Shown here: one piece after another, positions 1 through 64,000 of the stretch | How positions within the stretch are numbered: position 1 is the first letter of the stretch | Layout of the letters: every line of letters starts with the position of its first letter | Source of the DNA: Prostheceraeus crozeri | Taxonomy: Eukaryota > Platyhelminthes > Polycladida > Euryleptidae | Assembly: GCA_907163375.1 (NCBI GenBank) | Contig: CAJQUW010003146.1 | Span: 458,741 to 522,740 of the forward strand | Length of the DNA: 64,000 nucleotides | Direction of reading: 5' to 3' | Notes under the pieces: generated by a model | The model's input: only the letters and a program-made list of their open reading frames with translations | Databases searched by the model: none | Told to the model about the DNA's origin: nothing | Program-made: the position numbers and the translations under genes

Positions 1-1447
1 GATTACGCACATCAAGAGAAGCAAAGGTTATATTCTCACTACGAGAGTACGTGAGTTTATTTAAACTATCTAATAATTCAACAGTGTTTTTTATGTTAGA
101 TGGGACAAAAGCCACGAGTTTGCCTAAAAGATGGCTTAGAAGCCAATCAATTCTTTCCGTTGGAGTGCCTATAGAAGATGCAATAGGTCTCAAAGGGAAT
201 TTGTTATCAATTTTATCCTTATGATCTTTAATATTACAATAAAACTTAGCCGGTCTACTGTTGCAAGCAATTAATTTAGTTACATTAATAGCACTTTTAT
301 CCTTGCAGTGATAACGGATAATCTTATTAGCTTCTTTTTCAATTTTGTTACAATTAGATTTAAGCAAAGGTTTATACATGGTTTCATCTGATAAAAAACT
401 TTCAACTTGAGAGTTGAAGCGATCGGCATTTGTAATGATCAGACGATTGCTTTTATCAGAGGGGATGACTAACAGATTATGGTAATCCAAAAACGATTTA
501 GTTTTTTGAAATAAGGTATTAATTGATTTAAAGCGAGGATTATTACGAGCAAAGTTAGCTTCATTTCTAACAATACACTTGGCCTCATATTGAAAAAGTT
601 TTAGTTTAGTTTCTAACTCCGGATTCATTCTATCCGGAAGTTTGACATGATTTTTCTTAAATGGGATCCATAAACTATCATCATTAGAGACAGAATTATC
701 GAAAGTGTAGTGCCATCTTAAAGAGTAAGCTAAACAGTCAATCGAAAGCTCATTGTCTTTCAAAGATTTTTTATTCATACGGTTAGGTAAACGATACTTA
801 GGACCGTTGGACAAGAAGTCCACAATGTCGTTGGGAATACTGATATCAGTATCATTGGTAATATGTGAATTTTGAACTATAGTATTAGTAGACGAACAGT
901 CTTTAAGTTTGAACCAAAAATCATCAACAAATTTGAAACAGAAATTGGGGGCGTAAGTTGATAGATACCTATCAAACTTAACTGGGTAGTGTCTGTTAGT
1001 TAGTGTTAACCACTTACATGAATGTCTTGAATAAATCACTTCTTGTTCCTTTCTGGCTGCCATATCGATGTACTCCAGGATAAGTCGGGTTGAATCAGGA
1101 TTTGACGAACGGGTGAAGTTCAGATACGCGTAGGACTGGTTCATGTTGGTTTGTTGAAGTCTTCTTTGTTGAGATAATAATTCAGCTCGCAGAATCTCCA
1201 ACTTAAGAGAAAATACTTTTCTCCACAATGCATTGTTCACTTCTAAATGTGTAGGTATAGACACACTATTGTTTACAAATTTAGGTATGATCTTGTAATC
1301 CAAACAGGCTCGGAGAAAAACCAAGTGAGACATGATTCGAACGATTGTCATTGTCAGGTTTACCAAAGATTTTCCAAATGCACGGATGTTCTTGTTAGGA
1401 CATACGGAATTGATTCGATTTATAGCCATACACGGGAGGTTATTCAT
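1..1447 (-). pseudogene. PLE ORF, N-terminal part, cut by window edge
   Basis: Mirror image of the first ~480 codons of the intact ORF at 3805-6522. It starts at the ATG complementary to 1447 and runs off the window at position 1, just past RT motif A. Whether the rest of the ORF lies outside the window cannot be seen. Confidence 0.85.
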
Positions 1448-1528
1448 AGTTTGATAGCAAAAAACAGATTTGATGCACTCCCTAATTTATTGGCAAGTTT
1501 AAGTAAAAGGTTAAAAAGAAATTTACAC

Positions 1529-1565
1529 ACCCGACGTTTCGTATCACAGATACATAATCATGGGT
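1529..1565 (-). ncRNA. Hammerhead-like ribozyme motif of PLE, inverted copy
   Basis: Mirror copy of the motif at 3687-3723: stem I ACCC/GGGT, a TGATTA core, stem II GTATC-TGT-GATAC, then GAAACGTC. See that entry for the reasoning. Confidence 0.5.
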
Positions 1566-2203
1566 AGAGAAATAGGACAATGCAATCATTTAAATACAAA
1601 GTCAAGCGTGAAAGACTGTTCATCTCTTGTTTTCGATTCAACTTAGGACAATAGCGATCAATGCAGTTAGCTTCAGAGATACGAGTGCGAACAGGGTCAG
1701 ATTGACGATCTAGAAATTCAATATCAAAGTCATCAATACTTAACAGACAGTTAGGATGATCATTCATGATGTGGTCCGACAGCGCACTTTTGTTATCAAG
1801 ATTAACGATACTTCTGCGATGCTCATGAAAACGAAAAGAAAAAGGGCGGTTGGTAGAACCAATATAAGCCTTTTGGCATAAATTACACCTAAAACAGTAA
1901 ACAATATAGCGCATATTACAAGACTGGTATTTAGGTAATTTCCCACAAATTTTACAAGAGCAAGTATCCTTAACAAGCTTGGGAGAAAAACAAGAACTTA
2001 AACAGCTTCCAGGTTTGCTAACAACATTGACTGGTAAATCGTACTTTTTAGTTAGTCTATTTAATTTACGAGAACAACTATCACTTATAAAATCCATTTT
2101 GAGATAGGCAACGGAGTTATTATGTTCATTCTTCTTAACATTTGGGACATTGACTTGTTTGACATTAGTTTTAAAACCGTTATTTAGAAATCTGTTATGT
2201 AAA
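1558..2203 (-). pseudogene. PLE ORF, C-terminal GIY-YIG part, inverted
   Basis: The last ~215 codons of the PLE ORF on the minus strand, with the Cys-rich motif (CSCKIC), the GIY-YIG core (VYCFRC, then CQKAYIGST) and the RFHEHRRS arginine segment. The open frame continues 5' beyond 2203 only by reading the antisense of the neighbouring truncated copy, so that extension is not native protein. Confidence 0.85.
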
Positions 2204-2218
2204 CAAATTAATGTATGT

Positions 2219-3694
2219 AACAAATTCCCTTTGAGACCTATTGCATCTTCTATAGGCACTCCAACGGAAAGAATTGATTGGCTTCTAAGCCATCTTTTAG
2301 GCAAACTCGTGGCTTTTGTCCCATCTAACATAAAAAACACTGTTGAATTATTAGATAGTTTAAATAAACTCACGTACTCTCGTAGTGAGAATATAACCTT
2401 TGCTTCTCTTGATGTGCGTAATCTCTATAATAATATTCCCTTGGTAGATGGTATTCAAATCGCCTTAGATTTTGCTAAAACCCACTGGCATAAAGTGAAT
2501 AATTATGGGTTCAATACTGACGATCTTTCAGTATTCCTGAATTTTGTCTGTTTTAATTATGAAGTGACATACAACAATAAGATCTACTTACAAACCCAAG
2601 GTTGCCCGATGGGTGCACATTTTGCCCCTCCTTTCGCTATTATTTTTATGCATCACATAGAAACATTAGCTTTGCAGCGCCTACGCGATGATTACTACAT
2701 ATGTCCTCCTGTATACTATCGGTATATTGATGACATAATTTTCGGGCCTTTTTCTATCGATAGTCCTAATTTCTCAATAGTTTTGGATAATTTTAATTCT
2801 GTGAATGAACAAATAAAATTCACTTTAGAAGTTCCTAATAACAAGATTTTAAATTTCCTGGACGTTAGCATTTCGGTTACTGACACTGTCCATTATTCTT
2901 GGTATTCTAAGGACTGTCATTCAGGAATCACCTTAAAAGCTGATAGCTGGGTACCTTCCGTAGTAAAAACTAACTTTATTCATAATAGTATTAAGCAGAT
3001 GAAAATTCGTTCCTCCAACTCTCAAAATTTTGATAAATCTCTAAATATTTTACATAACAGATTTCTAAATAACGGTTTTAAAACTAATGTCAAACAAGTC
3101 AATGTCCCAAATGTTAAGAAGAATGAACATAATAACTCCGTTGCCTATCTCAAAATGGATTTTATAAGTGATAGTTGTTCTCGTAAATTAAATAGACTAA
3201 CTAAAAAGTACGATTTACCAGTCAATGTTGTTAGCAAACCTGGAAGCTGTTTAAGTTCTTGTTTTTCTCCCAAGCTTGTTAAGGATACTTGCTCTTGTAA
3301 AATTTGTGGGAAATTACCTAAATACCAGTCTTGTAATATGCGCTATACTGTTTACTGTTTTAGGTGTAATTTATGCCAAAAGGCTTATATTGGTTCTACC
3401 AACCGCCCTTTTTCTTTTCGTTTTCATGAGCATCGCAGAAGTATCGTTAATCTTGATAACAAAAGTGCGCTGTCGGACCACATCATGAATGATCATCCTA
3501 ACTGTCTGTTAAGTATTGATGACTTTGATATTGAATTTCTAGATCGTCAATCTGACCCTGTTCGCACTCGTATCTCTGAAGCTAACTGCATTGATCGCTA
3601 TTGTCCTAAGTTGAATCGAAAACAAGAGATGAACAGTCTTTCACGCTTGACTTTGTATTTAAATGATTGCATTGTCCTATTTCTCTACCCATGA
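2219..3694 (+). pseudogene. 5'-truncated Penelope-like RT/GIY-YIG ORF
   Basis: Homology with the intact copy (offset 2828 bp) begins at 2219, within the RT domain just before the PLRPIASSIG motif. The segment keeps RT motifs A (SLDVRNLYNNIP), B (QGCPMGAHFAPP), C (YRYIDD) and NFLD, plus the C-terminal GIY-YIG endonuclease. The open frame extends upstream to 2150, but those residues come from the inverted neighbour. It differs from the intact copy at a few residues (for example IALDFA versus IVLDFA, DYYIC versus DHYIC). Without the N-terminal ~415 residues it is unlikely to be autonomous. Confidence 0.92.
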
Positions 3695-3723
3695 TTATGT
3701 ATCTGTGATACGAAACGTCGGGT
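3687..3723 (+). ncRNA. Minimal hammerhead-like ribozyme motif of PLE
   Basis: Visible parts are stem I strands ACCC (3687-3690) and GGGT (3720-3723), a core around TGATTA, stem II GTATC-TGT-GATAC (3699-3711), and the GAAAC-GTC block (3712-3719) with predicted cleavage after GTC. A nearly absent stem III is known for Penelope-associated hammerhead variants, which are reported to cleave as dimers. The core departs from the CUGANGA consensus (A for C, T for the second G), so activity is uncertain. The motif overlaps the TGA stop of the ORF (3692-3694). Confidence 0.55.
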
Positions 3724-3804
3724 GTGTAAATTTCTTTTTAACCTTTTACTTAAACTTGCCAATAAATTAGGGAGTGCATCAAATCTGTTTTTTGCTATCA
3801 AACT
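3695..3804 (+). repeat. PLE inter-unit junction (pLTR segment), first copy
   Basis: About 110 bp between the stop of the truncated copy and the ATG of the intact copy. It contains the ribozyme 3' part and the string AGGGAGTGCATC, and is repeated at 6523-6635 with a 2828-bp period. Penelope elements are flanked by such pseudo-LTRs formed by partial tandem duplication. Confidence 0.8.
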
Positions 3805-6522
3805 ATGAATAACCTCCCGTGTATGGCTATAAATCGAATCAATTCCGTATGTCCTAACAAGAACATCCGTGCATTTGGAAAATCTTTGGTAAACCTGACA
3901 ATGACAATCGTTCGAATCATGTCTCACTTGGTTTTTCTCCGAGCCTGTTTGGATTACAAGATCATACCTAAATTTGTAAACAATAGTGTGTCTATACCTA
4001 CACATTTAGAAGTGAACAATGCATTGTGGAGAAAAGTATTTTCTCTTAAGTTGGAGATTCTGCGAGCTGAATTATTATCTCAACAAAGAAGACTTCAACA
4101 AACCAACATGAACCAGTCCTACGCGTATCTGAACTTCACCCGTTCGTCAAATCCTGATTCAACCCGACTTATCCTGGAGTACATCGATATGGCAGCCAGA
4201 AAGGAACAAGAAGTGATTTATTCAAGACATTCATGTAAGTGGTTAACACTAACTAACAGACACTACCCAGTTAAGTTTGATAGGTATCTATCAACTTACG
4301 CCCCCAATTTCTGTTTCAAATTTGTTGATGATTTTTGGTTCAAACTTAAAGACTGTTCGTCTACTAATACTATAGTTCAAAATTCACATATTACCAATGA
4401 TACTGATATCAGTATTCCCAACGACATTGTGGACTTCTTGTCCAACGGTCCTAAGTATCGTTTACCTAACCGTATGAATAAAAAATCTTTGAAAGACAAT
4501 GAGCTTTCGATTGACTGTTTAGCTTACTCTTTAAGATGGCACTACACTTTCGATAATTCTGTCTCTAATGATGATAGTTTATGGATCCCATTTAAGAAAA
4601 ATCATGTCAAACTTCCGGATAGAATGAATCCGGAGTTAGAAACTAAACTAAAACTTTTTCAATATGAGGCCAAGTGTATTGTTAGAAATGAAGCTAACTT
4701 TGCTCGTAATAATCCTCGCTTTAAATCAATTAATACCTTATTTCAAAAAACTAAATCGTTTTTGGATTACCATAATCTGTTAGTCATCCCCTCTGATAAA
4801 AGCAATCGTCTGATCATTACAAATGCCGATCGCTTCAACTCTCAAGTTGAAAGTTTTTTATCAGATGAAACCATGTATAAACCTTTGCTTAAATCTAATT
4901 GTAACAAAATTGAAAAAGAAGCTAATAAGATTATCCGTTATCACTGCAAGGATAAAAGTGCTATTAATGTAACTAAATTAATTGCTTGCAACAGTAGACC
5001 GGCTAAGTTTTATTGTAATATTAAAGATCATAAGGATAAAATTGATAACAAATTCCCTTTGAGACCTATTGCATCTTCTATAGGCACTCCAACGGAAAGA
5101 ATTGATTGGCTTCTAAGCCATCTTTTAGGCAAACTCGTGGCTTTTGTCCCATCTAACATAAAAAACACTGTTGAATTATTAGATAGTTTAAATAAACTCA
5201 CGTACTCTCGTAGTGAGAATATAACCTTTGCTTCTCTTGATGTGCGTAATCTCTATAATAATATTCCCTTGGTAGATGGTATTCAAATCGTCTTAGATTT
5301 TGCTAAAACCCACTGGCATAAAGTGAATAATTATGGGTTCAATACTGACGATCTTTCAGTATTCCTGAATTTTGTCTGTTTTAATTATGAAGTGACATAC
5401 AACAATAAGATCTACTTACAAACCCAAGGTTGCCCGATGGGTGCACATTTTGCCCCTCCTTTCGCTATTATTTTTATGCATCACATAGAAACATTAGCTT
5501 TGCAGCGCCTACGCGATGATCACTACATATGTCCTCCTGTATACTATCGGTATATTGATGACATAATTTTCGGGCCTTTTTCTATCGATAGTCCTAATTT
5601 CTCAATAGTTTTGGATAATTTTAATTCTGTGAATGAACAAATAAAATTCACTTTAGAAGTTCCTAATAACAAGATTTTAAATTTCCTGGACGTTAGCATT
5701 TCGGTTACTGACACTGTCCATTATTCTTGGTATTCTAAGGACTGTCATTCAGGAATCACCTTAAAAGCTGATAGCTGGGTACCTTCCGTAGTAAAAACTA
5801 ACTTTATTCATAATAGTATTAAGCAGATGAAAATTCGTTCCTCCAACTCTCAAAATTTTGATAAATCTCTAAATATTTTACATAACAGATTTCTAAATAA
5901 CGGTTTTAAAACTAATGTCAAACAAGTCAATGTCCCAAATGTTAAGAAGAATGAACATAATAACTCCGTTGCCTATCTCAAAATGGATTTTATAAGTGAT
6001 AGTTGTTCTCGTAAATTAAATAGACTAACTAAAAAGTACGATTTACCAGTCAATGTTGTTAGCAAACCTGGAAGCTGTTTAAGTTCTTGTTTTTCTCCCA
6101 AGCTTGTTAAGGATACTTGCTCTTGTAAAATTTGTGGGAAATTACCTAAATACCAGTCTTGTAATATGCGCTATATTGTTTACTGTTTTAGGTGTAATTT
6201 ATGCCAAAAGGCTTATATTGGTTCTACCAACCGCCCTTTTTCTTTTCGTTTTCATGAGCATCGCAGAAGTATCGTTAATCTTGATAACAAAAGTGCGCTG
6301 TCGGACCACATCATGAATGATCATCCTAACTGTCTGTTAAGTATTGATGACTTTGATATTGAATTTCTAGATCGTCAATCTGACCCTGTTCGCACTCGTA
6401 TCTCTGAAGCTAACTGCATTGATCGCTATTGTCCTAAGTTGAATCGAAAACAAGAGATGAACAGTCTTTCACGCTTGACTTTGTATTTAAATGATTGCAT
6501 TGTCCTATTTCTCTACCCATGA
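3805..6522 (+). CDS. Penelope-like element RT / GIY-YIG endonuclease
   Basis: Intact 905-residue ORF, a usual length for endonuclease-bearing PLEs. The N-terminal ~330 residues are PLE-specific. The RT follows with a DHKD motif (~408), RPIASSIG (~420), motif A SLDVRNLYNNIP (~477), motif B QGCPMGAHFAPP (~541), motif C YIDD (~582) and NFLD (~626). A Cys-rich CSCKIC segment (~772) precedes the GIY-YIG nuclease: VYCFRC, CQKAYIGST (~800), RFHEHRR (~815) and EANCID (~868). The protein should nick chromosomal DNA and prime reverse transcription of its own RNA. The start is the ATG at the repeat-unit boundary, in the same place as in the inverted copy. No stop or frameshift is seen, so this copy could be active. 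Confidence 0.93.
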   Translation: MNNLPCMAINRINSVCPNKNIRAFGKSLVNLTMTIVRIMSHLVFLRACLDYKIIPKFVNNSVSIPTHLEVNNALWRKVFSLKLEILRAELLSQQRRLQQTNMNQSYAYLNFTRSSNPDSTRLILEYIDMAARKEQEVIYSRHSCKWLTLTNRHYPVKFDRYLSTYAPNFCFKFVDDFWFKLKDCSSTNTIVQNSHITNDTDISIPNDIVDFLSNGPKYRLPNRMNKKSLKDNELSIDCLAYSLRWHYTFDNSVSNDDSLWIPFKKNHVKLPDRMNPELETKLKLFQYEAKCIVRNEANFARNNPRFKSINTLFQKTKSFLDYHNLLVIPSDKSNRLIITNADRFNSQVESFLSDETMYKPLLKSNCNKIEKEANKIIRYHCKDKSAINVTKLIACNSRPAKFYCNIKDHKDKIDNKFPLRPIASSIGTPTERIDWLLSHLLGKLVAFVPSNIKNTVELLDSLNKLTYSRSENITFASLDVRNLYNNIPLVDGIQIVLDFAKTHWHKVNNYGFNTDDLSVFLNFVCFNYEVTYNNKIYLQTQGCPMGAHFAPPFAIIFMHHIETLALQRLRDDHYICPPVYYRYIDDIIFGPFSIDSPNFSIVLDNFNSVNEQIKFTLEVPNNKILNFLDVSISVTDTVHYSWYSKDCHSGITLKADSWVPSVVKTNFIHNSIKQMKIRSSNSQNFDKSLNILHNRFLNNGFKTNVKQVNVPNVKKNEHNNSVAYLKMDFISDSCSRKLNRLTKKYDLPVNVVSKPGSCLSSCFSPKLVKDTCSCKICGKLPKYQSCNMRYIVYCFRCNLCQKAYIGSTNRPFSFRFHEHRRSIVNLDNKSALSDHIMNDHPNCLLSIDDFDIEFLDRQSDPVRTRISEANCIDRYCPKLNRKQEMNSLSRLTLYLNDCIVLFLYP

Positions 6523-6551
6523 TTATGTATCTGTGATACGAAACGTCGGGT
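6515..6551 (+). ncRNA. Hammerhead-like ribozyme motif, second plus-strand copy
   Basis: Identical to 3687-3723, shifted by the 2828-bp unit length, and again overlapping the ORF stop codon. Confidence 0.55.
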
Positions 6552-6635
6552 GTGTAAATTTCTTTTTAACCTTTTACTTAAACTTGCCAATAAATTAGGG
6601 AGTGCATCAAATCTGTTTTTTGCTATCAAACTATG
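6523..6635 (+). repeat. PLE terminal pLTR segment and right end of insertion
   Basis: Repeats 3695-3807 through the string CTATCAAACTATG and then stops matching. Position ~6635 is therefore the right junction of the PLE with Polinton 1 sequence. The last three shared bases are the ATG of the next unit. Confidence 0.8.
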
Positions 6636-6749
6636 TTAAGAGATTTATGCATAAGAAATAAAGATGAATTTAAACAATCGTGTAACAATGCTTGGTCAAA
6701 AGATTATGGATTTATCACAATTAATATTGATAAAAAAATTCATGATTGA
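6633..6749 (+). pseudogene. C-terminal remnant of Polinton packaging ATPase
   Basis: A short open frame directly after the PLE junction encodes about 38 residues ending at TGA 6747-6749. Its spacing NNAWSKDYGFITINID resembles the C-terminal part of the ATPases at 39874-40494 and 58336-58953 (ATEKPHGYLFIDF). The similarity is short and inferred by eye. If right, the PLE cut the ATPase gene shortly before its end. The ATG at 6633 comes from the PLE, not from the ATPase. Confidence 0.45.
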
Positions 6750-6858
6750 GTTATAGAACTTTTGTTTGGCGAGTGATAAAAGATATACAAATATAGTGTT
6801 ATAATATTTTTTTTAATTTATATATATATCAAATTTATCTATCTTAGAAATTGGAAAA
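6750..6858. other. Convergent intergenic spacer, AT-rich
   Basis: Spacer between the ATPase remnant and the polymerase stop. It is nearly pure A/T with TATATATAT runs. I see no gene here. Confidence 0.6.
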
Positions 6859-9800
6859 TTAAAAAGGTTCAGTAGTTATTCCATCAGGTAAAATTTTTCT
6901 TTTATCATCAAATGGATCTAATGCTAATTTATGTTCTTCTTTGAAATACATTTTATGTTTCTTTGAATTAAGTCTGTAATTACATGCTGTTTTTATTTCA
7001 TTATTAAATAATGCATTTTTATAATCTTGAAATGTTATTTGATTAGCCACTGATGCCTTTGAAATTCCTTTTAATGTTTTATGTGTTTTAATATTATTAG
7101 TTGTATCATAACAGTAACATTTAGATTTTAAAAATATAGCTTCTGTTATGAAATCTACATTTCCTTCTAGTTCATCTTTTACTTTACATAAATCAGAAGG
7201 ATGAATGATATCTTTTATTTTATTAATTTCTTCATCAAGTGAAGAATTGTTTGGTATTGTTAATTCTAAGAAAACACTATCAGTGTCACTAAAATGTAAT
7301 TTATAGTTTTTGCCATAAGCAGGTGCTAAATAATCATATATAAATTTATACATAAATAGTTTAGCTAATTCTAATATAGTGAATCCAATGAAATTAAACT
7401 TATCATGTTTTACGCTAATTCGACGTAAGTGTACAGCACATAGTTCATCACTAAATCTAGTAGTTCTTTTATATGTAGGTTTCCTTGTTAAATTTTGAAA
7501 CCTATCTTTATCATAAACTATTTCAATATTTTGTCTATTACGCACATTTTCTAAAGTCTTACCATAAAATGCATTATTCATTAATTTGAAGAACACGTTT
7601 CCAAAATCATCTGTATTTCTTTTAGCTATTTTACGTTTTTCAATATTGAACTCTATATAATTTTTTAACCATTTAGATTTTTGATAAAATAGTTTTCGAT
7701 GTATTTTGGTGAGAATCATTCCATGTTCTAAATACCAATCTAGCATTCTTTCTTCAACAACATACTTTCCTTTATTGCTTTGTGTTAACATAAGTTTTTT
7801 TGTTGGTCTGTATTTTTTAGGAATTATAGATTTTTGATAATCTGAAAAATCTTCTATATTGGGAATTTTGTTTTCGGGACAGAAAGGAAAATATTTTGTT
7901 TTATCTTTTATTTCATCAGGGTATACTAAATCAACTTCATATATATAACCATGATTATAATTTCCATCATATGTTTTTTGATAATCTAGAATATTACACC
8001 ATTCCATCTCACCTGTTGGTAATTCTTGTATCATGCAAGAAGAATATAAGCTATTAAAATCATAATATAACAAATAGTTTTCTCTCATGGTTTCATCAAC
8101 TGCTGCTTGACTATCTTCATTTGATATAAGTCCTTCTATATTTTGATTAAGCAATTTTATAAACTGATCGCTTTCTTCTGGAGATAAAGGTTTCATTATT
8201 CCATAATCATCAGGATTTACTTTTTTATTGTAACACTGTACATAACGATTACCTAAAACTGATGAAACTCCACCTCTAATTCCAGATTCAAAAAATAATA
8301 ATTTATCATATGTATTTTCTTTATAATGTTTAAGTTTAACACCAGTATGTTTTAATCCTGCTAACCATGTTAAACCTGGTGTAGAATAACAATGACATGG
8401 ATCTATTTCGTAATATTCTAAACACATATCACGAAAGTTTTCGAAAAGATCAGCTAGTATTAATACATCTATCTGAAGATATTTCATTGTATAATCATAC
8501 ATTGTTCTACAATTTAACTCTCTCCAATTCTTTTCAGCTTCTGCATAGTCTTCTTTAGATAATTGTGATTGTTTTAATGTTGATTTAAATTTATTTATTG
8601 GAGGAAGTTCTTTTTCTTCCATAATTTTATGCACAGAATTAAAATCAGTCTTCGACTGTGAACCACAGGTTTTATCTCCAGTTATGTACTCATACGGAAA
8701 TATTCCTTTTAAAGGTTTTAAATTATATTTATTTAATATTTTACATTGTTCAGATTTCAAAGTTTTTCCCATAACATCTAATGAATAGGGAGTAAAAAAT
8801 CTAAATGCATCTAAAATTCTAATACAACCTAATTGCATTGAAAAATATTCTTCTTCTGTTTTACATAGTACATTTATTTGTTGTTGTTGTAATTTTTCAG
8901 ATGAAAATAAATCTTTCATTACTAGATGGAAATCATATTTAGAACCATTGTAGAAATATAGAGGAACAAAGTTATATTTAAATTTATTAACATTATGATT
9001 ACAAGAATTATGTGCTGCACCTCTATATAATCCATTTAGATGATCATGACCTTTTACTTTGACGGCAGAGCCGTCGCTTCGCTTGTCAAGATATCTACCT
9101 TTGCCAGTTTTATAATTATTTGTAAAACCTTTTCCACAGTAATAACAATTTGTTTCATTAACAAAATTAATTTTTTCTTCATCCGTTAATGGAAGCATTG
9201 GTATATTTGTTTCAAGCAATTGTGAAAAGCGACCTTGTAATTCTTCTACTTTCTTTGTAAACATTTCTGAACTATCTTCACCATAGTATTGAAAATATTC
9301 TGATTTAAATAATTCAGGATAATTTGAATGAATGTACATTCCCCAACATAATGGTTTTTGTTCAAATAAATATTTTTCTTTACTTTGTTCAGATGCACTT
9401 TTTTCATATTTATAAACCGAAGGTTCTAGGGCTTGGCCCGTACAATTATCAGAATCGGGCGAAGCCCTGGAAGACATCTCCGATGTCCCGTGATTTTGTG
9501 TCATATTAACATTATATGCTTCGAAATCACAATAAATAGTAAAGGGTACTCTATTTTTAAAATACCATTTATTATATTCTAAATAATCATCTTTTGGAAA
9601 TGTGTTTCTGACTGCTTCATTTTGTTGGCAATTCTCCAAATGTCTATTCATTTCTTCTTTAGTTCTAAAACTTGTCATACATTGAAGACAAGGAAAATTA
9701 GCATTATCTGAAGTTTTTGTAAATATAGAAACATCTTTACACAATATAAAATGACCCTGATAATATATTATATTCGCTTGTGCTGGTTGTTTTGACTGTT

Positions 9801-10086
9801 CTAATTTTTCAAATTTATCTTTATATATTTCATGTGTTTCATCAATTTCTTTTGTAAGATTAAATGTATTTCGATGAAAATTTTGATTTAATATTTGTAG
9901 CTGTTGTTCATATTCTTTATCATATTGTTCTTTATATTGTTGTAGACATTTTTTTAAAGATTCATTTATTTTTTGATTGGTTTCATTTTCTTCATTATTT
10001 AATTCTTTATTGTCTTCATTTAATTTTTGAATCGTTTCTATCTTATTTTGATATTCATGGCCATATTCTTGTACTAATATTTTTGT
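6859..10086 (-). CDS. Protein-primed family B DNA polymerase, exonuclease and polymerase part
   Basis: The 961 residues ending at 6859 contain a C2H2-like finger (CLQC...H, ~19), exonuclease motif I YCDFEAYN (~71), a Cys/His segment like an endonuclease VII fold (CYYCGK ~200, GHDHLNGLYRGAAHNSCN ~232), exo II with KYDF (~269), exo III YLQIDV (~422), polymerase motif A DFNSLYSS (~562), motif B NNAFYGK (~723) and motif C FSDTDSVF (~818). All polymerase catalytic residues are present. The first listed codon is TTG at 9744, but the frame stays open upstream to a stop at 10087-10089 and encodes coiled coil, so the true protein continues 5'. It joins the N-terminal ORF at 10055-11230 through a one-base frame change. 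The enzyme would replicate the linear element from a terminal protein primer. Confidence 0.9.
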   Translation of the reverse strand, partial: TKILVQEYGHEYQNKIETIQKLNEDNKELNNEENETNQKINESLKKCLQQYKEQYDKEYEQQLQILNQNFHRNTFNLTKEIDETHEIYKDKFEKLEQSKQPAQANIIYYQGHFILCKDVSIFTKTSDNANFPCLQCMTSFRTKEEMNRHLENCQQNEAVRNTFPKDDYLEYNKWYFKNRVPFTIYCDFEAYNVNMTQNHGTSEMSSRASPDSDNCTGQALEPSVYKYEKSASEQSKEKYLFEQKPLCWGMYIHSNYPELFKSEYFQYYGEDSSEMFTKKVEELQGRFSQLLETNIPMLPLTDEEKINFVNETNCYYCGKGFTNNYKTGKGRYLDKRSDGSAVKVKGHDHLNGLYRGAAHNSCNHNVNKFKYNFVPLYFYNGSKYDFHLVMKDLFSSEKLQQQQINVLCKTEEEYFSMQLGCIRILDAFRFFTPYSLDVMGKTLKSEQCKILNKYNLKPLKGIFPYEYITGDKTCGSQSKTDFNSVHKIMEEKELPPINKFKSTLKQSQLSKEDYAEAEKNWRELNCRTMYDYTMKYLQIDVLILADLFENFRDMCLEYYEIDPCHCYSTPGLTWLAGLKHTGVKLKHYKENTYDKLLFFESGIRGGVSSVLGNRYVQCYNKKVNPDDYGIMKPLSPEESDQFIKLLNQNIEGLISNEDSQAAVDETMRENYLLYYDFNSLYSSCMIQELPTGEMEWCNILDYQKTYDGNYNHGYIYEVDLVYPDEIKDKTKYFPFCPENKIPNIEDFSDYQKSIIPKKYRPTKKLMLTQSNKGKYVVEERMLDWYLEHGMILTKIHRKLFYQKSKWLKNYIEFNIEKRKIAKRNTDDFGNVFFKLMNNAFYGKTLENVRNRQNIEIVYDKDRFQNLTRKPTYKRTTRFSDELCAVHLRRISVKHDKFNFIGFTILELAKLFMYKFIYDYLAPAYGKNYKLHFSDTDSVFLELTIPNNSSLDEEINKIKDIIHPSDLCKVKDELEGNVDFITEAIFLKSKCYCYDTTNNIKTHKTLKGISKASVANQITFQDYKNALFNNEIKTACNYRLNSKKHKMYFKEEHKLALDPFDDKRKILPDGITTEPF
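9061..9075. repeat. GC-rich hairpin inside polymerase gene
   Basis: Perfect stem GACGGC / GCCGTC with loop AGA, within AT-rich coding sequence and in frame (encodes DGSAV). One of a family; see 9415-9439. Confidence 0.7.
9415..9439. repeat. Double hairpin, GC-rich, in polymerase gene
   Basis: AACC-GAA-GGTT (9415-9425), a 3-base spacer CTA, then GGGC-TTG-GCCC (9429-9439). The ~28-base block recurs inverted at 11141-11165. Both loops are three bases. Confidence 0.75.
9457..9487. repeat. Double hairpin, GC-rich, in polymerase gene
   Basis: GGGC-GAA-GCCC (9457-9467) and GACATC-TCC-GATGTC (9473-9487), five bases apart. Same geometry as 9415-9439. Together the two blocks insert a low-complexity patch after exonuclease motif I. 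Confidence 0.75.
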
Positions 10087-11230
10087 TTATTGTTGATAAT
10101 CTGTTTTTACATTTTTGTAAACTTTCATTTAAATTTTGTAATTTTTGTTGATATTCTAAAGATAAAGATAAATAATCGGTATCGTAATCATAATTATAAT
10201 TACGTCCTTTATAATTATTATGATTAATCATTATTGGTGATAATGTTTTAACAATTTCAAATTTTTCAGTACATATTATATTTCCTTGGTAAAAGATATT
10301 ATGATGCATGTAATTTCCTCTATCATTATATGCTATTTCTGATTGACATAAATTTTTATTATTCAAATAAATTTTTTTTGAATCTGAGTAAAGTGGAGTA
10401 ATTTTACCAATAGAAACATAATTCACATTTAATTCAAAAACATTTACTTCTATTAAATTTTTATTCTTTTTATAAAACTTTATTAACCTACTATAATCAT
10501 ATGGAAATTTATCTAAGCCATCAGAGAGATCAAATTCATTTATGTATTCTTCTTTATTATAATGACTTAGTCTTTCTTTGTGATATTCTGCAGGATGTAA
10601 ATGTGCTATAATACTCCACAGAAAACAATAATCATCTTCATTTTTTATGTTGATTATTTGTGGTGAACTGAAAGGTAAAGGAACATAACTACCACCAGTA
10701 TTATTTTTATATTTATCAATTACTATTTTCTTAGATAGTATTTTAACAAATCTCCAACCAGATTCACGTAACTGGGCTTCAATTATACAATTTTCTAATT
10801 TAAGTATCATCGATTCAAATATGGGTTGTATATCATTTACATTATGAATTTCTTGTGAATTTGTAAAATGTCCTTGTATTATTTCTTCAGGAATTCCACC
10901 AGGTCCATTTTTTGTATAAAGTACTTCTACATTCATATAACATTTGAAAGATTTCTTAAATATATTATAAAAGTTTGTTAATACATTATAAAAAGTTTCA
11001 TCGGTTTCATTATGTTCAACGGACTGATTAAATAAATATTTTATATCTGTTGCGGCTTCATCGGTTTTTTTAGTTTCATCAAATTCATCTATTTCGTTAA
11101 ATTCATCAGTATCGCTAAATAAATATCTTCCATCTGGTACGGGCCAAGCCCTAGAACCTTCGGTTTGTACGGTCTCATCTTCAATATTAAAAACTTTTTT
11201 ATATTCTGAATGTGAATAATCATCAAACAT
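10055..11230 (-). CDS. N-terminal region of the Polinton DNA polymerase, separate frame
   Basis: 391 residues. The segment with SSPQIINIKNEDDYCFLWS and AHLHPAEYH (~200-235) matches the layout of the long N-terminal region of Polinton polymerases (a DD-CFLWS-HP block, then INVF and YPL blocks), recalled from the family. The C-terminal ~40 residues are coiled coil and continue in the other frame from about 10057-10089. The likely break is a run of five A at ~10080 (minus strand). A single gene split by one indel, or programmed frameshifting, are both possible. An in-frame GC-rich hairpin lies at 11141-11165. Confidence 0.65.
   Translation of the reverse strand: MFDDYSHSEYKKVFNIEDETVQTEGSRAWPVPDGRYLFSDTDEFNEIDEFDETKKTDEAATDIKYLFNQSVEHNETDETFYNVLTNFYNIFKKSFKCYMNVEVLYTKNGPGGIPEEIIQGHFTNSQEIHNVNDIQPIFESMILKLENCIIEAQLRESGWRFVKILSKKIVIDKYKNNTGGSYVPLPFSSPQIINIKNEDDYCFLWSIIAHLHPAEYHKERLSHYNKEEYINEFDLSDGLDKFPYDYSRLIKFYKKNKNLIEVNVFELNVNYVSIGKITPLYSDSKKIYLNNKNLCQSEIAYNDRGNYMHHNIFYQGNIICTEKFEIVKTLSPIMINHNNYKGRNYNYDYDTDYLSLSLEYQQKLQNLNESLQKCKNRLSTINKNISTRIWP
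10057..10089 (-). other. Frame change joining the two polymerase ORFs
   Basis: The two frames overlap here and both read as coiled coil on the outer sides. The A-run around 10080 is the only homopolymer. One extra A would explain the break. I cannot tell a mutation, an assembly error and a programmed shift apart. Confidence 0.6.
11141..11165. repeat. Inverted copy of the 9415-9439 double hairpin
   Basis: GGGC-CAA-GCCC (11141-11151), a 3-base spacer, AACC-TTC-GGTT (11155-11165). It matches the other copy base for base when reversed, and lies in frame in the polymerase N-terminal ORF. Confidence 0.75.
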
Positions 11231-11282
11231 TTTTTAACTTTTATATCAGTAGGTAATGTTTCTAGATAGTTTTTATAACTAT

Positions 11283-11417
11283 TTAATTCAATATATTTCC
11301 TTCATCAACTCGATCTACATTTTGTAAATGCAATTTACTATTTAAATGAGATTGATAACTTCTTTTTGTTTGCAACTTTTTATTACATAAGTTACAATAA
11401 AACTTGGTATTTTCCAT
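11283..11417 (-). CDS. Small C2H2 zinc-finger ORF upstream of polymerase
   Basis: ATG at 11417, 44 residues. FYCNLCNKKL begins a finger with spacing C-x2-C-x12-H-x5-H, the U1/matrin-like type. In another frame the sequence stays open from ~11290 almost to the polymerase ATG at 11230, so this could be the true N-terminus of the polymerase gene, cut off by a frameshift. It is too short to be sure. Confidence 0.4.
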   Translation of the reverse strand: MENTKFYCNLCNKKLQTKRSYQSHLNSKLHLQNVDRVDEGNILN

Positions 11418-11534
11418 TTTTTTATTTTTTAAAGAAAAAATTGTGTTTTAATTTTAGATATAAACATTCTAATATCAAGGACTTGAGTGTTATTTTATAT
11501 TATTATATATTTCACGTTCCTAAGTTATTTTATT

Positions 11535-11611
11535 TTCTTTATCATATTAAGTTTTATCATATTAAGTTTTATCATATCAAGTTTTATCATATAACGTTTT
11601 ATCAAAAGATA
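11535..11611. repeat. 15-bp AT-rich tandem repeat
   Basis: The unit AAGTTTTATCATATT is repeated four to five times with drift. It overlaps the 3' end of the neighbouring minus-strand gene, whose stop lies at 11577-11579. Confidence 0.75.
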
Positions 11612-12910
11612 ATTTAAATTTATTTTCACTAACTATTGATTCTTCATTATCATCATCAATTGATTCTTCATCATCATCATAAATGGATTCTTCAACATCA
11701 TAAATTACACTTTTTGGTATAGGATGCCATTCCCTGATAGGATACCATTCTCTTATTGGAATATCTAACTCTAAATTACATTTTTTATCTGATAATATAA
11801 TAGAGAAAAATATTGGTCTTTGATCTCTTTTGGAAAATTTAATAACACCACCATAATCTGAATCACTTTTAGTTTTTATTAAAGATGATAAAATTTTAAA
11901 TTGATTAGATGTAAATCCTAATTTAAATTTTGTAGACCCGACACATAGCTGTCTAACAGTATCTTCAACTATTCCATCATTATTATTTTCAATTGTAAGA
12001 AATGAAATTTAGATAAATTTTGATTATATGTAGTATTAATATCATGTACATCAGTATGAGATATAAATTTTTCTTCACTTAAATTTTTATAATTACTAAT
12101 ATTTTCATAATCTTTTTTACGATTTACACCTTTTTCAGATGTTTCAGAATCATCATCATCTTTATCAGATTCTTCAATATGATTCAGAGGATTATTATGA
12201 TTATGATTATGGTCATTGTTAATAGTATAAGGTGTTGTCCACATATAAATTTTCTCTTGTTGAGCTAAACCATTTATGTAAGATTTTAACAAATTAATAT
12301 TTAAATTTGAATATAATCCTATATATGTATCATCATCATATCTTTGCGGCATTTCTAATGTTTCTTGTTTATAAATAGTGTCCCTATAATAAACTTGACA
12401 TAATAATTCTTCATTATGTTTTTTACTCTCTATATGAATGTTATATTGATTTTGTTCATCAACAAATAATCTAATTTTTTCTTTGGAAAAAGATTTTAAT
12501 TTTTTAACTAATTCTTTAATATTGATATAATTAATAATTTTAGTTTCTATCCAATCAGTATTACTAATCGGCAAAACTGCTCTAATAAAACCATAAACAT
12601 TATTATGACCTATTATAACCATGTTTTCTTTATTTAATTCAACATAAGCCACATCATTATATTTACTTACTATATCCATAAATTTAATAAACGGGTCTCC
12701 TGGAAATAAACAATAATTAGTTTCTATAGAAGGTAAACCTTTAGTCTGTTCTCTAAATATTTCTGCTTGTAATTCAAATAAAATATTAACATCTATACAT
12801 GGATTATTATAATTATCAAAACATTTATTTTCAAATCCCGTTGATCTCATCGAATAAGAAGAACAGGATGATGCGGACGAATATAATTTTTTTAAATTTG
12901 GTTTTTCCAT
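11577..12910 (-). pseudogene. Unknown Polinton 1 protein, frameshifted; possible clamp-like fold
   Basis: An ORF of 313 residues starts at ATG 12910 and stops at 11969. A second frame, open from ~11990 to 11577, continues with plausible protein (VRQLCVGSTKFKLG, then an Asp/Glu-rich tail with repeated EESI), so one indel near 11985-12000 probably splits a ~440-residue gene. The protein has a Ser-rich N-terminus and an acidic His/Asn-rich linker (~235-265). The spacing of hydrophobic strands recalls sliding clamps, but I see no diagnostic motif. Its position beside the polymerase would fit a replication role. I do not recognise the family. Confidence 0.5.
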
Positions 12911-12956
12911 TTTTTTATTTTTATTAGAAAAAATTTTATTTTTTTATTGTTAAAAA

Positions 12957-13897
12957 ATGATGTTACCAAATGTTGGTGGAGGTGCATATATCCCGAATAA
13001 TCGTGAATTAGAAATAGAGATAGAAAATTATATCATGAAAACTGGAGACGTTTTATCTGGTCCATTGCATCTTTCTATTCTTCCGCAACAAAATACAGAG
13101 TTAACAAATAAACAATATGTTGATACACAAATCAATGACTTAAAAGAAAAATATATAAACGATGTTTTGGTTCCACTGATGAATGAATTAAAGTTGCCTA
13201 AACTTAATGAATCATTAAACTTAAACTTAATGAAACTAAATCATTAAACGAAAAATTATTAAAACTTGATAAAAAGGATAGAGAGCTAGAAGCAGATATA
13301 GCAAAACTTTTTAAAAAGATTTCTGAACAATCAAAAATTTTAATATTACTTTCTATAAAGTTAAAATCTGCAGTCATTAAAAATAAACATCAGATACAAC
13401 TATTGAAAGAACAATTAGAAGATGAAATAGAAAAACTACCTGAAAGAATTAAATAAAAATTAAAGCAGTTACAAACTACATTCCAAAAAAGTGTTGATGA
13501 ATTAAGTTCTAAAATTACTCAACAAATGAAAAAGATGAATAGAATAATCAATGAAGTAAACTCGCTTAATGAAAAAGTTGATAAAATGAAAACTCTTAAA
13601 ATCAATTTAGAAAATGAATTAAAGAAAAATCTACAAGAAAACTCTAAAGAAAATAAAGAACAGTTAGATTCTGTTAAAAGACAATTAGATGTTCTTAAAA
13701 TTAAGTTAAATGCTCTTAAAACGGCGTTGAAGATGAATCAGGAGAAAATGCAAGTTAATAGAAAAGAAATTAAAGTACATCACACGCTACTTGACGCAAT
13801 AGATAAAGTGCAAAAGAAAATTAATAAAGTTATCACGAAGTTGTTGGACATTCACAAAAGTCAATCTAAAACGGACCAAAGGTCCTCGAGGCTTTAG
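12957..13897 (+). pseudogene. Fibre-like coiled-coil protein, interrupted
   Basis: The gene starts at ATG 12957 in a TTTTTATTGTTAAAAA context. The N-terminus has YIMKTGDVLSGPLHL followed by ELTNKQYVDTQI, a pattern known from phage tail-fibre and adenovirus-like shaft proteins. The rest is almost entirely heptad coiled coil (Leu, Lys, Glu). A frameshift at ~13215-13245 and an in-frame TAA at 13454-13456 interrupt it, and the last part (from 13526) ends at 13897. It is probably a trimeric attachment fibre. Function is inferred from the motif and shape only. Confidence 0.5.
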
Positions 13898-13899
13898 CC
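13873..13899. repeat. Double hairpin at end of the fibre-like gene
   Basis: GGACC-AAA-GGTCC (13873-13885) followed by GGC-TTTA-GCC (13890-13899). The first stem recurs inverted at 16675-16687. The stop codon of the fibre-like gene lies in the second loop. Confidence 0.7.
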
Positions 13900-13942
13900 G
13901 ATCGTAAATATTTTTCCCAAAAGTCAAATTTAATCCTAAAAA

Positions 13943-14509
13943 ATGCCTATAATTTATAAACACAATCTTAAACATTTTGCTTCAAATCAAAAAATTGCTC
14001 ATGAACCATCTATGAAATCTGTTTATCATTATGACAGTGTAGAAACAGTCGGAACACAAAAGTTCCTAGCCACCGCAGGTGCCGTTCAAAAAGAAGGGGA
14101 TGGTATATTTTCTGGTATTGGAAGTATCGTTAACCTAATTAAAAATAATAAAGATTTGATTACATCTGCTGCAAAAGGAGCAGCTGCTATAGGTAGTACA
14201 GCTAGTGCAATATCAAATGCTGTTAAGTCTCAAAACGAATTAAAACAACTAGAAGCTATTCGTAAACTTAGGAATGATTCTGAAGAACTAAAAAATTTAA
14301 AAAAACTTTCAGAGGAAACAAAAAACAAAATTGCTAACATAGCTGTTGGGGAAACCTTGAGGAGCGGAGCTCCGTCTGATAGTAAACATAAGAAGAAATC
14401 AGGCGTAGCCATAAAACGTTCAATTGAAGAAATAAGAGGCAATGGCGTGAGCAGCAACCTTCGGTCTAACCAGCAAAGCTGTAGCGGAGCTGGTCTAGCA
14501 AAATTCTAA
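13943..14509 (+). CDS. Unknown Polinton 1 protein, hydrophobic centre
   Basis: 188 residues. A Gly/Ala/Ser-rich hydrophobic stretch, GIFSGIGSIVNLI then KGAAAIGSTASAISNAV (~52-95), is followed by a charged coiled-coil segment. Such an amphipathic hydrophobic segment is seen in minor capsid and membrane-active proteins of adenovirus-like particles. GC-rich hairpins lie in frame (14051-14081, 14361-14373, 14402-14410, 14457-14494) and encode low-complexity insertions, for example RSGAPSD. The family is not recognised. Confidence 0.55.
   Translation: MPIIYKHNLKHFASNQKIAHEPSMKSVYHYDSVETVGTQKFLATAGAVQKEGDGIFSGIGSIVNLIKNNKDLITSAAKGAAAIGSTASAISNAVKSQNELKQLEAIRKLRNDSEELKNLKKLSEETKNKIANIAVGETLRSGAPSDSKHKKKSGVAIKRSIEEIRGNGVSSNLRSNQQSCSGAGLAKF
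14051..14081. repeat. Hairpin pair in the 13943-14509 gene
   Basis: GGAAC...GTTCC with a six-base loop (14051-14066) and CACC-GCA-GGTG (14071-14081), in frame. Confidence 0.5.
14361..14373. repeat. Hairpin GGAGC-GGA-GCTCC
   Basis: Perfect five-base stem, loop GGA, in frame. Smaller ones follow at 14402-14410 (GGC-GTA-GCC) and 14457-14465 (ACC-TTC-GGT), with a longer stem ACCAGC/GCTGGT at 14469-14494. Confidence 0.6.
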
Positions 14510-14645
14510 AATTATATTTTAGTAAAATTTTTTAGTAAAATTTTTTTAGTAAAATTTTTTTAGGAAAATTTTTTTAGGAAAATTTTTTAGTAAAACTATT
14601 TTAGTAAAATTATTTTAGTAAAATTTTTTTAGTAAACTTTTTCTG
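14510..14645. repeat. 16-17 bp AT-rich tandem repeat
   Basis: About eight units of AGTAAAATTTTTTT with small variations (some with AGGAAAATT) fill the gap between two genes. No gene is seen. Confidence 0.8.
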
Positions 14646-14685
14646 TCTGTGAGAAAAACAAAAAGTCAAATTATTTTTTATAAAA

Positions 14686-16037
14686 ATGTCTTCGCTTATC
14701 GAAAATAAATTTAGATTAGACGACCCTCCGTTCGTCAGTTACAATCAAAAAAAGAATGATTATATAAGAATTGCTATGAATCCCGGATCTTCTAGTAGAG
14801 TAAATACTGGAGGAGATTTAATTTTTGAAGTCGATAATCAGCAGAGTTATATATATTTACCTGATTCATTTTTATACTGTGAATATTCTTTATATAGTGA
14901 TGCCAATTTTACAACACCATTACCAGAAACCGATAATGTTGCACTAGAGAATAATTTCTTTCCAAAATTATTTACACAAATGCGTTTAGATGTTGCAACT
15001 CAAAATATAGAAACATTAAGTGATTCTCCAGGTGTAATTGATACAATGCTTAGATTTGTAACAATTGGTGAAAATAATAAAAAGTATGATATCGAAGGTT
15101 GGTTTCCTGATACTAATGATGGTATAATTGTTGATGATTTAACTCACGCTGGAACAGATGCAGCAGGAATTGCGAAAGATGTAGAAAATATTGCAAAACA
15201 TTTAAATAAAACAAATAATGATGCATATAAAGAAAGACGTGAATTTAACAAGAAAAGTAAACAGACAGTAAATTAGTCATTGTCTCCATTATTCGGATAT
15301 TTAGATTATGATAAAATATCATATCAATTAAAATTTAAATTAATAATTCATCGTACAGCAAATAATGAATTAATCTTTTTTGGTAAGACTGGAAAAAAGC
15401 ATATTTAAAAATTGATAGACTTGAATGGTGGATTAAGCATATTACTCCTAGTTTAGAGATTGAAACAGCCATTGCAACAAGATTAAATACTAACAAACCA
15501 ATTCCAGTTAATTTTCTAAAGCGTACTGCTAGTTCAGTAACTTTTTCAGAGCAAAGATTTAACTGGCATTTTACTAGAACTGCGAATACTCCAAGATATT
15601 TATTACTAACATTTCAAAGAAATAATTCTCCAAGTTTTGATAAGAACAACAATCTTTTTCATATTAATACAATTCGAAGTCTACAAGTTTCATTAAATCA
15701 AACCCGTTATCCAATTGATCCATTAAGATTCGATGATACCAATAATCAATTTATGGAAGGATATGATTCTTATCGAAATCTTTGTATAGAATTTGGAGTT
15801 GAACCACAATTAACTCCTGGAGATTGGAGACATTTATATCCTGTTTTCTGTTTCGATTTAAGTGCACAATCTGAAGATATTATCAAGACTGGTTGTGATG
15901 TAACAATTAATATTGAAAAGAAAGATTCCACAACATCATTGATGGCTTATGGATTATTGCTAGAAGATGTAAAATATTCTATTGAAATTCTTAATGGAAA
16001 GATGGCTAGGATTAATCAATTTTTTTTCATAACTTAA
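14686..16037 (+). pseudogene. Major capsid protein, double jelly-roll type, broken
   Basis: Three pieces make up one gene of ~450 codons: 14686-15276, a middle part open to ~15407, and a C-terminal part in the next frame to 16037. The breaks are a TAG stop at 15274-15276 and a one-base shift near 15397-15407. The C-terminal block TPGDWRHLYPVFCFDLSAQ corresponds to MKEFKSGYTIYAFDLTAD in the capsid protein at 61395-62672, and both end with a strand like NILIYA/MAYGLLLEDV. Gene order (before PX-like and integrase) also fits. Sequence similarity between the two families is low. Confidence 0.7.
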
Positions 16038-16180
16038 AATTTTGACAACTAGAATAGATTAAAATTTTTGATAACTTAAAATTTTTTCATAACTAGAATA
16101 GATTAAAATTTTTGATAACTTAAAATTTATTCATAATTAGAATAGATTAAAAATTTTTGGTAACTTAAAATTTTTTATTA
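16038..16180. repeat. 58-bp AT-rich tandem repeat before PX-like gene
   Basis: About two and a half copies of a unit with ACTAGAATAGATTAAAA and TTTTTGATAACTTAAAA run up to the ATG at 16184. The repeat may serve as promoter or spacer. No gene is seen. Confidence 0.8.
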
Positions 16181-16183
16181 AAA

Positions 16184-16666
16184 ATGTCGCAAGCGAAAAG
16201 TAATAATAATAAAACTGTTGAATTAAAATTACGTAATATTGTTGACAAAAATACCCCTAAAACTATTACGATTAACAAAAAAAAGTATTACATAATTAAA
16301 CCAATGATAGAGAATATTCAATTACAAGAAGAAAAGAATGGCGGGATTCTCCCATTAATTCCCCTAATAATAGGTGGCATAGCAGCTGCAGGAAGTGTTG
16401 CAGATGGGACAGCTGGTATTGTCCAAGCAGTAAATAAAAATAAATCAGATAAAGCAGCATTAGAAGAACAAAAACGTCATAATAGAGAGTTAGAGAAAGT
16501 TGCTAGGGGTGAAGGAGTAGTAGATAATTTTATTAGTAAATTAAAATTAGTTGATGAAGGAAAACGAGTTCTTAAAAATATTCTCCACAATGTTGATGAT
16601 TTAATTGAAATTAAAGAAACAAAAGATGGTTCTGGAATATATCTAAGTCCTAGTATGATTCGGTAA
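16184..16666 (+). CDS. Minor capsid protein candidate with hydrophobic GGILPLIP motif
   Basis: 160 residues. The stretch GGILPLIPLIIGGIAAAG (~54-72) is the hallmark of small Polinton/adenovirus-like internal capsid proteins, where a Gly-Gly-x-hydrophobic segment follows a basic region and can be a protease target. A coiled-coil segment (~92-105) follows. An in-frame hairpin (GGGA-TTC-TCCC, 16343-16353) encodes part of the GG motif. The role as a membrane-active or core protein is inferred. Confidence 0.6.
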   Translation: MSQAKSNNNKTVELKLRNIVDKNTPKTITINKKKYYIIKPMIENIQLQEEKNGGILPLIPLIIGGIAAAGSVADGTAGIVQAVNKNKSDKAALEEQKRHNRELEKVARGEGVVDNFISKLKLVDEGKRVLKNILHNVDDLIEIKETKDGSGIYLSPSMIR

Positions 16667-16674
16667 TAACCTCA

Positions 16675-16687
16675 GGACCTTTGGTCC
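16675..16687. repeat. Hairpin GGACC-TTT-GGTCC between genes
   Basis: Inverted copy of the 13873-13885 stem, just after the PX-like gene stop, in an intergenic gap. Confidence 0.7.
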
Positions 16688-16736
16688 ATAAGGTAAAAGA
16701 TTTATTTTATCTTTTAAATTTTTTTTATCTTTTAAA
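16688..16736. repeat. Short ATCTTTTAAATT repeats before PLA2-integrase
   Basis: Two copies of TTATCTTTTAAA lie directly before the ATG at 16737, another gene-specific AT-rich repeat. Confidence 0.5.
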
Positions 16737-18025
16737 ATGAATTCTAAAAATTCCGAAAATTTAATTAAATTAAAAATTGCTAACTTAGATTTATTAAATT
16801 ATCTATTAAACAAAAATAAAAACTCAAATTGTCAGCATATTGGAGGTGACAGACAAAAAACATTAGAAAACTTTCCTGGATTTATTTGGAGTAAATATTC
16901 GAAAGAAAAACATCTTCCTGGTCATTCATATACTGGTCCAGGAACTCGATTAGATATAAGACTAGATGAGAATAATAATCCAAAACCAGATGAAGAACCA
17001 ATAAATAGAGTAGATGCCGCCGCTTATAGACATGATTTAGCTTATCGAAATCATGATCTAAGTTCTCGACATGCAGCTGATAAGAAGATGATTCAAGAAT
17101 TAGATAGTATTCAAAATCCTACATTTAGAGAAAGAATTGAAAGAATGTTTGTTAAGAAAGCTTTACAAGCTAAAATATTATTCGGTCAGGGGATAGATGA
17201 AACGACAGCAAAGTTGTCTGAGAGCAACGCTCGAACCTACGCCTCCGAAATTCATAAAGAATACAGAAGGCCTAAATATTTATTGAAAGTAAAAGTATTT
17301 AATAAAGATGATATTTGGAGTGCTGATCTTATTCATATGCCGAATGAAAGGGACTACAAATACGCATTGACCGTTATAGATTTATATACACGATACGCTT
17401 GCGTAAAGCCTTTAAAAAATAAAAGTGGTCTATCAGTTAAATATGCGTTTGAAGAAATCTTTAAAGAAAGTAAGAGAAAGCCAAAAAAATTGTTTGTAGA
17501 TAAAGGGTCGGAATTTTATAACCGAAACGTTCAGCCACTATTTGAAACTGTTTATTCAACTGAAAACGCTGGAAAAGCTGTAGTGATAGAAAGATTCAAT
17601 CGGACGTTAAAAAATAAATTATTCAAGAAATTTACTGAGCAAAGAAATCAGAAATGGTTGAAGATATTACCAGGAGTTGTAGAAGAGTACAATAATAAAG
17701 TTCATTCTGGTATTGAAGAAACTCCAAAGAATGCTTCTGACGACCCTGATTTGATAAGAAAAAAATATTCGAGAATAATTATTCGAATGAGAGTAATCCG
17801 AATTTGCAGAAACTTAAGCCGAAATTTAAAATTGGAGATAGAGTTAGAATATTTAAATATAAGAATAAATTTGAAAAAGGCTTCGTCGGATACTGGACGA
17901 AAGAGATATTTGAAGTTTGTAAAATAAATCAAACTTATCCGATTACTTACGAAATCAAAGATTTAGATGATGAAGATATCAGAGGCCGATTTTATCAAAA
18001 TGAATTACAACGAAGTGATTTTTAA
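16737..18025 (+). pseudogene. Phospholipase A2-integrase fusion, frameshifted near the C-terminus
   Basis: Residues ~60-125 carry the parvovirus-type PLA2 signature: SYTGPGTRLD (~64, Ca-binding loop) and DAAAYRHDLAYRN (~93, catalytic His-Asp). The same frame continues into a retroviral/Polinton DDE integrase: WSADL (~194), FVDKGSEF (~253) and VVIERFNRTLK (~282). The second Asp to Glu spacing is about 4 residues shorter than in the other two integrases. The listed frame runs to 17927, but after ~17760 the genuine sequence lies in the other frame (to 18025; FKIGDRVRIFK, an SH3-like C-terminal domain), with the break at an A7 run (~17758-17765). No chromodomain follows, unlike in the two relatives. 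The first part could help breach endosomal membrane during entry, the second inserts the genome. Confidence 0.75.
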
Positions 18026-18044
18026 TTTTTGGAACTAACGTTTC

Positions 18045-18090
18045 GGGAATGAAATTCCCTTGTTAGGCGTAGCCATAGAACCTACGGTTC
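18045..18090. repeat. Three hairpins between integrase and protease genes
   Basis: GGGAAT-GAA-ATTCCC (18045-18059), GGC-GTA-GCC (18066-18074) and GAACC-TAC-GGTTC (18078-18090). The last overlaps the 3' end of the protease gene. The position between two converging genes would also suit a bidirectional terminator. Confidence 0.7.
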
Positions 18091-18540
18091 GTTCAATTCT
18101 AACATAATATCAAGAAATGGTACTCCTTTTTGTAATTTAAATAAAACATAAAGACATAATTGACCACAATAAGTAGTTCCCGGTTTTTGAATTTGAAATG
18201 TATTATAAATTCCATTGCCAAGTAATTTTTTGACTTCATTTGTAGGTGGAAGTCCATAAGAGTCGAACCAATAGTTCTCAGCCTCTGGGCGGTCGAAATA
18301 GTAATTATCTCGATTTTTATTAAAGATACCTGCAGACCAATGTACTCCTTTTTGGTCTGACGTATGAAGATTTGTTATGAAATTTATAGTTATTGTTGGC
18401 TTATTTTTTAGGAATTGTAATTCGTCTCTCATTAGAACATGAAAATTCTTTATTCCCAATTGATTTGCGATTTTCTTTAAATCGAAATTTGTAGTTGTTT
18501 GTGTTCCATATAATTTCAAAAACTCATTTATGTTGCTCAT
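18082..18540 (-). CDS. Adenain-like cysteine protease (PRO)
   Basis: 152 residues. The catalytic triad of the C48/adenain type is visible: His in KGVHWSAG, Asp in WFDSYGLPP, and Cys in TTYCGQLCLYVL, with Gln seven residues before the Cys (IQKPGTTYC). It starts at ATG 18540 and no break is seen. It converges on the integrase. Its role is maturation cleavage of capsid proteins. Confidence 0.85.
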   Translation of the reverse strand: MSNINEFLKLYGTQTTTNFDLKKIANQLGIKNFHVLMRDELQFLKNKPTITINFITNLHTSDQKGVHWSAGIFNKNRDNYYFDRPEAENYWFDSYGLPPTNEVKKLLGNGIYNTFQIQKPGTTYCGQLCLYVLFKLQKGVPFLDIMLELNEP

Positions 18541-18582
18541 TTTATAATAAAAAAATTTCTTAAGGGACCCCTAGAAGTCAGA

Positions 18583-18745
18583 AGGGAGGGGGTATTGATT
18601 TAAAACTGTTCTCTAATGATGACTTTTTTTACTACTTGGGGGGGGGTATTGATTTAAAACTGTTCCACAATGATGACTTTCCTTACTACTTGGGGGGGTA
18701 TTGATTTAAAACTGTTCTCTAATGATGTCTTTCCTTACTACTTAT
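18583..18745. repeat. 52-54 bp tandem repeat with poly-G tract
   Basis: Three copies of a unit beginning with 6-9 G, then TATTGATTTAAAACTGTTC, ATGATG and TTACTACTT. Polinton 1 may end nearby. Confidence 0.85.
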
Positions 18746-18799
18746 TCGATTTTGAAATGATTTAATTTAATCTAAATTAAAACGTTACATTGTTACATT

Positions 18800-18964
18800 T
18801 TATTAGTAGAGTTAGTGTTTCGTACATCTTTTATCAATAGTAATTCATCCTTCATCAATATGTGAAAATTCTTTATTCCCAATTGATTAGCAATCTCATT
18901 TAAATCGAAATTTGACGTGGTTTTGTCTGCCGTATATTTTTAGAAAGTCTCTAATGTTACTCAT
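18800..18964 (-). pseudogene. Fragment of a second adenain-like protease gene
   Basis: Starts at ATG 18964 and reads MSNIRDFLKIYG, close to MSNINEFLKLYG of the protease at 18540. After a frame change it continues with IANQLGIKNFHILM. It breaks off after ~55 codons. It derives from a diverged relative of Polinton 1 or a local duplication. Confidence 0.75.
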
Positions 18965-20500
18965 TTTTATGGAAGATAAAATGTTTCTATTACATTCTCG
19001 CAAATGTAAAATTAAAAACAACACATGGATATTTCAATTTGGTTACATCCACTTTTCATACATTCAATTTGGATACATTGAAATACATGTAAATTTGTCC
19101 ACGGGTGGACACGTTTTAATTGGTTGAAACACTCTATTGTATTTACATGTGCAACAGGAAATAACATTGCATATAAAACAGGAAATAGCATTGCATATAA
19201 AACAGACAGATACAAGTTTTCTAAACAATGGGATTTCTGTCCACGGGTGGACACGTTTTAATTGGTTGAAACACTCTATTGTATTTACATGTGCAACAGG
19301 AAATAACATTGCATATAAAACAGAGGGGTTTCAAGAATGATAAATTTTCTTCACAGCGCGTCTAATGTTAACGCGTTGATTTGATTAGTTGAATGACGCA
19401 GTATTTTAGCTGAATGGCGCACCATTATTCAAGAGAATATAATGAAATGGCATAGGTCTAAACATTGAAAATAAAGTGTCGTGCGGCCGTCGCAGTAACA
19501 AAGCGGGGATACACATCCAATTTCCATTGAATATGACAGCGCAATATTGTCGTTAAAAGACGCACCATTGTTTGAGAGAAGAATGGAATCATTTGGAATG
19601 TCACATAATTGCTTTACACAATGAAGTCAATCTTCCGATAACGTTAGGTCGTGACTTTAAAAGTACAATAGAAACAGACACCCTACAAAGCATAGGAAAA
19701 TTGTCTGCTAATTTACCTAATCTCATTGCAAATGAAACTTCGGTGCGTGAATAATTGATCTGATTTTGCTTCAAGAGACTATAAAAATAAGTCTTGTCAT
19801 TAACACAAACAGAGAGCAGATAGTTGATGTGCTTACCGATAAAAATTTTACACATAACACTGAGTGAATTGTTTCTTTTTTCATGCAACAAGAATTTGTG
19901 TAAGTTTACAATTGTATTATTCTCTCCACCATTTGGCTCTATGAAATCACTCAAAGAATCTGTAAATTCATGCCTCTCAAAATATATTCCTCTCCAATTC
20001 CTCCCGTAATTTTTTCATCCTCCCTGGCAACGATTGTTTTCTTCTATCTTCAAATTGATCTTGTCTCATTTTGAGAAATATATGACGAGAGCGTTTTGAC
20101 GCAACCTTCACTGACAAGAAACACTGTTAAATTAAATAAGTCTTCAGCACAATTGTTTGAAATAGCCATATCGATTATTGTTGTTGTGTATTGTTTCACG
20201 GCATTGCAGCCGGAGTAGGATTTGTTGGTTATATATTCCACGTCTTACAAATGTCTAAGTGGGTGTAGCAGCTGTTTGTTCTTTCATACATTGTTTCCTT
20301 TCAAATGTTTGAGTGGGAAGTCACAGCTCTTTACACTGAAATGCCTTTTCTTCATAAATGCGAGAAGCAGATGTTCTCTACAATGGAGTGTTCATCTGAG
20401 TGCAAAGCAGTAGATAAATTGTAAGAACGCCTGATGAAATGACAATTGTAAATACTCCTAAACTTATTGTTAAGAATATGTCAATTCCTTCAAATATTAT
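18965..20500. other. Non-coding stretch with a 142-bp direct repeat
   Basis: Two copies of a unit beginning GTCCACGGGTGGACACG (19097 and 19239) with ACATGTGCAACAGGAAATAA, 142 bp apart, near-identical over ~85-105 bp. The remainder to 20500 shows no gene I can support. Confidence 0.6.
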
Positions 20501-20504
20501 TAGA

Positions 20505-20965
20505 CACATGATATATTTTAAAAACCTGAAAAACGTCTAAACTCATGAATTTGAAATTCTCAACTTTTATGATTTTCGGTGTCCTTAAACGGTCATGATT
20601 TTCAAGGTAAAAATTGTAATTCTCAAATTTGAGATTCTTAACTTTTATGATTTTCGGTGTCCTAGAACGGTCATGATTTTCAAGGTAAAAATTGTAATTC
20701 ACAAATTTGAGATTTTGAAAAATTTGAAAATTGGGTATTTTTAAAAACGCCCAAATTTATGAATTTAGGTCTTCATAACCTGAAAAAGGGTTGAAATTCA
20801 TAAATTTAGACCATTTATAAAGTACCATTTTTTGAAAAAACGGTATCTTTAAAAACGACTAAACTCATGAATTTAGGTCTTAAAAACCTGAAAAAGGGTC
20901 TAAATTCATGAATTTATGTCGTTTTTAAAGATACTATTTTTTGAATTTTATGGTGTCCTGGAACG
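20505..20965. repeat. Degenerate AT-rich tandem repeats
   Basis: Units with ATGATTTTCGGTGTCC and AACGGTCATGATTTTCAAGG occur about 87 bp apart. They are followed by units with AAACTCATGAATTTAGG and AAAAACCTGAAAAAGGGT in direct and inverted order. The string GGTGTCCTGGAACGGTC at ~20951 marks the left border of the second PLE. Confidence 0.65.
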
Positions 20966-20967
20966 GT

Positions 20968-22134
20968 CTTTTGCCCATTACTGATGAAATAAATCATTTT
21001 GATCTCACGATGGAGCAATTTAGCAACTGCCTTAAGTTTGTGAGCTACAATTATGAGATACAGTATGGTGATGAAACATATCTCCAAATTGGTGGCGTCC
21101 CTATGGGCACACATTATGCTCCCCCCTTCGCCGTTATTTTCATGAACTACATAGAAAATAGAGCTTTAAAAGAATTGAAAAAAATTAATATCCCAACTCC
21201 GATATTCAAACGGTATATCGATGACATCATTATGGGTCCTTTCTCATCTAGTTTTCAAGATAGTTATAAAATTCTCAACATATTCAACAATATAAATAAA
21301 GATGTTCAATTTACTTTAGAAATTCCACAAAATTGTCTAAACTTTCTAGATTTGAGCATCTCGATTAAAAACGATTGTGTTTGTTACAAGCACTATAGTA
21401 AGCTATTAACTTCGGATAACTCTCTACGCAAAGACAGTTGGATACCACATCATGTTAAAAGTAACTTCATAGAAAATACTCTGAACACAGCCGATGAAAG
21501 ATGCAGTACGATAGCAGATAAAACTGAAGCAATTCATAATGCTAAACAAAAACTTAAGAAAAACGGTTTCAAAGAAAAAGATTTTAAACGGAAATCGAAG
21601 AATAGGAAGCGTCATTCCAATGCAAGTAAAGATATTAATTTATCTATGCCTTTCGTTAACGATAGCTTAAACAGAAAAATTAATTCTCTGATTCGCAAAT
21701 CTAATCTCAATGTTCGTCTTGTTAATACTACCAGTCCTACATTGTCCCGTTGTCTAAATAGTCGCAATAAACACAAAAATAAAAAACATAACAACTGTAA
21801 CCTTTGTGATCGTTTGCCTGAAAAAATAAATTGTAATAGTTACAATGTTGTCTATGAGTTTAAATGTCGGATTTGTAATGCTAGTTACATAGGTAAAACT
21901 TCAAGATCTTTCAAAATTAGGTATCAAGAACATAAGCGGAGTATTATGAATAAGGACAGTAAGAGTGCATTGAGTGTGCATCTTCGTGATTGTACTGCTG
22001 TTGACCTTGATGATTTCGATGTGAATATCCTTCAGAGAGCGCGAAGTACGGTTGACACTGCTTTGATAGAAGCTCGCATGATTCAGGACAGATGTCCATC
22101 TATGAATCGCCGTCATGAGCTTGCTGGCTTGTAG
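20968..22134 (+). pseudogene. 5'-truncated Penelope-like element, second family
   Basis: The open frame (from 20941) runs ~398 codons. Native protein starts at ~20968, after RT motif A. It keeps motif B (GGVPMGTHYAPPFAV), motif C (KRYIDD), NFLDLS, the Cys-rich segment (CNLCDRL), the GIY-YIG core (YEFKCRICNASYIGKTSRS) and the closing YQEHKRS. It is clearly diverged from the PLE at 3805-6522. The RT N-terminus is lost, so it is a dead 5'-truncated insertion in a repeat array. Confidence 0.88.
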
Positions 22135-22218
22135 GAGAACACAGGTCGCGCCATATAGATTTTTATTCAGCTTTTACATATATATGTCCAAGTAGCATGT
22201 CATATGCACCTGTTTTAA

Positions 22219-22255
22219 ACTCTATGAAGAAGGGTCTGGACCCGAAACGTCGAGT
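22219..22255 (+). ncRNA. Hammerhead-like ribozyme motif of the second PLE
   Basis: ACTC / GAGT form stem I (22219-22222, 22252-22255), TGAAGA is the core, GGGT-CTGG-ACCC forms stem II (22232-22243), followed by GAAACGTC (22244-22251). The core matches UGANGA, closer to consensus than in the first PLE. It lies 85 bp after the ORF stop. Confidence 0.6.
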
Positions 22256-22340
22256 AAAAGCTAGTTTTTTCTTTACTATTTCAACTAACGGATTTGCAGA
22301 AATTCAAGGGAGTGCGTTTCTCGATTACGAGTACAGCCTA
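22256..22340 (+). repeat. 3' pLTR-like tail of the second PLE
   Basis: Contains AAGGGAGTGCGTTTC, comparable to TAGGGAGTGCATCAA in the pLTR of the first PLE. The exact right end is unclear. Confidence 0.45.
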
Positions 22341-22354
22341 TAATCATGATCCTC

Positions 22355-22583
22355 CCGTTTGCTGCCATCACTTATTCGGAAGCAAGGATGGAAATGCGAG
22401 CTCATGCCCTTTGAAGTGGGATGCCACGGTTTCGTTGCTCCATCGGTGAGGAAATTTCCTGCTAAAGCTGGTCTTAAAAGCGTAGAGATTACCATCAATA
22501 AGTTGAGTGCCAGGGTGGAAGAAGGTAGCCGGTTTGTGTTAAGGACCTGGGCGCAACGAGCTGTTGCGGACCCACCATCCTGA
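22355..22583 (+). pseudogene. LINE reverse-transcriptase 3' end fragment
   Basis: The frame ending at 22583 encodes RKQGWKCELMPFEVGCHGF, a pattern I associate with the extreme C-terminus of non-LTR retrotransposon polyproteins (GW-PxEVGxRGF). Only ~70 residues remain and the RT itself is gone. Confidence 0.45.
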
Positions 22584-22599
22584 GAGATACCGAGATTAA

Positions 22600-24700
22600 T
22601 GGGCCGAAATCTCGGTGACGGATGGCGCTCAGCTGATGACTCATGCCCTTTTTGGGTGCAGCACTTGCTGTTTCACATAACCCAGCAATTTCCATCTTCT
22701 CAGCGTGGAGTAGACGTTTTCAATGATTTCTTTTGGCAGGCTTTCTCACCATCTCCTGATCAGGATATATAATCTCACTTTACCGACCATTAGTTGAGTT
22801 CATGTCCGATGTAAGTTTAAGTGTTAGTGTTTACTCCGCTTAACCGAGCTCAGAGTTGACCCCGGGGAAAATTCCGGAGTTAACACTGGAGTTTATACCA
22901 GAGTAAACTCCGGAGTTAACTCCAGCGTCGGTGTAAAATCCGGGGTTAAACCGGTTATGCTTGAACGAACGACATTTGGCAGCGTTTTCATAAAATCGAA
23001 ATGTCACGTGCATGTTGACGGAATGAAAAATTCATCATTTTTTACTCAATCACCGAGAAGTACACTGATTTCAGACAAATTCCATCAGAAAACAAAAAGA
23101 TAAATGATTTGGGTGCATTTTTCATCATTCTCATTGTGATTCCGCAGAGAAAACTGTACAAACAAAGGATGTCATAAGCAAGAGCATCGTTCCTATGCAG
23201 TCTAATAAAGGAAAGATTGGCAATTTCCTAGACGGACGAGCTTGAAGAGTTGTGTATCCTTCCAATTTTTTACTGCAAATTTGTTAAATTTCTCCGATTG
23301 TTCACTTGCATGTCAATACTGAGATGTCATTTTGAAGAATGCCCTCTTTTGGGACATCTGCAACGATAGTTTCGGTTAGTTGTGTCAACGATTATGCGAT
23401 TGATCCCAGAGTTGTCGCTGAAAAGGCTCAAAAAAGAGGAAGTGTATTGAATCGGTGATTCCATTTTGCGCCCTGTCCTTTGAGAGCACTGGAGACATGA
23501 CGGAGACAGACAACGGACGAAAGTCGCTATACGATGTGGCTCTTCCTAAAACCACGTTGCCAGCGTCCACATGAATGCCACCGTCTTCATAGGCGCTGTT
23601 TTCTGTGCATCTTGTTGCTTCTTATACGATTAATGATTGATTTTTAATTTCATTGTAATTTTGATTCTGCAGCGATATCTGTACAGAGCGATATTTATTC
23701 ACTTAATAGATACAATTGACTGAACCGCCATTTTATTAATCTTTTCACTATTTGCTTAATTGGTATCAAAGATAAATTCTGCAGAAGTTCAGAATGTGCA
23801 TAAGGTGCAAGCGGAATGATACAGCTCTCTTGTTGGAAGTACAGACCTACATTAAAGCCTAAAAAGTCTCCTTGCATCCGATAGTACAATATGGTCACAA
23901 TATGTCGAAGTTAATGAAGATTATGGCTGAGCAAAGCTGTCAACTTATCATATAGTGGATTATGTGAGGAAGGACCAATATCTGAGCACAAAGATGAATT
24001 AAGTAGGCCTAATCCGTTTTCCAAATGCCTTAATGTACGAGAAAATACCGGTGTAATGCTGGTATGTCATTCAGATTATTCCTTTTGGCAAACAGGTAGT
24101 TTTAAATGTAAATGGGATAAATGTCAACTAAGTTTGAATCATAGACATCGCATATCAGCACTGAGGTCTACATAGTTGTTAATATTCGATGTCTATGGTT
24201 AGAATGCCATTAAATATTCAATGCAAAATTAAGGGATAATCAACCCAGTTGCTGATGATATGTGCGGTGATACCGTCCATCAGGTCCTAGGTTGCAATCT
24301 TCATGCGAACATATGACAGTCAATCTCCAAGCAGTGGCGATTTCTCAAGGCAGTTAAGGTAGACAGTGTTTACTGTCAAATTATCATGTCAAGCCAACTT
24401 TTACCGTTTCATTCCTAATGATAGAGCAATTCGTCCTAAAAGTAAATTTTAGAAATTAATTCTTATTATAGGCAATTATAAATATATTTGTACCTCTATA
24501 TTTGAAGCTTATCAGTAACACATCATAAAGTGGCGAAATCTAAATGGTGAAAGAAGATTCAATATTAAGAAGATAAACACACATCGGAATGTGATTATGT
24601 ATTGGCATGGAAACATCGTTTGTTGATAAACGTCATCCAATAATATCTCGAGTTGGCAGAGATATCAGGGTAAAGACTCCTCTCAAACATTATCCAGTGT
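22600..24700. other. Non-coding stretch
   Basis: No convincing coding region. At 22850-22950 the strings GGAGTTAAC, GGAGTTTA and CCGGGGTTAA recur around a CCGG core. One TAGGCCTA octamer lies at ~24004. No known repeat recognised. Confidence 0.5.
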
Positions 24701-24741
24701 TACGGGAATGCCATATCTGTCTTATCTCCTGATGATTTGTT

Positions 24742-25011
24742 TTGTTCTTTCGACAAAGAGAAGATGCATGCTTTGTCAAACAAATTGAAAAGTTACTCAA
24801 AACACTCACCACGCTTGGCGTGTCTAGTTGTGGTTGTGAAAGATCCTTCTCTACTCTCAAAAGAATTAAAAGATTTTCTAGGACGAGTATGTCCGATGAG
24901 AGATTGTGTATCTCGTCAAAAGAAGTCATAGCCCGTATGAAAAAAAGTGGCCCTGAAAAATGGCATTCAGATGTTATCGACATTTTTACAATGTCAGAAA
25001 GAAGAGTATAA
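24742..25011 (+). pseudogene. hAT transposase dimerisation-domain fragment
   Basis: 89 residues. CERSFSTLKRIKRFSR followed by MSDERL is the hATC dimerisation motif (S-x-ERxFSxLKRIK...MxxERL). The catalytic part is absent upstream. Confidence 0.75.
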
Positions 25012-25211
25012 TTGAAGAAAAAATGAATGTTGAATTGGAATGCTTTGTTTTTACTTCATTTAGAAGGCACAAATGTACAGATGCTTTATACTCGTATGCA
25101 TTTTTAAACGCTATGATAAAAGGCGAGCAATTACATAATAGTTGGACCTGCAGTTTGCCTATTGATCTTAAGTTTAATGTTAGGTGTTTACCTGTGAATG
25201 TGAGACAATAA

Positions 25212-28200
25212 TCGCCGCTGTCTCCAAGCTACAGTGTTTAGATGATGCGTGTCACACTGATGCATTTGAAATGACTGCACGTATACTGCCTCCCCCACGC
25301 GAGGTTCGTGAACTTCTAGAAGACATGAATTAGGTTTGAATAATCGTCATCGCATAACTTCACTCACTGTTTTATGCCATCTTAGGCTAAATAAAAGCCT
25401 AAATAAAAGCCTTCGGTTGAATTCGCTTAAAAATTTTGTATGTAGCTGATAGGTAATTGAGGAGCAGCCGGCCCCGGGCACAGATGCCGGTAGGACCCCT
25501 ACGCAGGTGGGCACGATCGAGAAGGCCAACACGAAATTCATTTTCGGGTACAGAGCGGGGTGCGGGAAGATATGTACATGTAGATAGCATTATGAATGGG
25601 TTAATGCGACGAGTATAGGCCTACACAAAGAGATCAATGCGTACCAATCAAGGGCGTACCTATTTCTAAATTTTTACAAGTCGAGCTCCTTGATTGCCCG
25701 CAGCATTTCTCATAGAATCAAGGCTTGATGAGCTTCCGATTTCATCATTTCAGATAAGAAAATTAACGATGTTTCAAGAAGTTAATTAGAAATTATGTCA
25801 CGTACAAGTACGATTCAAAATTGCACAAAGTTTCTTTAATAGAGTAAAGTAAAGATAGTTATATTTTCAATGAAAATCATTCATATATCAATGTGATTGA
25901 AGACATGTAAATATCAATTTGAAAATTTCTAAGAACATTACAGAACATCATTCAAACCAAGAGACTGATGTCAGAATTAAAACCACATGCTGTACACGGA
26001 ATTTTCAAAACTGAAGGCTAAGAAGACCGAAGACCTGGCAGCGATGATGCGTCTCCAAAACTTATCTAAGGATGTGCGAGCAAGATGTTGCATCTTGAAT
26101 GAGTCCGTCATAGGCCTACACCAGCATGTCCTTTTAGTTGAAAGTGGTGAGTTAGTTGCCAATCCAATGAAAAATAAGAAACATCATACCTATCCCGAAA
26201 TTTTCAACCTCAAGATTGTCGCTATTAAGAAAATTGTCGTCACTTCTTTGAAAGATAAATTTCTAGAATACCGGAAATATTAACATAATACAAATATGCA
26301 AGCAAGTTTCCGTTTGAAACAAATATTCTAAAGCATCAATTCTCTCGCGTCAATTATTGCCACATTGCCCAAATGAACAGTTCTACATTTACTCCTCCTT
26401 TTGATATATAAGTCAAAAACAAGATGAAAGTTGTGAAGCAGTATGTATTAATAATTGGAATATTCACATAAAATGTACAGATTAGGATTAGAAAAATATC
26501 ATCACAAGTGAACGATAAGCTGATACATACATGATGAATTGTATATGTTCGTGAGCTTTCACATTCCCTCCTTTCGTCAATAATTTCCACGTCTCAGTTA
26601 CTTTTCGTGAATGAAAAATTCCTCTATTTGCAGTGTCACACTCGTACTTCTTAATAAATACTAACCTGCTCGTACAAAACAATGCTTCAGTCAACACAGC
26701 ATACAGCAACATTACTTACATAATTGCCTAAATGCATGTCGCTTGTGACAACGAAAAAATGAAGTCACATGTTCCATGACGTGACAACATGACTTAATAA
26801 AGCGTTCAACTGAATATCAGACATGAGATCGGTTATACTTGGTGCATGCATGCCAAGTCTACGCAGCATGTTAATGTACGTGAATTCTTTGAAAGATTTT
26901 TTTGATTTAGATTATAGCATTTAAATCTAGCATTTTGATTTAAACAATTTTTCTGCCATCCACGCTCCATTTTGAAAGTTCAAACATTCTTCGTTTGTTT
27001 CTGTCTATTTCACAGCTTCTGTTCGTTCACATTAGGTCAATTCGCACTTGCATTTTCGCTAATTCTCGCCACTCACACTTGACAAGTTTTTCTACGGTAG
27101 ATTAATATTTTATGTGAATTTATTATTGTTGCTATTTCATTACTTTCTATCATATTTTACCCAGATGAAGAATGAAAGTCTTCTTCGGTACCCCTCGAAT
27201 GCATTAAAAAAGTATGTGCGACTGATTTATTCCAAAAGAGAAGTTTCACTCAGGAAAATATACATACTTGCAACTTTTTTCTAATTTTAGAATACTAGAA
27301 AACATGATGGTAGAGACTTCATTACAACTGCAGTTGTATATATACAAATCATCTTTCTTCATTCATTCATCGATTCACCAGCTGTTTTTCCATTTTCGAC
27401 TCTAAAAGGAAAGAGCATAAAAATACTAGTTCGATATAAGCAAACGTAATTTGATTGAATCTTTGAAAGTGTTTCCTGATATTTATTTATTCGCTCCATC
27501 CAGGATATTACCACATCATGTAGACGAGTGAGCAAGCAATGAGGAATGCTGACCTAATATGAATGTCCGTTGAAATTTCACGAACTTGAATTGCAAATCT
27601 CAAATTTACCCAGGAATGGCTGCAACTTTAAATGGGAAGTTATGTCGATGTTAAGAGATGTAAACTAGGTCTGCTGATGATTACTGATATTGGATGAAAT
27701 AGTAGCTATTCAGGTCTGCTTCCATTTTTCAACTGAGGATGCAACTCAATATTTAATTATTCTATTTAGAATAGTAGTGCACAGTTAGAATTCTGAGAGA
27801 AAACTGGGGAAAATAGTCAAAGAGCAGCTTGAAAGTTCATCGAGGAAATTTTGAAAGAAAATTCATCATTCCCCAAACATCTGATGGCTTGCCAAATGAC
27901 AGCTTAACTTCCAAATTTCAAAATTAATCAATGATCAATTTTCTGATCATTACCCCATCCGATAGATGATAAGGTTGTCTTTGATATCGAAAAATTTGAA
28001 TAGCAACTTTATCATTACAACAGCTTGGCTTGACCTTTTGGTCATCATAATAATCATGCTATTTGAGAGCAATATTCTAATAATGCGTACATTATTTAGC
28101 ATCGACTAATACCGTAAAATTTTGATCATGGTTATAATTAATGATGATCTGTCTACAGGAATGCTGCTTTGTTGATTCATTTTCTCATCAGCAAGTAAAA

Positions 28201-28440
28201 TTCAATAAATGATTCCGTCCATGGAAGTGAATATGACTGATTTTGATAATGTATTTGATTACTTTTCCTTATCCTCAATAGAATTTTCCAACAAATCATC
28301 TCCCCATCTCCCAATCAGATTTTATGCATTTATTTAGTTTTAATACTTACTTCGGTAATTCTTCTGTGGACGATGATGGAGATATACCTTTAAAGGGAAC
28401 AATAGGTTATGTAATGGACGCTGCAGACATTTACCCGTAT
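25212..28440. other. Unique-looking non-coding stretch
   Basis: No gene I can support. The open frame 25987-26283 (98 residues) matches no family I know. TAGGCCTA octamers occur at ~25616 and ~26113. A GC-rich patch is at 25465-25565. Confidence 0.5.
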
Positions 28441-28839
28441 TATTAGTAGTAATCCCGTTGCAAAATCAAGGACAGTGCGGTGCAGCGATGAGTCATCGCT
28501 GCTGAGTCATCATGCTGACTCAGCCCCCCCCCTCTGGAAGGAAGGAACAGAGTTTGCCAAGGATGTGATGGAAGGATGGGTCCGAGAGGAGGAAACCGTT
28601 CTCTACCCCCCGCCCTCTGGAAGGAAGGAAGTCGGCAAGGGGTGGAATCTCGGAAGGATGGAGTGAGAAAAGGTGGGTTTTGGTGGTTTTGGGATGAGAA
28701 AGGCTGGAATTCAGCATGAAGGAGGTCTCGGATGGGAAAACGGAGTTCAGATTCGGAGTCTACATGAAATTTTGGGTTGGGAAGGATGGAAGGAGTTTTC
28801 CTGTGAAGCAAGGGGTGGAATCTCTGAAAACGCCAGAGT

Positions 28840-29410
28840 TAGAAAAAGGCGGGTTTTGGTGGTTTTGGGATGAGAAAGTTCATTTTTAGGCATGAAGGAG
28901 TGCTCGGATGGAAAAACGGAGGCCAGATTCGGAATCTACGTGAAATTTTGGGTTAGGAAGGTTGTTTCCAGCGACATCGGAGAGAAAAAATTTTGAGGAC
29001 GTCCCTCCCCCCCCTCTGGAACGAGACTTCCAACTTTGGTTCTAGAGATCGTAGAAAGTCGTGTGATAGCTCATTTGAAAGCTAAGAGAGAGAAAAATGC
29101 AGTGGAAAGCTCAGTTTGGACCTATTTTCCTGGGTTTAGAGAGGAAAATGGCAGGAAAACGTCAGAGTTAGAAAAGGCAGGTTTTGGTGGTTTTGGGATA
29201 AGAAAGTCCATTTTTCGACATGAAGATGGCCTCGGATGGGAAAACGAAGGGAAAATTCGGAGTCTGCGTGAAATTTTGGGTTAGGAAGGGTGTTTCCAGC
29301 GACATCGGAGAGAAAAAATTTTGAAGACGTCCCCCCCTCTGGAACGAGACTTCCAACTTTGGTTCTAGAGATCGTAGAAAGTCGTGTGATAGCTCGTTTG
29401 AAAGCTGAGA
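28840..29410. repeat. ~310-bp direct repeat within the left inverted repeat
   Basis: Two copies of a block with GGTGGTTTTGGGATRAGAAAG, TTTCCAGCGACATCGGAGAG and GGAACGAGACTTCCAACTTTG, starting near 28840 and 29160. Part of it returns in Polinton 3 (~55140-55320), so it predates the split of the two elements. Confidence 0.8.
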
Positions 29411-29950
29411 GTGAGACAAATTCAGTGGAAGAAACGGCTTGTTCATATCTGCCTTCGTTTAGATGTGAGACACCATTGAAAATGTTCGAAATTGGCGAAA
29501 AGACGACAGAGTTAGAATTTTTACGAAAATGGCTCTTGTGGCTGAACGAAGCCTCGGACGGGAAAACAGAGACCAGAGTTTCAAGTAAATCGGAGAGAAA
29601 AAGTTGAAAATTTTCTTCACACTGGGTCTCCACACGGGATTCTTTCGTAAAAATGTTAAATTGTGGCCACCTTTGGCGATGAATAGCGGAGGATTTGAAG
29701 TGAATGAAGAGCTCGGGTTTCTTTTAGGAGCAAGACCGCACTTTGTTCTCTAGGATCCTATCTTTTCAGATCTGTTTTTTCAACTGGGCTTCTGGTCATC
29801 GTAGAGAGTCGATGGATGTCTTAAATGAAAGGTGAGAGCGAGAAAACGTAACTGTCAAAATTTGAAGTCAATCGGAGCACTAGAACCGGAGATAGACGTG
29901 TTTAAAGTTTTGGATGATGGATATTACGTCATCAGCTGATCGCCACAAAC

Positions 29951-29958
29951 TATATAAG
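29951..29958 (+). promoter_or_regulatory. TATA box in left inverted repeat, directed inward
   Basis: TATATAAG preceded by TTACGTCATC (ATF/CREB-like, 29924-29933). An initiator-like ATCAGTTC follows about 30 bp downstream. The mirrored copy lies at 44287-44294. Possible 5' splice donors follow (GGTAGGTGA at ~30005, TGTAAGAA at ~30061). Confidence 0.55.
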
Positions 29959-31209
29959 TGGAGTCTCTGCTTGTGGAAATCAGTTCTCCTCCCGACTGGG
30001 TTGGGGTAGGTGAACTCCGGAGCTCTGATGATAGCATCCGACATTCCAAATTTGGGGGTTCTGTAAGAAACCGACTTAGAAAATTTCATGGATGAGATCA
30101 GCTAAGGCGTCAGACTTAAAGGTTAGCCAGGAGATGGCCTTCGACTCCAGGCCATAAAACTTTAAAACTCCAAAACTTTAAAGGCTTGTAACTTTGCTTC
30201 TACAAGTCCTTTTGACTTGATTAAAAGAAGAGTCGATCGCTATTGACCAGACCTATAGTGACAGACTACTTATAAAATTTCATAAGTAGTGCTAAATGCT
30301 GAAAAATTTAAATTCATCATTTTTGGAGGTTTTCTGGGGTTTTCGACCCTGATGAAGTCAATGAAGGCATGTATAAGTGTGTACGAGACAGTTTTTCCAT
30401 GATACAAGCGGCTTTTCACTGAAAGCGAGCATGACACGGAGGGTTTTGCTGTAATATTCCACTGACAGGGTGTTCCTTCGGGACCGCGGATGATGCCGTA
30501 GTGATAAGTGTGGCAAGGGAGTGTGTCATATTTTAGACCGAAATCGCTGGGGCAACTCATGTTGGGCATTTGACACAGTTCTCAACGTAGCACTTTGAAC
30601 GCCAATCGGTTGAGTCTTAGCTATCTTGTCATGGGTGGCATCTAAACATCTCCATTGCAAAACGCTTGTGAATCACGGCTTGCTATCCCCCTCTACGGCT
30701 TGCTATCAAGCTGATCAAAGCGACGACTTGGGATGTTTCCTCTTGTAAATAACTCTACCGGTTTTTATGTCAAAATGGGGGCCCGGATACCAACACAGTG
30801 ACATGACGCACGCTCTGTCCGCCCGAGGTTGGATTTGTGGGTCGAGGCCTTGGAGCTGGGATAAGATCCCCTCTGAGTAATGCCTGTAACAGATTCAATA
30901 GCTTAACACCTAAACGCTTGCTATCAACCTGGCTTCTGCTATCCGGCCTTTGTGAAATCTCGTCTAGCCTCAGTAACACAGGGCTGGCAACGTCTATCGT
31001 TTGTCATTGTAACTTGGTAAAAATGAGAGGGTTACTGCAGGCATTGACGTCAAACCTTTTCGCGTCATAGGGTAACCAGTCTTTGTGTTAGGAGTTGGTG
31101 ACTAAAAGCACGGTAAGTGCCGATGCCCATAAATGGTAAAACCGCTGTTGTCATGTCAAACGCATGGTCAAATAATGAAGGTCTGAATCATGGCTTTGTG
31201 CTCGCTGGG

Positions 31210-31217
31210 TATATAAA
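31210..31217 (+). promoter_or_regulatory. TATA box before the first left-end ORF
   Basis: GGGTATATAAACC, 38 bp before the ATG at 31255. An initiator-like CTTCATT lies ~25 bp downstream. Confidence 0.6.
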
Positions 31218-31254
31218 CCGCGTCTTCTCTCACAACTTCATTTTATACTCCATC

Positions 31255-31530
31255 ATGCAGACGCCAAACACGCTAGTCAGCTCTCTTGACAAGCCTCGGT
31301 TAAAGCCGAGAAATTTATTTAAAGAGTTTTCACAGATGGAAGAGCGAGAGAGATTGTGGAACAATCTTGCTTGAATTGGTTCATCGGCCGTTGATGATGA
31401 TGCCGATTCAACAGAGTCGGGCTATATACCGCCCTCTGACAGTCGGGTGGTAGTAGAGGAGGTCGATGCCGCTGACATCGAAAGACTAAGAGTCTCTCTC
31501 AGCAGGATCGGCCAGTCCCACCCAAGTTAG
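31255..31530 (+). pseudogene. Small accessory ORF, read through one stop
   Basis: From ATG 31255 the frame encodes 39 residues, stops at TGA 31372-31374, and continues in frame to TAG 31528-31530 with an acidic stretch (VDDDADSTES). It may be one 91-residue protein with one nonsense mutation. It sits just inside the left inverted repeat with its own TATA box. Family unknown. Confidence 0.45.
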
Positions 31531-31620
31531 ACGATAGTCTTTTTAAAAACATAAGATCAACTTTCATACATGCAACACATTCTTTCATCACCCTTCGTCG
31601 GAACCGCCTCATGAGCCCTC

Positions 31621-31911
31621 TTAAGGGCTACCTTCTAATGCAGCTAAAGCGGTCCCAAGCCCGCCACATATCTTCGGATATGGAATGCAGAGGGGAAGAA
31701 TAAATGATGAAATGGAATGACATGGGAGGCCACCCTTGCACCACATGCAACACACCAGACTTCTCTCTTTAGTAGTGAACAAGCTCTTGCGAGTGTAGTC
31801 AGAAAGTTTATCAAGTTGTACAAAAGTGTTTACTGCAACACAGGTTGATAAAGTGATAATGTAGTCTTCATCTAAATTAGAATCATTCTGATTGGTTGTT
31901 GAGGAATTCAT
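31621..31911 (-). CDS. Small unknown protein, divergent
   Basis: 96 residues from ATG 31911, with a Cys-rich central part (CCMWCKGGLPCH). It diverges from the gene at 31972 across a 60-bp region that contains CATATAAAAG. No family recognised, and it could still be a chance ORF. Confidence 0.4.
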   Translation of the reverse strand: MNSSTTNQNDSNLDEDYIITLSTCVAVNTFVQLDKLSDYTRKSLFTTKERSLVCCMWCKGGLPCHSISSFILPLCIPYPKICGGLGTALAALEGSP

Positions 31912-31921
31912 TGTTGAAAAA

Positions 31922-31931
31922 CATATAAAAG
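31922..31931 (+). promoter_or_regulatory. TATA box between divergent small genes
   Basis: CATATAAAAG, about 50 bp before the start codon pair at 31969/31972. Confidence 0.55.
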
Positions 31932-31968
31932 TCAGAAAATTGAAACACTTCTCATTCTCATCTATCTC

Positions 31969-32223
31969 ATGATGGAAGGTACATCTCCCGCCTTAGAGAT
32001 CTTTAACAAAATATTTGAAGTCATTGACGAGTGGGATCAAGACAAGTGTGAACAGGAGGAGGAGTCCCGCAAGAAAGTCGTCGTCATTGAAAAAATTGTG
32101 TGGACTGATGGTGAATTCACACCAAAAACGACGCGTGTGAGAAAAGTGCCAGCTGCTCCCAAGCGCCCAAGATATTTTACAGTCTATCCAAATTTAAAAG
32201 TGATCCCTCTAAACTTTGAGTGA
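31969..32223 (+). CDS. Small unknown accessory protein
   Basis: 84 residues, starting at ATG 31969 (a second ATG follows at once). It is acidic in the first half and basic in the second, with VRKVPAAPKRPRYF near the end. No family recognised. Its TATA box and AATAAA at ~32227 support expression. Confidence 0.5.
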   Translation: MMEGTSPALEIFNKIFEVIDEWDQDKCEQEEESRKKVVVIEKIVWTDGEFTPKTTRVRKVPAAPKRPRYFTVYPNLKVIPLNFE

Positions 32224-32513
32224 AAAAATAAACCTACATAATACATGTCTTTGTTTTGCAATGTATTTATCTAGAAATGGAAATAAATGGAGGAATTTAG
32301 ATATGGGGTTAGGTTGATAACGTTGCTTCAATTGATTCACCTAAAATCATGTTTCATATGTTGAATGATTTCTAGTAACTATGTTAAGTGTCTAGATGAT
32401 GGGATATCTTATTCTAACAATAGCTCCCAATCGACACAATGCCTTCTCAATGATCATTTCGAAGCCATGTAGTTTATATGAAGGAAAAACAACACTGTCA
32501 TGATACACATTTA

Positions 32514-32849
32514 TTAAAAAGAAATAAAGGCAATACGCTTTGTAATAAGACGGTACATTACGTCTACCAAGTCAAACTCTTCTTGATTGCGGGGCTGACT
32601 AGAAGGAGAGAAGAGGTCTAGCCAGCTCCGGAGAGTCTCAACACATCGCTCCATCATGACGTCCTTTGGAGACACACTCAGGAAGGCAGCCCTGATTGTA
32701 TCAGTACTATCCTCTTCATCGTCGGAAATGATGATGATTTCCTCATCCAACTGTAGCGGCTCGACCTCACCATCGTAAATAGTTTTCACTTGCCTCTTGC
32801 GTGGGGCATTGGGCATGAGTAGGGCATAGGTGTTCGGTGATGTATCCAT
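32514..32849 (-). CDS. Unknown accessory protein with SUMO-interaction-like motif
   Basis: 111 residues. EEIIIISDDEED (~36) is a run of Ile followed by acidic residues, the layout of a SUMO-interacting motif. KRQVK (~18) is basic. The start is ATG 32849, with a TATA-like CCTATATAG at ~32886. It diverges from the gene at 33005. The rest of the protein is not recognised. A role in handling host SUMO or nuclear bodies is inference. Confidence 0.5.
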   Translation of the reverse strand: MDTSPNTYALLMPNAPRKRQVKTIYDGEVEPLQLDEEIIIISDDEEDSTDTIRAAFLSVSPKDVMMERCVETLRSWLDLFSPSSQPRNQEEFDLVDVMYRLITKRIAFISF

Positions 32850-32884
32850 TTTAATGATATTATGAGGAAATGGTCATTGCACCG

Positions 32885-32894
32885 CACCTATATA
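32885..32894 (-). promoter_or_regulatory. TATA-like element of the 32514-32849 gene
   Basis: CTATATAGG on the minus strand, ~40 bp upstream of the start codon. Confidence 0.45.
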
Positions 32895-32965
32895 GATTCT
32901 CTCTCCCTGTTTCGCGCTCTCTCATTGGACGACAGCCATTTATCAATCACAATGCATCATTCTCA

Positions 32966-32973
32966 TATATAGA
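32966..32973 (+). promoter_or_regulatory. TATA box of the 33005 gene
   Basis: TATATAGA, 32 bp before a C/T-rich start region and 39 bp before the ATG. Confidence 0.55.
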
Positions 32974-33004
32974 GAAGAGTGTCTTGCATTTCACTATCAT
33001 AGCC

Positions 33005-33184
33005 ATGTCCGATACAGAGGAAACATTTACACCTTCTGCTAGCTCAACTCCTACGAAGAAGGAAGTTGAGAGAAAGTTTCAACAAAAAGAGGAAGAGAGA
33101 CAAATGATTGAAGTCTGCAAGCACCTCACTCTACAAACGGTTGAGAGTGAGCCTTTCATAAACGAGGCTGACTTTCAGGAGTGA
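33005..33184 (+). CDS. Small acidic/coiled-coil accessory protein
   Basis: 59 residues from ATG 33005 (the longer open frame from 32870 crosses the TATA box, so this start is preferred). Ser/Thr-rich N-terminus followed by a charged helix (KKEVERKFQQKEEERQM). Family unknown. Confidence 0.45.
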   Translation: MSDTEETFTPSASSTPTKKEVERKFQQKEEERQMIEVCKHLTLQTVESEPFINEADFQE

Positions 33185-33293
33185 AAAGCCCTTTGATGAG
33201 ACCAGAGAATGCCCCAAACGGTCTTTATGAGACCACGGCCTTAACGGCCACCTAATCAAGAAAGAAAAGACATTGACTGCGCCACACGCAACA

Positions 33294-34668
33294 TTAATGA
33301 TTTGATGTTATCTGACGAAAATGAAGTGTTAAGACAGTACGACCACCAATGAATTGAATAGGATTACCACTATCATCATAGATACCAAATTTGCAATGGG
33401 ATAATCGTGATACATTGACTGGAATGTATACCTTGTTCAGGAACTCCATGTGCATGGTCACACCAAAGTCGCCACTGTCAATAGGAATATATCTTAAAAG
33501 GGGAACCATTTGACCACCAACTTGTGTTGAATGGATAAAGTTAGTGTAAATGTAAAAGTGATTGATATTCATATCGAGCAAGGATGTTGAGCCACAGAAC
33601 TTCTCGTCGTAGAATATGTCACGTTTGAATCCTAAAATCTTTGTCAACTCTTTTGAAATGTGAATGACCGTTTTACCATGTACACTGATACAGAATGTAT
33701 TTGCTTTAGGATCATAGTCAAAATGATATGAGTGTATATTTGGTACACCCTTGTTCAAGTATGTACAAACATCAAAGCCATTGCTATAATGCTTTGGAGG
33801 TATCGGTAACTTTTCATTTGGCTTCCATGTAAGACTGGGACGTAAAACAGGGTCTGTGCGTTTGAAATAAAGGACCATTCGGCAATCGGCAATCAAGGGG
33901 AAGAAGGGTAATATTAATTTTTTTCCTGTGCCAATTTTGATATTTCTTAATCTGCTTTGATACTTTCATGGACACTTGAGCTCTTTAAGGGAAGGCACCA
34001 CCTCCTTTTACTTCTGCAAATTTTGCGATAGGTAGAAAGAAACGTGATTTAAGATTCAATATCTTTTGCAGAGGTCCACTCACATAAAATCCATGGGAAA
34101 TAGTAGTCGGTCTCATGTAGAGTGTAACTTCATGTAGATTTGGATCCATCTGCCAGAACCATAGATCCTTTGCCAAATCATTCATAACATTCAATAGGCG
34201 TTGAATTTTCATATAATAGTATGTTTGCTCTAAACGATGACGGAATCATGGGTTTGTAGGTCGTTTCCATTTCAGTGGTGTAGCATTTTTAGCAATGGGT
34301 ATGTCTGTATCTGCAGTGATAATTAAAGTAGGGCCATTTACAATCTCATCAACAGCTCGCTTTCCCCGACGGGTGTTTACTGTAGGAATAAAATTCCACT
34401 CTGCTGCATGTTCATTCAAGTTGTAGGTATGTACTTTATCATTTCGCTCTAGTTTTGGAAAGTACATGTCTTGATTCGTTGCAGTGCCTAATGCAATCTC
34501 TTCATTGGCAATGGTTCTTATATTATTCACATAGCTCAAATCTTGCAGGGCCACTTCCCAATCGCCATGTAAGTCAATCGGCTGTGTTAAATCAGTCTCA
34601 AACTCGGCAGCTGTATTTTCATATCGCTCAGGTTGAGCATTACTGGGAAACACTGCTGTAAGCTCCAT
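33294..34668 (-). pseudogene. Penton-like minor capsid protein, broken in three
   Basis: Three pieces on the minus strand: N-terminus 34668-34246 (FPSNAQPERYENTAAEF, then IDLHGDWEVALQDL), middle 34212-33985, and C-terminus 33896-33294 (FYIYTNFIHS, VGGQMVPLLRYIPI, then VLTLHFRQ). The PSN...W-EVAL-L start and the VG-PLLR...LHFR end are typical of the widespread Polinton protein assigned as penton base. Two frame breaks lie at ~34212-34250 and ~33900-33985. In Polintons it should form the vertex capsomer. Confidence 0.65.
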
Positions 34669-34698
34669 GTTAAAGTATCAACATAAAGCGTCGTTTGC

Positions 34699-35265
34699 TT
34701 AGGCGTTATGTCGCATGACATAACGAACTGCTGCTTTCAATCTGTTCACAGTAGGCACATTCTGTCGTCCTAGGAATTTGGTTAAGAGTGATTGCCCTTT
34801 CACATAATGTACTCCCCTAAGTATGCTTGTACCACCTTCTTTCATATTGCGATAGTTGATACAACCAAATATTACTTGATATCTTGGTCTTCTACGTTTA
34901 AAATCTGCAAGGGTATGAAATATTTGACGTTTCATTGATGAGCTCACACGACAGCTATTTTTTAATTCCATTGCAATGTGACGTACAGGATTGATCAAAT
35001 TGATGCCGCCTACAGGCGATCGCTTAAAGCCATAATCTGTTAACACCATTTCCCACGCATGACCCATTCGCTGACATAAAATCTGAAGTTTGTAAGCATG
35101 ATTTTGCCAAGGATCGGCTATGCCGGAAAGAATTACATCTTCAATGGGTCTTGTTGCATGAATAGGTGATTTGATGAGACGAACTGCATCATCTAATCCT
35201 CGTCCCGCTAATGTCACTATTGCAAATGATAATATGATGATGAATCTTAACATGACTTCGTCCAT
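34699..35265 (-). CDS. Possible PD-(D/E)xK-type nuclease with hydrophobic N-terminus
   Basis: 188 residues. The N-terminus MLRFIIILSFAIVTLAG (from Met5) looks like a signal peptide or membrane anchor. The body has HIAMELKNSC (Glu100-Leu-Lys102), then a Lys/Arg-rich helix and YQVIFGCIN (~129). An E-x-K on a strand, followed by a helix and a hydrophobic strand, is the restriction-endonuclease-like core. The usual upstream Asp is not obvious. I know similar small Polinton proteins but not their function. Confidence 0.45.
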   Translation of the reverse strand: MDEVMLRFIIILSFAIVTLAGRGLDDAVRLIKSPIHATRPIEDVILSGIADPWQNHAYKLQILCQRMGHAWEMVLTDYGFKRSPVGGINLINPVRHIAMELKNSCRVSSSMKRQIFHTLADFKRRRPRYQVIFGCINYRNMKEGGTSILRGVHYVKGQSLLTKFLGRQNVPTVNRLKAAVRYVMRHNA

Positions 35266-35382
35266 TTCTTATGAATGCTTTGCTTAAACGAGAAGACTAA
35301 GCAAACGTTTTGATGTGTCTAAAACTAACCATGATTGCCAAGCTCTCTTCTCGGTGTCACGTTACATGGAAGGTGATTACCA

Positions 35383-35673
35383 TTGGAAGGCATTACCTTT
35401 TATGATACTCATCGACAAGTTAAAATAAGTTTATCCCCTTTTCAAATGGCTCACCTCCACGATGCTTTACATATCATGCATCATCCAATGTACTATATCC
35501 TTCTAAGTGGACGTCTATTCATTATTCGACGAGATTTCATTGCTCTTCATGATCAATATGGTGTTATACATTTTACATCCTCAAGTTGGAACAAGTATAG
35601 AGAACGTATACATCTTCGCATAATGACTTACCTTCAACAAACCAACACTCATAAGCATGAATGTGACAAGTGA
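35383..35673 (+). pseudogene. PC4-like protein, C-terminal TBP part absent
   Basis: 96 residues without an ATG in frame (TTG at 35383; a TGA lies nine bases upstream; an ATG at 35366 is in another frame, so an indel or an intron is likely). VKISLSPFQMAHLHDAL and VIHFTSSSWNKYRERI resemble the GISLxPEQWxxL motif of the transcriptional cofactor PC4, possibly twice. It occupies the same place, convergent with the protease, as the PC4/TBP-like gene at 63160-64000, and aligns with its N-terminal half, but the TBP-like half is missing. Confidence 0.45.
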
Positions 35674-35790
35674 ACAATTTCTTCTTATCTCTACCTATTA
35701 ATGTTTGATGACTAAATACAACATATTCAATCACATCATCTACTTTTCCATTGAAGTATAATAAAGAAAACATATGTTAATCGTACATAT

Positions 35791-36252
35791 TTATTGAAGG
35801 CTTTTATAAAAGTTACGAATGCGCTTTTCATTGACAAGGGTATCATGTGAAAAATGTTTACAAATGTCATGTAAAGAGTCATAATGTAGTCGTTGCATTA
35901 CAAAGTAGAGGGCATATGCTCCACATGTTGAAGACAAGGGATGTTGATACGCCAAAGCATTGCAAATCCATTTTCGTGAATGACGGTTCATGAAACGTGT
36001 GACATAATCACAGTTTGGTAAGGCCAATGAATCAAAGATTTCACCGCAATAGTTTTTATCAATAAACAAAACTTTCCAGTGTTTGCCGGGTAAGTGTGCT
36101 GTATCAGTATTCATGATAATGAATGAGGGTGGTTTTGGTAAAACTGTGGGCATATTATTAATGGAAAACACACCTCGAAATGCTGCAACAGTCCGCTCAT
36201 CACCATGTTCTTGAACGACTCTCTCTAGCTCTGCATCAGATAACCAACTCAT
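35791..36252 (-). CDS. Adenain-like cysteine protease
   Basis: 153 residues, intact. Catalytic His58 (PGKHWKVLF), Asp74 (EIFDSLA), Gln103 and Cys110 (YQHPLSSTCGAYALYF). The start codon overlaps the end of the capsid gene by four bases (ATGA), as translationally coupled neighbours do. It should process capsid precursors. Confidence 0.88.
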   Translation of the reverse strand: MSWLSDAELERVVQEHGDERTVAAFRGVFSINNMPTVLPKPPSFIIMNTDTAHLPGKHWKVLFIDKNYCGEIFDSLALPNCDYVTRFMNRHSRKWICNALAYQHPLSSTCGAYALYFVMQRLHYDSLHDICKHFSHDTLVNEKRIRNFYKSLQ

Positions 36253-37530
36253 TGACTTGTATAAGAAGCGGAAACGTCACGTAGTCTGTTAATTCGAATG
36301 GTGGAATCGAACACAGCATAGATGAGTACATTGACTGTTTTCGTCAAATCTTTTTCAAAGAAGAATTCTACTTTAAGACCCTTCGTGGCAGTGCCCGGAC
36401 GATAAGAAGCACCTGCTTCATTGTTTGCTGTCAAATCAAATGCATAAAGTGTATAACCTTTAGCAAATTCATCATAGGTCAAACCATTGGTGTCATCAGT
36501 ATTCCAGCATTTAAATGTCTCCATAGTATTTTGATATGAGCGAGAATAATGTCCATTAGCGAAGTCTGGGCAAAAAGGAGTACCAGGAATGCAATCAGTA
36601 TCACGATACAATTGATTTGATTTAAACCAAAGTGTTCAAAGTTGAGGAGATTCTTCGATATATTACCATTGTATGTATCATTTGCAATCAATCCTACAAT
36701 GATCATTTTTGGTGATTGTATAGGAAACAAACTATCTTTAACAAAGCTCTTTTGCGCACGAGGAATGGTGAAACTATGGATCTCAGTATGATTTACATCA
36801 TAAAGAGCATCATACTTCTTCAAACCCATCTCGTGACCATTAATCACCGAAGGATTCACTGTCATTCGTCGCACATAAAGTCTAACACTTTCAAACACAA
36901 TCTTAAATTCAGTCTTTGCTCCATAACAGTTCAATACAAATTTAGGATCGTTCGGCAAGAGATGAACTCGCATGTCTACTTTTGACATTAAGAAACGTGA
37001 TTGACGGAAAAAGTCCAAGTATAGGGGACCATATAATTCATACACCCTACTTTCTGCAGTCCACTTTTCACGAGTGTCAAATCCTTGTTTTTGTCACTAT
37101 CAAATTTACCACCTTCATCTTTACACCAACCCATAACAGCCATGTGACTCTTTTGTGCTTGTGGCTGGAATTGCATGACTGTTGAAAAATAACCGAGATA
37201 GGGATAACTGTGTTGACCACCTTCAACCCGAGTTTCATCAATGGTCAATGATACATCCTTTAAGAGTGTTGCTATTGCCCAGTTATTAACGGCTACTTTG
37301 TCCTTGTCGTCAAGGTTTGTACCGTCCTTATTTACTATCTTAAACTTAACATGTAGATTGATGTCATTTACATCGATGTACTCAGCATCATTTCCTGGTA
37401 TTAAAAACTCAATGACACTACAAGAATCGATACTTGTCTGTGGATAACGAATGGATGCATAATTTCTAATGATATCCGTCTGTATAAGTGTTCTATCAAA
37501 TAAGCAAAGGGATGAGGTTTTACATTCCAT
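36249..37530 (-). pseudogene. Major capsid protein, two frameshifts
   Basis: Aligns along its length with the intact 425-residue capsid protein at 61395-62672: MECKTSSLCLFDRTLIQTDI at the start, VSLTIDETRVEGGQ, YGPLYLDFFRQSRFL, and GYTLYAFDLTANNE / VLIYAVFDS at the end. The frame changes at ~36990-37045 and again at ~36590-36610. Double jelly-roll fold known for the family. The gene as given cannot make a full protein. Confidence 0.88.
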
Positions 37531-37532
37531 AT

Positions 37533-37921
37533 TTAAAACAGTCCACGTCGTCTGCGTTTGCTAGGAGGTATACGAGATGCTCTTCGCTTACGTTTGCCTG
37601 AAGTAGAGAGTGGATTGATATGACTGATGACAGACCTGATACCAGCCTTACCGACATTTTTCAAACGCTGTGTTCCATGACGCTTTAGCGATTCACCAAT
37701 CGGCAATCTTCCTGAAAGCGCATCACTTGCTACATCTGCTGCTAATCCTACAGCTTCCTTTAAAGCTGATTTTCCCACATTTACGATAGTGGGGAGCATC
37801 GTACTTTGACAGCACCCAATAGACTACCCCCTTTTTGACGTCTCGATCCAGCATAAACGGGAAAGCCAGCTCCATGACTAGCATAGGAGGGGGCAGAATA
37901 GAACGTAGCAGTTTGATCCAT
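37533..37921 (-). pseudogene. Minor capsid / core protein (PX-like), frameshifted
   Basis: The N-terminal part starts at ATG 37921 (MDQTATFYSAPSYASHGAG, then RRQKGGSLLGAV). The rest lies in another frame (37799-37533) and ends in a very basic tail (KRKRRASRIPPSKRRRRG). The frame changes at ~37800. The same architecture, a GG-hydrophobic part and a basic tail, is seen at 60937-61391. It resembles adenovirus pVI/pX-type proteins. Confidence 0.65.
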
Positions 37922-37962
37922 AGGTATTTATTTATTTATATTTACACAATTCAATACTTTGC

Positions 37963-39030
37963 TTAGGAACGTTGACTAACACGATAAAGGGCAGAATGAC
38001 GAATCCAACTGTACATTGAATTTGGATAGCCAGCCCATTTCACCAGGCTCCACTTTTCCCCTTGTCGCATTTGGTCACGAAGTATCTTTTCAACCATGTA
38101 GTCATCATCTTCTTTGGTGATGGGTGTTATCTCATGACGATAAAAACTCCCTTGAATCTCTTCACCATGATAATCACGAAGCTTGTAGGTAGTGGGCTTG
38201 AATTTCTTGTTAACCTCAGAAACAGTAAATATTTCGTCCGTCCAATTGGGAAGATATCCTTTCGCAAACACGCTTTTCACCTAGGAAATGCGAACTTTGC
38301 CACCAACCTGAATGTCACGTTTACCTGGTGATGGTTGCTTGCGTTTAGCATTGATTTCACGGATTGTATCCACCATGTCTGGAGTTATGTCAGCAGGTTT
38401 GTGACCAATCATACGATGAACAGAATGATTGTGAGCGTGTACAGTATCTTGTAATACATCCGTCCACTTTTGTGTTACTTTTGCAGTGAAATAGCGCCAT
38501 AGGCGAGTTTTCAGTGTACGATTAAAGCGTTCGACCACTGCAGCCTTGTATGCACTTTTCACACTAAACAGCTCAATGTTCTGTTTGCGAAATAAAGCAC
38601 GCACATGTATGTTTTCAAACTCTTTCCCTTCATCAGTCTGAATACGTGTGGGAATGCGTCCTTCACTGAAAATATTTTGGAAAGCCTCGGCCACTTCTTC
38701 ACCACGCTTTATCTTGAGTGGTTGAACCCAAGAATAACGGGGAAATAAGTCAATGACAGATAGGAGAAAGCGAAAGCCTTTATTCTTTTTAGCTAATAAA
38801 GAAACATCAGCCAAATCTGCTTGCCATTGTTCATCAATATCATGAACGATATAAGAACGGGTAGGATGGAATTTTCGAGCTTGTGTGTGCAATGTATATG
38901 CAGGTTGAGCTTTTAACCATCTCTTCACTTGTTTCTGTGAATAACCACTTGCTTGTGACAACTTTTTCACTGAAGCATAACCTGCATAATGCTTTGGGTT
39001 ATAGTAAATTGATTTCAGATGTTCATCCAT
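37963..39030 (-). pseudogene. Polinton integrase with chromodomain, amber stop
   Basis: The start is ATG 39030. The protein has an N-terminal helix-turn-helix-like zone (SQASGYSQKQVKRWLK), the DDE core WQADLADV, TDEGKEFEN and VVERFNRTLK (33 residues between second Asp and Glu), an SH3-like segment and a C-terminal chromodomain (YMVEKILRD, then WSLVKWAGYP). One in-frame TAG at 38281-38283 replaces the Lys codon found in Polinton 3 (ISKVKSVF) and separates the core from the C-terminal 105 codons. Nothing else is wrong. Confidence 0.9.
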
Positions 39031-39035
39031 CGTCT

Positions 39036-39232
39036 ATTAAGAGGGATCGTTTATTTGCCTCAAAGTATTAGACTTTTTCTCCGCTAGGGTTTGCGTTTGT
39101 GTTTGAGACCTGCTTTTGCTACTTTTTTGAGTCGTCTTGTATGAATCACTTTTACAACATGTACTTAAGCAGTTCAATGACACATGAATGTTTTGGCAAC
39201 TCTCAACATGGGATACAACATAGCTTCTTCAT
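39036..39232 (-). pseudogene. Cys-rich small ORF remnant
   Basis: From ATG 39232 the frame reads MKKLCCIPC and stops. The Polinton 3 counterpart begins MKQMCCLPC (59641). Downstream, another frame still reads Cys-Cys then a Lys/Ser-rich tail. It lies between the same two genes in both elements, so a small Cys-rich protein was probably encoded. Confidence 0.45.
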
Positions 39233-39233
39233 A

Positions 39234-39877
39234 TTAGAAGTCTGTGCTAAAATCAAATGATGGATAACGTGTTGAAAGTTTTAGTATGCGCTTCGGCAAC
39301 TTCTCGGGTGTTTTTAAAGTTTGCTTGATTCTCTTTTTAGGTCTCTCTATACTTAGCAACTTTCTCTTCCTAGGTGTAGAATCATTTTCCATTTCCTGTA
39401 AGGTATCACGTCCAAGAATTGCCTTTGGAACATTGAATTTCTTCATACTTTTTGAAAAGAACTCCCATCCTGTAGGTGTAAAGTGACGACGACGATCACG
39501 AACAGCATGATTAATTAAATGTTCCCCTCTTGAGTCCCTAATGACTGCACCATCATCACCTACCACTTCACCTCGTTGTGTGATTTTCAAGTTGGGTTCG
39601 AGACTTCGATATAAGCTCAGTGCGCGATTGCGATAGGGTTTGGGTGAACCAAGCGAAAGATAATTGCAAATTTTTCTTTCAATTGTTACATTTCTTCTAA
39701 AGTAGAACTTTGCTTTATCAAACGATCATAGGGATTTTTACTTTGTACAGCTTCTTGTTCATATTGCTGATTAAGTTGTGACATTTGATTTGCCCAAGGT
39801 TGTAGAACACTCTGCATTGTAGTCAGATGTATATATTCTTCTTATGGAATAGCAATCATTCGTTGAAAACCACTCAT
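39234..39877 (-). pseudogene. Conserved Polinton protein downstream of ATPase, broken
   Basis: Homologous to the 229-residue protein at 58950-59639. It starts at ATG 39877, overlapping the ATPase stop by four bases, reads FQRMIAIP and meets a TAA where the relative has Gln. After further breaks the frame 39590-39234 continues with RGEHLINHAV, TPTGWEFFSKSMKKFNVP and a basic tail. The RGEVV-(x)n-PPGW-F-LKKxNVP pattern is frequent in Polintons; the function is unknown. Confidence 0.7.
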
Positions 39878-40494
39878 AACAATTTGTATATGATCATGGG
39901 TTTCTCAAAGAGATGACTGCGTAAGCGATAATCCTCAGGACACTCCTGGGTAAAGTCCAAAAATAAATAATTATAAGGTTTTTCCGTAGCACCCTCAAAT
40001 ACATCAATTAAGGCTTTTAACTTGCGAGGAAGAACTTGTCGAGATAGGAATTCAACTTGACTTTTATCACTGGGATTTTTAAAGCTGATGTAGTAATGTG
40101 TGTTTAGACTTCGAGTCCGTGCTTCCTTTCCACCTGGAAAAAGATTTTGCATAATAAAAATGATAAAGCATGGTTTGTGATGAGCAGCCTTGGTAAACAT
40201 AGCAGTTACTTCTTGTGAGTTCTTACTCTCATTAAGTAAATCATCAAGAATGATAATATCATAGGGTTGAATATCAGTAGTGCTGATAATCCCCGGTTGA
40301 ACCAAGTAACCCTTACCAACCAATTCACGATGTAAATTATGTTGATAAATTCCATAGCACCAAACAACGCGATTCGGTATGCAGTCAAAATTCTCATTAC
40401 GACGCTCCAACAATTGCAGTGTTAAATGTGTCTTCCCACTATGAGAGGGTCCTACGATACACATAGTGCGATTACAGCGTAAACGGAAATCCAT
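39874..40494 (-). CDS. DNA-packaging ATPase (FtsK/A32-like)
   Basis: 206 residues, intact. Walker A GPSHSGKT (15-22), Walker B IIILDDLL (80-87), an HHKPCFIIFIMQN sensor-like strand (~107-120) and a C-terminal FLDFTQECPED. Small genome-packaging ATPases of Polintons have this size. The start ATG 40494 is equivalent to the start used in Polinton 3. It should pump the linear DNA into the capsid. Confidence 0.88.
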   Translation of the reverse strand: MDFRLRCNRTMCIVGPSHSGKTHLTLQLLERRNENFDCIPNRVVWCYGIYQHNLHRELVGKGYLVQPGIISTTDIQPYDIIILDDLLNESKNSQEVTAMFTKAAHHKPCFIIFIMQNLFPGGKEARTRSLNTHYYISFKNPSDKSQVEFLSRQVLPRKLKALIDVFEGATEKPYNYLFLDFTQECPEDYRLRSHLFEKPMIIYKLL

Positions 40495-40555
40495 GTTGAT
40501 TTTGAGAGAGAGAGAGAATACTATTGATGAAAAGTCATACCATTTAACTTAGTAT

Positions 40556-40956
40556 CTATCCATTAATGCCTTTATTCGCGAGAGCACCAGCTAATCCTCC
40601 CAAAGCAGGACCGGCAGCTGCCATGATGATAGGCGCTAAAAGTGGTAAGAAGCCACCGCGCTGTGATAATAGTTTGCGCTTTGTAGGAATTCATGTTTTG
40701 GATTGCTCAAGGTGCGAAGAACTTTACCATGCCTGGCAATTGCATTGGCTTTTTTGCTATTTAATGTCATATAACGCACTTTTCGTATTTCCGCGCATAT
40801 TTTACGAATGAAGGCATTGTTTGCCAGCTTCATTGCCTCATATCGATGAGATGGCTTTAATTTTAATAAGCGACGAAGAGTGAGACAGAATTTTTTGTTT
40901 GCATTTGATTGACACTTTTGTCTGCGCGAACGGTGAGATGAAAGACGTCTAGCCAT
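40556..40956 (-). pseudogene. Basic protein with GGFL hydrophobic tail, frame change
   Basis: N-terminal basic, helical part of ~105 residues (ATG 40956; RLLKLKPSHRYEAMKLANN). In the -1 frame the sequence continues LLSQRGGFLPLLAPIIMAAA and ends at 40556. The same two-part design, also needing a -1 shift, is at 57940-58304. In other Polintons I know one continuous protein of this form, probably a DNA-binding internal capsid protein. Confidence 0.6.
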
Positions 40957-40987
40957 TTTTACAGGTGGATGTTAGAGTGTTCTTTGC

Positions 40988-41584
40988 TTAAACACGACAG
41001 CAGCGTCGAAACATCACCGACGTAAACGCAATGAAATAGAGGAAGACATTGAGTACAGCTCTAGTAAAAAACAATACACTGAGAACAACCACAGTACCAG
41101 TGGGATAGTCAGAAGCAGATACATGTGTGGGTAGCTGTAATGTATCTTTCAGTGAGGTACTATAGTTCAATGGAAACAGTTCAGCTGTGTCGTTTACTGA
41201 TATGTTATGATTCAGACATGAACAATCTGTTTGTATGATGATGCTTGTAAAGTTTAATGCCTTTGCATCAATTGTGCTTAAGTGGAAAAGGCTTCCCATA
41301 AGCAACGTGTAGAATAAATAACTCCAAGCAAGGTAATGAAAGAATACCATGACGTAACAGTGATGAAAGTGCATTCGTAAACTGCTTTTTGGTTTATAAT
41401 TATAAGATAGCATATAGTCACCATCTTCACAGTTTGTGTGAATGATGATAGCATTACTCAAACGATGTATCATCTCTCTACAATCACTGGATGATAATAG
41501 TTTTTCCAACACAAGAATCCACTGCCTTGTATAATCATGCTTTCCCTTTTCAATGAGACGGTGATACAGTGGTGTCATAGTCAT
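40988..41584 (-). CDS. Unknown membrane protein, two transmembrane segments
   Basis: 198 residues. Segments at ~76-97 (VMVFFHYLAWSYLFYTLL) and ~164-188 (TVVVLSVLFFTRAVLNVFL) are long enough to cross a membrane. The ~65 residues between hold several N-x-S/T sites, suggesting a lumenal or surface loop. It occupies the place of the 57146-57562 gene of Polinton 3 but shows no similarity. Possible envelope or host-membrane factor. Confidence 0.5.
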   Translation of the reverse strand: MTMTPLYHRLIEKGKHDYTRQWILVLEKLLSSSDCREMIHRLSNAIIIHTNCEDGDYMLSYNYKPKSSLRMHFHHCYVMVFFHYLAWSYLFYTLLMGSLFHLSTIDAKALNFTSIIIQTDCSCLNHNISVNDTAELFPLNYSTSLKDTLQLPTHVSASDYPTGTVVVLSVLFFTRAVLNVFLYFIAFTSVMFRRCCRV

Positions 41585-41622
41585 AGATGACTGTTATAAA
41601 ATCGACAAGGATTGCATCAAAA

Positions 41623-42138
41623 TCATTTATTTACATTGACTGTTGAAACTATTTCTTGATCACAGATGGGACACAACTTAGTTTCCAAAGGTACATAGCA
41701 CGTAGAACACATAACAGAATGACAACATGGTAAAAAGAGAAGGGACCGTTCCCTTTTAAAACACTCAATGCAGTTCCGTTCACATAATAATTTAAACGTC
41801 TCTTCTTCCAATTTCTTTCTGAAGTCACTTTTATTGTTAGAGCTACTTGACAAATCAGTTGCAAATGTCACTTTTTTCTTTTTCACTCCAGATTGCACCA
41901 ATTTCATCCTCCTATTTTCACTATCACTAGATTGCAGCATAGAAAAATCCTCTATCCATCTTCGATCCAAATGATGATTCATAGCATGCTCATCTAGATC
42001 CATTAGTCTTTCAACTAAAGCGCAAACTTTAATATTTTCATTTACATTTGTAACAGTTTCTATAGCCTTCAACGAATAACCAAGCTCTCTTGCTGCAAAC
42101 CATGAAGTTGGGAAACGAATGCAAATTTTCATCTTCAA
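41623..42138 (-). CDS. UBA-RING protein, IAP-like E3 ubiquitin ligase candidate
   Basis: 171 residues. The N-terminal ~45 residues (AARELGYSLKAIETV, then ALVERLMD) look like a UBA domain as found in inhibitor-of-apoptosis proteins. The C-terminus is a RING: C123-x2-C126-x11-C138-x-H140-x3-C144-x2-C147-x8-C156-x2-C159, the IAP type. No BIR domain is present. A ubiquitin ligase acting on host or viral proteins is a reasonable inference. RING parts also occur in Polinton 3 (56357, 57559). Confidence 0.6.
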   Translation of the reverse strand: MKMKICIRFPTSWFAARELGYSLKAIETVTNVNENIKVCALVERLMDLDEHAMNHHLDRRWIEDFSMLQSSDSENRRMKLVQSGVKKKKVTFATDLSSSSNNKSDFRKKLEEETFKLLCERNCIECFKRERSLLFLPCCHSVMCSTCYVPLETKLCPICDQEIVSTVNVNK

Positions 42139-42444
42139 ATAATTTCAAATGATGATGAGTGTCAGGAAGGGACACTCAGTTGAATATGATTGATATGACT
42201 TGTACACCTTTGACAGTATTGATGACTCAGTGAAATCTAATACTTTACTTTCATTTCATCAATTTTTCACCCATCCTCTGAGTTATACGGGCTTGGAACC
42301 GTCATGAAAGCAAATGACTTTCAGGCCTCATTATGGGTAGCCTCGTAAAGGCTCATGGATCATTCACGGAAAAAGGCAATGAAGCAGTGTGCTGTGTGTA
42401 TGTGTGAGTGTGTATGTCCTCATGTTTTAAAGAAAGGATGCTCT

Positions 42445-42678
42445 TCACTCATATTTATGTTTAGTTCCAAACCATCTTCCCTCTTTTAGCATGTTGGATT
42501 GTCTTTGATGACTAACTATTGTTGCTTTCTTCACATAGTCAATCGTTTCTAGACAATCGGCGATCTTTCTTGGATCATCTGTCTTGATTGCCATGGAGTA
42601 GTACCTTTCTGACAACTCCATGATTGTGTTCTTTTCTTTCTTTTGACGAATCATTAATTCAGCTTCTGTCTCACTCAT
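42445..42678 (-). CDS. Small charged accessory protein
   Basis: 77 residues from ATG 42678, mostly one charged helix (ETEAELMIRQKKEKNTIMEL). A TATA-like CTTTATAGAAA lies ~50 bp upstream (minus strand). Closest to the right inverted repeat, so it may be an early gene. Family unknown. Confidence 0.45.
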   Translation of the reverse strand: MSETEAELMIRQKKEKNTIMELSERYYSMAIKTDDPRKIADCLETIDYVKKATIVSHQRQSNMLKEGRWFGTKHKYE

Positions 42679-42837
42679 GATGCAGGATCACTACACTGTA
42701 ACAATGCTCAGTGAAAAGTGAATTTCTATAAAGTGCTACCTCCTTATATCTTGTCGTAGGAAACCTGAGTCCTGGATGGCGAACTTTAAGACTTGTGATG
42801 TGTTTCATTAACTTTCAGACTACATTATCATTTCATA

Positions 42838-43135
42838 AACTTGTGTTTCATAAAACGTCATGATCAAACTTTCTAACTATACATCAACCTATGTTGCAGT
42901 AAAACTTTTGTACAACATGATGCACTTTCTGACTACACTCACGAATAAAACTTCGATGATCAAACTTTACTTTCACAAACGTGTGTCACGGTAAAACTAT
43001 TTGACTACACTAACGCTTACATTTTATGACATTTGTGTTTCATAAAACGTCATGATCAAACTTTCTAACTATACATCAACCTGTGTTGCAGTAAAACTTT
43101 TGTAAAACATGATATACATGTACTTTCTGACTACA
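42838..43135. repeat. ~190-bp direct repeat
   Basis: Two copies of a block with TTCATAAAACGTCATGATC and TCTAACTATACATCAACCT (at ~42848 and ~43030), joined by related degenerate units. No gene is seen. Confidence 0.75.
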
Positions 43136-43553
43136 CTCACAAGAGCTTGTTTACTAGGGAAGAGAGAAATGAGCTTGTGGTTGCGTGTGGCGCATGAATG
43201 CCCCTTCCAATTCATTCCATTCATCATTTCGTCCCCGTGATAGAGGCAAGCAGAACCCATGGCCCATTCTCGCATGTATGGCCAACTATCGGGAGACAAG
43301 TGCAATGGAGATTTTATGAGGTAACCTGTGGCAGATAGCTAAATGTCGCCCTGACGGTCAGAGTACAACGTTGAGACGAAAGGCACCCACTTAGAAACAT
43401 GACGCAGAGGTTTCACAAGGATTACCATTGCCAGCGTCCCGTGCAGTACTCATCACTACGGACTTCACCTCTGTCTCGAAAGAACGCCCACCAACAGTAA
43501 GTATGACACCAAAAATCTCCGTGACTTGCACCGTCAATGACTTGATAGCCAGA

Positions 43554-45102
43554 CATGAAAACTGGTGGAGTTATTTACAAGAGGCTGGCAGACTTTGATC
43601 AGCTTGATAGCAAGCCGTGATTCACAAGCGTTTTGCAATGGAGATGTTTAGATGCCACCCATGACAAGATAGCTAAGACTCAACCGATTGGCGTTCAAAG
43701 TGCTACGTTGAGAACTGTGTCAAATGCCCAACATGAGTTGCCCCAGCGATTTCGGTCTAAAATATGACACACTCCCTTGCCACACTTATCACTACGGCAT
43801 CATCCGCCGTCCCGAAGGAACACCCTGTCAGTGGAATATTACAGCAAAACTCTCCGTGTCATGCTCGCTTTCAGTGAAAAGTCGCTTGTAGCATGGAGAA
43901 ACTGTCTCGTACACACTTATACATGCCTTCATTGACTTCAGCAGAGTCGAAAACCCCAGAAAACCTCCAAAAGTGATGAATTTAAATTTTTCAGCATTTA
44001 GCACTACTTATGAAATTTTATAAGTAGTCTGTCACTATAGGTCTGGTCAATAGCGATCGACTCTTCTTTTAATCAAGTCAAAAGGACTTGTAGAAGCAAA
44101 GTTACAAGCCTTTAAAGTTTTGGAGTCTTTTATGGCCTGGAGACGAAGGCCATCTCCTGGCTAACCTTTAAGTCCTTTTTTTAGAACCCCCAAATTTGGA
44201 ATGTCGGATGCTATCATCAGAGCTCCGGAGTTCACCTACCCCAACCCAGTCGGGAGGAGAACTGATTTCCACAAGCAGAGACTCCACTTATATAGTTTGT
44301 GGCGATCAGCTGATGACGTAATATCCATCATCCAAAACTTTAAACACGTCTATCTCCGGTTCTAGTGCTCCGATTGACTTCAAATTTTGACAGTTACGTT
44401 TTCTCGCTCTCACCTTTCATTTAAGACATCCATCGACTCTCTACGATGACCAGAAGCCCAGTTGAAAAAACAGATCTGAAAAGATAGGATCCTAGAGAAC
44501 AAAGTGCGGTCTTGCTCCTAAAAGAAACCCGAGCTCTTCATTCACTTCCAATCCTCCGCTATTCATCGCCAAAGGTGGCCACAATTTAACATTTTCACGA
44601 AAAAATCCTTCATCATGCCGAAATATGGCCTTTCTCATCCCAAAACTACCAACACCCGCCTTTTTCTAACTCTGCCGTTTTCAGAGATTCCTACCCTTGC
44701 CTAACAGGAAAACTCTTCCTTCCTTCCTTCCTCACCCAAAATTTCACGTAGACTCCGAATCTGAACTCCAATTTCCCATCCGAACCCTCCTTCATGCCGA
44801 ATTTCGACCTTTCTGATCCCAAAACCACCAAAACCCACATTTTCTCACTCTATCCTTCCCACATTCTTACCCTTGCCGCCTTCTTTCCTAGATTCCTACC
44901 CTTGCTGGAAAACTCCATCCTTCCTTCGAGAGGGGGGTAGGGGACAGCTTCCTCCTCACGGACCCATTCCTCCCAACACATCCTTGGCCACCTCCCTTCT
45001 TCCTTCCTTCCAGAGGGGGGAGGCTGAGTCAGCATGATGACTCAGCAGCGATGACTCATCGCTGCACTGCACTGCGCTTGCTTTTGGGACGAGCGTACTA
45101 CT
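43554..45102. repeat. Right terminal inverted repeat of Polinton 2
   Basis: Reverse complement of parts of 28444-30772, with deletions relative to the left copy. It contains the same inner block (TTATTTACAAGAG), the TATA promoter region and the distal GATGAGTCATCGC block. Differences from the left copy suggest some age. Confidence 0.88.
44287..44294 (-). promoter_or_regulatory. TATA box in right inverted repeat, directed inward
   Basis: Mirror copy of 29951-29958. It would drive the leftward genes (RING, ATPase, integrase, capsid). Confidence 0.5.
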
Positions 45103-45109
45103 CATTTAC

Positions 45110-46030
45110 ATTTTAAATTTATAATGTGCATCTTTACCTTAAGTGTTCAAATGCAAAAGACATCATTCAAAATTGAAATCCCTTTCAATAAAATTTGAGT
45201 CACTAAAACACCGGTGAGCAAAATAGTCGATGATCGGTGATAAATAATTTACATTTGCACATTGTGGAGGCGAAATGATAACGTCCACCACAAATGAAAA
45301 TGTAAAGAATTTTTTCTTTCTGAGAAATTATGCAATGATGACAATTCTTCTAGAAATGATCACATAAGCGGCTGGTTCCTCTTTACGCTTTATCGACTAA
45401 ATTTTGTAGTGATATTTAGTACAGCAACCTGGCTGATCACAATGATCTCTTTATGCCAATACAACATGCTGCTTAAAGAAAATTGTATTCATATATAATA
45501 ATTAAATAGCGATCGATAGGATATAACCAGCACAAGTGGCTTAGAAATGACAACTTGCAGAGAATTTGAGACATGTGAACGTAAAATTCAAATTTGTCAG
45601 TGAAGCAGCCAAAAGCAATCGAAGTTTCTCACTTTGCAGCATTGACCCAAATGGTTAGAGTTACCCCTTACAGAAAAGTCTCATGTAATTACATGAGAAA
45701 TTGCTCCTTTAAATTATTTGAGAATTTGGAACGTTTTCGCCTATGGTACAGGAGCATTTGCTCATCTACAATTGGAGATCACCAATATTACAGGAGTATC
45801 ATATATCATAGAATAAAAACAGAAAGCCTTTAATTGTTTGACGAGGATTATTCTGCATAACATTTTTATGACATACTTCTGCAACAATGGTTGATCTACA
45901 AGAGACTGCCATAAGATCATACATTTATAAATAGGCGTAGAGATTGCGCTGCATCAATTAAATCAAAAATGGCAATGACCAAATACAATGACCAAAATTT
46001 AATTGAAATGTGCTGACGGAAGTATAGAAA
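45110..46030. other. Unique-looking non-coding stretch
   Basis: No gene or known repeat seen. Confidence 0.5.
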
Positions 46031-46034
46031 AAAC

Positions 46035-46121
46035 ATGATGCAGATTCTCTACACCAGGACTAATGCAAAAGTCAACAAAACGGATATCATTCGAATGACT
46101 ATGACAAGACAAATGCTTTTT
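46035..46121. repeat. ~85-bp inverted repeat partner, left
   Basis: ATGCAGATTCTCTACACCAG, then GACTAATGCAAAAGTC and onward, is repeated in inverted orientation at 49573-49657. A diverged direct copy of part of the surrounding block lies at ~49130-49260. Confidence 0.75.
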
Positions 46122-46478
46122 GGTACCCGAAGAATCTTTTCTTTTGAACCCTTTATATGAAATACAATATTGGAACCTTCCAAAGAATAGGGAATGGTAG
46201 GATCCAATCCCGAAGTTTCAGAGGACTTCATTGATTCAGCGTCAAATACAGGGTGTTAGCGATCTTCCCGCGGATTTTTGAAGTCTTTCACCTAGGTCAC
46301 AAATATTGTGTTCATCACTCAAATATCATAGATAGCTAGGCTGGCGTTGTTCGCATGGTATATATGTAGATAGATAGCTATGATGAGATAAAATTTAAAA
46401 ATCATTGATATTTAAAAATCAAACTCTTCCTCCACATAACCTTAATCTCATCACTTTGAGTAAGACTATTGCAAGTGC

Positions 46479-46721
46479 ATGTTGACTGTTGAAATGAATT
46501 ACAAGGACTTGACGAACGAAGAAATTGCTTCTATAGTGTCTTTTTCCGTTACTTATAACTGCGAAAAGGCTAGGCGATTGTTTGAGGAGAAATTTCACAA
46601 GACCCCACCACCAGCAAGGACATTATTGGATTGGAAGAAGAGATTCATGGAGACATTATCCGTTGTTCCACGCAAGCCTATTGGAGACCACAGTGCCAGA
46701 AACCGTAGAAACCAGCTATAA
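46479..46721 (+). pseudogene. Inverted copy of mariner transposase N-terminus
   Basis: 80 codons, of which the first ~74 equal the N-terminus of the 46810-47847 transposase (MLTVEMNYKDLTNEEIAS). The rest is unrelated. It could encode a DNA-binding fragment that competes with the transposase, but this is speculation. Confidence 0.8.
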
Positions 46722-46809
46722 CGATGTGTCGTTACTAATGACAAAAACACTCTTTTACCATAGCAAAAAGGTATTATATTACTTAACAAAGCACATTTTC
46801 GTACTGATA

Positions 46810-47847
46810 TCATAAAAACTGCTCAAAATGCCCTCCATTCTGCTCAGCGCAGAGCTGACATCGCCGAAGAAAATTGTCATATGCGCGGCTGATGGTCGAT
46901 AGCTCGATACTTTCCAATAGATTGATCAGTTTGGATCGAAGTTCTCTTATTGTCCTTGGTCTTGGATGTTTATAAAGTTTATTGCGTATATCTCCCCACA
47001 ACCACGAATCATTCACAGACAGGTCAGGGCTTCTTGGTGGCCACGATATTGGACCTGAACGTCCAATCCATCGATTTGGAAGGTTAGCATTCAGGCTATT
47101 GCGTACTATTAACGCGAAATGGGAAGGTGCGCCGTCTTGTTGATAGAGTTCAGTCCGATTGCCTCTTTGTGTCAACAACGGGATAACTTTCTCCATCACA
47201 ATGCTAAGATATTTCTCAGAGTCCATTGTTCCATCAATTATTTGATAAGACACACCATGAATAGGCGATAACATCGCCCAGCACGTAATTCCGACAGACT
47301 TCATAAAGTGTTCTTCAACAGCATGGGGATTATCATGAGCGTAGATGAACTGGTTATGTCTGTTAACTTGACCGTTGCGTATGAAGTTCGAATCGGTTCT
47401 TTGTCTTTCGAGGATAAATCGACAAAATTGAAGTCGATTAATCTCGTCACTGTCTTTCAATTCCTGGACAGATGTAAGCTTCCAAGGTTTCATACCATCT
47501 TCTTTCAATACCTTGTTCACCGTAAACAGGGATACTCCCACCTCTTGTGCAACTTTTCGTTGAGACGTTCTTGGATCATCACCAACTGCATTCAGGACTG
47601 CATTTCTGTTCTCCTCCGATACTCTTCTGGCACTGTGGTCTCCAATAGGCTTGCGTGGAACAACGGATAATGTCTCCATGAATCTCTTCTTCCAATCCAA
47701 TAATGTCCTTGCTGGTGGTGGGGTCTTGTGAAATTTCTCCTCAAACAATCGCCTAGCCTTTTCGCAGTTATAAGTAACGGAAAAAGACACTATAGAAGCA
47801 ATTTCTTCGTTCGTCAAGTCCTTGTAATTCATTTCAACAGTCAACAT
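46810..47847 (-). CDS. Mariner-like transposase, apparently intact
   Basis: 345 residues: N-terminal helix-turn-helix region (YNCEKARRLFEEKF), a second HTH (TSQRKVAQEVGVSLFTV), then the DDE/D catalytic domain with QRTDSNFIRNGQVNRHN (~164), YQQDGAPSHF (~248) and WPPRSPDLSVNDSWLWG (~284). This is the IS630/Tc1/mariner type widespread in invertebrates. No stop or frameshift, so it may be active. It cuts the element out and reinserts it at TA. Confidence 0.88.
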   Translation of the reverse strand: MLTVEMNYKDLTNEEIASIVSFSVTYNCEKARRLFEEKFHKTPPPARTLLDWKKRFMETLSVVPRKPIGDHSARRVSEENRNAVLNAVGDDPRTSQRKVAQEVGVSLFTVNKVLKEDGMKPWKLTSVQELKDSDEINRLQFCRFILERQRTDSNFIRNGQVNRHNQFIYAHDNPHAVEEHFMKSVGITCWAMLSPIHGVSYQIIDGTMDSEKYLSIVMEKVIPLLTQRGNRTELYQQDGAPSHFALIVRNSLNANLPNRWIGRSGPISWPPRSPDLSVNDSWLWGDIRNKLYKHPRPRTIRELRSKLINLLESIELSTISRAYDNFLRRCQLCAEQNGGHFEQFL

Positions 47848-48069
47848 GCACTTGCAATAGTCTTACTCAAAGTGATGAGATTAAGGTTATGTGGAGGAAG
47901 AGTTTGATTTTTAAATATCAATGATTTTTAAATTTTATCTCATCATAGCTATCTATCTACATATATACCATGCGAACAACGCCAGCCTAGCTATCTATGA
48001 TATTATGAGTGACCTAGATGAAAGACTTCAAAAATCCGCGGGAAGATCGCTAACACCCTGTATATGTGT

Positions 48070-49570
48070 GCTCTCTACGGCAAAAGAGATTTCCCAGGAA
48101 CATTGGATGAGCTAAGATGTAATTTCTTTAAGACGAAGAAGTCTGATATACGATTCTCGTCGCCGACTTATTTGGATGAAAGCAGCATTGCCGTCACTGT
48201 CCCTACCACTGCCGACAGATTACGGACGGAAAATCGATAATTGAAGTCTTCAAGCAATAATGATGACTAAAACTCCTAAACCCAACTTTCCATTGACCAG
48301 ATGCAACTGTCAGACGGAGAAGTGTGGATTTCGATGTTCAGGTAGGAAAGTAATGCTCGCTCCCTCACGTGCACCCTAGCCTAAAATCGAGATGGATGTG
48401 AACATGACTACCTAGTCTCTTGATGTAATTGAAAGGTATCAGTCATATAAAAATCTGTGCTTCTTAACTTCGGACTGATCACTTCAACCTGACCTACACA
48501 TTGACTTTCATTGACTCAACACATCTCGTCGAGAAGCAATCAAATGCTAGTGTTATTCTTGTTTCCTGATATCCAGTTTGGTTTCACTCTAAATTTGATA
48601 CACGTAATAATTAAGTTAATTTGATCACTCAGCTTCATTGTAGAAACATATTTTTCTGAGTTATTTTTTCAGAGCTTTCATGCATGTTCTGAGTTTGTTA
48701 AACAATCATGTCCTTTTATTATCCGAATTTGTTATAATTGATATATAGGCTAAGTGATTCATGGTTTGAGATTTTTATTATCAAAGTTTGTGATAATATC
48801 CGTCCTCCTATTATCCAAGATTGTTTTACGTGCAAGCTAATTGCTATCTCAAGTTCATTTGTATCAGTTTGTCTTCAGTTAGGAATTGCTTTCAAATAGT
48901 GTATTTGCATGAAATAAATTTGTATAAATCACATTTTTTATTTTTCATGAAATTCAATTTCAAAATTGAATGGACTAATCAAGGATTATTGACAATAACA
49001 AAGCGACCTATTATTAGCTTTCAATAATTTCAGATATCCAATTTAGTTGCAACCTCAGCTTGTCAGCTGATTCAGCCTCGACTGTTAAATAGATGCATGT
49101 GTAAGTATTTCTCTAATGTAGAGCTTCATCTCCCATGACCTTTTGACTTCTAGCTCTGCACTCATTAACCATGTGATAAAACTTTTTTAGCAAAAGATTA
49201 GCCTTGTCATTCTCTTTCGAATGATGACCACCATTTCTTGACTTTCTTATTGATATTGATGTCAATAATCAATATGACAAATTGCATTTTCCACAACAAT
49301 TTTCAGAATTTTTGGTATATGTGAATTTAGCAAGGCTGATGAGAAAAACGAATTCATCGGTGACTTTCCTTATACCCTCAAAAACTGACACATATAAGAC
49401 AGTCAAAACGGACAGTAGTTGCATCAACTCTGCGGCATTGGTTTACCCAGTGTAGGGGTGCAGATGAGCATTCGTGCATTAAATTTTTTGAGCGTTGGCA
49501 TCTCGCCATGACCTTTTGACCTCTTACTCTGCACCCAATGACCCTATGACAAAACTTTTGGTAGGCCTAT
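48070..49570. other. Unique-looking non-coding stretch with direct repeats
   Basis: The blocks ATGACCTTTTGACTTCTAG...CTCTGCACTC (~49137) and ATGACCTTTTGACCTCTTA...CTCTGCACCC (~49510) are diverged direct repeats ~370 bp apart. No gene is supported. Confidence 0.5.
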
Positions 49571-49572
49571 CA

Positions 49573-49657
49573 AAAAGCATTTGTCTTGTCATAGTCATTC
49601 GAATGATATCCGTTTTGTTGACTTTTGCATTAGTCCTGGTGTAGAGAATCTGCATCA
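49573..49657. repeat. ~85-bp inverted repeat partner, right
   Basis: Reverse complement of 46035-46121. Together the pair brackets a 3.6-kb segment with the mariner inside. Could be the ends of an older non-autonomous element. Confidence 0.75.
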
Positions 49658-50063
49658 TTAGTTTCACAGCTCCGTGTTTCATGTTAATTTTCCAAAAAGT
49701 CAAAATTCAAAAAATCGACAAAAAATTCAGCTTCGCAAGAGAAGATCCAGAACAGACATCCTAGAATCGATGTTTCTATAAATGCGTCTAACCAGCAAGA
49801 AAACACCAAAAGCAAAAGTACGTCCTGACCTGAGTACCTCAACCTCTTGTCTAGAGAGGACAATAGATGACAAGGATATCACCAGTCTAGACTCTGACCG
49901 AGGTTCCACCTCTGTACTCCAGTCTTTAATTTGAGATAACTTCTGATATAAATGCCTCATCACCTACATTTTTCACGCCGAATAAAATATAAATGAGATA
50001 CGTCACCTAGGTGGCTGCATCTCAAGGTGGAATATCCTTTGTTCAAACATCAACACTGATAGT

Positions 50064-50399
50064 ATGAATCATGAGAAGCAAAAGGCGTGGCTGGATATAG
50101 AGAAGGAAGTAGCATGTGTGAGCACGAGAACATCAAGACGTTGGCAAGATCTCAGAGGAAAGATACAAGTGGAAAGATCGAAGGTCAAGCCGAAGGCTCA
50201 GGAGATCAATCGCTTGCGGGCCAACACCGGGAATCAAGTCCCAATCCCTGAATTGTCGGACTTTGAAACAAAGGTGGCTTCCCTATTAACTCCGGAAGAG
50301 CTGAATGGTATTGAGGGGTATGAACCACTGGGCGGCATCCATCGCCAACCGGAGGGCGGTTCAGCACCAGCACCTTTAGTACCAGCAGAACGCAGTTAA
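50064..50399 (+). CDS. Harbinger Myb/SANT-like DNA-binding protein, short form
   Basis: 111 residues with KQKAWLDIEKEVACVS and RRWQDLRGKI, the trihelix (Myb/SANT-like) pattern of the accessory protein in PIF/Harbinger elements. The C-terminus with LTPEELNGIEGYEPLGGIH is also typical. It converges with the transposase, overlapping it by 24 bp. A full-length version is usually longer and some N-terminal sequence may be missing. Confidence 0.7.
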   Translation: MNHEKQKAWLDIEKEVACVSTRTSRRWQDLRGKIQVERSKVKPKAQEINRLRANTGNQVPIPELSDFETKVASLLTPEELNGIEGYEPLGGIHRQPEGGSAPAPLVPAERS

Positions 50400-51323
50400 A
50401 CGCAGAGGGCCACCGCTCTTGTCTATGCAGCGAAATAGGCTTTTCAGGACACCGAATGATCGTTCCACACAATTTCGAGTTCTCCGATGTGCCCGGTTGT
50501 AGTTAAGTGTAGAAGTGTCACTAGAGGCGGGATGGGGAACAAGAGTGAGTAAATTATTGGAGAGCCCGTATCCGCTGTCTCCAATAAGGTACCCCTGAGG
50601 AATGTGATGCACCATGAAAGCTGCTCTCAGTTGGGATTCCCGATACACGGCAGCATCTTGAGTAGTTCCAGGAAAACTCGCATCGACAAATGTGAAGCGG
50701 AGATCAGGCCTGCATGCGAACATAGCATTAATTGTGTGATACCCCTTCCTGCAAACATAGACATGTTCGTTAACTGTTGGACTTTTGATGGGTATGAGAC
50801 ATCCATCTACACAGCCGATGACGTTTGGGAATCCAGCTATAGCATGGAACTCGTTGGATAAAGTTCTGCACTCTTCATGGGTTGTTGGTAATATGATGAG
50901 ATCCTTGTACGCTAATTGGATAACTTTCGTCACCGATTGAATGACTCGTGAAACAATGCCAAGCCCAACTTCATACTGTTCGCTTAGATTTCGAAATGAA
51001 GAACCATGACCGTAGAATTTCATTGCTATAATGACCTGCTCAATTGTGGACAATCGCTTCCCACGTAACTTTGTGTTTTCATAGTTCTGATATATGAAGG
51101 GTTGTAGATCATTGGCAATTTTGGTCATTTCTACGCCATTGAACCGGTAAACGGAGCGTATTGTCTCTTCCGACAGATGGCCTATCTCTAAAGGAGAATA
51201 TCTTTCTCTATAGTATCTGGGCGAGTGATATTCCAGCACAACTTCGGTCATATTCGCCATTGCAAACTTTGTTGAACGATTCAATGAATAATGATGCTCT
51301 AAAGACTGCCTGATGACTGTCAC
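50376..51323 (-). CDS. PIF/Harbinger transposase (HARBI1-like nuclease)
   Basis: 315 residues. Catalytic Asp in GCVDGCLIPI (~172), Asp in DASFPGTTQDAAVYRES (~214) and Glu in NCVERSFGVLKSLFRC (~289). GDSGYGLSNNLLT (~245) is another family block. The upstream HTH region is present (LSTIEQVIIAMKFYGHGSSFRNLSE). Looks complete or nearly so. Works with the Myb-like partner to move the element. I could not find convincing terminal repeats. Confidence 0.85.
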   Translation of the reverse strand: MTVIRQSLEHHYSLNRSTKFAMANMTEVVLEYHSPRYYRERYSPLEIGHLSEETIRSVYRFNGVEMTKIANDLQPFIYQNYENTKLRGKRLSTIEQVIIAMKFYGHGSSFRNLSEQYEVGLGIVSRVIQSVTKVIQLAYKDLIILPTTHEECRTLSNEFHAIAGFPNVIGCVDGCLIPIKSPTVNEHVYVCRKGYHTINAMFACRPDLRFTFVDASFPGTTQDAAVYRESQLRAAFMVHHIPQGYLIGDSGYGLSNNLLTLVPHPASSDTSTLNYNRAHRRTRNCVERSFGVLKSLFRCIDKSGGPLRLTAFCWY

Positions 51324-51367
51324 TAGATCGATGTGTTTATGATGCCTTTGTGATTGGTCTTCTGAAC

Positions 51368-51460
51368 GAATTTAGAGATGCCTCATTGAGGCATCATTAA
51401 GAGAGCGATTTATGGAACGAAATTCGCTAATGATGCCTCATTGAGGGCGTCATTAACTAA
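51368..51460. repeat. Palindromic TGATGCCTCAATGAGGCATCA block, two copies
   Basis: GATGCCTCATTGAGGCATCATT and a second version GATGCCTCATTGAGGGCGTC lie ~60 bp apart, followed by GAGCGAT. Lies just upstream of the Harbinger transposase and might be part of its end. Confidence 0.55.
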
Positions 51461-51499
51461 TGAGCGATCTCTGGAACAACCGGCAGACGATCTCGAGTT

Positions 51500-54400
51500 C
51501 TACAATGAAATTTGTGAATGTTTTTCGTGCGCCTGCTAATTTTTTCAATAATGATCGGAGGGCCCAACATAATCCAGAAAACTTTTGCGCAATGATCTGA
51601 ATTCTTCGAATCTGAAGAAATCGTGGCGATCGGAGCATTTTGAAGGAATTCAAAGCAATCCGCAAGCGGCGCACGACTATTTTTCTTATTATCTCTGCAA
51701 GGTATCAAAAATGTTTTTTGCCCACTTAGTAAGTTCCTGCATGTGCCATCGTTTTGAATTAGTTTTCACTTATAGTAAAGAGGTACTCTTGAGCAATCTA
51801 ATTCTGTGGTTGTCACACTTCAGAAAGTGTGAGCAGATCAACCTACGTCATCGAATACACGTCACATTTGCAAAATCGTCAGCACAAACAGCACAAACCA
51901 TAGAAATAGATTGTTTATCTGAAGTTGACCAAAATGGAAATTGACTCAAGGTCGCGGCATGGATAACAAAATGAAAAGCTTAGAATCACACATGTGACTG
52001 ATTCCAACCCGATCACGCAGTGGTTGACAAGTGTTTCAAAGTGAAAATGCGTGCGAATTGTGTGCTACTATTGTGTATTGCATGAAGCTTTACTTCCATT
52101 CTAGAAGCTTTATTGTTATCAATTTCTATGGCACAAACACCTGACATAGATCACAACAATGAATGAAGGTGAAGATTACGCAATAACATGCAAGATTGAA
52201 TAAAGTAGGCAAATTTTAGCTCAGATAATTATTTCTGTACCGATCATGCCGCGTCCAATAATTCAGACCGTTTCAAAAGTAATTGCACAAACAAGTTAAC
52301 CCGCGTAAGCTGTTCGATGACGCATGACGATCTGCGCACGTTTTCTGAGGCGTGACAACGATTTTGCAGTCAGGGGCAACAAAACCGGGAAAGGCATACC
52401 AAACAATGACAAACAGCATGAAACCTGCATATAACAAAACATTACAAAACAAATAAAAAGCATTAGATTGCACATCACTCATGCGAGTCTTTTACTTGCA
52501 AATTTGGTCTTTTTCAGGCTGTGCTGCCAGCTTGCGCAACTCATGAACCATCCAAATAGAGTGCTTTAACAATGACTCTAAGATGCGCGAGCGAGCTTAT
52601 TTGGTTTCCTAAGTATTGCAAGTAATGTTTTAATATGCTCTAATTTTCATAGTGTGTGTATTATTATTATAGGAGGTGGAACACAGAAATCAAAGCTTAC
52701 AAGTTGTTGTTGGTTCAATAAGTTGGTTTGCTCAGAATGTGCTAGAAAATGGTGTATATATCTCGTAACTAATCATGCCAAAGCTTTAATAACGTCATCT
52801 TAAAGTTTGCAAGCAAATTACCACATACAGATTTTTATCATGATTACTAGCGATTATCGATTACCTCTACTATTGCTTAAACACCGATGTCTATTACAAA
52901 TTTTTATGGTCTCCAAACATATAGGCCTACTTAAAAATGATGAAATGTTAACTTAGAATCTGAGATAGTTCAGAAGTATGACCATGGTGTGTAAACAAAA
53001 TATGTCACTGATCGTTTCCATTTGCCATGGAAAATATTTCAGAAATAAAATTGTGGAGACCCTGTCAAATAATTTCAGAATCGTAATAGTTTCGTTTATT
53101 CATGATTGTCACTGTTAGCCCGTTTTTAGTCGCAACTGTATTCTCTTTCTTGGCAATATCTGTCTCGAATTTTGCTTTAGGAAATCTATGTACATAATTT
53201 TATATTTACATAAAAGTTATCATATGAATAACATTATGCGAATAAAACATTATATGGTAAAATCCAGAAATTTTAGCGTTTTTTGGAGTGATTTTTGTCC
53301 TTTGCATTTTGTGGCGAAGATATAAGTCTATTGTCAATGTTCTACACACCATTCAATTTTTCGTCTGCTCTAACCGAATATGTCTTTCATTTTAAGTTTC
53401 ATGCAGGAGTTTTGGCATAAAAATAAATTTCAATTTCAAAAGCACCTCATTTTTGCATGTCCACACGAAAAATATTTTTTTGGATTGCTGTGCAGGAAAG
53501 AATACAGGATATATTTAAGCGGACTTTGTCTCAAGGATTTCCTAACACCCTTGAATCAAGGAAATATCAAGAGTTGAGAAATCAAACTCATTGAAATCAG
53601 AGCTATGTCGACATTTATAGCTGTCCACAACTTTTTCTGTCATTACAGTGACACCGTTTTCGTCATCACATCGACGCCTCCAAATTTAGATTGACTGCAT
53701 CAATTCAAAGGAAAATTTACATATAGAATGCTTAACTGGTCTTAATTGGTAATCAAAAGTCGCTTAACTAATGCTCATTGATATTTTATCATTTTTCTTG
53801 AAAAATGCAAAATTTTCTCTGAAAAAGTGACCACAATTCGACATCACATCGACGGCTACTTATTGTGATCTCTTTACCAGAATAAATGCTCATTGGATCT
53901 AATATTTTGCTGATAAGTAGCTTGCCCTAAGGCATCAGTGGATTTGTCATTCGACTTTTTGACTTTGCTCTATGCTTCAAAAATAGCACAGCTGTCATCA
54001 TATCGACGCCGTCGATATTATGATTTTCAGCGTCGATGTGATGATGGAAATTTAAGTCCATTGAATATATACTGCTCGACATGACATCCTTGGAAGATAC
54101 TTGATGTACCAACGACGCAAATGTCTTATAAGTGCACCGACTGGAAAAGTAAGGCGCCGATTGCCCTGTTTATACATCTACACCTTGCAAACAGTTCCTG
54201 TGCATCAATCGAGTAGTGTTTAAATTTCTCTCTTTTTCTTTCTCAACCGACGAGTCGTTTATTTCAAAGGAGAAAGTGATGAAAGAAGGAACCGGATTAT
54301 TGATCACAAACTCCCACACCGATTCTGAATATTTTTTACAGATAATCTGAATGACGTATCAAAGTCTCAGAATGACATAACAATTAAGATGAGGATAGCC

Positions 54401-54590
54401 GAAAGTAGGTACAGGATAGAACAGCAACGGTCATGGCAGCTGGTAGGGTATTGATGATCAAACTACATGAGTATATTATATTGCTGTATTTGAGTTTTTA
54501 AAAAGGCTACCAAATTTATTTTATTAATATATTTAATTGATATTTATATAAAGATCGACATTCTTAGTAGTAAGTAAATCTACACCACTG
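51500..54590. other. Non-coding stretch
   Basis: No gene supported. TAGGCCTAC at ~52921. Between 53650 and 54050 the motif ATCACATCGACG recurs in direct and inverted form (about four times), which could be a short degraded repeat. Confidence 0.5.
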
Positions 54591-54723
54591 GACCGCGCAA
54601 GATGGCCGCCGTCGACCGACCTCCCCCCTCCTGTCAGACTAGGGCGTCGGCCCTAGTCCGCCACCTGGTTGCTTCGAGTCCGACCCCCCCTGGAACGACA
54701 GCGTTGCCAGAGGTTGTTCGTGG

Positions 54724-54762
54724 TGTGCCGGCCAGGTTGGCGTGGTGTGCCGGCCAGGTTGG
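54724..54762. repeat. 22-bp direct repeat
   Basis: Two copies of GGTGTGCCGGCCAGGTTGG, three bases apart. Confidence 0.8.
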
Positions 54763-55139
54763 AAGGGTGGAATTTCGGTGCGAGACCACTCCCATCGTGT
54801 TTCTCGTCAAAAGTTGGGTTACCAAAATTTTTTCACCGACCCCCCCCCCTCGGCAGCGATCTTCTAATTTTGGTTCTAGTGGATGGATTTTGTCTTATAG
54901 ATACTCATTTGAAAGAGGAGAAAAAACTGCTCAATGACATTTTTGTTGCGAGTCAATCGGATCAGCCGTTCAAAAGTTAGAGCTGTTACAAGATTTTAGG
55001 TCAGACCTCAGATTTGACGAAAAAATCCTAAGTGTCAGAGTGACTTTGTATGGGAAAATTTTTTTTTCCAAAGTGTCGCATTTCGACCTGGGACCTTTAC
55101 CAAAACATTTTTCATCAAATTTCACCGACCTCCCCCCCG

Positions 55140-55320
55140 GCACCGATCTTCCAATTTTGGTTCTAGTGATTGTAGAAAGTCGTGCAATAGCTCGTTTGAA
55201 AGCTAAGAGTGAGACAAATTCACTGAAAGAAACGGCTTGTTCATATCTGTCTTTGTTTAGATGTGAGACGCCATTTAAGATTTGGGAGATTGGCGAAAAA
55301 CGACAGAGTTAGAATTTCCC
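55140..55320. repeat. Block shared with the inverted repeat of Polinton 2
   Basis: Close match to 29350-29520 (GTCGTGCAATAGCTCGTTTG, GAAACGGCTTGTTCATATC), the best direct evidence that Polintons 2 and 3 share an ancestor. It includes no coding sequence that I can support. Confidence 0.8.
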
Positions 55321-55399
55321 AAGAAACAGCTCCAGCGGGCGAATGAAGGCTCGGATTGGTAAACGGAGGCCAGATTTGGAATCAGCTTGATGTTATTGT

Positions 55400-55447
55400 C
55401 CAATGAGGATCATCATCCAATGAGAATCAAGCATTTCTATATAAATA
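55400..55447 (+). promoter_or_regulatory. Two CCAAT boxes and a TATA box
   Basis: CCAATGAG at 55400-55407 and 55417-55424, then TATATAAATA at 55438-55447. The ATG of the leader exon follows at 55548, so a 5' UTR of about 75-80 bases is expected. A typical RNA polymerase II promoter. Confidence 0.7.
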
Positions 55448-55547
55448 GCGAGCCTTCCACAGTGAGAATCATTCCATCGTTGAATCATACGAGTGACGGA
55501 CGCACATTTTCTCTCTCTCTAGTTCCCTATTCTATTATCGAACTAAA

Positions 55548-55617
55548 ATGGTAAGTCGCTACTTTCCTCCCTCTCCTCCCTTGAACGTAAACTTAATACA
55601 ATCTTTTTCATTTTTAG
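55548..55617 (+). other. ATG-only leader exon and intron
   Basis: ATG (55548-55550) is followed at once by GTAAGT (55551-55556), a consensus 5' splice site. The first acceptor is TTTTTAG (ending 55617) after a pyrimidine-rich stretch. Splicing joins ATG to GCATCTACT in frame with the 55618 exon. A second acceptor of the same kind lies at 56515, with GCTTCTATC after it. The intron is ~67 bp, a size normal for small viral or invertebrate introns. Confidence 0.6.
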
Positions 55618-56321
55618 GCATCTACTCCATCTGCTGCACTAGTAGGACAAAATGGCGGTCAAACGTTACAAGGTTCGCTACGATCAGATCATCTACAACT
55701 GAGGCCAGTGGAAGAAACAACCAAGGTACATAATCCTACACCGCTACAGCGTAAATTTAAACAAGACTTGCCTTATGACGATCATAGCGTAGTACTCCAA
55801 ACGGGAATGCTCCCTTCCACGGATGTCAAGATAATGCGCAATCAGTATGGGGACTACATACTGATCCCCGTGAGTCCGTACATTCGCCGCCAACTTGATA
55901 TTATTGAGGAGTACGTGACATTAAATATGGACATTCCTACTCCTCTTGCTCAAGAGTGGAAGGCGAGAGATGACAAGGATACTCCCTATAGAAAGATTTG
56001 GGATGGTAATCAAATTTGCCTACCGGTATCACATTGGTGTGCTTACTATAAGAAGGAGGGAGATCATTCAACATCCATCACATGCGACGAGCTCGAAGAA
56101 GGTACTTGGGATATCCTTTTCAAAGTGAATGGGTGTATTATGGTCGGCACAAGGATAATAAAATAGCCTCTCTCTCCATGCATATGGAATCCATCCTATA
56201 TATTCCAAAACCACCCAACGTGGACGACATAATTGATCAAATCCTTAACAGCAGTGGTACGAAGCGCAAGTCGGAGAAGAATGCTGCCTCAAAACGCAAA
56301 TCAAAGATGGAGAATTACTAG
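55618..56321 (+). pseudogene. First Polinton 3 gene, second exon, one frameshift
   Basis: From the spliced ATG the frame encodes STPSAALVGQNGG and continues without a break to 56166 (MEETTKVHNPTPLQ from 55708, an internal GTG). Near ~56150-56160 the sense frame changes: the text after MVG continues in another frame (IASLSMHMESILYIP, then IDQILNSS) to 56321. Length ~235 residues. Contains Cys/Trp-rich patches (SHWCAYYK). Family not recognised; the position next to the promoter suggests an early protein. Confidence 0.55.
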
Positions 56322-56356
56322 TCCTTTCCTGACTCTACCCTATGATAATTCGCTTA

Positions 56357-56481
56357 TGTGCTTTGAGTGTCGTAGACGTGGTATTATTAGACACATTTTA
56401 CTTCTTCGTTGCCATCATATCATTTGTGTATTTTGTCGTGAAAAGCATCGATGTAATTCTTCATTTTGTGATATGTTATAG
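56357..56481 (+). pseudogene. RING-like zinc finger, partial
   Basis: From an internal Met, MCFECRRRG then LLLRCHHIICVFCRE and C-N-S-S-F-C. The Cys/His order C-x2-C-x11-C-x-H-x3-C-x2-C fits the IAP-type RING of the Polinton 2 UBA-RING protein; the last pair is imperfect (C-x4-C). The frame is open upstream to 56233. It may be the C-terminus of the 55618 gene, separated by another frame break. Confidence 0.5.
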
Positions 56482-56515
56482 AACGTTTCCTTAGATGTGT
56501 AAATTTCCGTTTTAG

Positions 56516-57064
56516 GCTTCTATCATCATTTTTATGGATTGTGAGGGTGAACCTGTACAGGAGCTCAGTGCTATTGCTATGAACAATTGGACATATCAGA
56601 TTGTTAGTGTCTATCATCAACATGCCAACTGCGATCCCAATGTTGATCAATGGGCGAGAAAACACATTCATGGACTTAATCTGAAATATTTGCAAGACTA
56701 CGGCTGTTCTTGTGACAGTGCTCTTCTTATTGACTTTAAACGATGGTTAGCTGCTTTCAGTGTTATACGCATCTTTTGCAATAATCCTGGTAAGGAGAAT
56801 AAAGTATTTCCCAATCTAATCATTGATGATATTTTGCTCCCGCCTTGGGATAGTAGAGTGAATCAACATTATCATGAAGTCACGAAACGTTTTAAGGATT
56901 TGTGTGTTCCTATTTTGTCTGTTCGTTGTAGTAGCTACGTTCATAACCAATGCTTCTTTCCTCCTTACCTCAACACTGCCAAAGTCCTGTATGGTTATCA
57001 TTGCTCGCTGTATGATAGTTGCCAGCTGTATCTATTTTATCTGTTTCAAACCATTGATTTATAA
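56516..57064 (+). CDS. DEDDh 3'-5' exonuclease-like protein
   Basis: The ATG at 56534 gives 176 residues; the frame opens earlier, right after a splice acceptor (TTTTAG, 56510-56515), adding ASIIIF, which forms the expected first strand. Exo motif I is MDCEGEPVQEL (Asp2, Glu4). WARKHIHGLN (~40) corresponds to the IHGI block of DnaQ-like enzymes. Motif III is HCSLYD (His156, Asp161). Motif II is unclear: FCNNPGKE has no Asp at the usual place. Possibly a nuclease acting in replication, recombination or against host nucleic acid sensing. Not seen in Polinton 2. Confidence 0.55.
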   Translation, partial: ASIIIFMDCEGEPVQELSAIAMNNWTYQIVSVYHQHANCDPNVDQWARKHIHGLNLKYLQDYGCSCDSALLIDFKRWLAAFSVIRIFCNNPGKENKVFPNLIIDDILLPPWDSRVNQHYHEVTKRFKDLCVPILSVRCSSYVHNQCFFPPYLNTAKVLYGYHCSLYDSCQLYLFYLFQTIDL

Positions 57065-57145
57065 TGCATGCTTGTTACAGTTATTCAATGAATGTTACTA
57101 TGAGAAGAGTTGTTGTTTTCATGCAATGGATGGGTTAGATAAAGG

Positions 57146-57562
57146 GTGATCATGTCTTTCTCAAACGACTGCGGAACATTACATTTTCATAGGCAAAGTT
57201 TAAAAGGAGCTGTTCAAGATTATGTGATAAATTTTCATAAAGATGAGACCGACATCGAAGCAGTGGTCAATGATGCTAGCACTCTATTTCTAGAGTTAAT
57301 GAATACATTCTCTGATAGCATTGTCATGGCGCGATTAGTTGCGAAAATTAAGTTTAGTCATTTTGGAAAGGAGGAGGTGGAAAGTCGCTCTTTCCATTTT
57401 GCTTCTTATTCAATGGAAGTGGTAGATCACCCCGAAGAATTTTTTAAAAGACATATGATAAAAATTGCTGAACGTCTTAACGCATTTAACCATCATGGCA
57501 GCAGTCTAGTGATTGAAGCGATTTCAGATATTCACATTCAACTTTCTATAAAGAAAAATTGA
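57146..57562 (+). CDS. Unknown Polinton 3 protein
   Basis: 138 residues. IKFSHFGKEEVESRSFHFA and the late block LVIEAISDIHIQLS resemble a small domain known upstream of many Polinton proteins (F-HPSL-PI...F, then a helix, then L-I-V-V). Function unknown. The stop overlaps the next start by four bases (57559-57562). Confidence 0.45.
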   Translation: MIMSFSNDCGTLHFHRQSLKGAVQDYVINFHKDETDIEAVVNDASTLFLELMNTFSDSIVMARLVAKIKFSHFGKEEVESRSFHFASYSMEVVDHPEEFFKRHMIKIAERLNAFNHHGSSLVIEAISDIHIQLSIKKN

Positions 57563-57888
57563 AAATGCAGTGGTACTTGATTGTAGCACAACTGGTTTTC
57601 GAGCTATGCCTGCTCACTCTCGAAGTATATTCCTTCTGTACATGCGTCTATTATTTAGAAAAGGCTAGCAAATTCATATCTTCAAAAAGACTTGCTATAG
57701 ACATCAGTAACGGTGAAACTATGTGTTGTGATGTATGTAAGCGAAAGGATGGAAATGAAAAGCGCATCTTCAAGAGATGTAAGCATGCTTTTTGTCAACG
57801 CTGTTTCATACGTAATTGCATTCAACTTCGCAAATGTAACGACTGTGATATTGCTCATTTCGAGTGTCACTTATGCCGCAATAGTTAG
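57559..57888 (+). CDS. Membrane-anchored RING protein
   Basis: 109 residues. A hydrophobic segment at ~5-33 (WYLIVAQLVFELCLLTLEVY) would insert in a membrane. The RING follows: C57-x2-C60-x13-C74-x-H76-x2-C79-x2-C82-x10-C93-x2-C96. A small transmembrane RING protein fits a viral-type ubiquitin ligase that downregulates membrane proteins, but this is inference. The start overlaps the preceding stop. Confidence 0.6.
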   Translation: MKMQWYLIVAQLVFELCLLTLEVYSFCTCVYYLEKASKFISSKRLAIDISNGETMCCDVCKRKDGNEKRIFKRCKHAFCQRCFIRNCIQLRKCNDCDIAHFECHLCRNS

Positions 57889-57939
57889 TACCTATGCAAA
57901 TGCGGTAAAGACAGGTCTTAGCAAAGACTAACACGGAAA

Positions 57940-58304
57940 ATGGCGAAACGTAAAATGACGAAACGTAAAAGTCAAAAGTCTTCAAAGTTTTCTTCAGCCA
58001 TTCAAGCTCTCCAACGAATGAAAGCAAATCAGCGATACAGTGCTATACGACATGCTAACGATAAATTCATTTGTGAAATTGTTTCTCATGTCAGAAAGTT
58101 GAGGACGAAGAAATTAGCACCAAAACAACGAAAGTTACTTAAGCGATATGCTACGAAATTGCGTTTCATCTCCAATCCTAAAGTCACCCTTCAAAAAAAG
58201 AGGAAACTCTAACACAAAAGGGCGGTTTCCTTTCAGCAATACTTCCAATGATAGCTCCTGTCGTGGTTAACCTATTGGGTAATATCTTTGGCTCTAAACG
58301 TTAA
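57940..58304 (+). pseudogene. Basic protein with GGFL hydrophobic tail, -1 frame change
   Basis: 90 basic residues (MAKRKMTKRKSQKSS...) with ALQRMKANQRYSAIRHAND, then stop at 58212. In the -1 frame the sequence continues GGFLSAILPMIAPVVVNLLG to 58304. The run A AAA AAG at 58191-58197, read in the zero-frame phase, is a classic slippery heptamer. A plain indel is equally possible. Same design as 40556-40956. Confidence 0.6.
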
Positions 58305-58335
58305 TTATGCAAATGTTGAATCTCAAAATATTATA

Positions 58336-58953
58336 ATGGATTTCAGACTTCAATGTGATAAAGTTCTGACTGTATCAGGTCCATCCCATGCAGGTAAAAC
58401 TGTTTTCACGCTGAATTTATTGGATAAAAGAAGGGAGTTGTTTAAGGAACCTATCAATCGAGTGATTTGGTGTTATGGTATTTATCAACCGTCGCTGTTT
58501 CAGGAATTGCAAAGTCGCAACTTTATTCGACATGAAGGAATTATTCCAGTGGATAAACTTCAGTCTAATGATGTTGTTGTATTGGATGATTTATTAAAAG
58601 AAAGTAAGAATTCCAAAGATGTTACAGATATGTTCACTCGCGCAGCACATCATAAAAGGTGCTTTATCATCTATATCACACAAAATTTGTTTCCTGATGG
58701 AAAAGAAGCTCGTACACGAAACCTGAATACACACTATTATGCTATTTTCAAGAATCCGCGAGATAAAAGTCAATTTGAAATTTTAGCGCGACAAGTTGCA
58801 CCCAGAGGATCAAAAGCCTTAATTGAAATTTTTCAAGCAGCTACTGAAAAACCACACGGTTACTTATTCATTGACTTTACGCAAGAGTGTCCGGAAGAAT
58901 TTAGATTTCGAAGTGATATTTTGAAAACTCCCATGATTATCTACAAACTATGA
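58336..58953 (+). CDS. DNA-packaging ATPase (FtsK/A32-like)
   Basis: From ATG 58336 (equivalent to the start in Polinton 2; the frame is open from 58288). Walker A GPSHAGKT, Walker B VVVLDDLL, and HHKRCFIIYITQN; the C-terminus is EKPHGYLFIDFTQECPEEF. Intact. The next start overlaps the stop (ATGA), as in Polinton 2. Confidence 0.88.
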   Translation: MDFRLQCDKVLTVSGPSHAGKTVFTLNLLDKRRELFKEPINRVIWCYGIYQPSLFQELQSRNFIRHEGIIPVDKLQSNDVVVLDDLLKESKNSKDVTDMFTRAAHHKRCFIIYITQNLFPDGKEARTRNLNTHYYAIFKNPRDKSQFEILARQVAPRGSKALIEIFQAATEKPHGYLFIDFTQECPEEFRFRSDILKTPMIIYKL

Positions 58954-59639
58954 GTTCTTATTCTCGCATGATTGCTATTCCTCAGGATGAATATGTACAA
59001 TTGACTGCCATGCAGCAAGTAAAGCAACCTCTTGCAAATCAAATGTATAGGAAAGAAATAGATTATCAGCAAAATGTTCACATCAAAGATCCACATCGTG
59101 CTGTATTATTACAATCGGAAACTGTTGAGCAATTGAAAAACTTGAAGAATAAGATGCGTGACTCTGTATCGACTGCTACACCTTTAGCATCTCGCGCACA
59201 TGCCATATCTCTTTTCAATAGTATTGAACCCCATCTCAATGTAAATGATAGAGGAGAAATCATTACAGATGAAAATAAAGTGATTGATGCTTCACGTTAT
59301 GAAGACTTGATTCAGCATGCGACACGTAGAAAGCGCCGTCAGGGCTATGTTCCACCTGGTTGGACATACTTTCTTAAACTATTGAAAAAGCATAATGTAC
59401 CAAAATTTGCTTTGAATAATGAGACATCGAAAGAACTTGATTCAACAGTGGCTACTGCTCCAATGCTTCAGACGATGAAAATGCCAACAAATTGGTTTAA
59501 GACGTCACCTACATCCCCTCCCACACTCACTAAGCAAACAAGAGGAAGAACTCGACGTAGATCTACGCCACCACTAAAACTAGTAAAAGGAAAACGTAAA
59601 ACAGCTCCTCCTAGGAAATACATGTTCTCAGACTATTAA
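58950..59639 (+). CDS. Conserved Polinton protein downstream of ATPase, intact
   Basis: 229 residues. Helical N-terminus (MIAIPQDEYVQLTAMQQ), a middle block RGEIITDENKVIDASRYEDL and TPxGW-type VPPGWTYFLKLLKKHNVPKF, then a Ser/Thr/Pro and Arg-rich tail. Broken counterpart at 39234-39877. It is very common in Polintons between ATPase and integrase. Function unknown; the basic tail suggests nucleic-acid or capsid contact. Confidence 0.75.
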   Translation: MSSYSRMIAIPQDEYVQLTAMQQVKQPLANQMYRKEIDYQQNVHIKDPHRAVLLQSETVEQLKNLKNKMRDSVSTATPLASRAHAISLFNSIEPHLNVNDRGEIITDENKVIDASRYEDLIQHATRRKRRQGYVPPGWTYFLKLLKKHNVPKFALNNETSKELDSTVATAPMLQTMKMPTNWFKTSPTSPPTLTKQTRGRTRRRSTPPLKLVKGKRKTAPPRKYMFSDY

Positions 59640-59640
59640 T

Positions 59641-59856
59641 ATGAAGCAGATGTGTTGCTTGCCATGTAATGAACCGCCAGAGGTGAATGTCGTTGTCACT
59701 TGCACTTGCTGCGCCAGCTCTCACAATGAAACCCCTAAGCAATGTGAACACGATCGCAAAACCGCTAAAGCTAAATGCTGTAGTTGTTGTAAATGTAGAA
59801 AGGCAAGAAAACAAAAAGATGAGAAGGAGGAAAAAGAGTCAGTCGTCATCGACTGA
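59641..59856 (+). CDS. Small Cys-rich protein
   Basis: 71 residues, two bases after the preceding stop. Thirteen Cys, several adjacent (MCCLPC, CTCCASS, CCSCCKCRK), then a Lys/Glu tail. Possible zinc-binding protein. The start MKxxCCxPC is kept at the same place in Polinton 2, which argues against a chance ORF. It overlaps the integrase start. Confidence 0.5.
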   Translation: MKQMCCLPCNEPPEVNVVVTCTCCASSHNETPKQCEHDRKTAKAKCCSCCKCRKARKQKDEKEEKESVVID

Positions 59857-60895
59857 GCGTTTGAAGTCAATCTATTATGATGTAAAACATCCAGCAGGAT
59901 TTGCATCTATCAAGAAATTGTCAAAAGCGAGTGGTCTTCCACAATCACAAGTGAAACGATGGTTAAAGGGTCAGGCTACCTATACACTCCACAAACAAGC
60001 GAAAAAGAAGTACCGTACCCGCCATTATATTGTTCATGACATTGATGAACAGTGGTAAGCAGATTTGTGTGATGTCGCCTCCATTTCAAAACATAACTCA
60101 GGAAATAATTTTATTTTAACCGTCATTGATGTTTTCTCGCGTTATGCGTGGGCTCAACCTTTAAAAACTAAAGAAGGGAAAGGAGTAGCAAAAGCATTCC
60201 AAACAATTTTTCGAGAAGGTCGCATTCCAAAAAGAATTCAGAGTGATCAAGGAAAAGAGTTTGAAAATCAGCATGTGAGAAGATTATTTGAGAGGCATGA
60301 CATTGAGTTGTTTAGTGTAAAGAGTGCTTATAAAGCTGCACTCGTTGAACGTTTTAATCGCACATTAAAAAATCGCTTGTGGCGACATTTTACTGCCAAC
60401 TTGACACAAAATTGGGCAAAGGTTCTACAAGATACACTCCATGCCTACAATCACTCTATCCATCGTTCTATTGGACTCAGACCAGTAGATGTAAATGCTG
60501 ACAATGTAGATAAAGTGCGCGAATCATTCCAACGTAAACGCACTCATGTGAAAATTGGTGATAAAGTTCGTATCTCAAAAGTGAAAAGTGTTTTTGCTAA
60601 AGGGTACCTTCCGAATTGGACAGAGGAGGTATTTCCAGTATCAAGGATTAATCAAAAAGACTCTCCAACCACCTACAAGTTGAAAGATTACGATAACGAA
60701 GAAATTGAGGGTAGCTTTTACCGCGATGAGATTGAGGTAGTCACTGAAAGTGAAACATATTTGGTAGAGAAAATCATTCGATGTAAAAAACGACAAGGTG
60801 AAGAATGGTGTCTTGTTAAATGGACTGGTTATCCTTCAAGTATGAACTCTTGGATGCGTCGTGCCGACATCTTTCATCTAAGTGATCGACAGTGA
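59819..60895 (+). pseudogene. Polinton integrase with chromodomain, one stop
   Basis: The best start is ATG 59819 (MRRRKKSQSSSTERLKSIYY). HTH-like KKLSKASGLPQSQVKRWLK, DDE core with ADLCDV, SDQGKEFEN and LVERFNRTLK, SH3-like KIGDKVRISKVK, chromodomain YLVEKIIR then WCLVKWTGYP. An in-frame TAA (60056-60058) sits where Polinton 2 has the CAA-Gln of DEQWQADL, so a single base change split the gene at its first catalytic Asp region. Otherwise intact. Confidence 0.9.
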
Positions 60896-60936
60896 TTCAT
60901 GCAAAGTTGTAACTAACAATGTTTAGGGTTTGAGCT

Positions 60937-61391
60937 ATGAATCCAACTGCCTCATTTTATTCACGACCCTCCTATGTAAGTGGTGGAGGACAAATTTACA
61001 TCGGCGCTCGCCGCCAACGTGGAGGTAGCATACTTGGTGCACTGAAATCTGTTGTAGCACCTCTCATATCCAATGTCGGAAGATCTTTAAAACGAAATGT
61101 TTTAAGTAATGCCGTTGGCTTTGCTGGTGATGTTGCTTGTGATCTTTCCAGAGGTAGAACTTTTAAGAGCAGTTTGTTGAATCGTGGGAAGGAACGCGGT
61201 TTAAAAACATTGAAGCAGACCTTTGCAGGTGTTACTCAAGGAAAGAAATCGCCTAAACGAATGAATAAATGAAGAAGGAAACATCGCGGAGCTGGTAAGG
61301 TGCGATCTTCAGTCAAAAGGCATTTACGCAAACGTCGCAGAGGCTCTAATCATTCATCAGGCGCTAAACGACGACGCTGCCATAACTTCTA
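60937..61391 (+). pseudogene. Minor capsid / core protein (PX-like), one stop
   Basis: 111 residues to TGA 61270-61272: SRPSYVSGGGQIYIGARRQ, GGSILGALKSVVAPLI, then GKERGLKTLKQ. The same frame continues through the stop for 39 more codons of very basic sequence (RRKHRGAGKVRSS...) and ends at 61391, matching the basic tail of the Polinton 2 relative. One nonsense mutation is the simplest reading (CGA to TGA). Confidence 0.7.
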
Positions 61392-61394
61392 ATC

Positions 61395-62672
61395 ATGGAG
61401 TGTAAAACTTCCGGTTTTTGTTTGTTTGATCAACAAGCCATACAGACAGATATTCTTAGTTCAAGTATTGTAGATTATCATCCTCGAACAGCTGAGAATG
61501 CTGGCCCCATTGAATTTGTTATTCCTGGTGGTAGTGATGACTACATAGATTTGAGTTATGCGATGATTGATTTGAGGTTTAGAATTCAGCAAGCAGATGG
61601 AACTGCTATTGACGATACACATAAAGTTGGACTGAACAATTTACCATTGACTACATTACTTCGCGATGTTTCTCTAACGATTGGAGAGCAGCAGGTGGAA
61701 GGTGGTCAAAGCGATTATCCCTATAAATCATATTTCAATCATGTATCACAGTTTCATCCAGCAGCACAAAAAAGTCATATGGAAGCCATGGGATGGTACA
61801 GAGATGAAGCAGGAAAATTTGATGTTGAAAGAAACAGTGGCTTTGTAAAGCGATCTGCTATGATTAAAGATAGTAAAGTATGTCAGCTATATGGTCCGCT
61901 GAATTTAGACTTCTTTAGACAGTCAAAGTTTTTACTATGTAATACCATCATGCGACTCAAGCTGACATTGAATAAGCCTGAATTTGCGCTGAATGCATTT
62001 GCTAAAGTTGACAATTTTAGAATTCATGTGGAAGATATTGCACTTTACATTCGTCGAGTAGTACCGAATCCAAGTGTCATTAGAGCACATGCTGAAGATC
62101 TTAACCGCCAAAATGCCATTTACCCCGTTCAGCATACAAAGCTTCTCACCTTTACAATTCCGAAAGATCAAAAGAGTTTCATGAAAGATGGCCTCTTTCC
62201 ATCGGAAGCACCGAAGCTCCTCATGGTGGCAATGGTTGAAAAAGATGCATTTAATGGTAATATAAAGAAGAATCCTTTCAATTTTAAACACAATCAGTTA
62301 AGTGAAATTGCTTTGCGTGTAAATGGTGTGAATCATCCTGGTCCACCCTACAAACCAGATTTTGCTGCGGATCAATTTATGCGCAGTTATGTTGATTTTA
62401 TGGATGTCTTTGGCTTTTACAATACGGATGACACCAACGGACTGACTATGAAAGAGTTTAAGAGTGGATATACTATTTATGCATTTGATTTGACTGCTGA
62501 CAGCGATATAAGTGCACCCTATCGTCAAGCGAACGTGCCTCATAATATTCGTTTGGATTTGACGTTCAAAAGAACACTACCTGAGACGATCAATGTATTA
62601 ATTTATGCAGTCTTCGATTCAAATATTGAAATTACAAAGTATCGTGACGTGATTCTTCAGTATAATCGTTAA
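61395..62672 (+). CDS. Major capsid protein, double jelly-roll type
   Basis: 425 residues, intact. The start MECKTSGFCLFDQQ, VEGGQSDYPYKSYF (~103), YGPLNLDFFRQSKFLL (~166), VVPNPSVIR and DDTNGLTMKEFKSGYTIYAFD (~350) are shared with the broken Polinton 2 gene. The family is known as the Polinton capsid protein (also annotated as F54H12.2-like). Forms the icosahedral shell. The stop overlaps the protease start by one base. Confidence 0.9.
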   Translation: MECKTSGFCLFDQQAIQTDILSSSIVDYHPRTAENAGPIEFVIPGGSDDYIDLSYAMIDLRFRIQQADGTAIDDTHKVGLNNLPLTTLLRDVSLTIGEQQVEGGQSDYPYKSYFNHVSQFHPAAQKSHMEAMGWYRDEAGKFDVERNSGFVKRSAMIKDSKVCQLYGPLNLDFFRQSKFLLCNTIMRLKLTLNKPEFALNAFAKVDNFRIHVEDIALYIRRVVPNPSVIRAHAEDLNRQNAIYPVQHTKLLTFTIPKDQKSFMKDGLFPSEAPKLLMVAMVEKDAFNGNIKKNPFNFKHNQLSEIALRVNGVNHPGPPYKPDFAADQFMRSYVDFMDVFGFYNTDDTNGLTMKEFKSGYTIYAFDLTADSDISAPYRQANVPHNIRLDLTFKRTLPETINVLIYAVFDSNIEITKYRDVILQYNR

Positions 62673-63133
62673 TGAGTTGGTTGACTGCTGACGATATGAA
62701 GACTAAAGTGCAGCGTAATGCAGATGAAGCGACGTTGAAAGCTTTCGATAATGTCTATTCGCTCGATACCTTACCACCTGCAGTAAATCACTATCCCATC
62801 TTTATTGTGCTAAACACTCATTCGCAGAATTTAGGCGGTGAGCATTGGAAAGCGATCTTTATTGGAGAAGACCGACGTGGTGAACTATTTGACTCTCTTG
62901 CTCAACCTCCAAATATACCAACACAGCAGTGGTTGAGAAAACATACGCGTCAATATCAGCGAAATGAACGCATACTACAACATCCACTGTCATCAACGTG
63001 TGGTGCTTTTGTACTGTACTTCATCTTAAAACGTTTACATGTATCTCGATTTGTATCTGTCATTCAAAACTTTTCATGTAATCCATCCTCTAATGAAAAA
63101 ATGATTTGTAAGTTCTATCATGATTTGAAATAA
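62672..63133 (+). CDS. Adenain-like cysteine protease
   Basis: 153 residues, intact: His in GGEHWKAIF, Asp in LFDSLAQ, Gln and Cys in LQHPLSSTCGAFVLYF. Same length and placement as the protease of Polinton 2. Converges with the TBP-like gene, 26 bp away. Confidence 0.88.
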   Translation: MSWLTADDMKTKVQRNADEATLKAFDNVYSLDTLPPAVNHYPIFIVLNTHSQNLGGEHWKAIFIGEDRRGELFDSLAQPPNIPTQQWLRKHTRQYQRNERILQHPLSSTCGAFVLYFILKRLHVSRFVSVIQNFSCNPSSNEKMICKFYHDLK

Positions 63134-63159
63134 AAACATCATGTTGGAAAAATTGTTTT

Positions 63160-64000
63160 TTATTTTACAATCCGCTGGGTACGTACATACTCGATGAGAT
63201 AGTCTGGGATCACATTTGCTTGTACATGAGATTTTAGTCCAGTAATGATCACTTTACTATTATGAAAGATTGCCACATGTACAGGTAACCAACAACTAAT
63301 GAGAGCTGCAGGAAAAAGTTCGGGTTCATAACACAAATTTTAACTGCTGGTACGAATCTTCAAAAATGATACACTTTCACTCAATTGAGTAGAGATCACC
63401 ATATTGTCCACAGTCAGATTCGACATCACACACCTCTCCCTCTTCCATATCCGACGTAGTAGTCTTTGTAGCTCTAAGCGCATTGACTGCGCCGATGAAT
63501 GAGAAAGGGCGCCGAGAATCTGTACAGTTCCATTTGGGAAGAGTTGAAGATTCCGTGAATTGTTCATCTTCACCACTAACATTTGAGGTCGGCCCGGGTA
63601 ATACTTGCTGTTTGGAAGGTGTTGGTGTAATGTTGTGAGATCGATTTTGGTGTAGAGTCTGAAGCGACGGAGAATGTTGACGTTGGTGTAGCGATGGCGC
63701 TTCATGATGAAAAAATGAGTAAATTGAGCGATGTACCTTCCTTTGATACTTTCCCAACTACCTTGATGAAATGTGAAGTTAGTATGAAGTTGGGAATGAT
63801 AGAGTCGAATTCGCCGATTGTTGACGCGCAGCCAGATGCGATTTCCAATACGTGAATGTCTTTTCATATAGAAGTATTTCAAATCCTTCATGATATGATG
63901 TAGAGATTGAAAATGACGATAAGATAAAGCAAACTCTCTTCTCACATTTCCAGTTGAATCTTTGAAATAGACGTTTCGATCATGATCCGTTTCAATACGT
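63160..64000 (-). pseudogene. PC4-like and TATA-binding-protein-like gene, one stop, cut by window
   Basis: Frame open from the window end to TAA 63340-63342. N-terminal part: FKDSTGNVRREFALSYRHFQ resembles PC4 (p15). Then a first TBP-like repeat: KIDLTTLHQHLPNSKYYPGR, MLVVKMNNSRNLQLF, NGTVQILGALS, and the linker with NLTVDNMVISTQL. After the stop the same frame continues for ~59 codons with CYEPELFPAALI and HNSKVIITGLKS, the second TBP repeat (YEPELFPG-I, SGKVVLTGAK in eukaryotic TBP), and ends at 63160. Repeat spacing and YEPELFP are strong evidence. A viral transcription initiation factor is likely. The in-frame TAA may be decay. Its start lies beyond the window. Confidence 0.7.

Follow-up and report, generated by a model that had tools for sequence, protein, structure and literature searches.

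A TATA-binding-protein homologue in a flatworm Polinton and the PUR-like gene that appears to overlap it

We analysed a stretch of 64,000 nucleotides of Prostheceraeus crozeri DNA (the window) and found in it a Polinton carrying two neighbouring minus-strand genes. One encodes a homologue of the TATA-binding protein (TBP) rather than a canonical TATA-binding TBP, and the other a PUR-like protein whose C-terminal tail is probably coded in another frame of the same DNA. The element's own TBP and its overlapped neighbour of DNA-binding fold suggest that such elements may steer the host transcription machinery. Polintons are often put close to the root of many eukaryotic DNA viruses, and little is known of how their genes are transcribed; to our knowledge no core initiation factor was previously known in them. 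If true, the TBP would be the first such factor in Polintons, and it would come with a pair of overprinted genes, long and conserved, in a mobile element.

Results

Two TBP-like repeats in a single minus-strand frame, separated by a TAA at 63340-63342, had been noticed in an earlier sequence-only reading of the window, and both points held. The first ATG is at 63705-63703, followed by repeat 1, the in-frame stop, repeat 2 and the final stop at 63160-63162. The TBP relationship proposed there was also confirmed, as Pfam PF00352 matched both repeats and relatives without the stop scored more strongly. The repeat 1 ORF (63343-63999) gave E 6.2e-10 and 39.2 bits (cut-off 22.9), the repeat 2 ORF (63163-63339, 59 residues) gave E 4.1e-4 and 20.6 bits, slightly below the curated cut-off, and the uninterrupted relatives P0001 (E 2e-20) and P0009 (E 1e-21) were each matched in two stretches. 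A PDB sequence search with the window TBP retrieved archaeal TBPs (best E 1.1e-4), and the window protein was 76, 68 and 60% identical to P0001, P0002 and P0004, respectively, over almost the full length. The match is far above chance. An altered genetic code at the internal stop seems unlikely, since 5/5 TBP relatives have no stop there and the long neighbouring ORFs are open in the standard code. The window copies of both genes are interrupted, which points to a decayed insertion and less likely to an assembly error.

Table 1. Positions of the genes and frames discussed, numbered along the window
Feature	Position	Strand	Remarks
TBP-like gene	63160..63705	minus	inactive as it stands
PUR-like tail frame	63377..63757	minus	126 codons and stop; overlaps TBP repeat 1 in another frame
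PUR-like domain	63758..64000	minus	5' end past the window; assigned from relatives and the predicted fold of P0130
Adenovirus/Ulp1-type protease gene	62666..63133	plus	PF02902 E 0.0011; its 19.3 bits fall short of the cut-off (20.7)
Probable capsid protein gene	61386..62672	plus	assigned by position in the element
Integrase with chromodomain	60059..60895	plus	PF00665 E 3.2e-10, PF00385 E 4.3e-7
Packaging-ATPase-like ORF	58255..58953	plus	weak AAA/Pox_A32 matches; PHROG ATPase E 0.0072
PUR-like gene, second Polinton	35377..35673	plus	convergent with protease; no tail, no TBP

The TBP-like gene lies in convergent orientation to the protease of a Polinton in which integrase, ATPase, protease and capsid genes are present together (Table 1). 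The evidence is strong for the integrase, weak but syntenic with a second Polinton for the ATPase and protease, and by synteny alone for the capsid. This second Polinton lies at 28442-45105 on the opposite strand, flanked by matching inverted stretches within 28442-30720 and 43593-45105, and has the same gene order, with identities of 59% for the ATPase (39880-40521), 62% for the integrase, 41-47% for the capsid (reading frames at 36261-37536) and 41% for the protease (35791-36252). No family was found for the probable capsid gene in Pfam or PHROGs, and we presume its identity from its position and from a sequence style typical of such proteins. The stretch 55148-55377 matches 29350-29581, which lies in the terminal repeat of the second Polinton (84%). 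The TBP-bearing element runs past 64,000, and neither its DNA polymerase nor its right end is seen in the window.

The second Polinton's inverted terminal stretches are about 1.5-2.3 kb long, 97-98% identical in their inner part and 80% in their outer part. It contains a RING-finger ORF at 41626-42144 (PF13920 E 1.1e-9), and tblastn with the polymerase of a third element found no polymerase in it. A cysteine-rich, RING-looking ORF without Pfam support lies at 57517-57888 in the TBP-bearing Polinton.

A search with the first ORF returned 9 proteins (5 TBP-like, 4 PUR-like) and a profile search 416. The residue and cluster figures below cover the 120 relatives listed of these 416 (the listed relatives), all of which carry PF00352 in precomputed annotation. 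Their pairwise identity is 32-98% (median 46%), and they form 25 clusters at 60%. Scans of viral contigs and genome contigs for relatives gave no confirmed locus; Polinton context is seen for the window copy only, and the Polinton nature of the relatives is inferred from the shared PUR-like partner.

Residue equivalents were assigned by profile alignment to archaeal and eukaryotic TBPs and are given with the residue roles (DNA contacts, TFIIB-contact stirrup Glu) and numbering of yeast TBP. The equivalents of F116, N159, V161, F207, T215 and the second stirrup Glu were kept in 120/120 listed relatives, that of F190 in 119/120, and that of N69 in 102 of the 103 ungapped there; the first stirrup Glu was kept in 116/120, with Asp in the remaining 4. 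Three of the four intercalating phenylalanines are thereby kept in the listed relatives. Repeat 1 is changed: Pro stands in place of F99 in 115 of the 118 listed relatives ungapped at this position, V122 is replaced by Gln in 120/120, and T124 by Leu, Met or Phe in 120/120. A stirrup Leu is present in 106/120 listed relatives, as in microsporidian TBP, and the aligned archaeal TBPs have Gln; the likeness to microsporidian TBP is a hint that the Polinton TBP may be of eukaryotic origin.

The part upstream of TBP had been read as a PC4-like domain joined to it. The stretch is real and conserved, but the joining is found in the window copy alone. In P0003, P0005 and P0006 the upstream frame continues in another frame, never into TBP, and in 14/14 retrieved relatives the PUR-like protein is a separate protein with a tail that fits the other frame of TBP repeat 1. 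The upstream protein appears fused to TBP in the window because of a frame break, which separates its domain from its tail. A single fused PUR-TBP protein was rejected, as the separate PUR-like ORF is kept in 14/14 long relatives. The PC4 assignment failed at the sequence level: no PF02229 match was obtained for 16/16 members (up to E 1) or for the window pieces, which rules out membership of the PC4 family by sequence.

A tandem PUR-repeat fold was predicted from the relative P0130, and this predicted fold is that of single-strand-binding proteins. The members matched no PUR family in Pfam and no PDB sequence at E<=10; without a sequence match, the protein is called PUR-like in fold and is not classed as a PUR-alpha member. 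Foldseek searches of PDB and BFVD gave nothing at E<=0.001; the top BFVD entry, an unnamed protein, reached E 0.0033. A first AlphaFold prediction from 4 sequences was too uncertain (pLDDT 39). The tail is predicted to be disordered with an acidic end.

About 109 codons of the tail frame cover the TBP ORF, and the window tail frame is 97.6% identical to P0003 over 124 aa. It seems very improbable to us that this frame is untranslated and kept open merely by TBP conservation and codon bias. When the TBP stretch was recoded at random with synonymous codons, following the element's codon use, the tail frame had a mean of 9.5 stops and was open in 0/4000 codings; the observed frame has none. Among 14 PUR-like proteins the tails have a mean identity of 0.61 (range 0.49-0.81, 91 pairs), above that of the PUR-like domains (0.52). 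Tails simulated from P0001, P0002 and P0004, whose pairs are 64-75% identical, had mean identities of 0.28-0.32 (highest single run 0.45), assuming saturated synonymous sites and with these three standing in for the TBPs of the 14 elements. With identical TBPs the means were 0.41-0.44, and the highest single runs of 0.57-0.62 are what speaks for an untranslated tail. Against it, the C-terminal 116 residues are of equal length in 14/14 PUR-like proteins. In the 23 pairs with domains less than 45% identical, the tails still average 0.57 (minimum 0.52).

The tails could also be placed on the TBP genes by codon compatibility. With N-terminal length allowed for, 14/14 C-termini fell at a single register on TBP, and 14/14 fitted best to P0001, P0002 or P0004 among the 120 listed TBPs. 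These best-fitting TBPs gave 13-27 misfits in 107-128 positions, and other members with 96-98 compared positions gave 43-47 misfits among the best six rows per tail. No PUR-like tail could be matched without misfits to a TBP that would be its own, the best having 13 misfits in 109. In the reverse test, 28 TBP ORFs extending upstream of the usual start were scanned over columns from 60 on, namely the 22 of 113 anchored ORFs whose extension had 25 residues or more, and 6 shorter ones chosen by hand. All 28 extensions fitted the PUR-like C-terminal end, sharing one frame and one register, with Z values against shuffles of 2.1 to 12.0 (five at 3.0 or less); the P0021 fit was tied with the other frame. 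Both overlapping frames are conserved across divergent relatives, and by these comparisons the TBP/PUR-like overlap appears to be real coding. Leaky scanning, an internal promoter or a frameshift might each start the overlapping frame.

The PUR-like gene of the second Polinton matched the first weakly (profile E 0.012) and is supported by its position; its ORF stops near the presumed start of the overlap. The relative P0137 (110 aa) again has the short PUR-like form, although its search profile already included the window copy. In the simplest account, TBP would have been captured beside an older PUR-like gene, whose frame was then extended over TBP; the alternative is loss in the second element. 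Since the sister Polinton in the same window shows the state without TBP and without tail, the pair would illustrate cleanly how overprinting can give rise to a new protein tail.

TATA boxes had been claimed for the element's promoters, and this was not borne out. TATAWA was present in 1/9 upstream regions of the TBP-bearing Polinton and 0/6 of the second, in total 1/15 against a shuffle mean of 3.1, hence no enrichment; the test used 15 chosen ORFs with the first ATG as start, many regions overlapping the preceding ORF, and mononucleotide shuffles. No shared promoter word was found upstream of the 15 ORFs of the two Polintons.

Discussion

The interpretation given in the sequence-only reading is partly supported. 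We infer that the Polinton TBP most likely serves as an initiation factor specific to the element, which recruits host Pol II. The TFIIB contact and one half of the DNA surface are kept, and the other half is changed but fixed, which suggests a promoter factor of altered specificity. Such a protein would bind element promoters through both repeats, the second canonical and the first remodelled, and because of this remodelling its target is probably not the consensus TATA box. The conserved stirrup would bind host TFIIB, and host Pol II would be recruited; Polintons are virus-like elements that are not known to carry an RNA polymerase. The PUR-like protein could help to open or hold the promoter, given a predicted fold shared with single-strand-binding proteins. 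Its acidic tail may make contact with TBP or with basal factors. We lean slightly towards a Polinton lineage with a two-gene transcription module in which TBP recruits host Pol II. The wider proposal, that a widespread lineage uses the remodelled TBP and the overlapping-coded PUR-like cofactor to reprogram host Pol II to non-TATA promoters, is put forward tentatively and with some doubt. As the TFIIB contact is kept and half of the DNA contacts are changed, promoter choice is directly testable.

The absence of TATA enrichment fits a non-TATA target, and equally a decoy or a non-promoter role. As a decoy, the Polinton TBP would take TFIIB (or TFIIA, TAFs) from host TBP and interfere with host transcription, so that the DNA half-site of repeat 1 would be free to decay. 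The stirrup glutamates kept in nearly all listed relatives and the three DNA-contact positions lost from repeat 1 agree with this, but hardly any variation is seen at the repeat-2 contacts or at the N69 and F116 equivalents, and where repeat 1 has changed, almost all relatives share the new residues (Pro, Gln, Leu), unlike a freely decaying site, so we consider a decoy unlikely. A DNA-bending factor for termini, packaging or replication, with the PUR-like partner covering the single strands that protein-primed replication produces, would account for the kept DNA-binding residues and for the predicted fold, and Polintons replicate through protein-primed intermediates. It would give no reason for the conserved TFIIB-contact glutamates, and we judge it rather improbable. 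That a host TBP fragment or pseudogene was captured by chance could be argued from the window copy being broken twice. This reading is largely contradicted already and scarcely credible, given the uninterrupted relatives, the sequence spread of the listed ones over their clusters, and the PUR-like neighbour at one frame and register in every extension tested.

Like eukaryotic and archaeal TBPs (PF00352), the Polinton TBP has two repeats, the repeat-2 DNA-contact residues and the TFIIB stirrup glutamates; unlike them, it is encoded by a Polinton, has no F99, V122 or T124 equivalents, and overlaps another gene. The PUR-like protein has no detectable sequence similarity to Pur-alpha (tandem PUR repeats), MRP1/2, Whirly or PC4, and differs from them in a predicted-disordered tail coded over TBP. 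Genomes of giant viruses in general are far larger than Polintons.

Viral TBPs as such are already known, and the sequence-only reading had named giant viruses as having them. A published parallel to the role proposed here is the giant virus CpV-BQ1, for which it is suggested, in the accessible part of the source, that a TBP and a TFIIB of viral origin redirect RNA polymerase (PMC12085832). The Polinton TBP resembles the giant-virus and mirusvirus TBPs in being encoded by a DNA virus, but, as far as the available parts of these papers go, a mirusvirus genome is far larger (431.5 kb), two giant viruses also encode TFIIB, and no PUR-like overlapping partner is mentioned (PMC12085832, PMC11464507, PMC10132985). 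Poxvirus VETF and VITF-3 are likewise described, in the accessible text, as viral promoter factors of TBP fold whose DNA contacts have changed, but they work with the viral polymerase and have minimal sequence conservation, unlike the Polinton TBP (PMC12917281). The integrase, ATPase, protease and capsid genes agree with known Polinton/Maverick gene sets, and the words TATA and transcription are absent from the accessible main texts of these reports (PMC4028283, PMC8097293, PMC4642659).

That TBP is undescribed in Polintons agrees with the open-access literature, where no report of TBP or PC4 in Polintons was found; broader queries covered part of their hits, and few subscription papers, and none of the original Polinton descriptions, fall within this scope. 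In the accessible parts of the papers retrieved, TBP belongs to giant viruses or mirusvirus-like elements (PMC10675990, PMC11464507, PMC12085832, PMC4602308, PMC10132985) or to a mammalian microRNA story (PMC7786948). Where two frames overlap, gene finders may retain only a single one, and pairs of this kind may therefore go unnoticed in other genomes.

Other elements in the window

A third Polinton-like element, AT-rich (24-30% GC), lies at 6859-18010 and has a family B polymerase and a double-jelly-roll capsid domain; another ORF in it combines a phospholipase-A2-like with an integrase domain. The region 1-6635 has reverse transcriptase ORFs with a 2.2 kb nearly identical inverted repeat (1-2203, 3049-5251) and a 1.6 kb direct repeat (2218-3807, 5046-6635), a layout that is either a real arrangement or an assembly effect. 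The ORF at 20929-22134 weakly matched reverse transcriptase (E 0.014) and GIY-YIG (E 0.039) and is possibly Penelope-like. At 46035-49658 a Tc1-like transposase ORF adjoins inverted repeats of about 450 bases (96%) and 90 bases (99%), and a Harbinger-type DDE transposase ORF is located at 50376-51371 (PF13359 E 2.7e-26).
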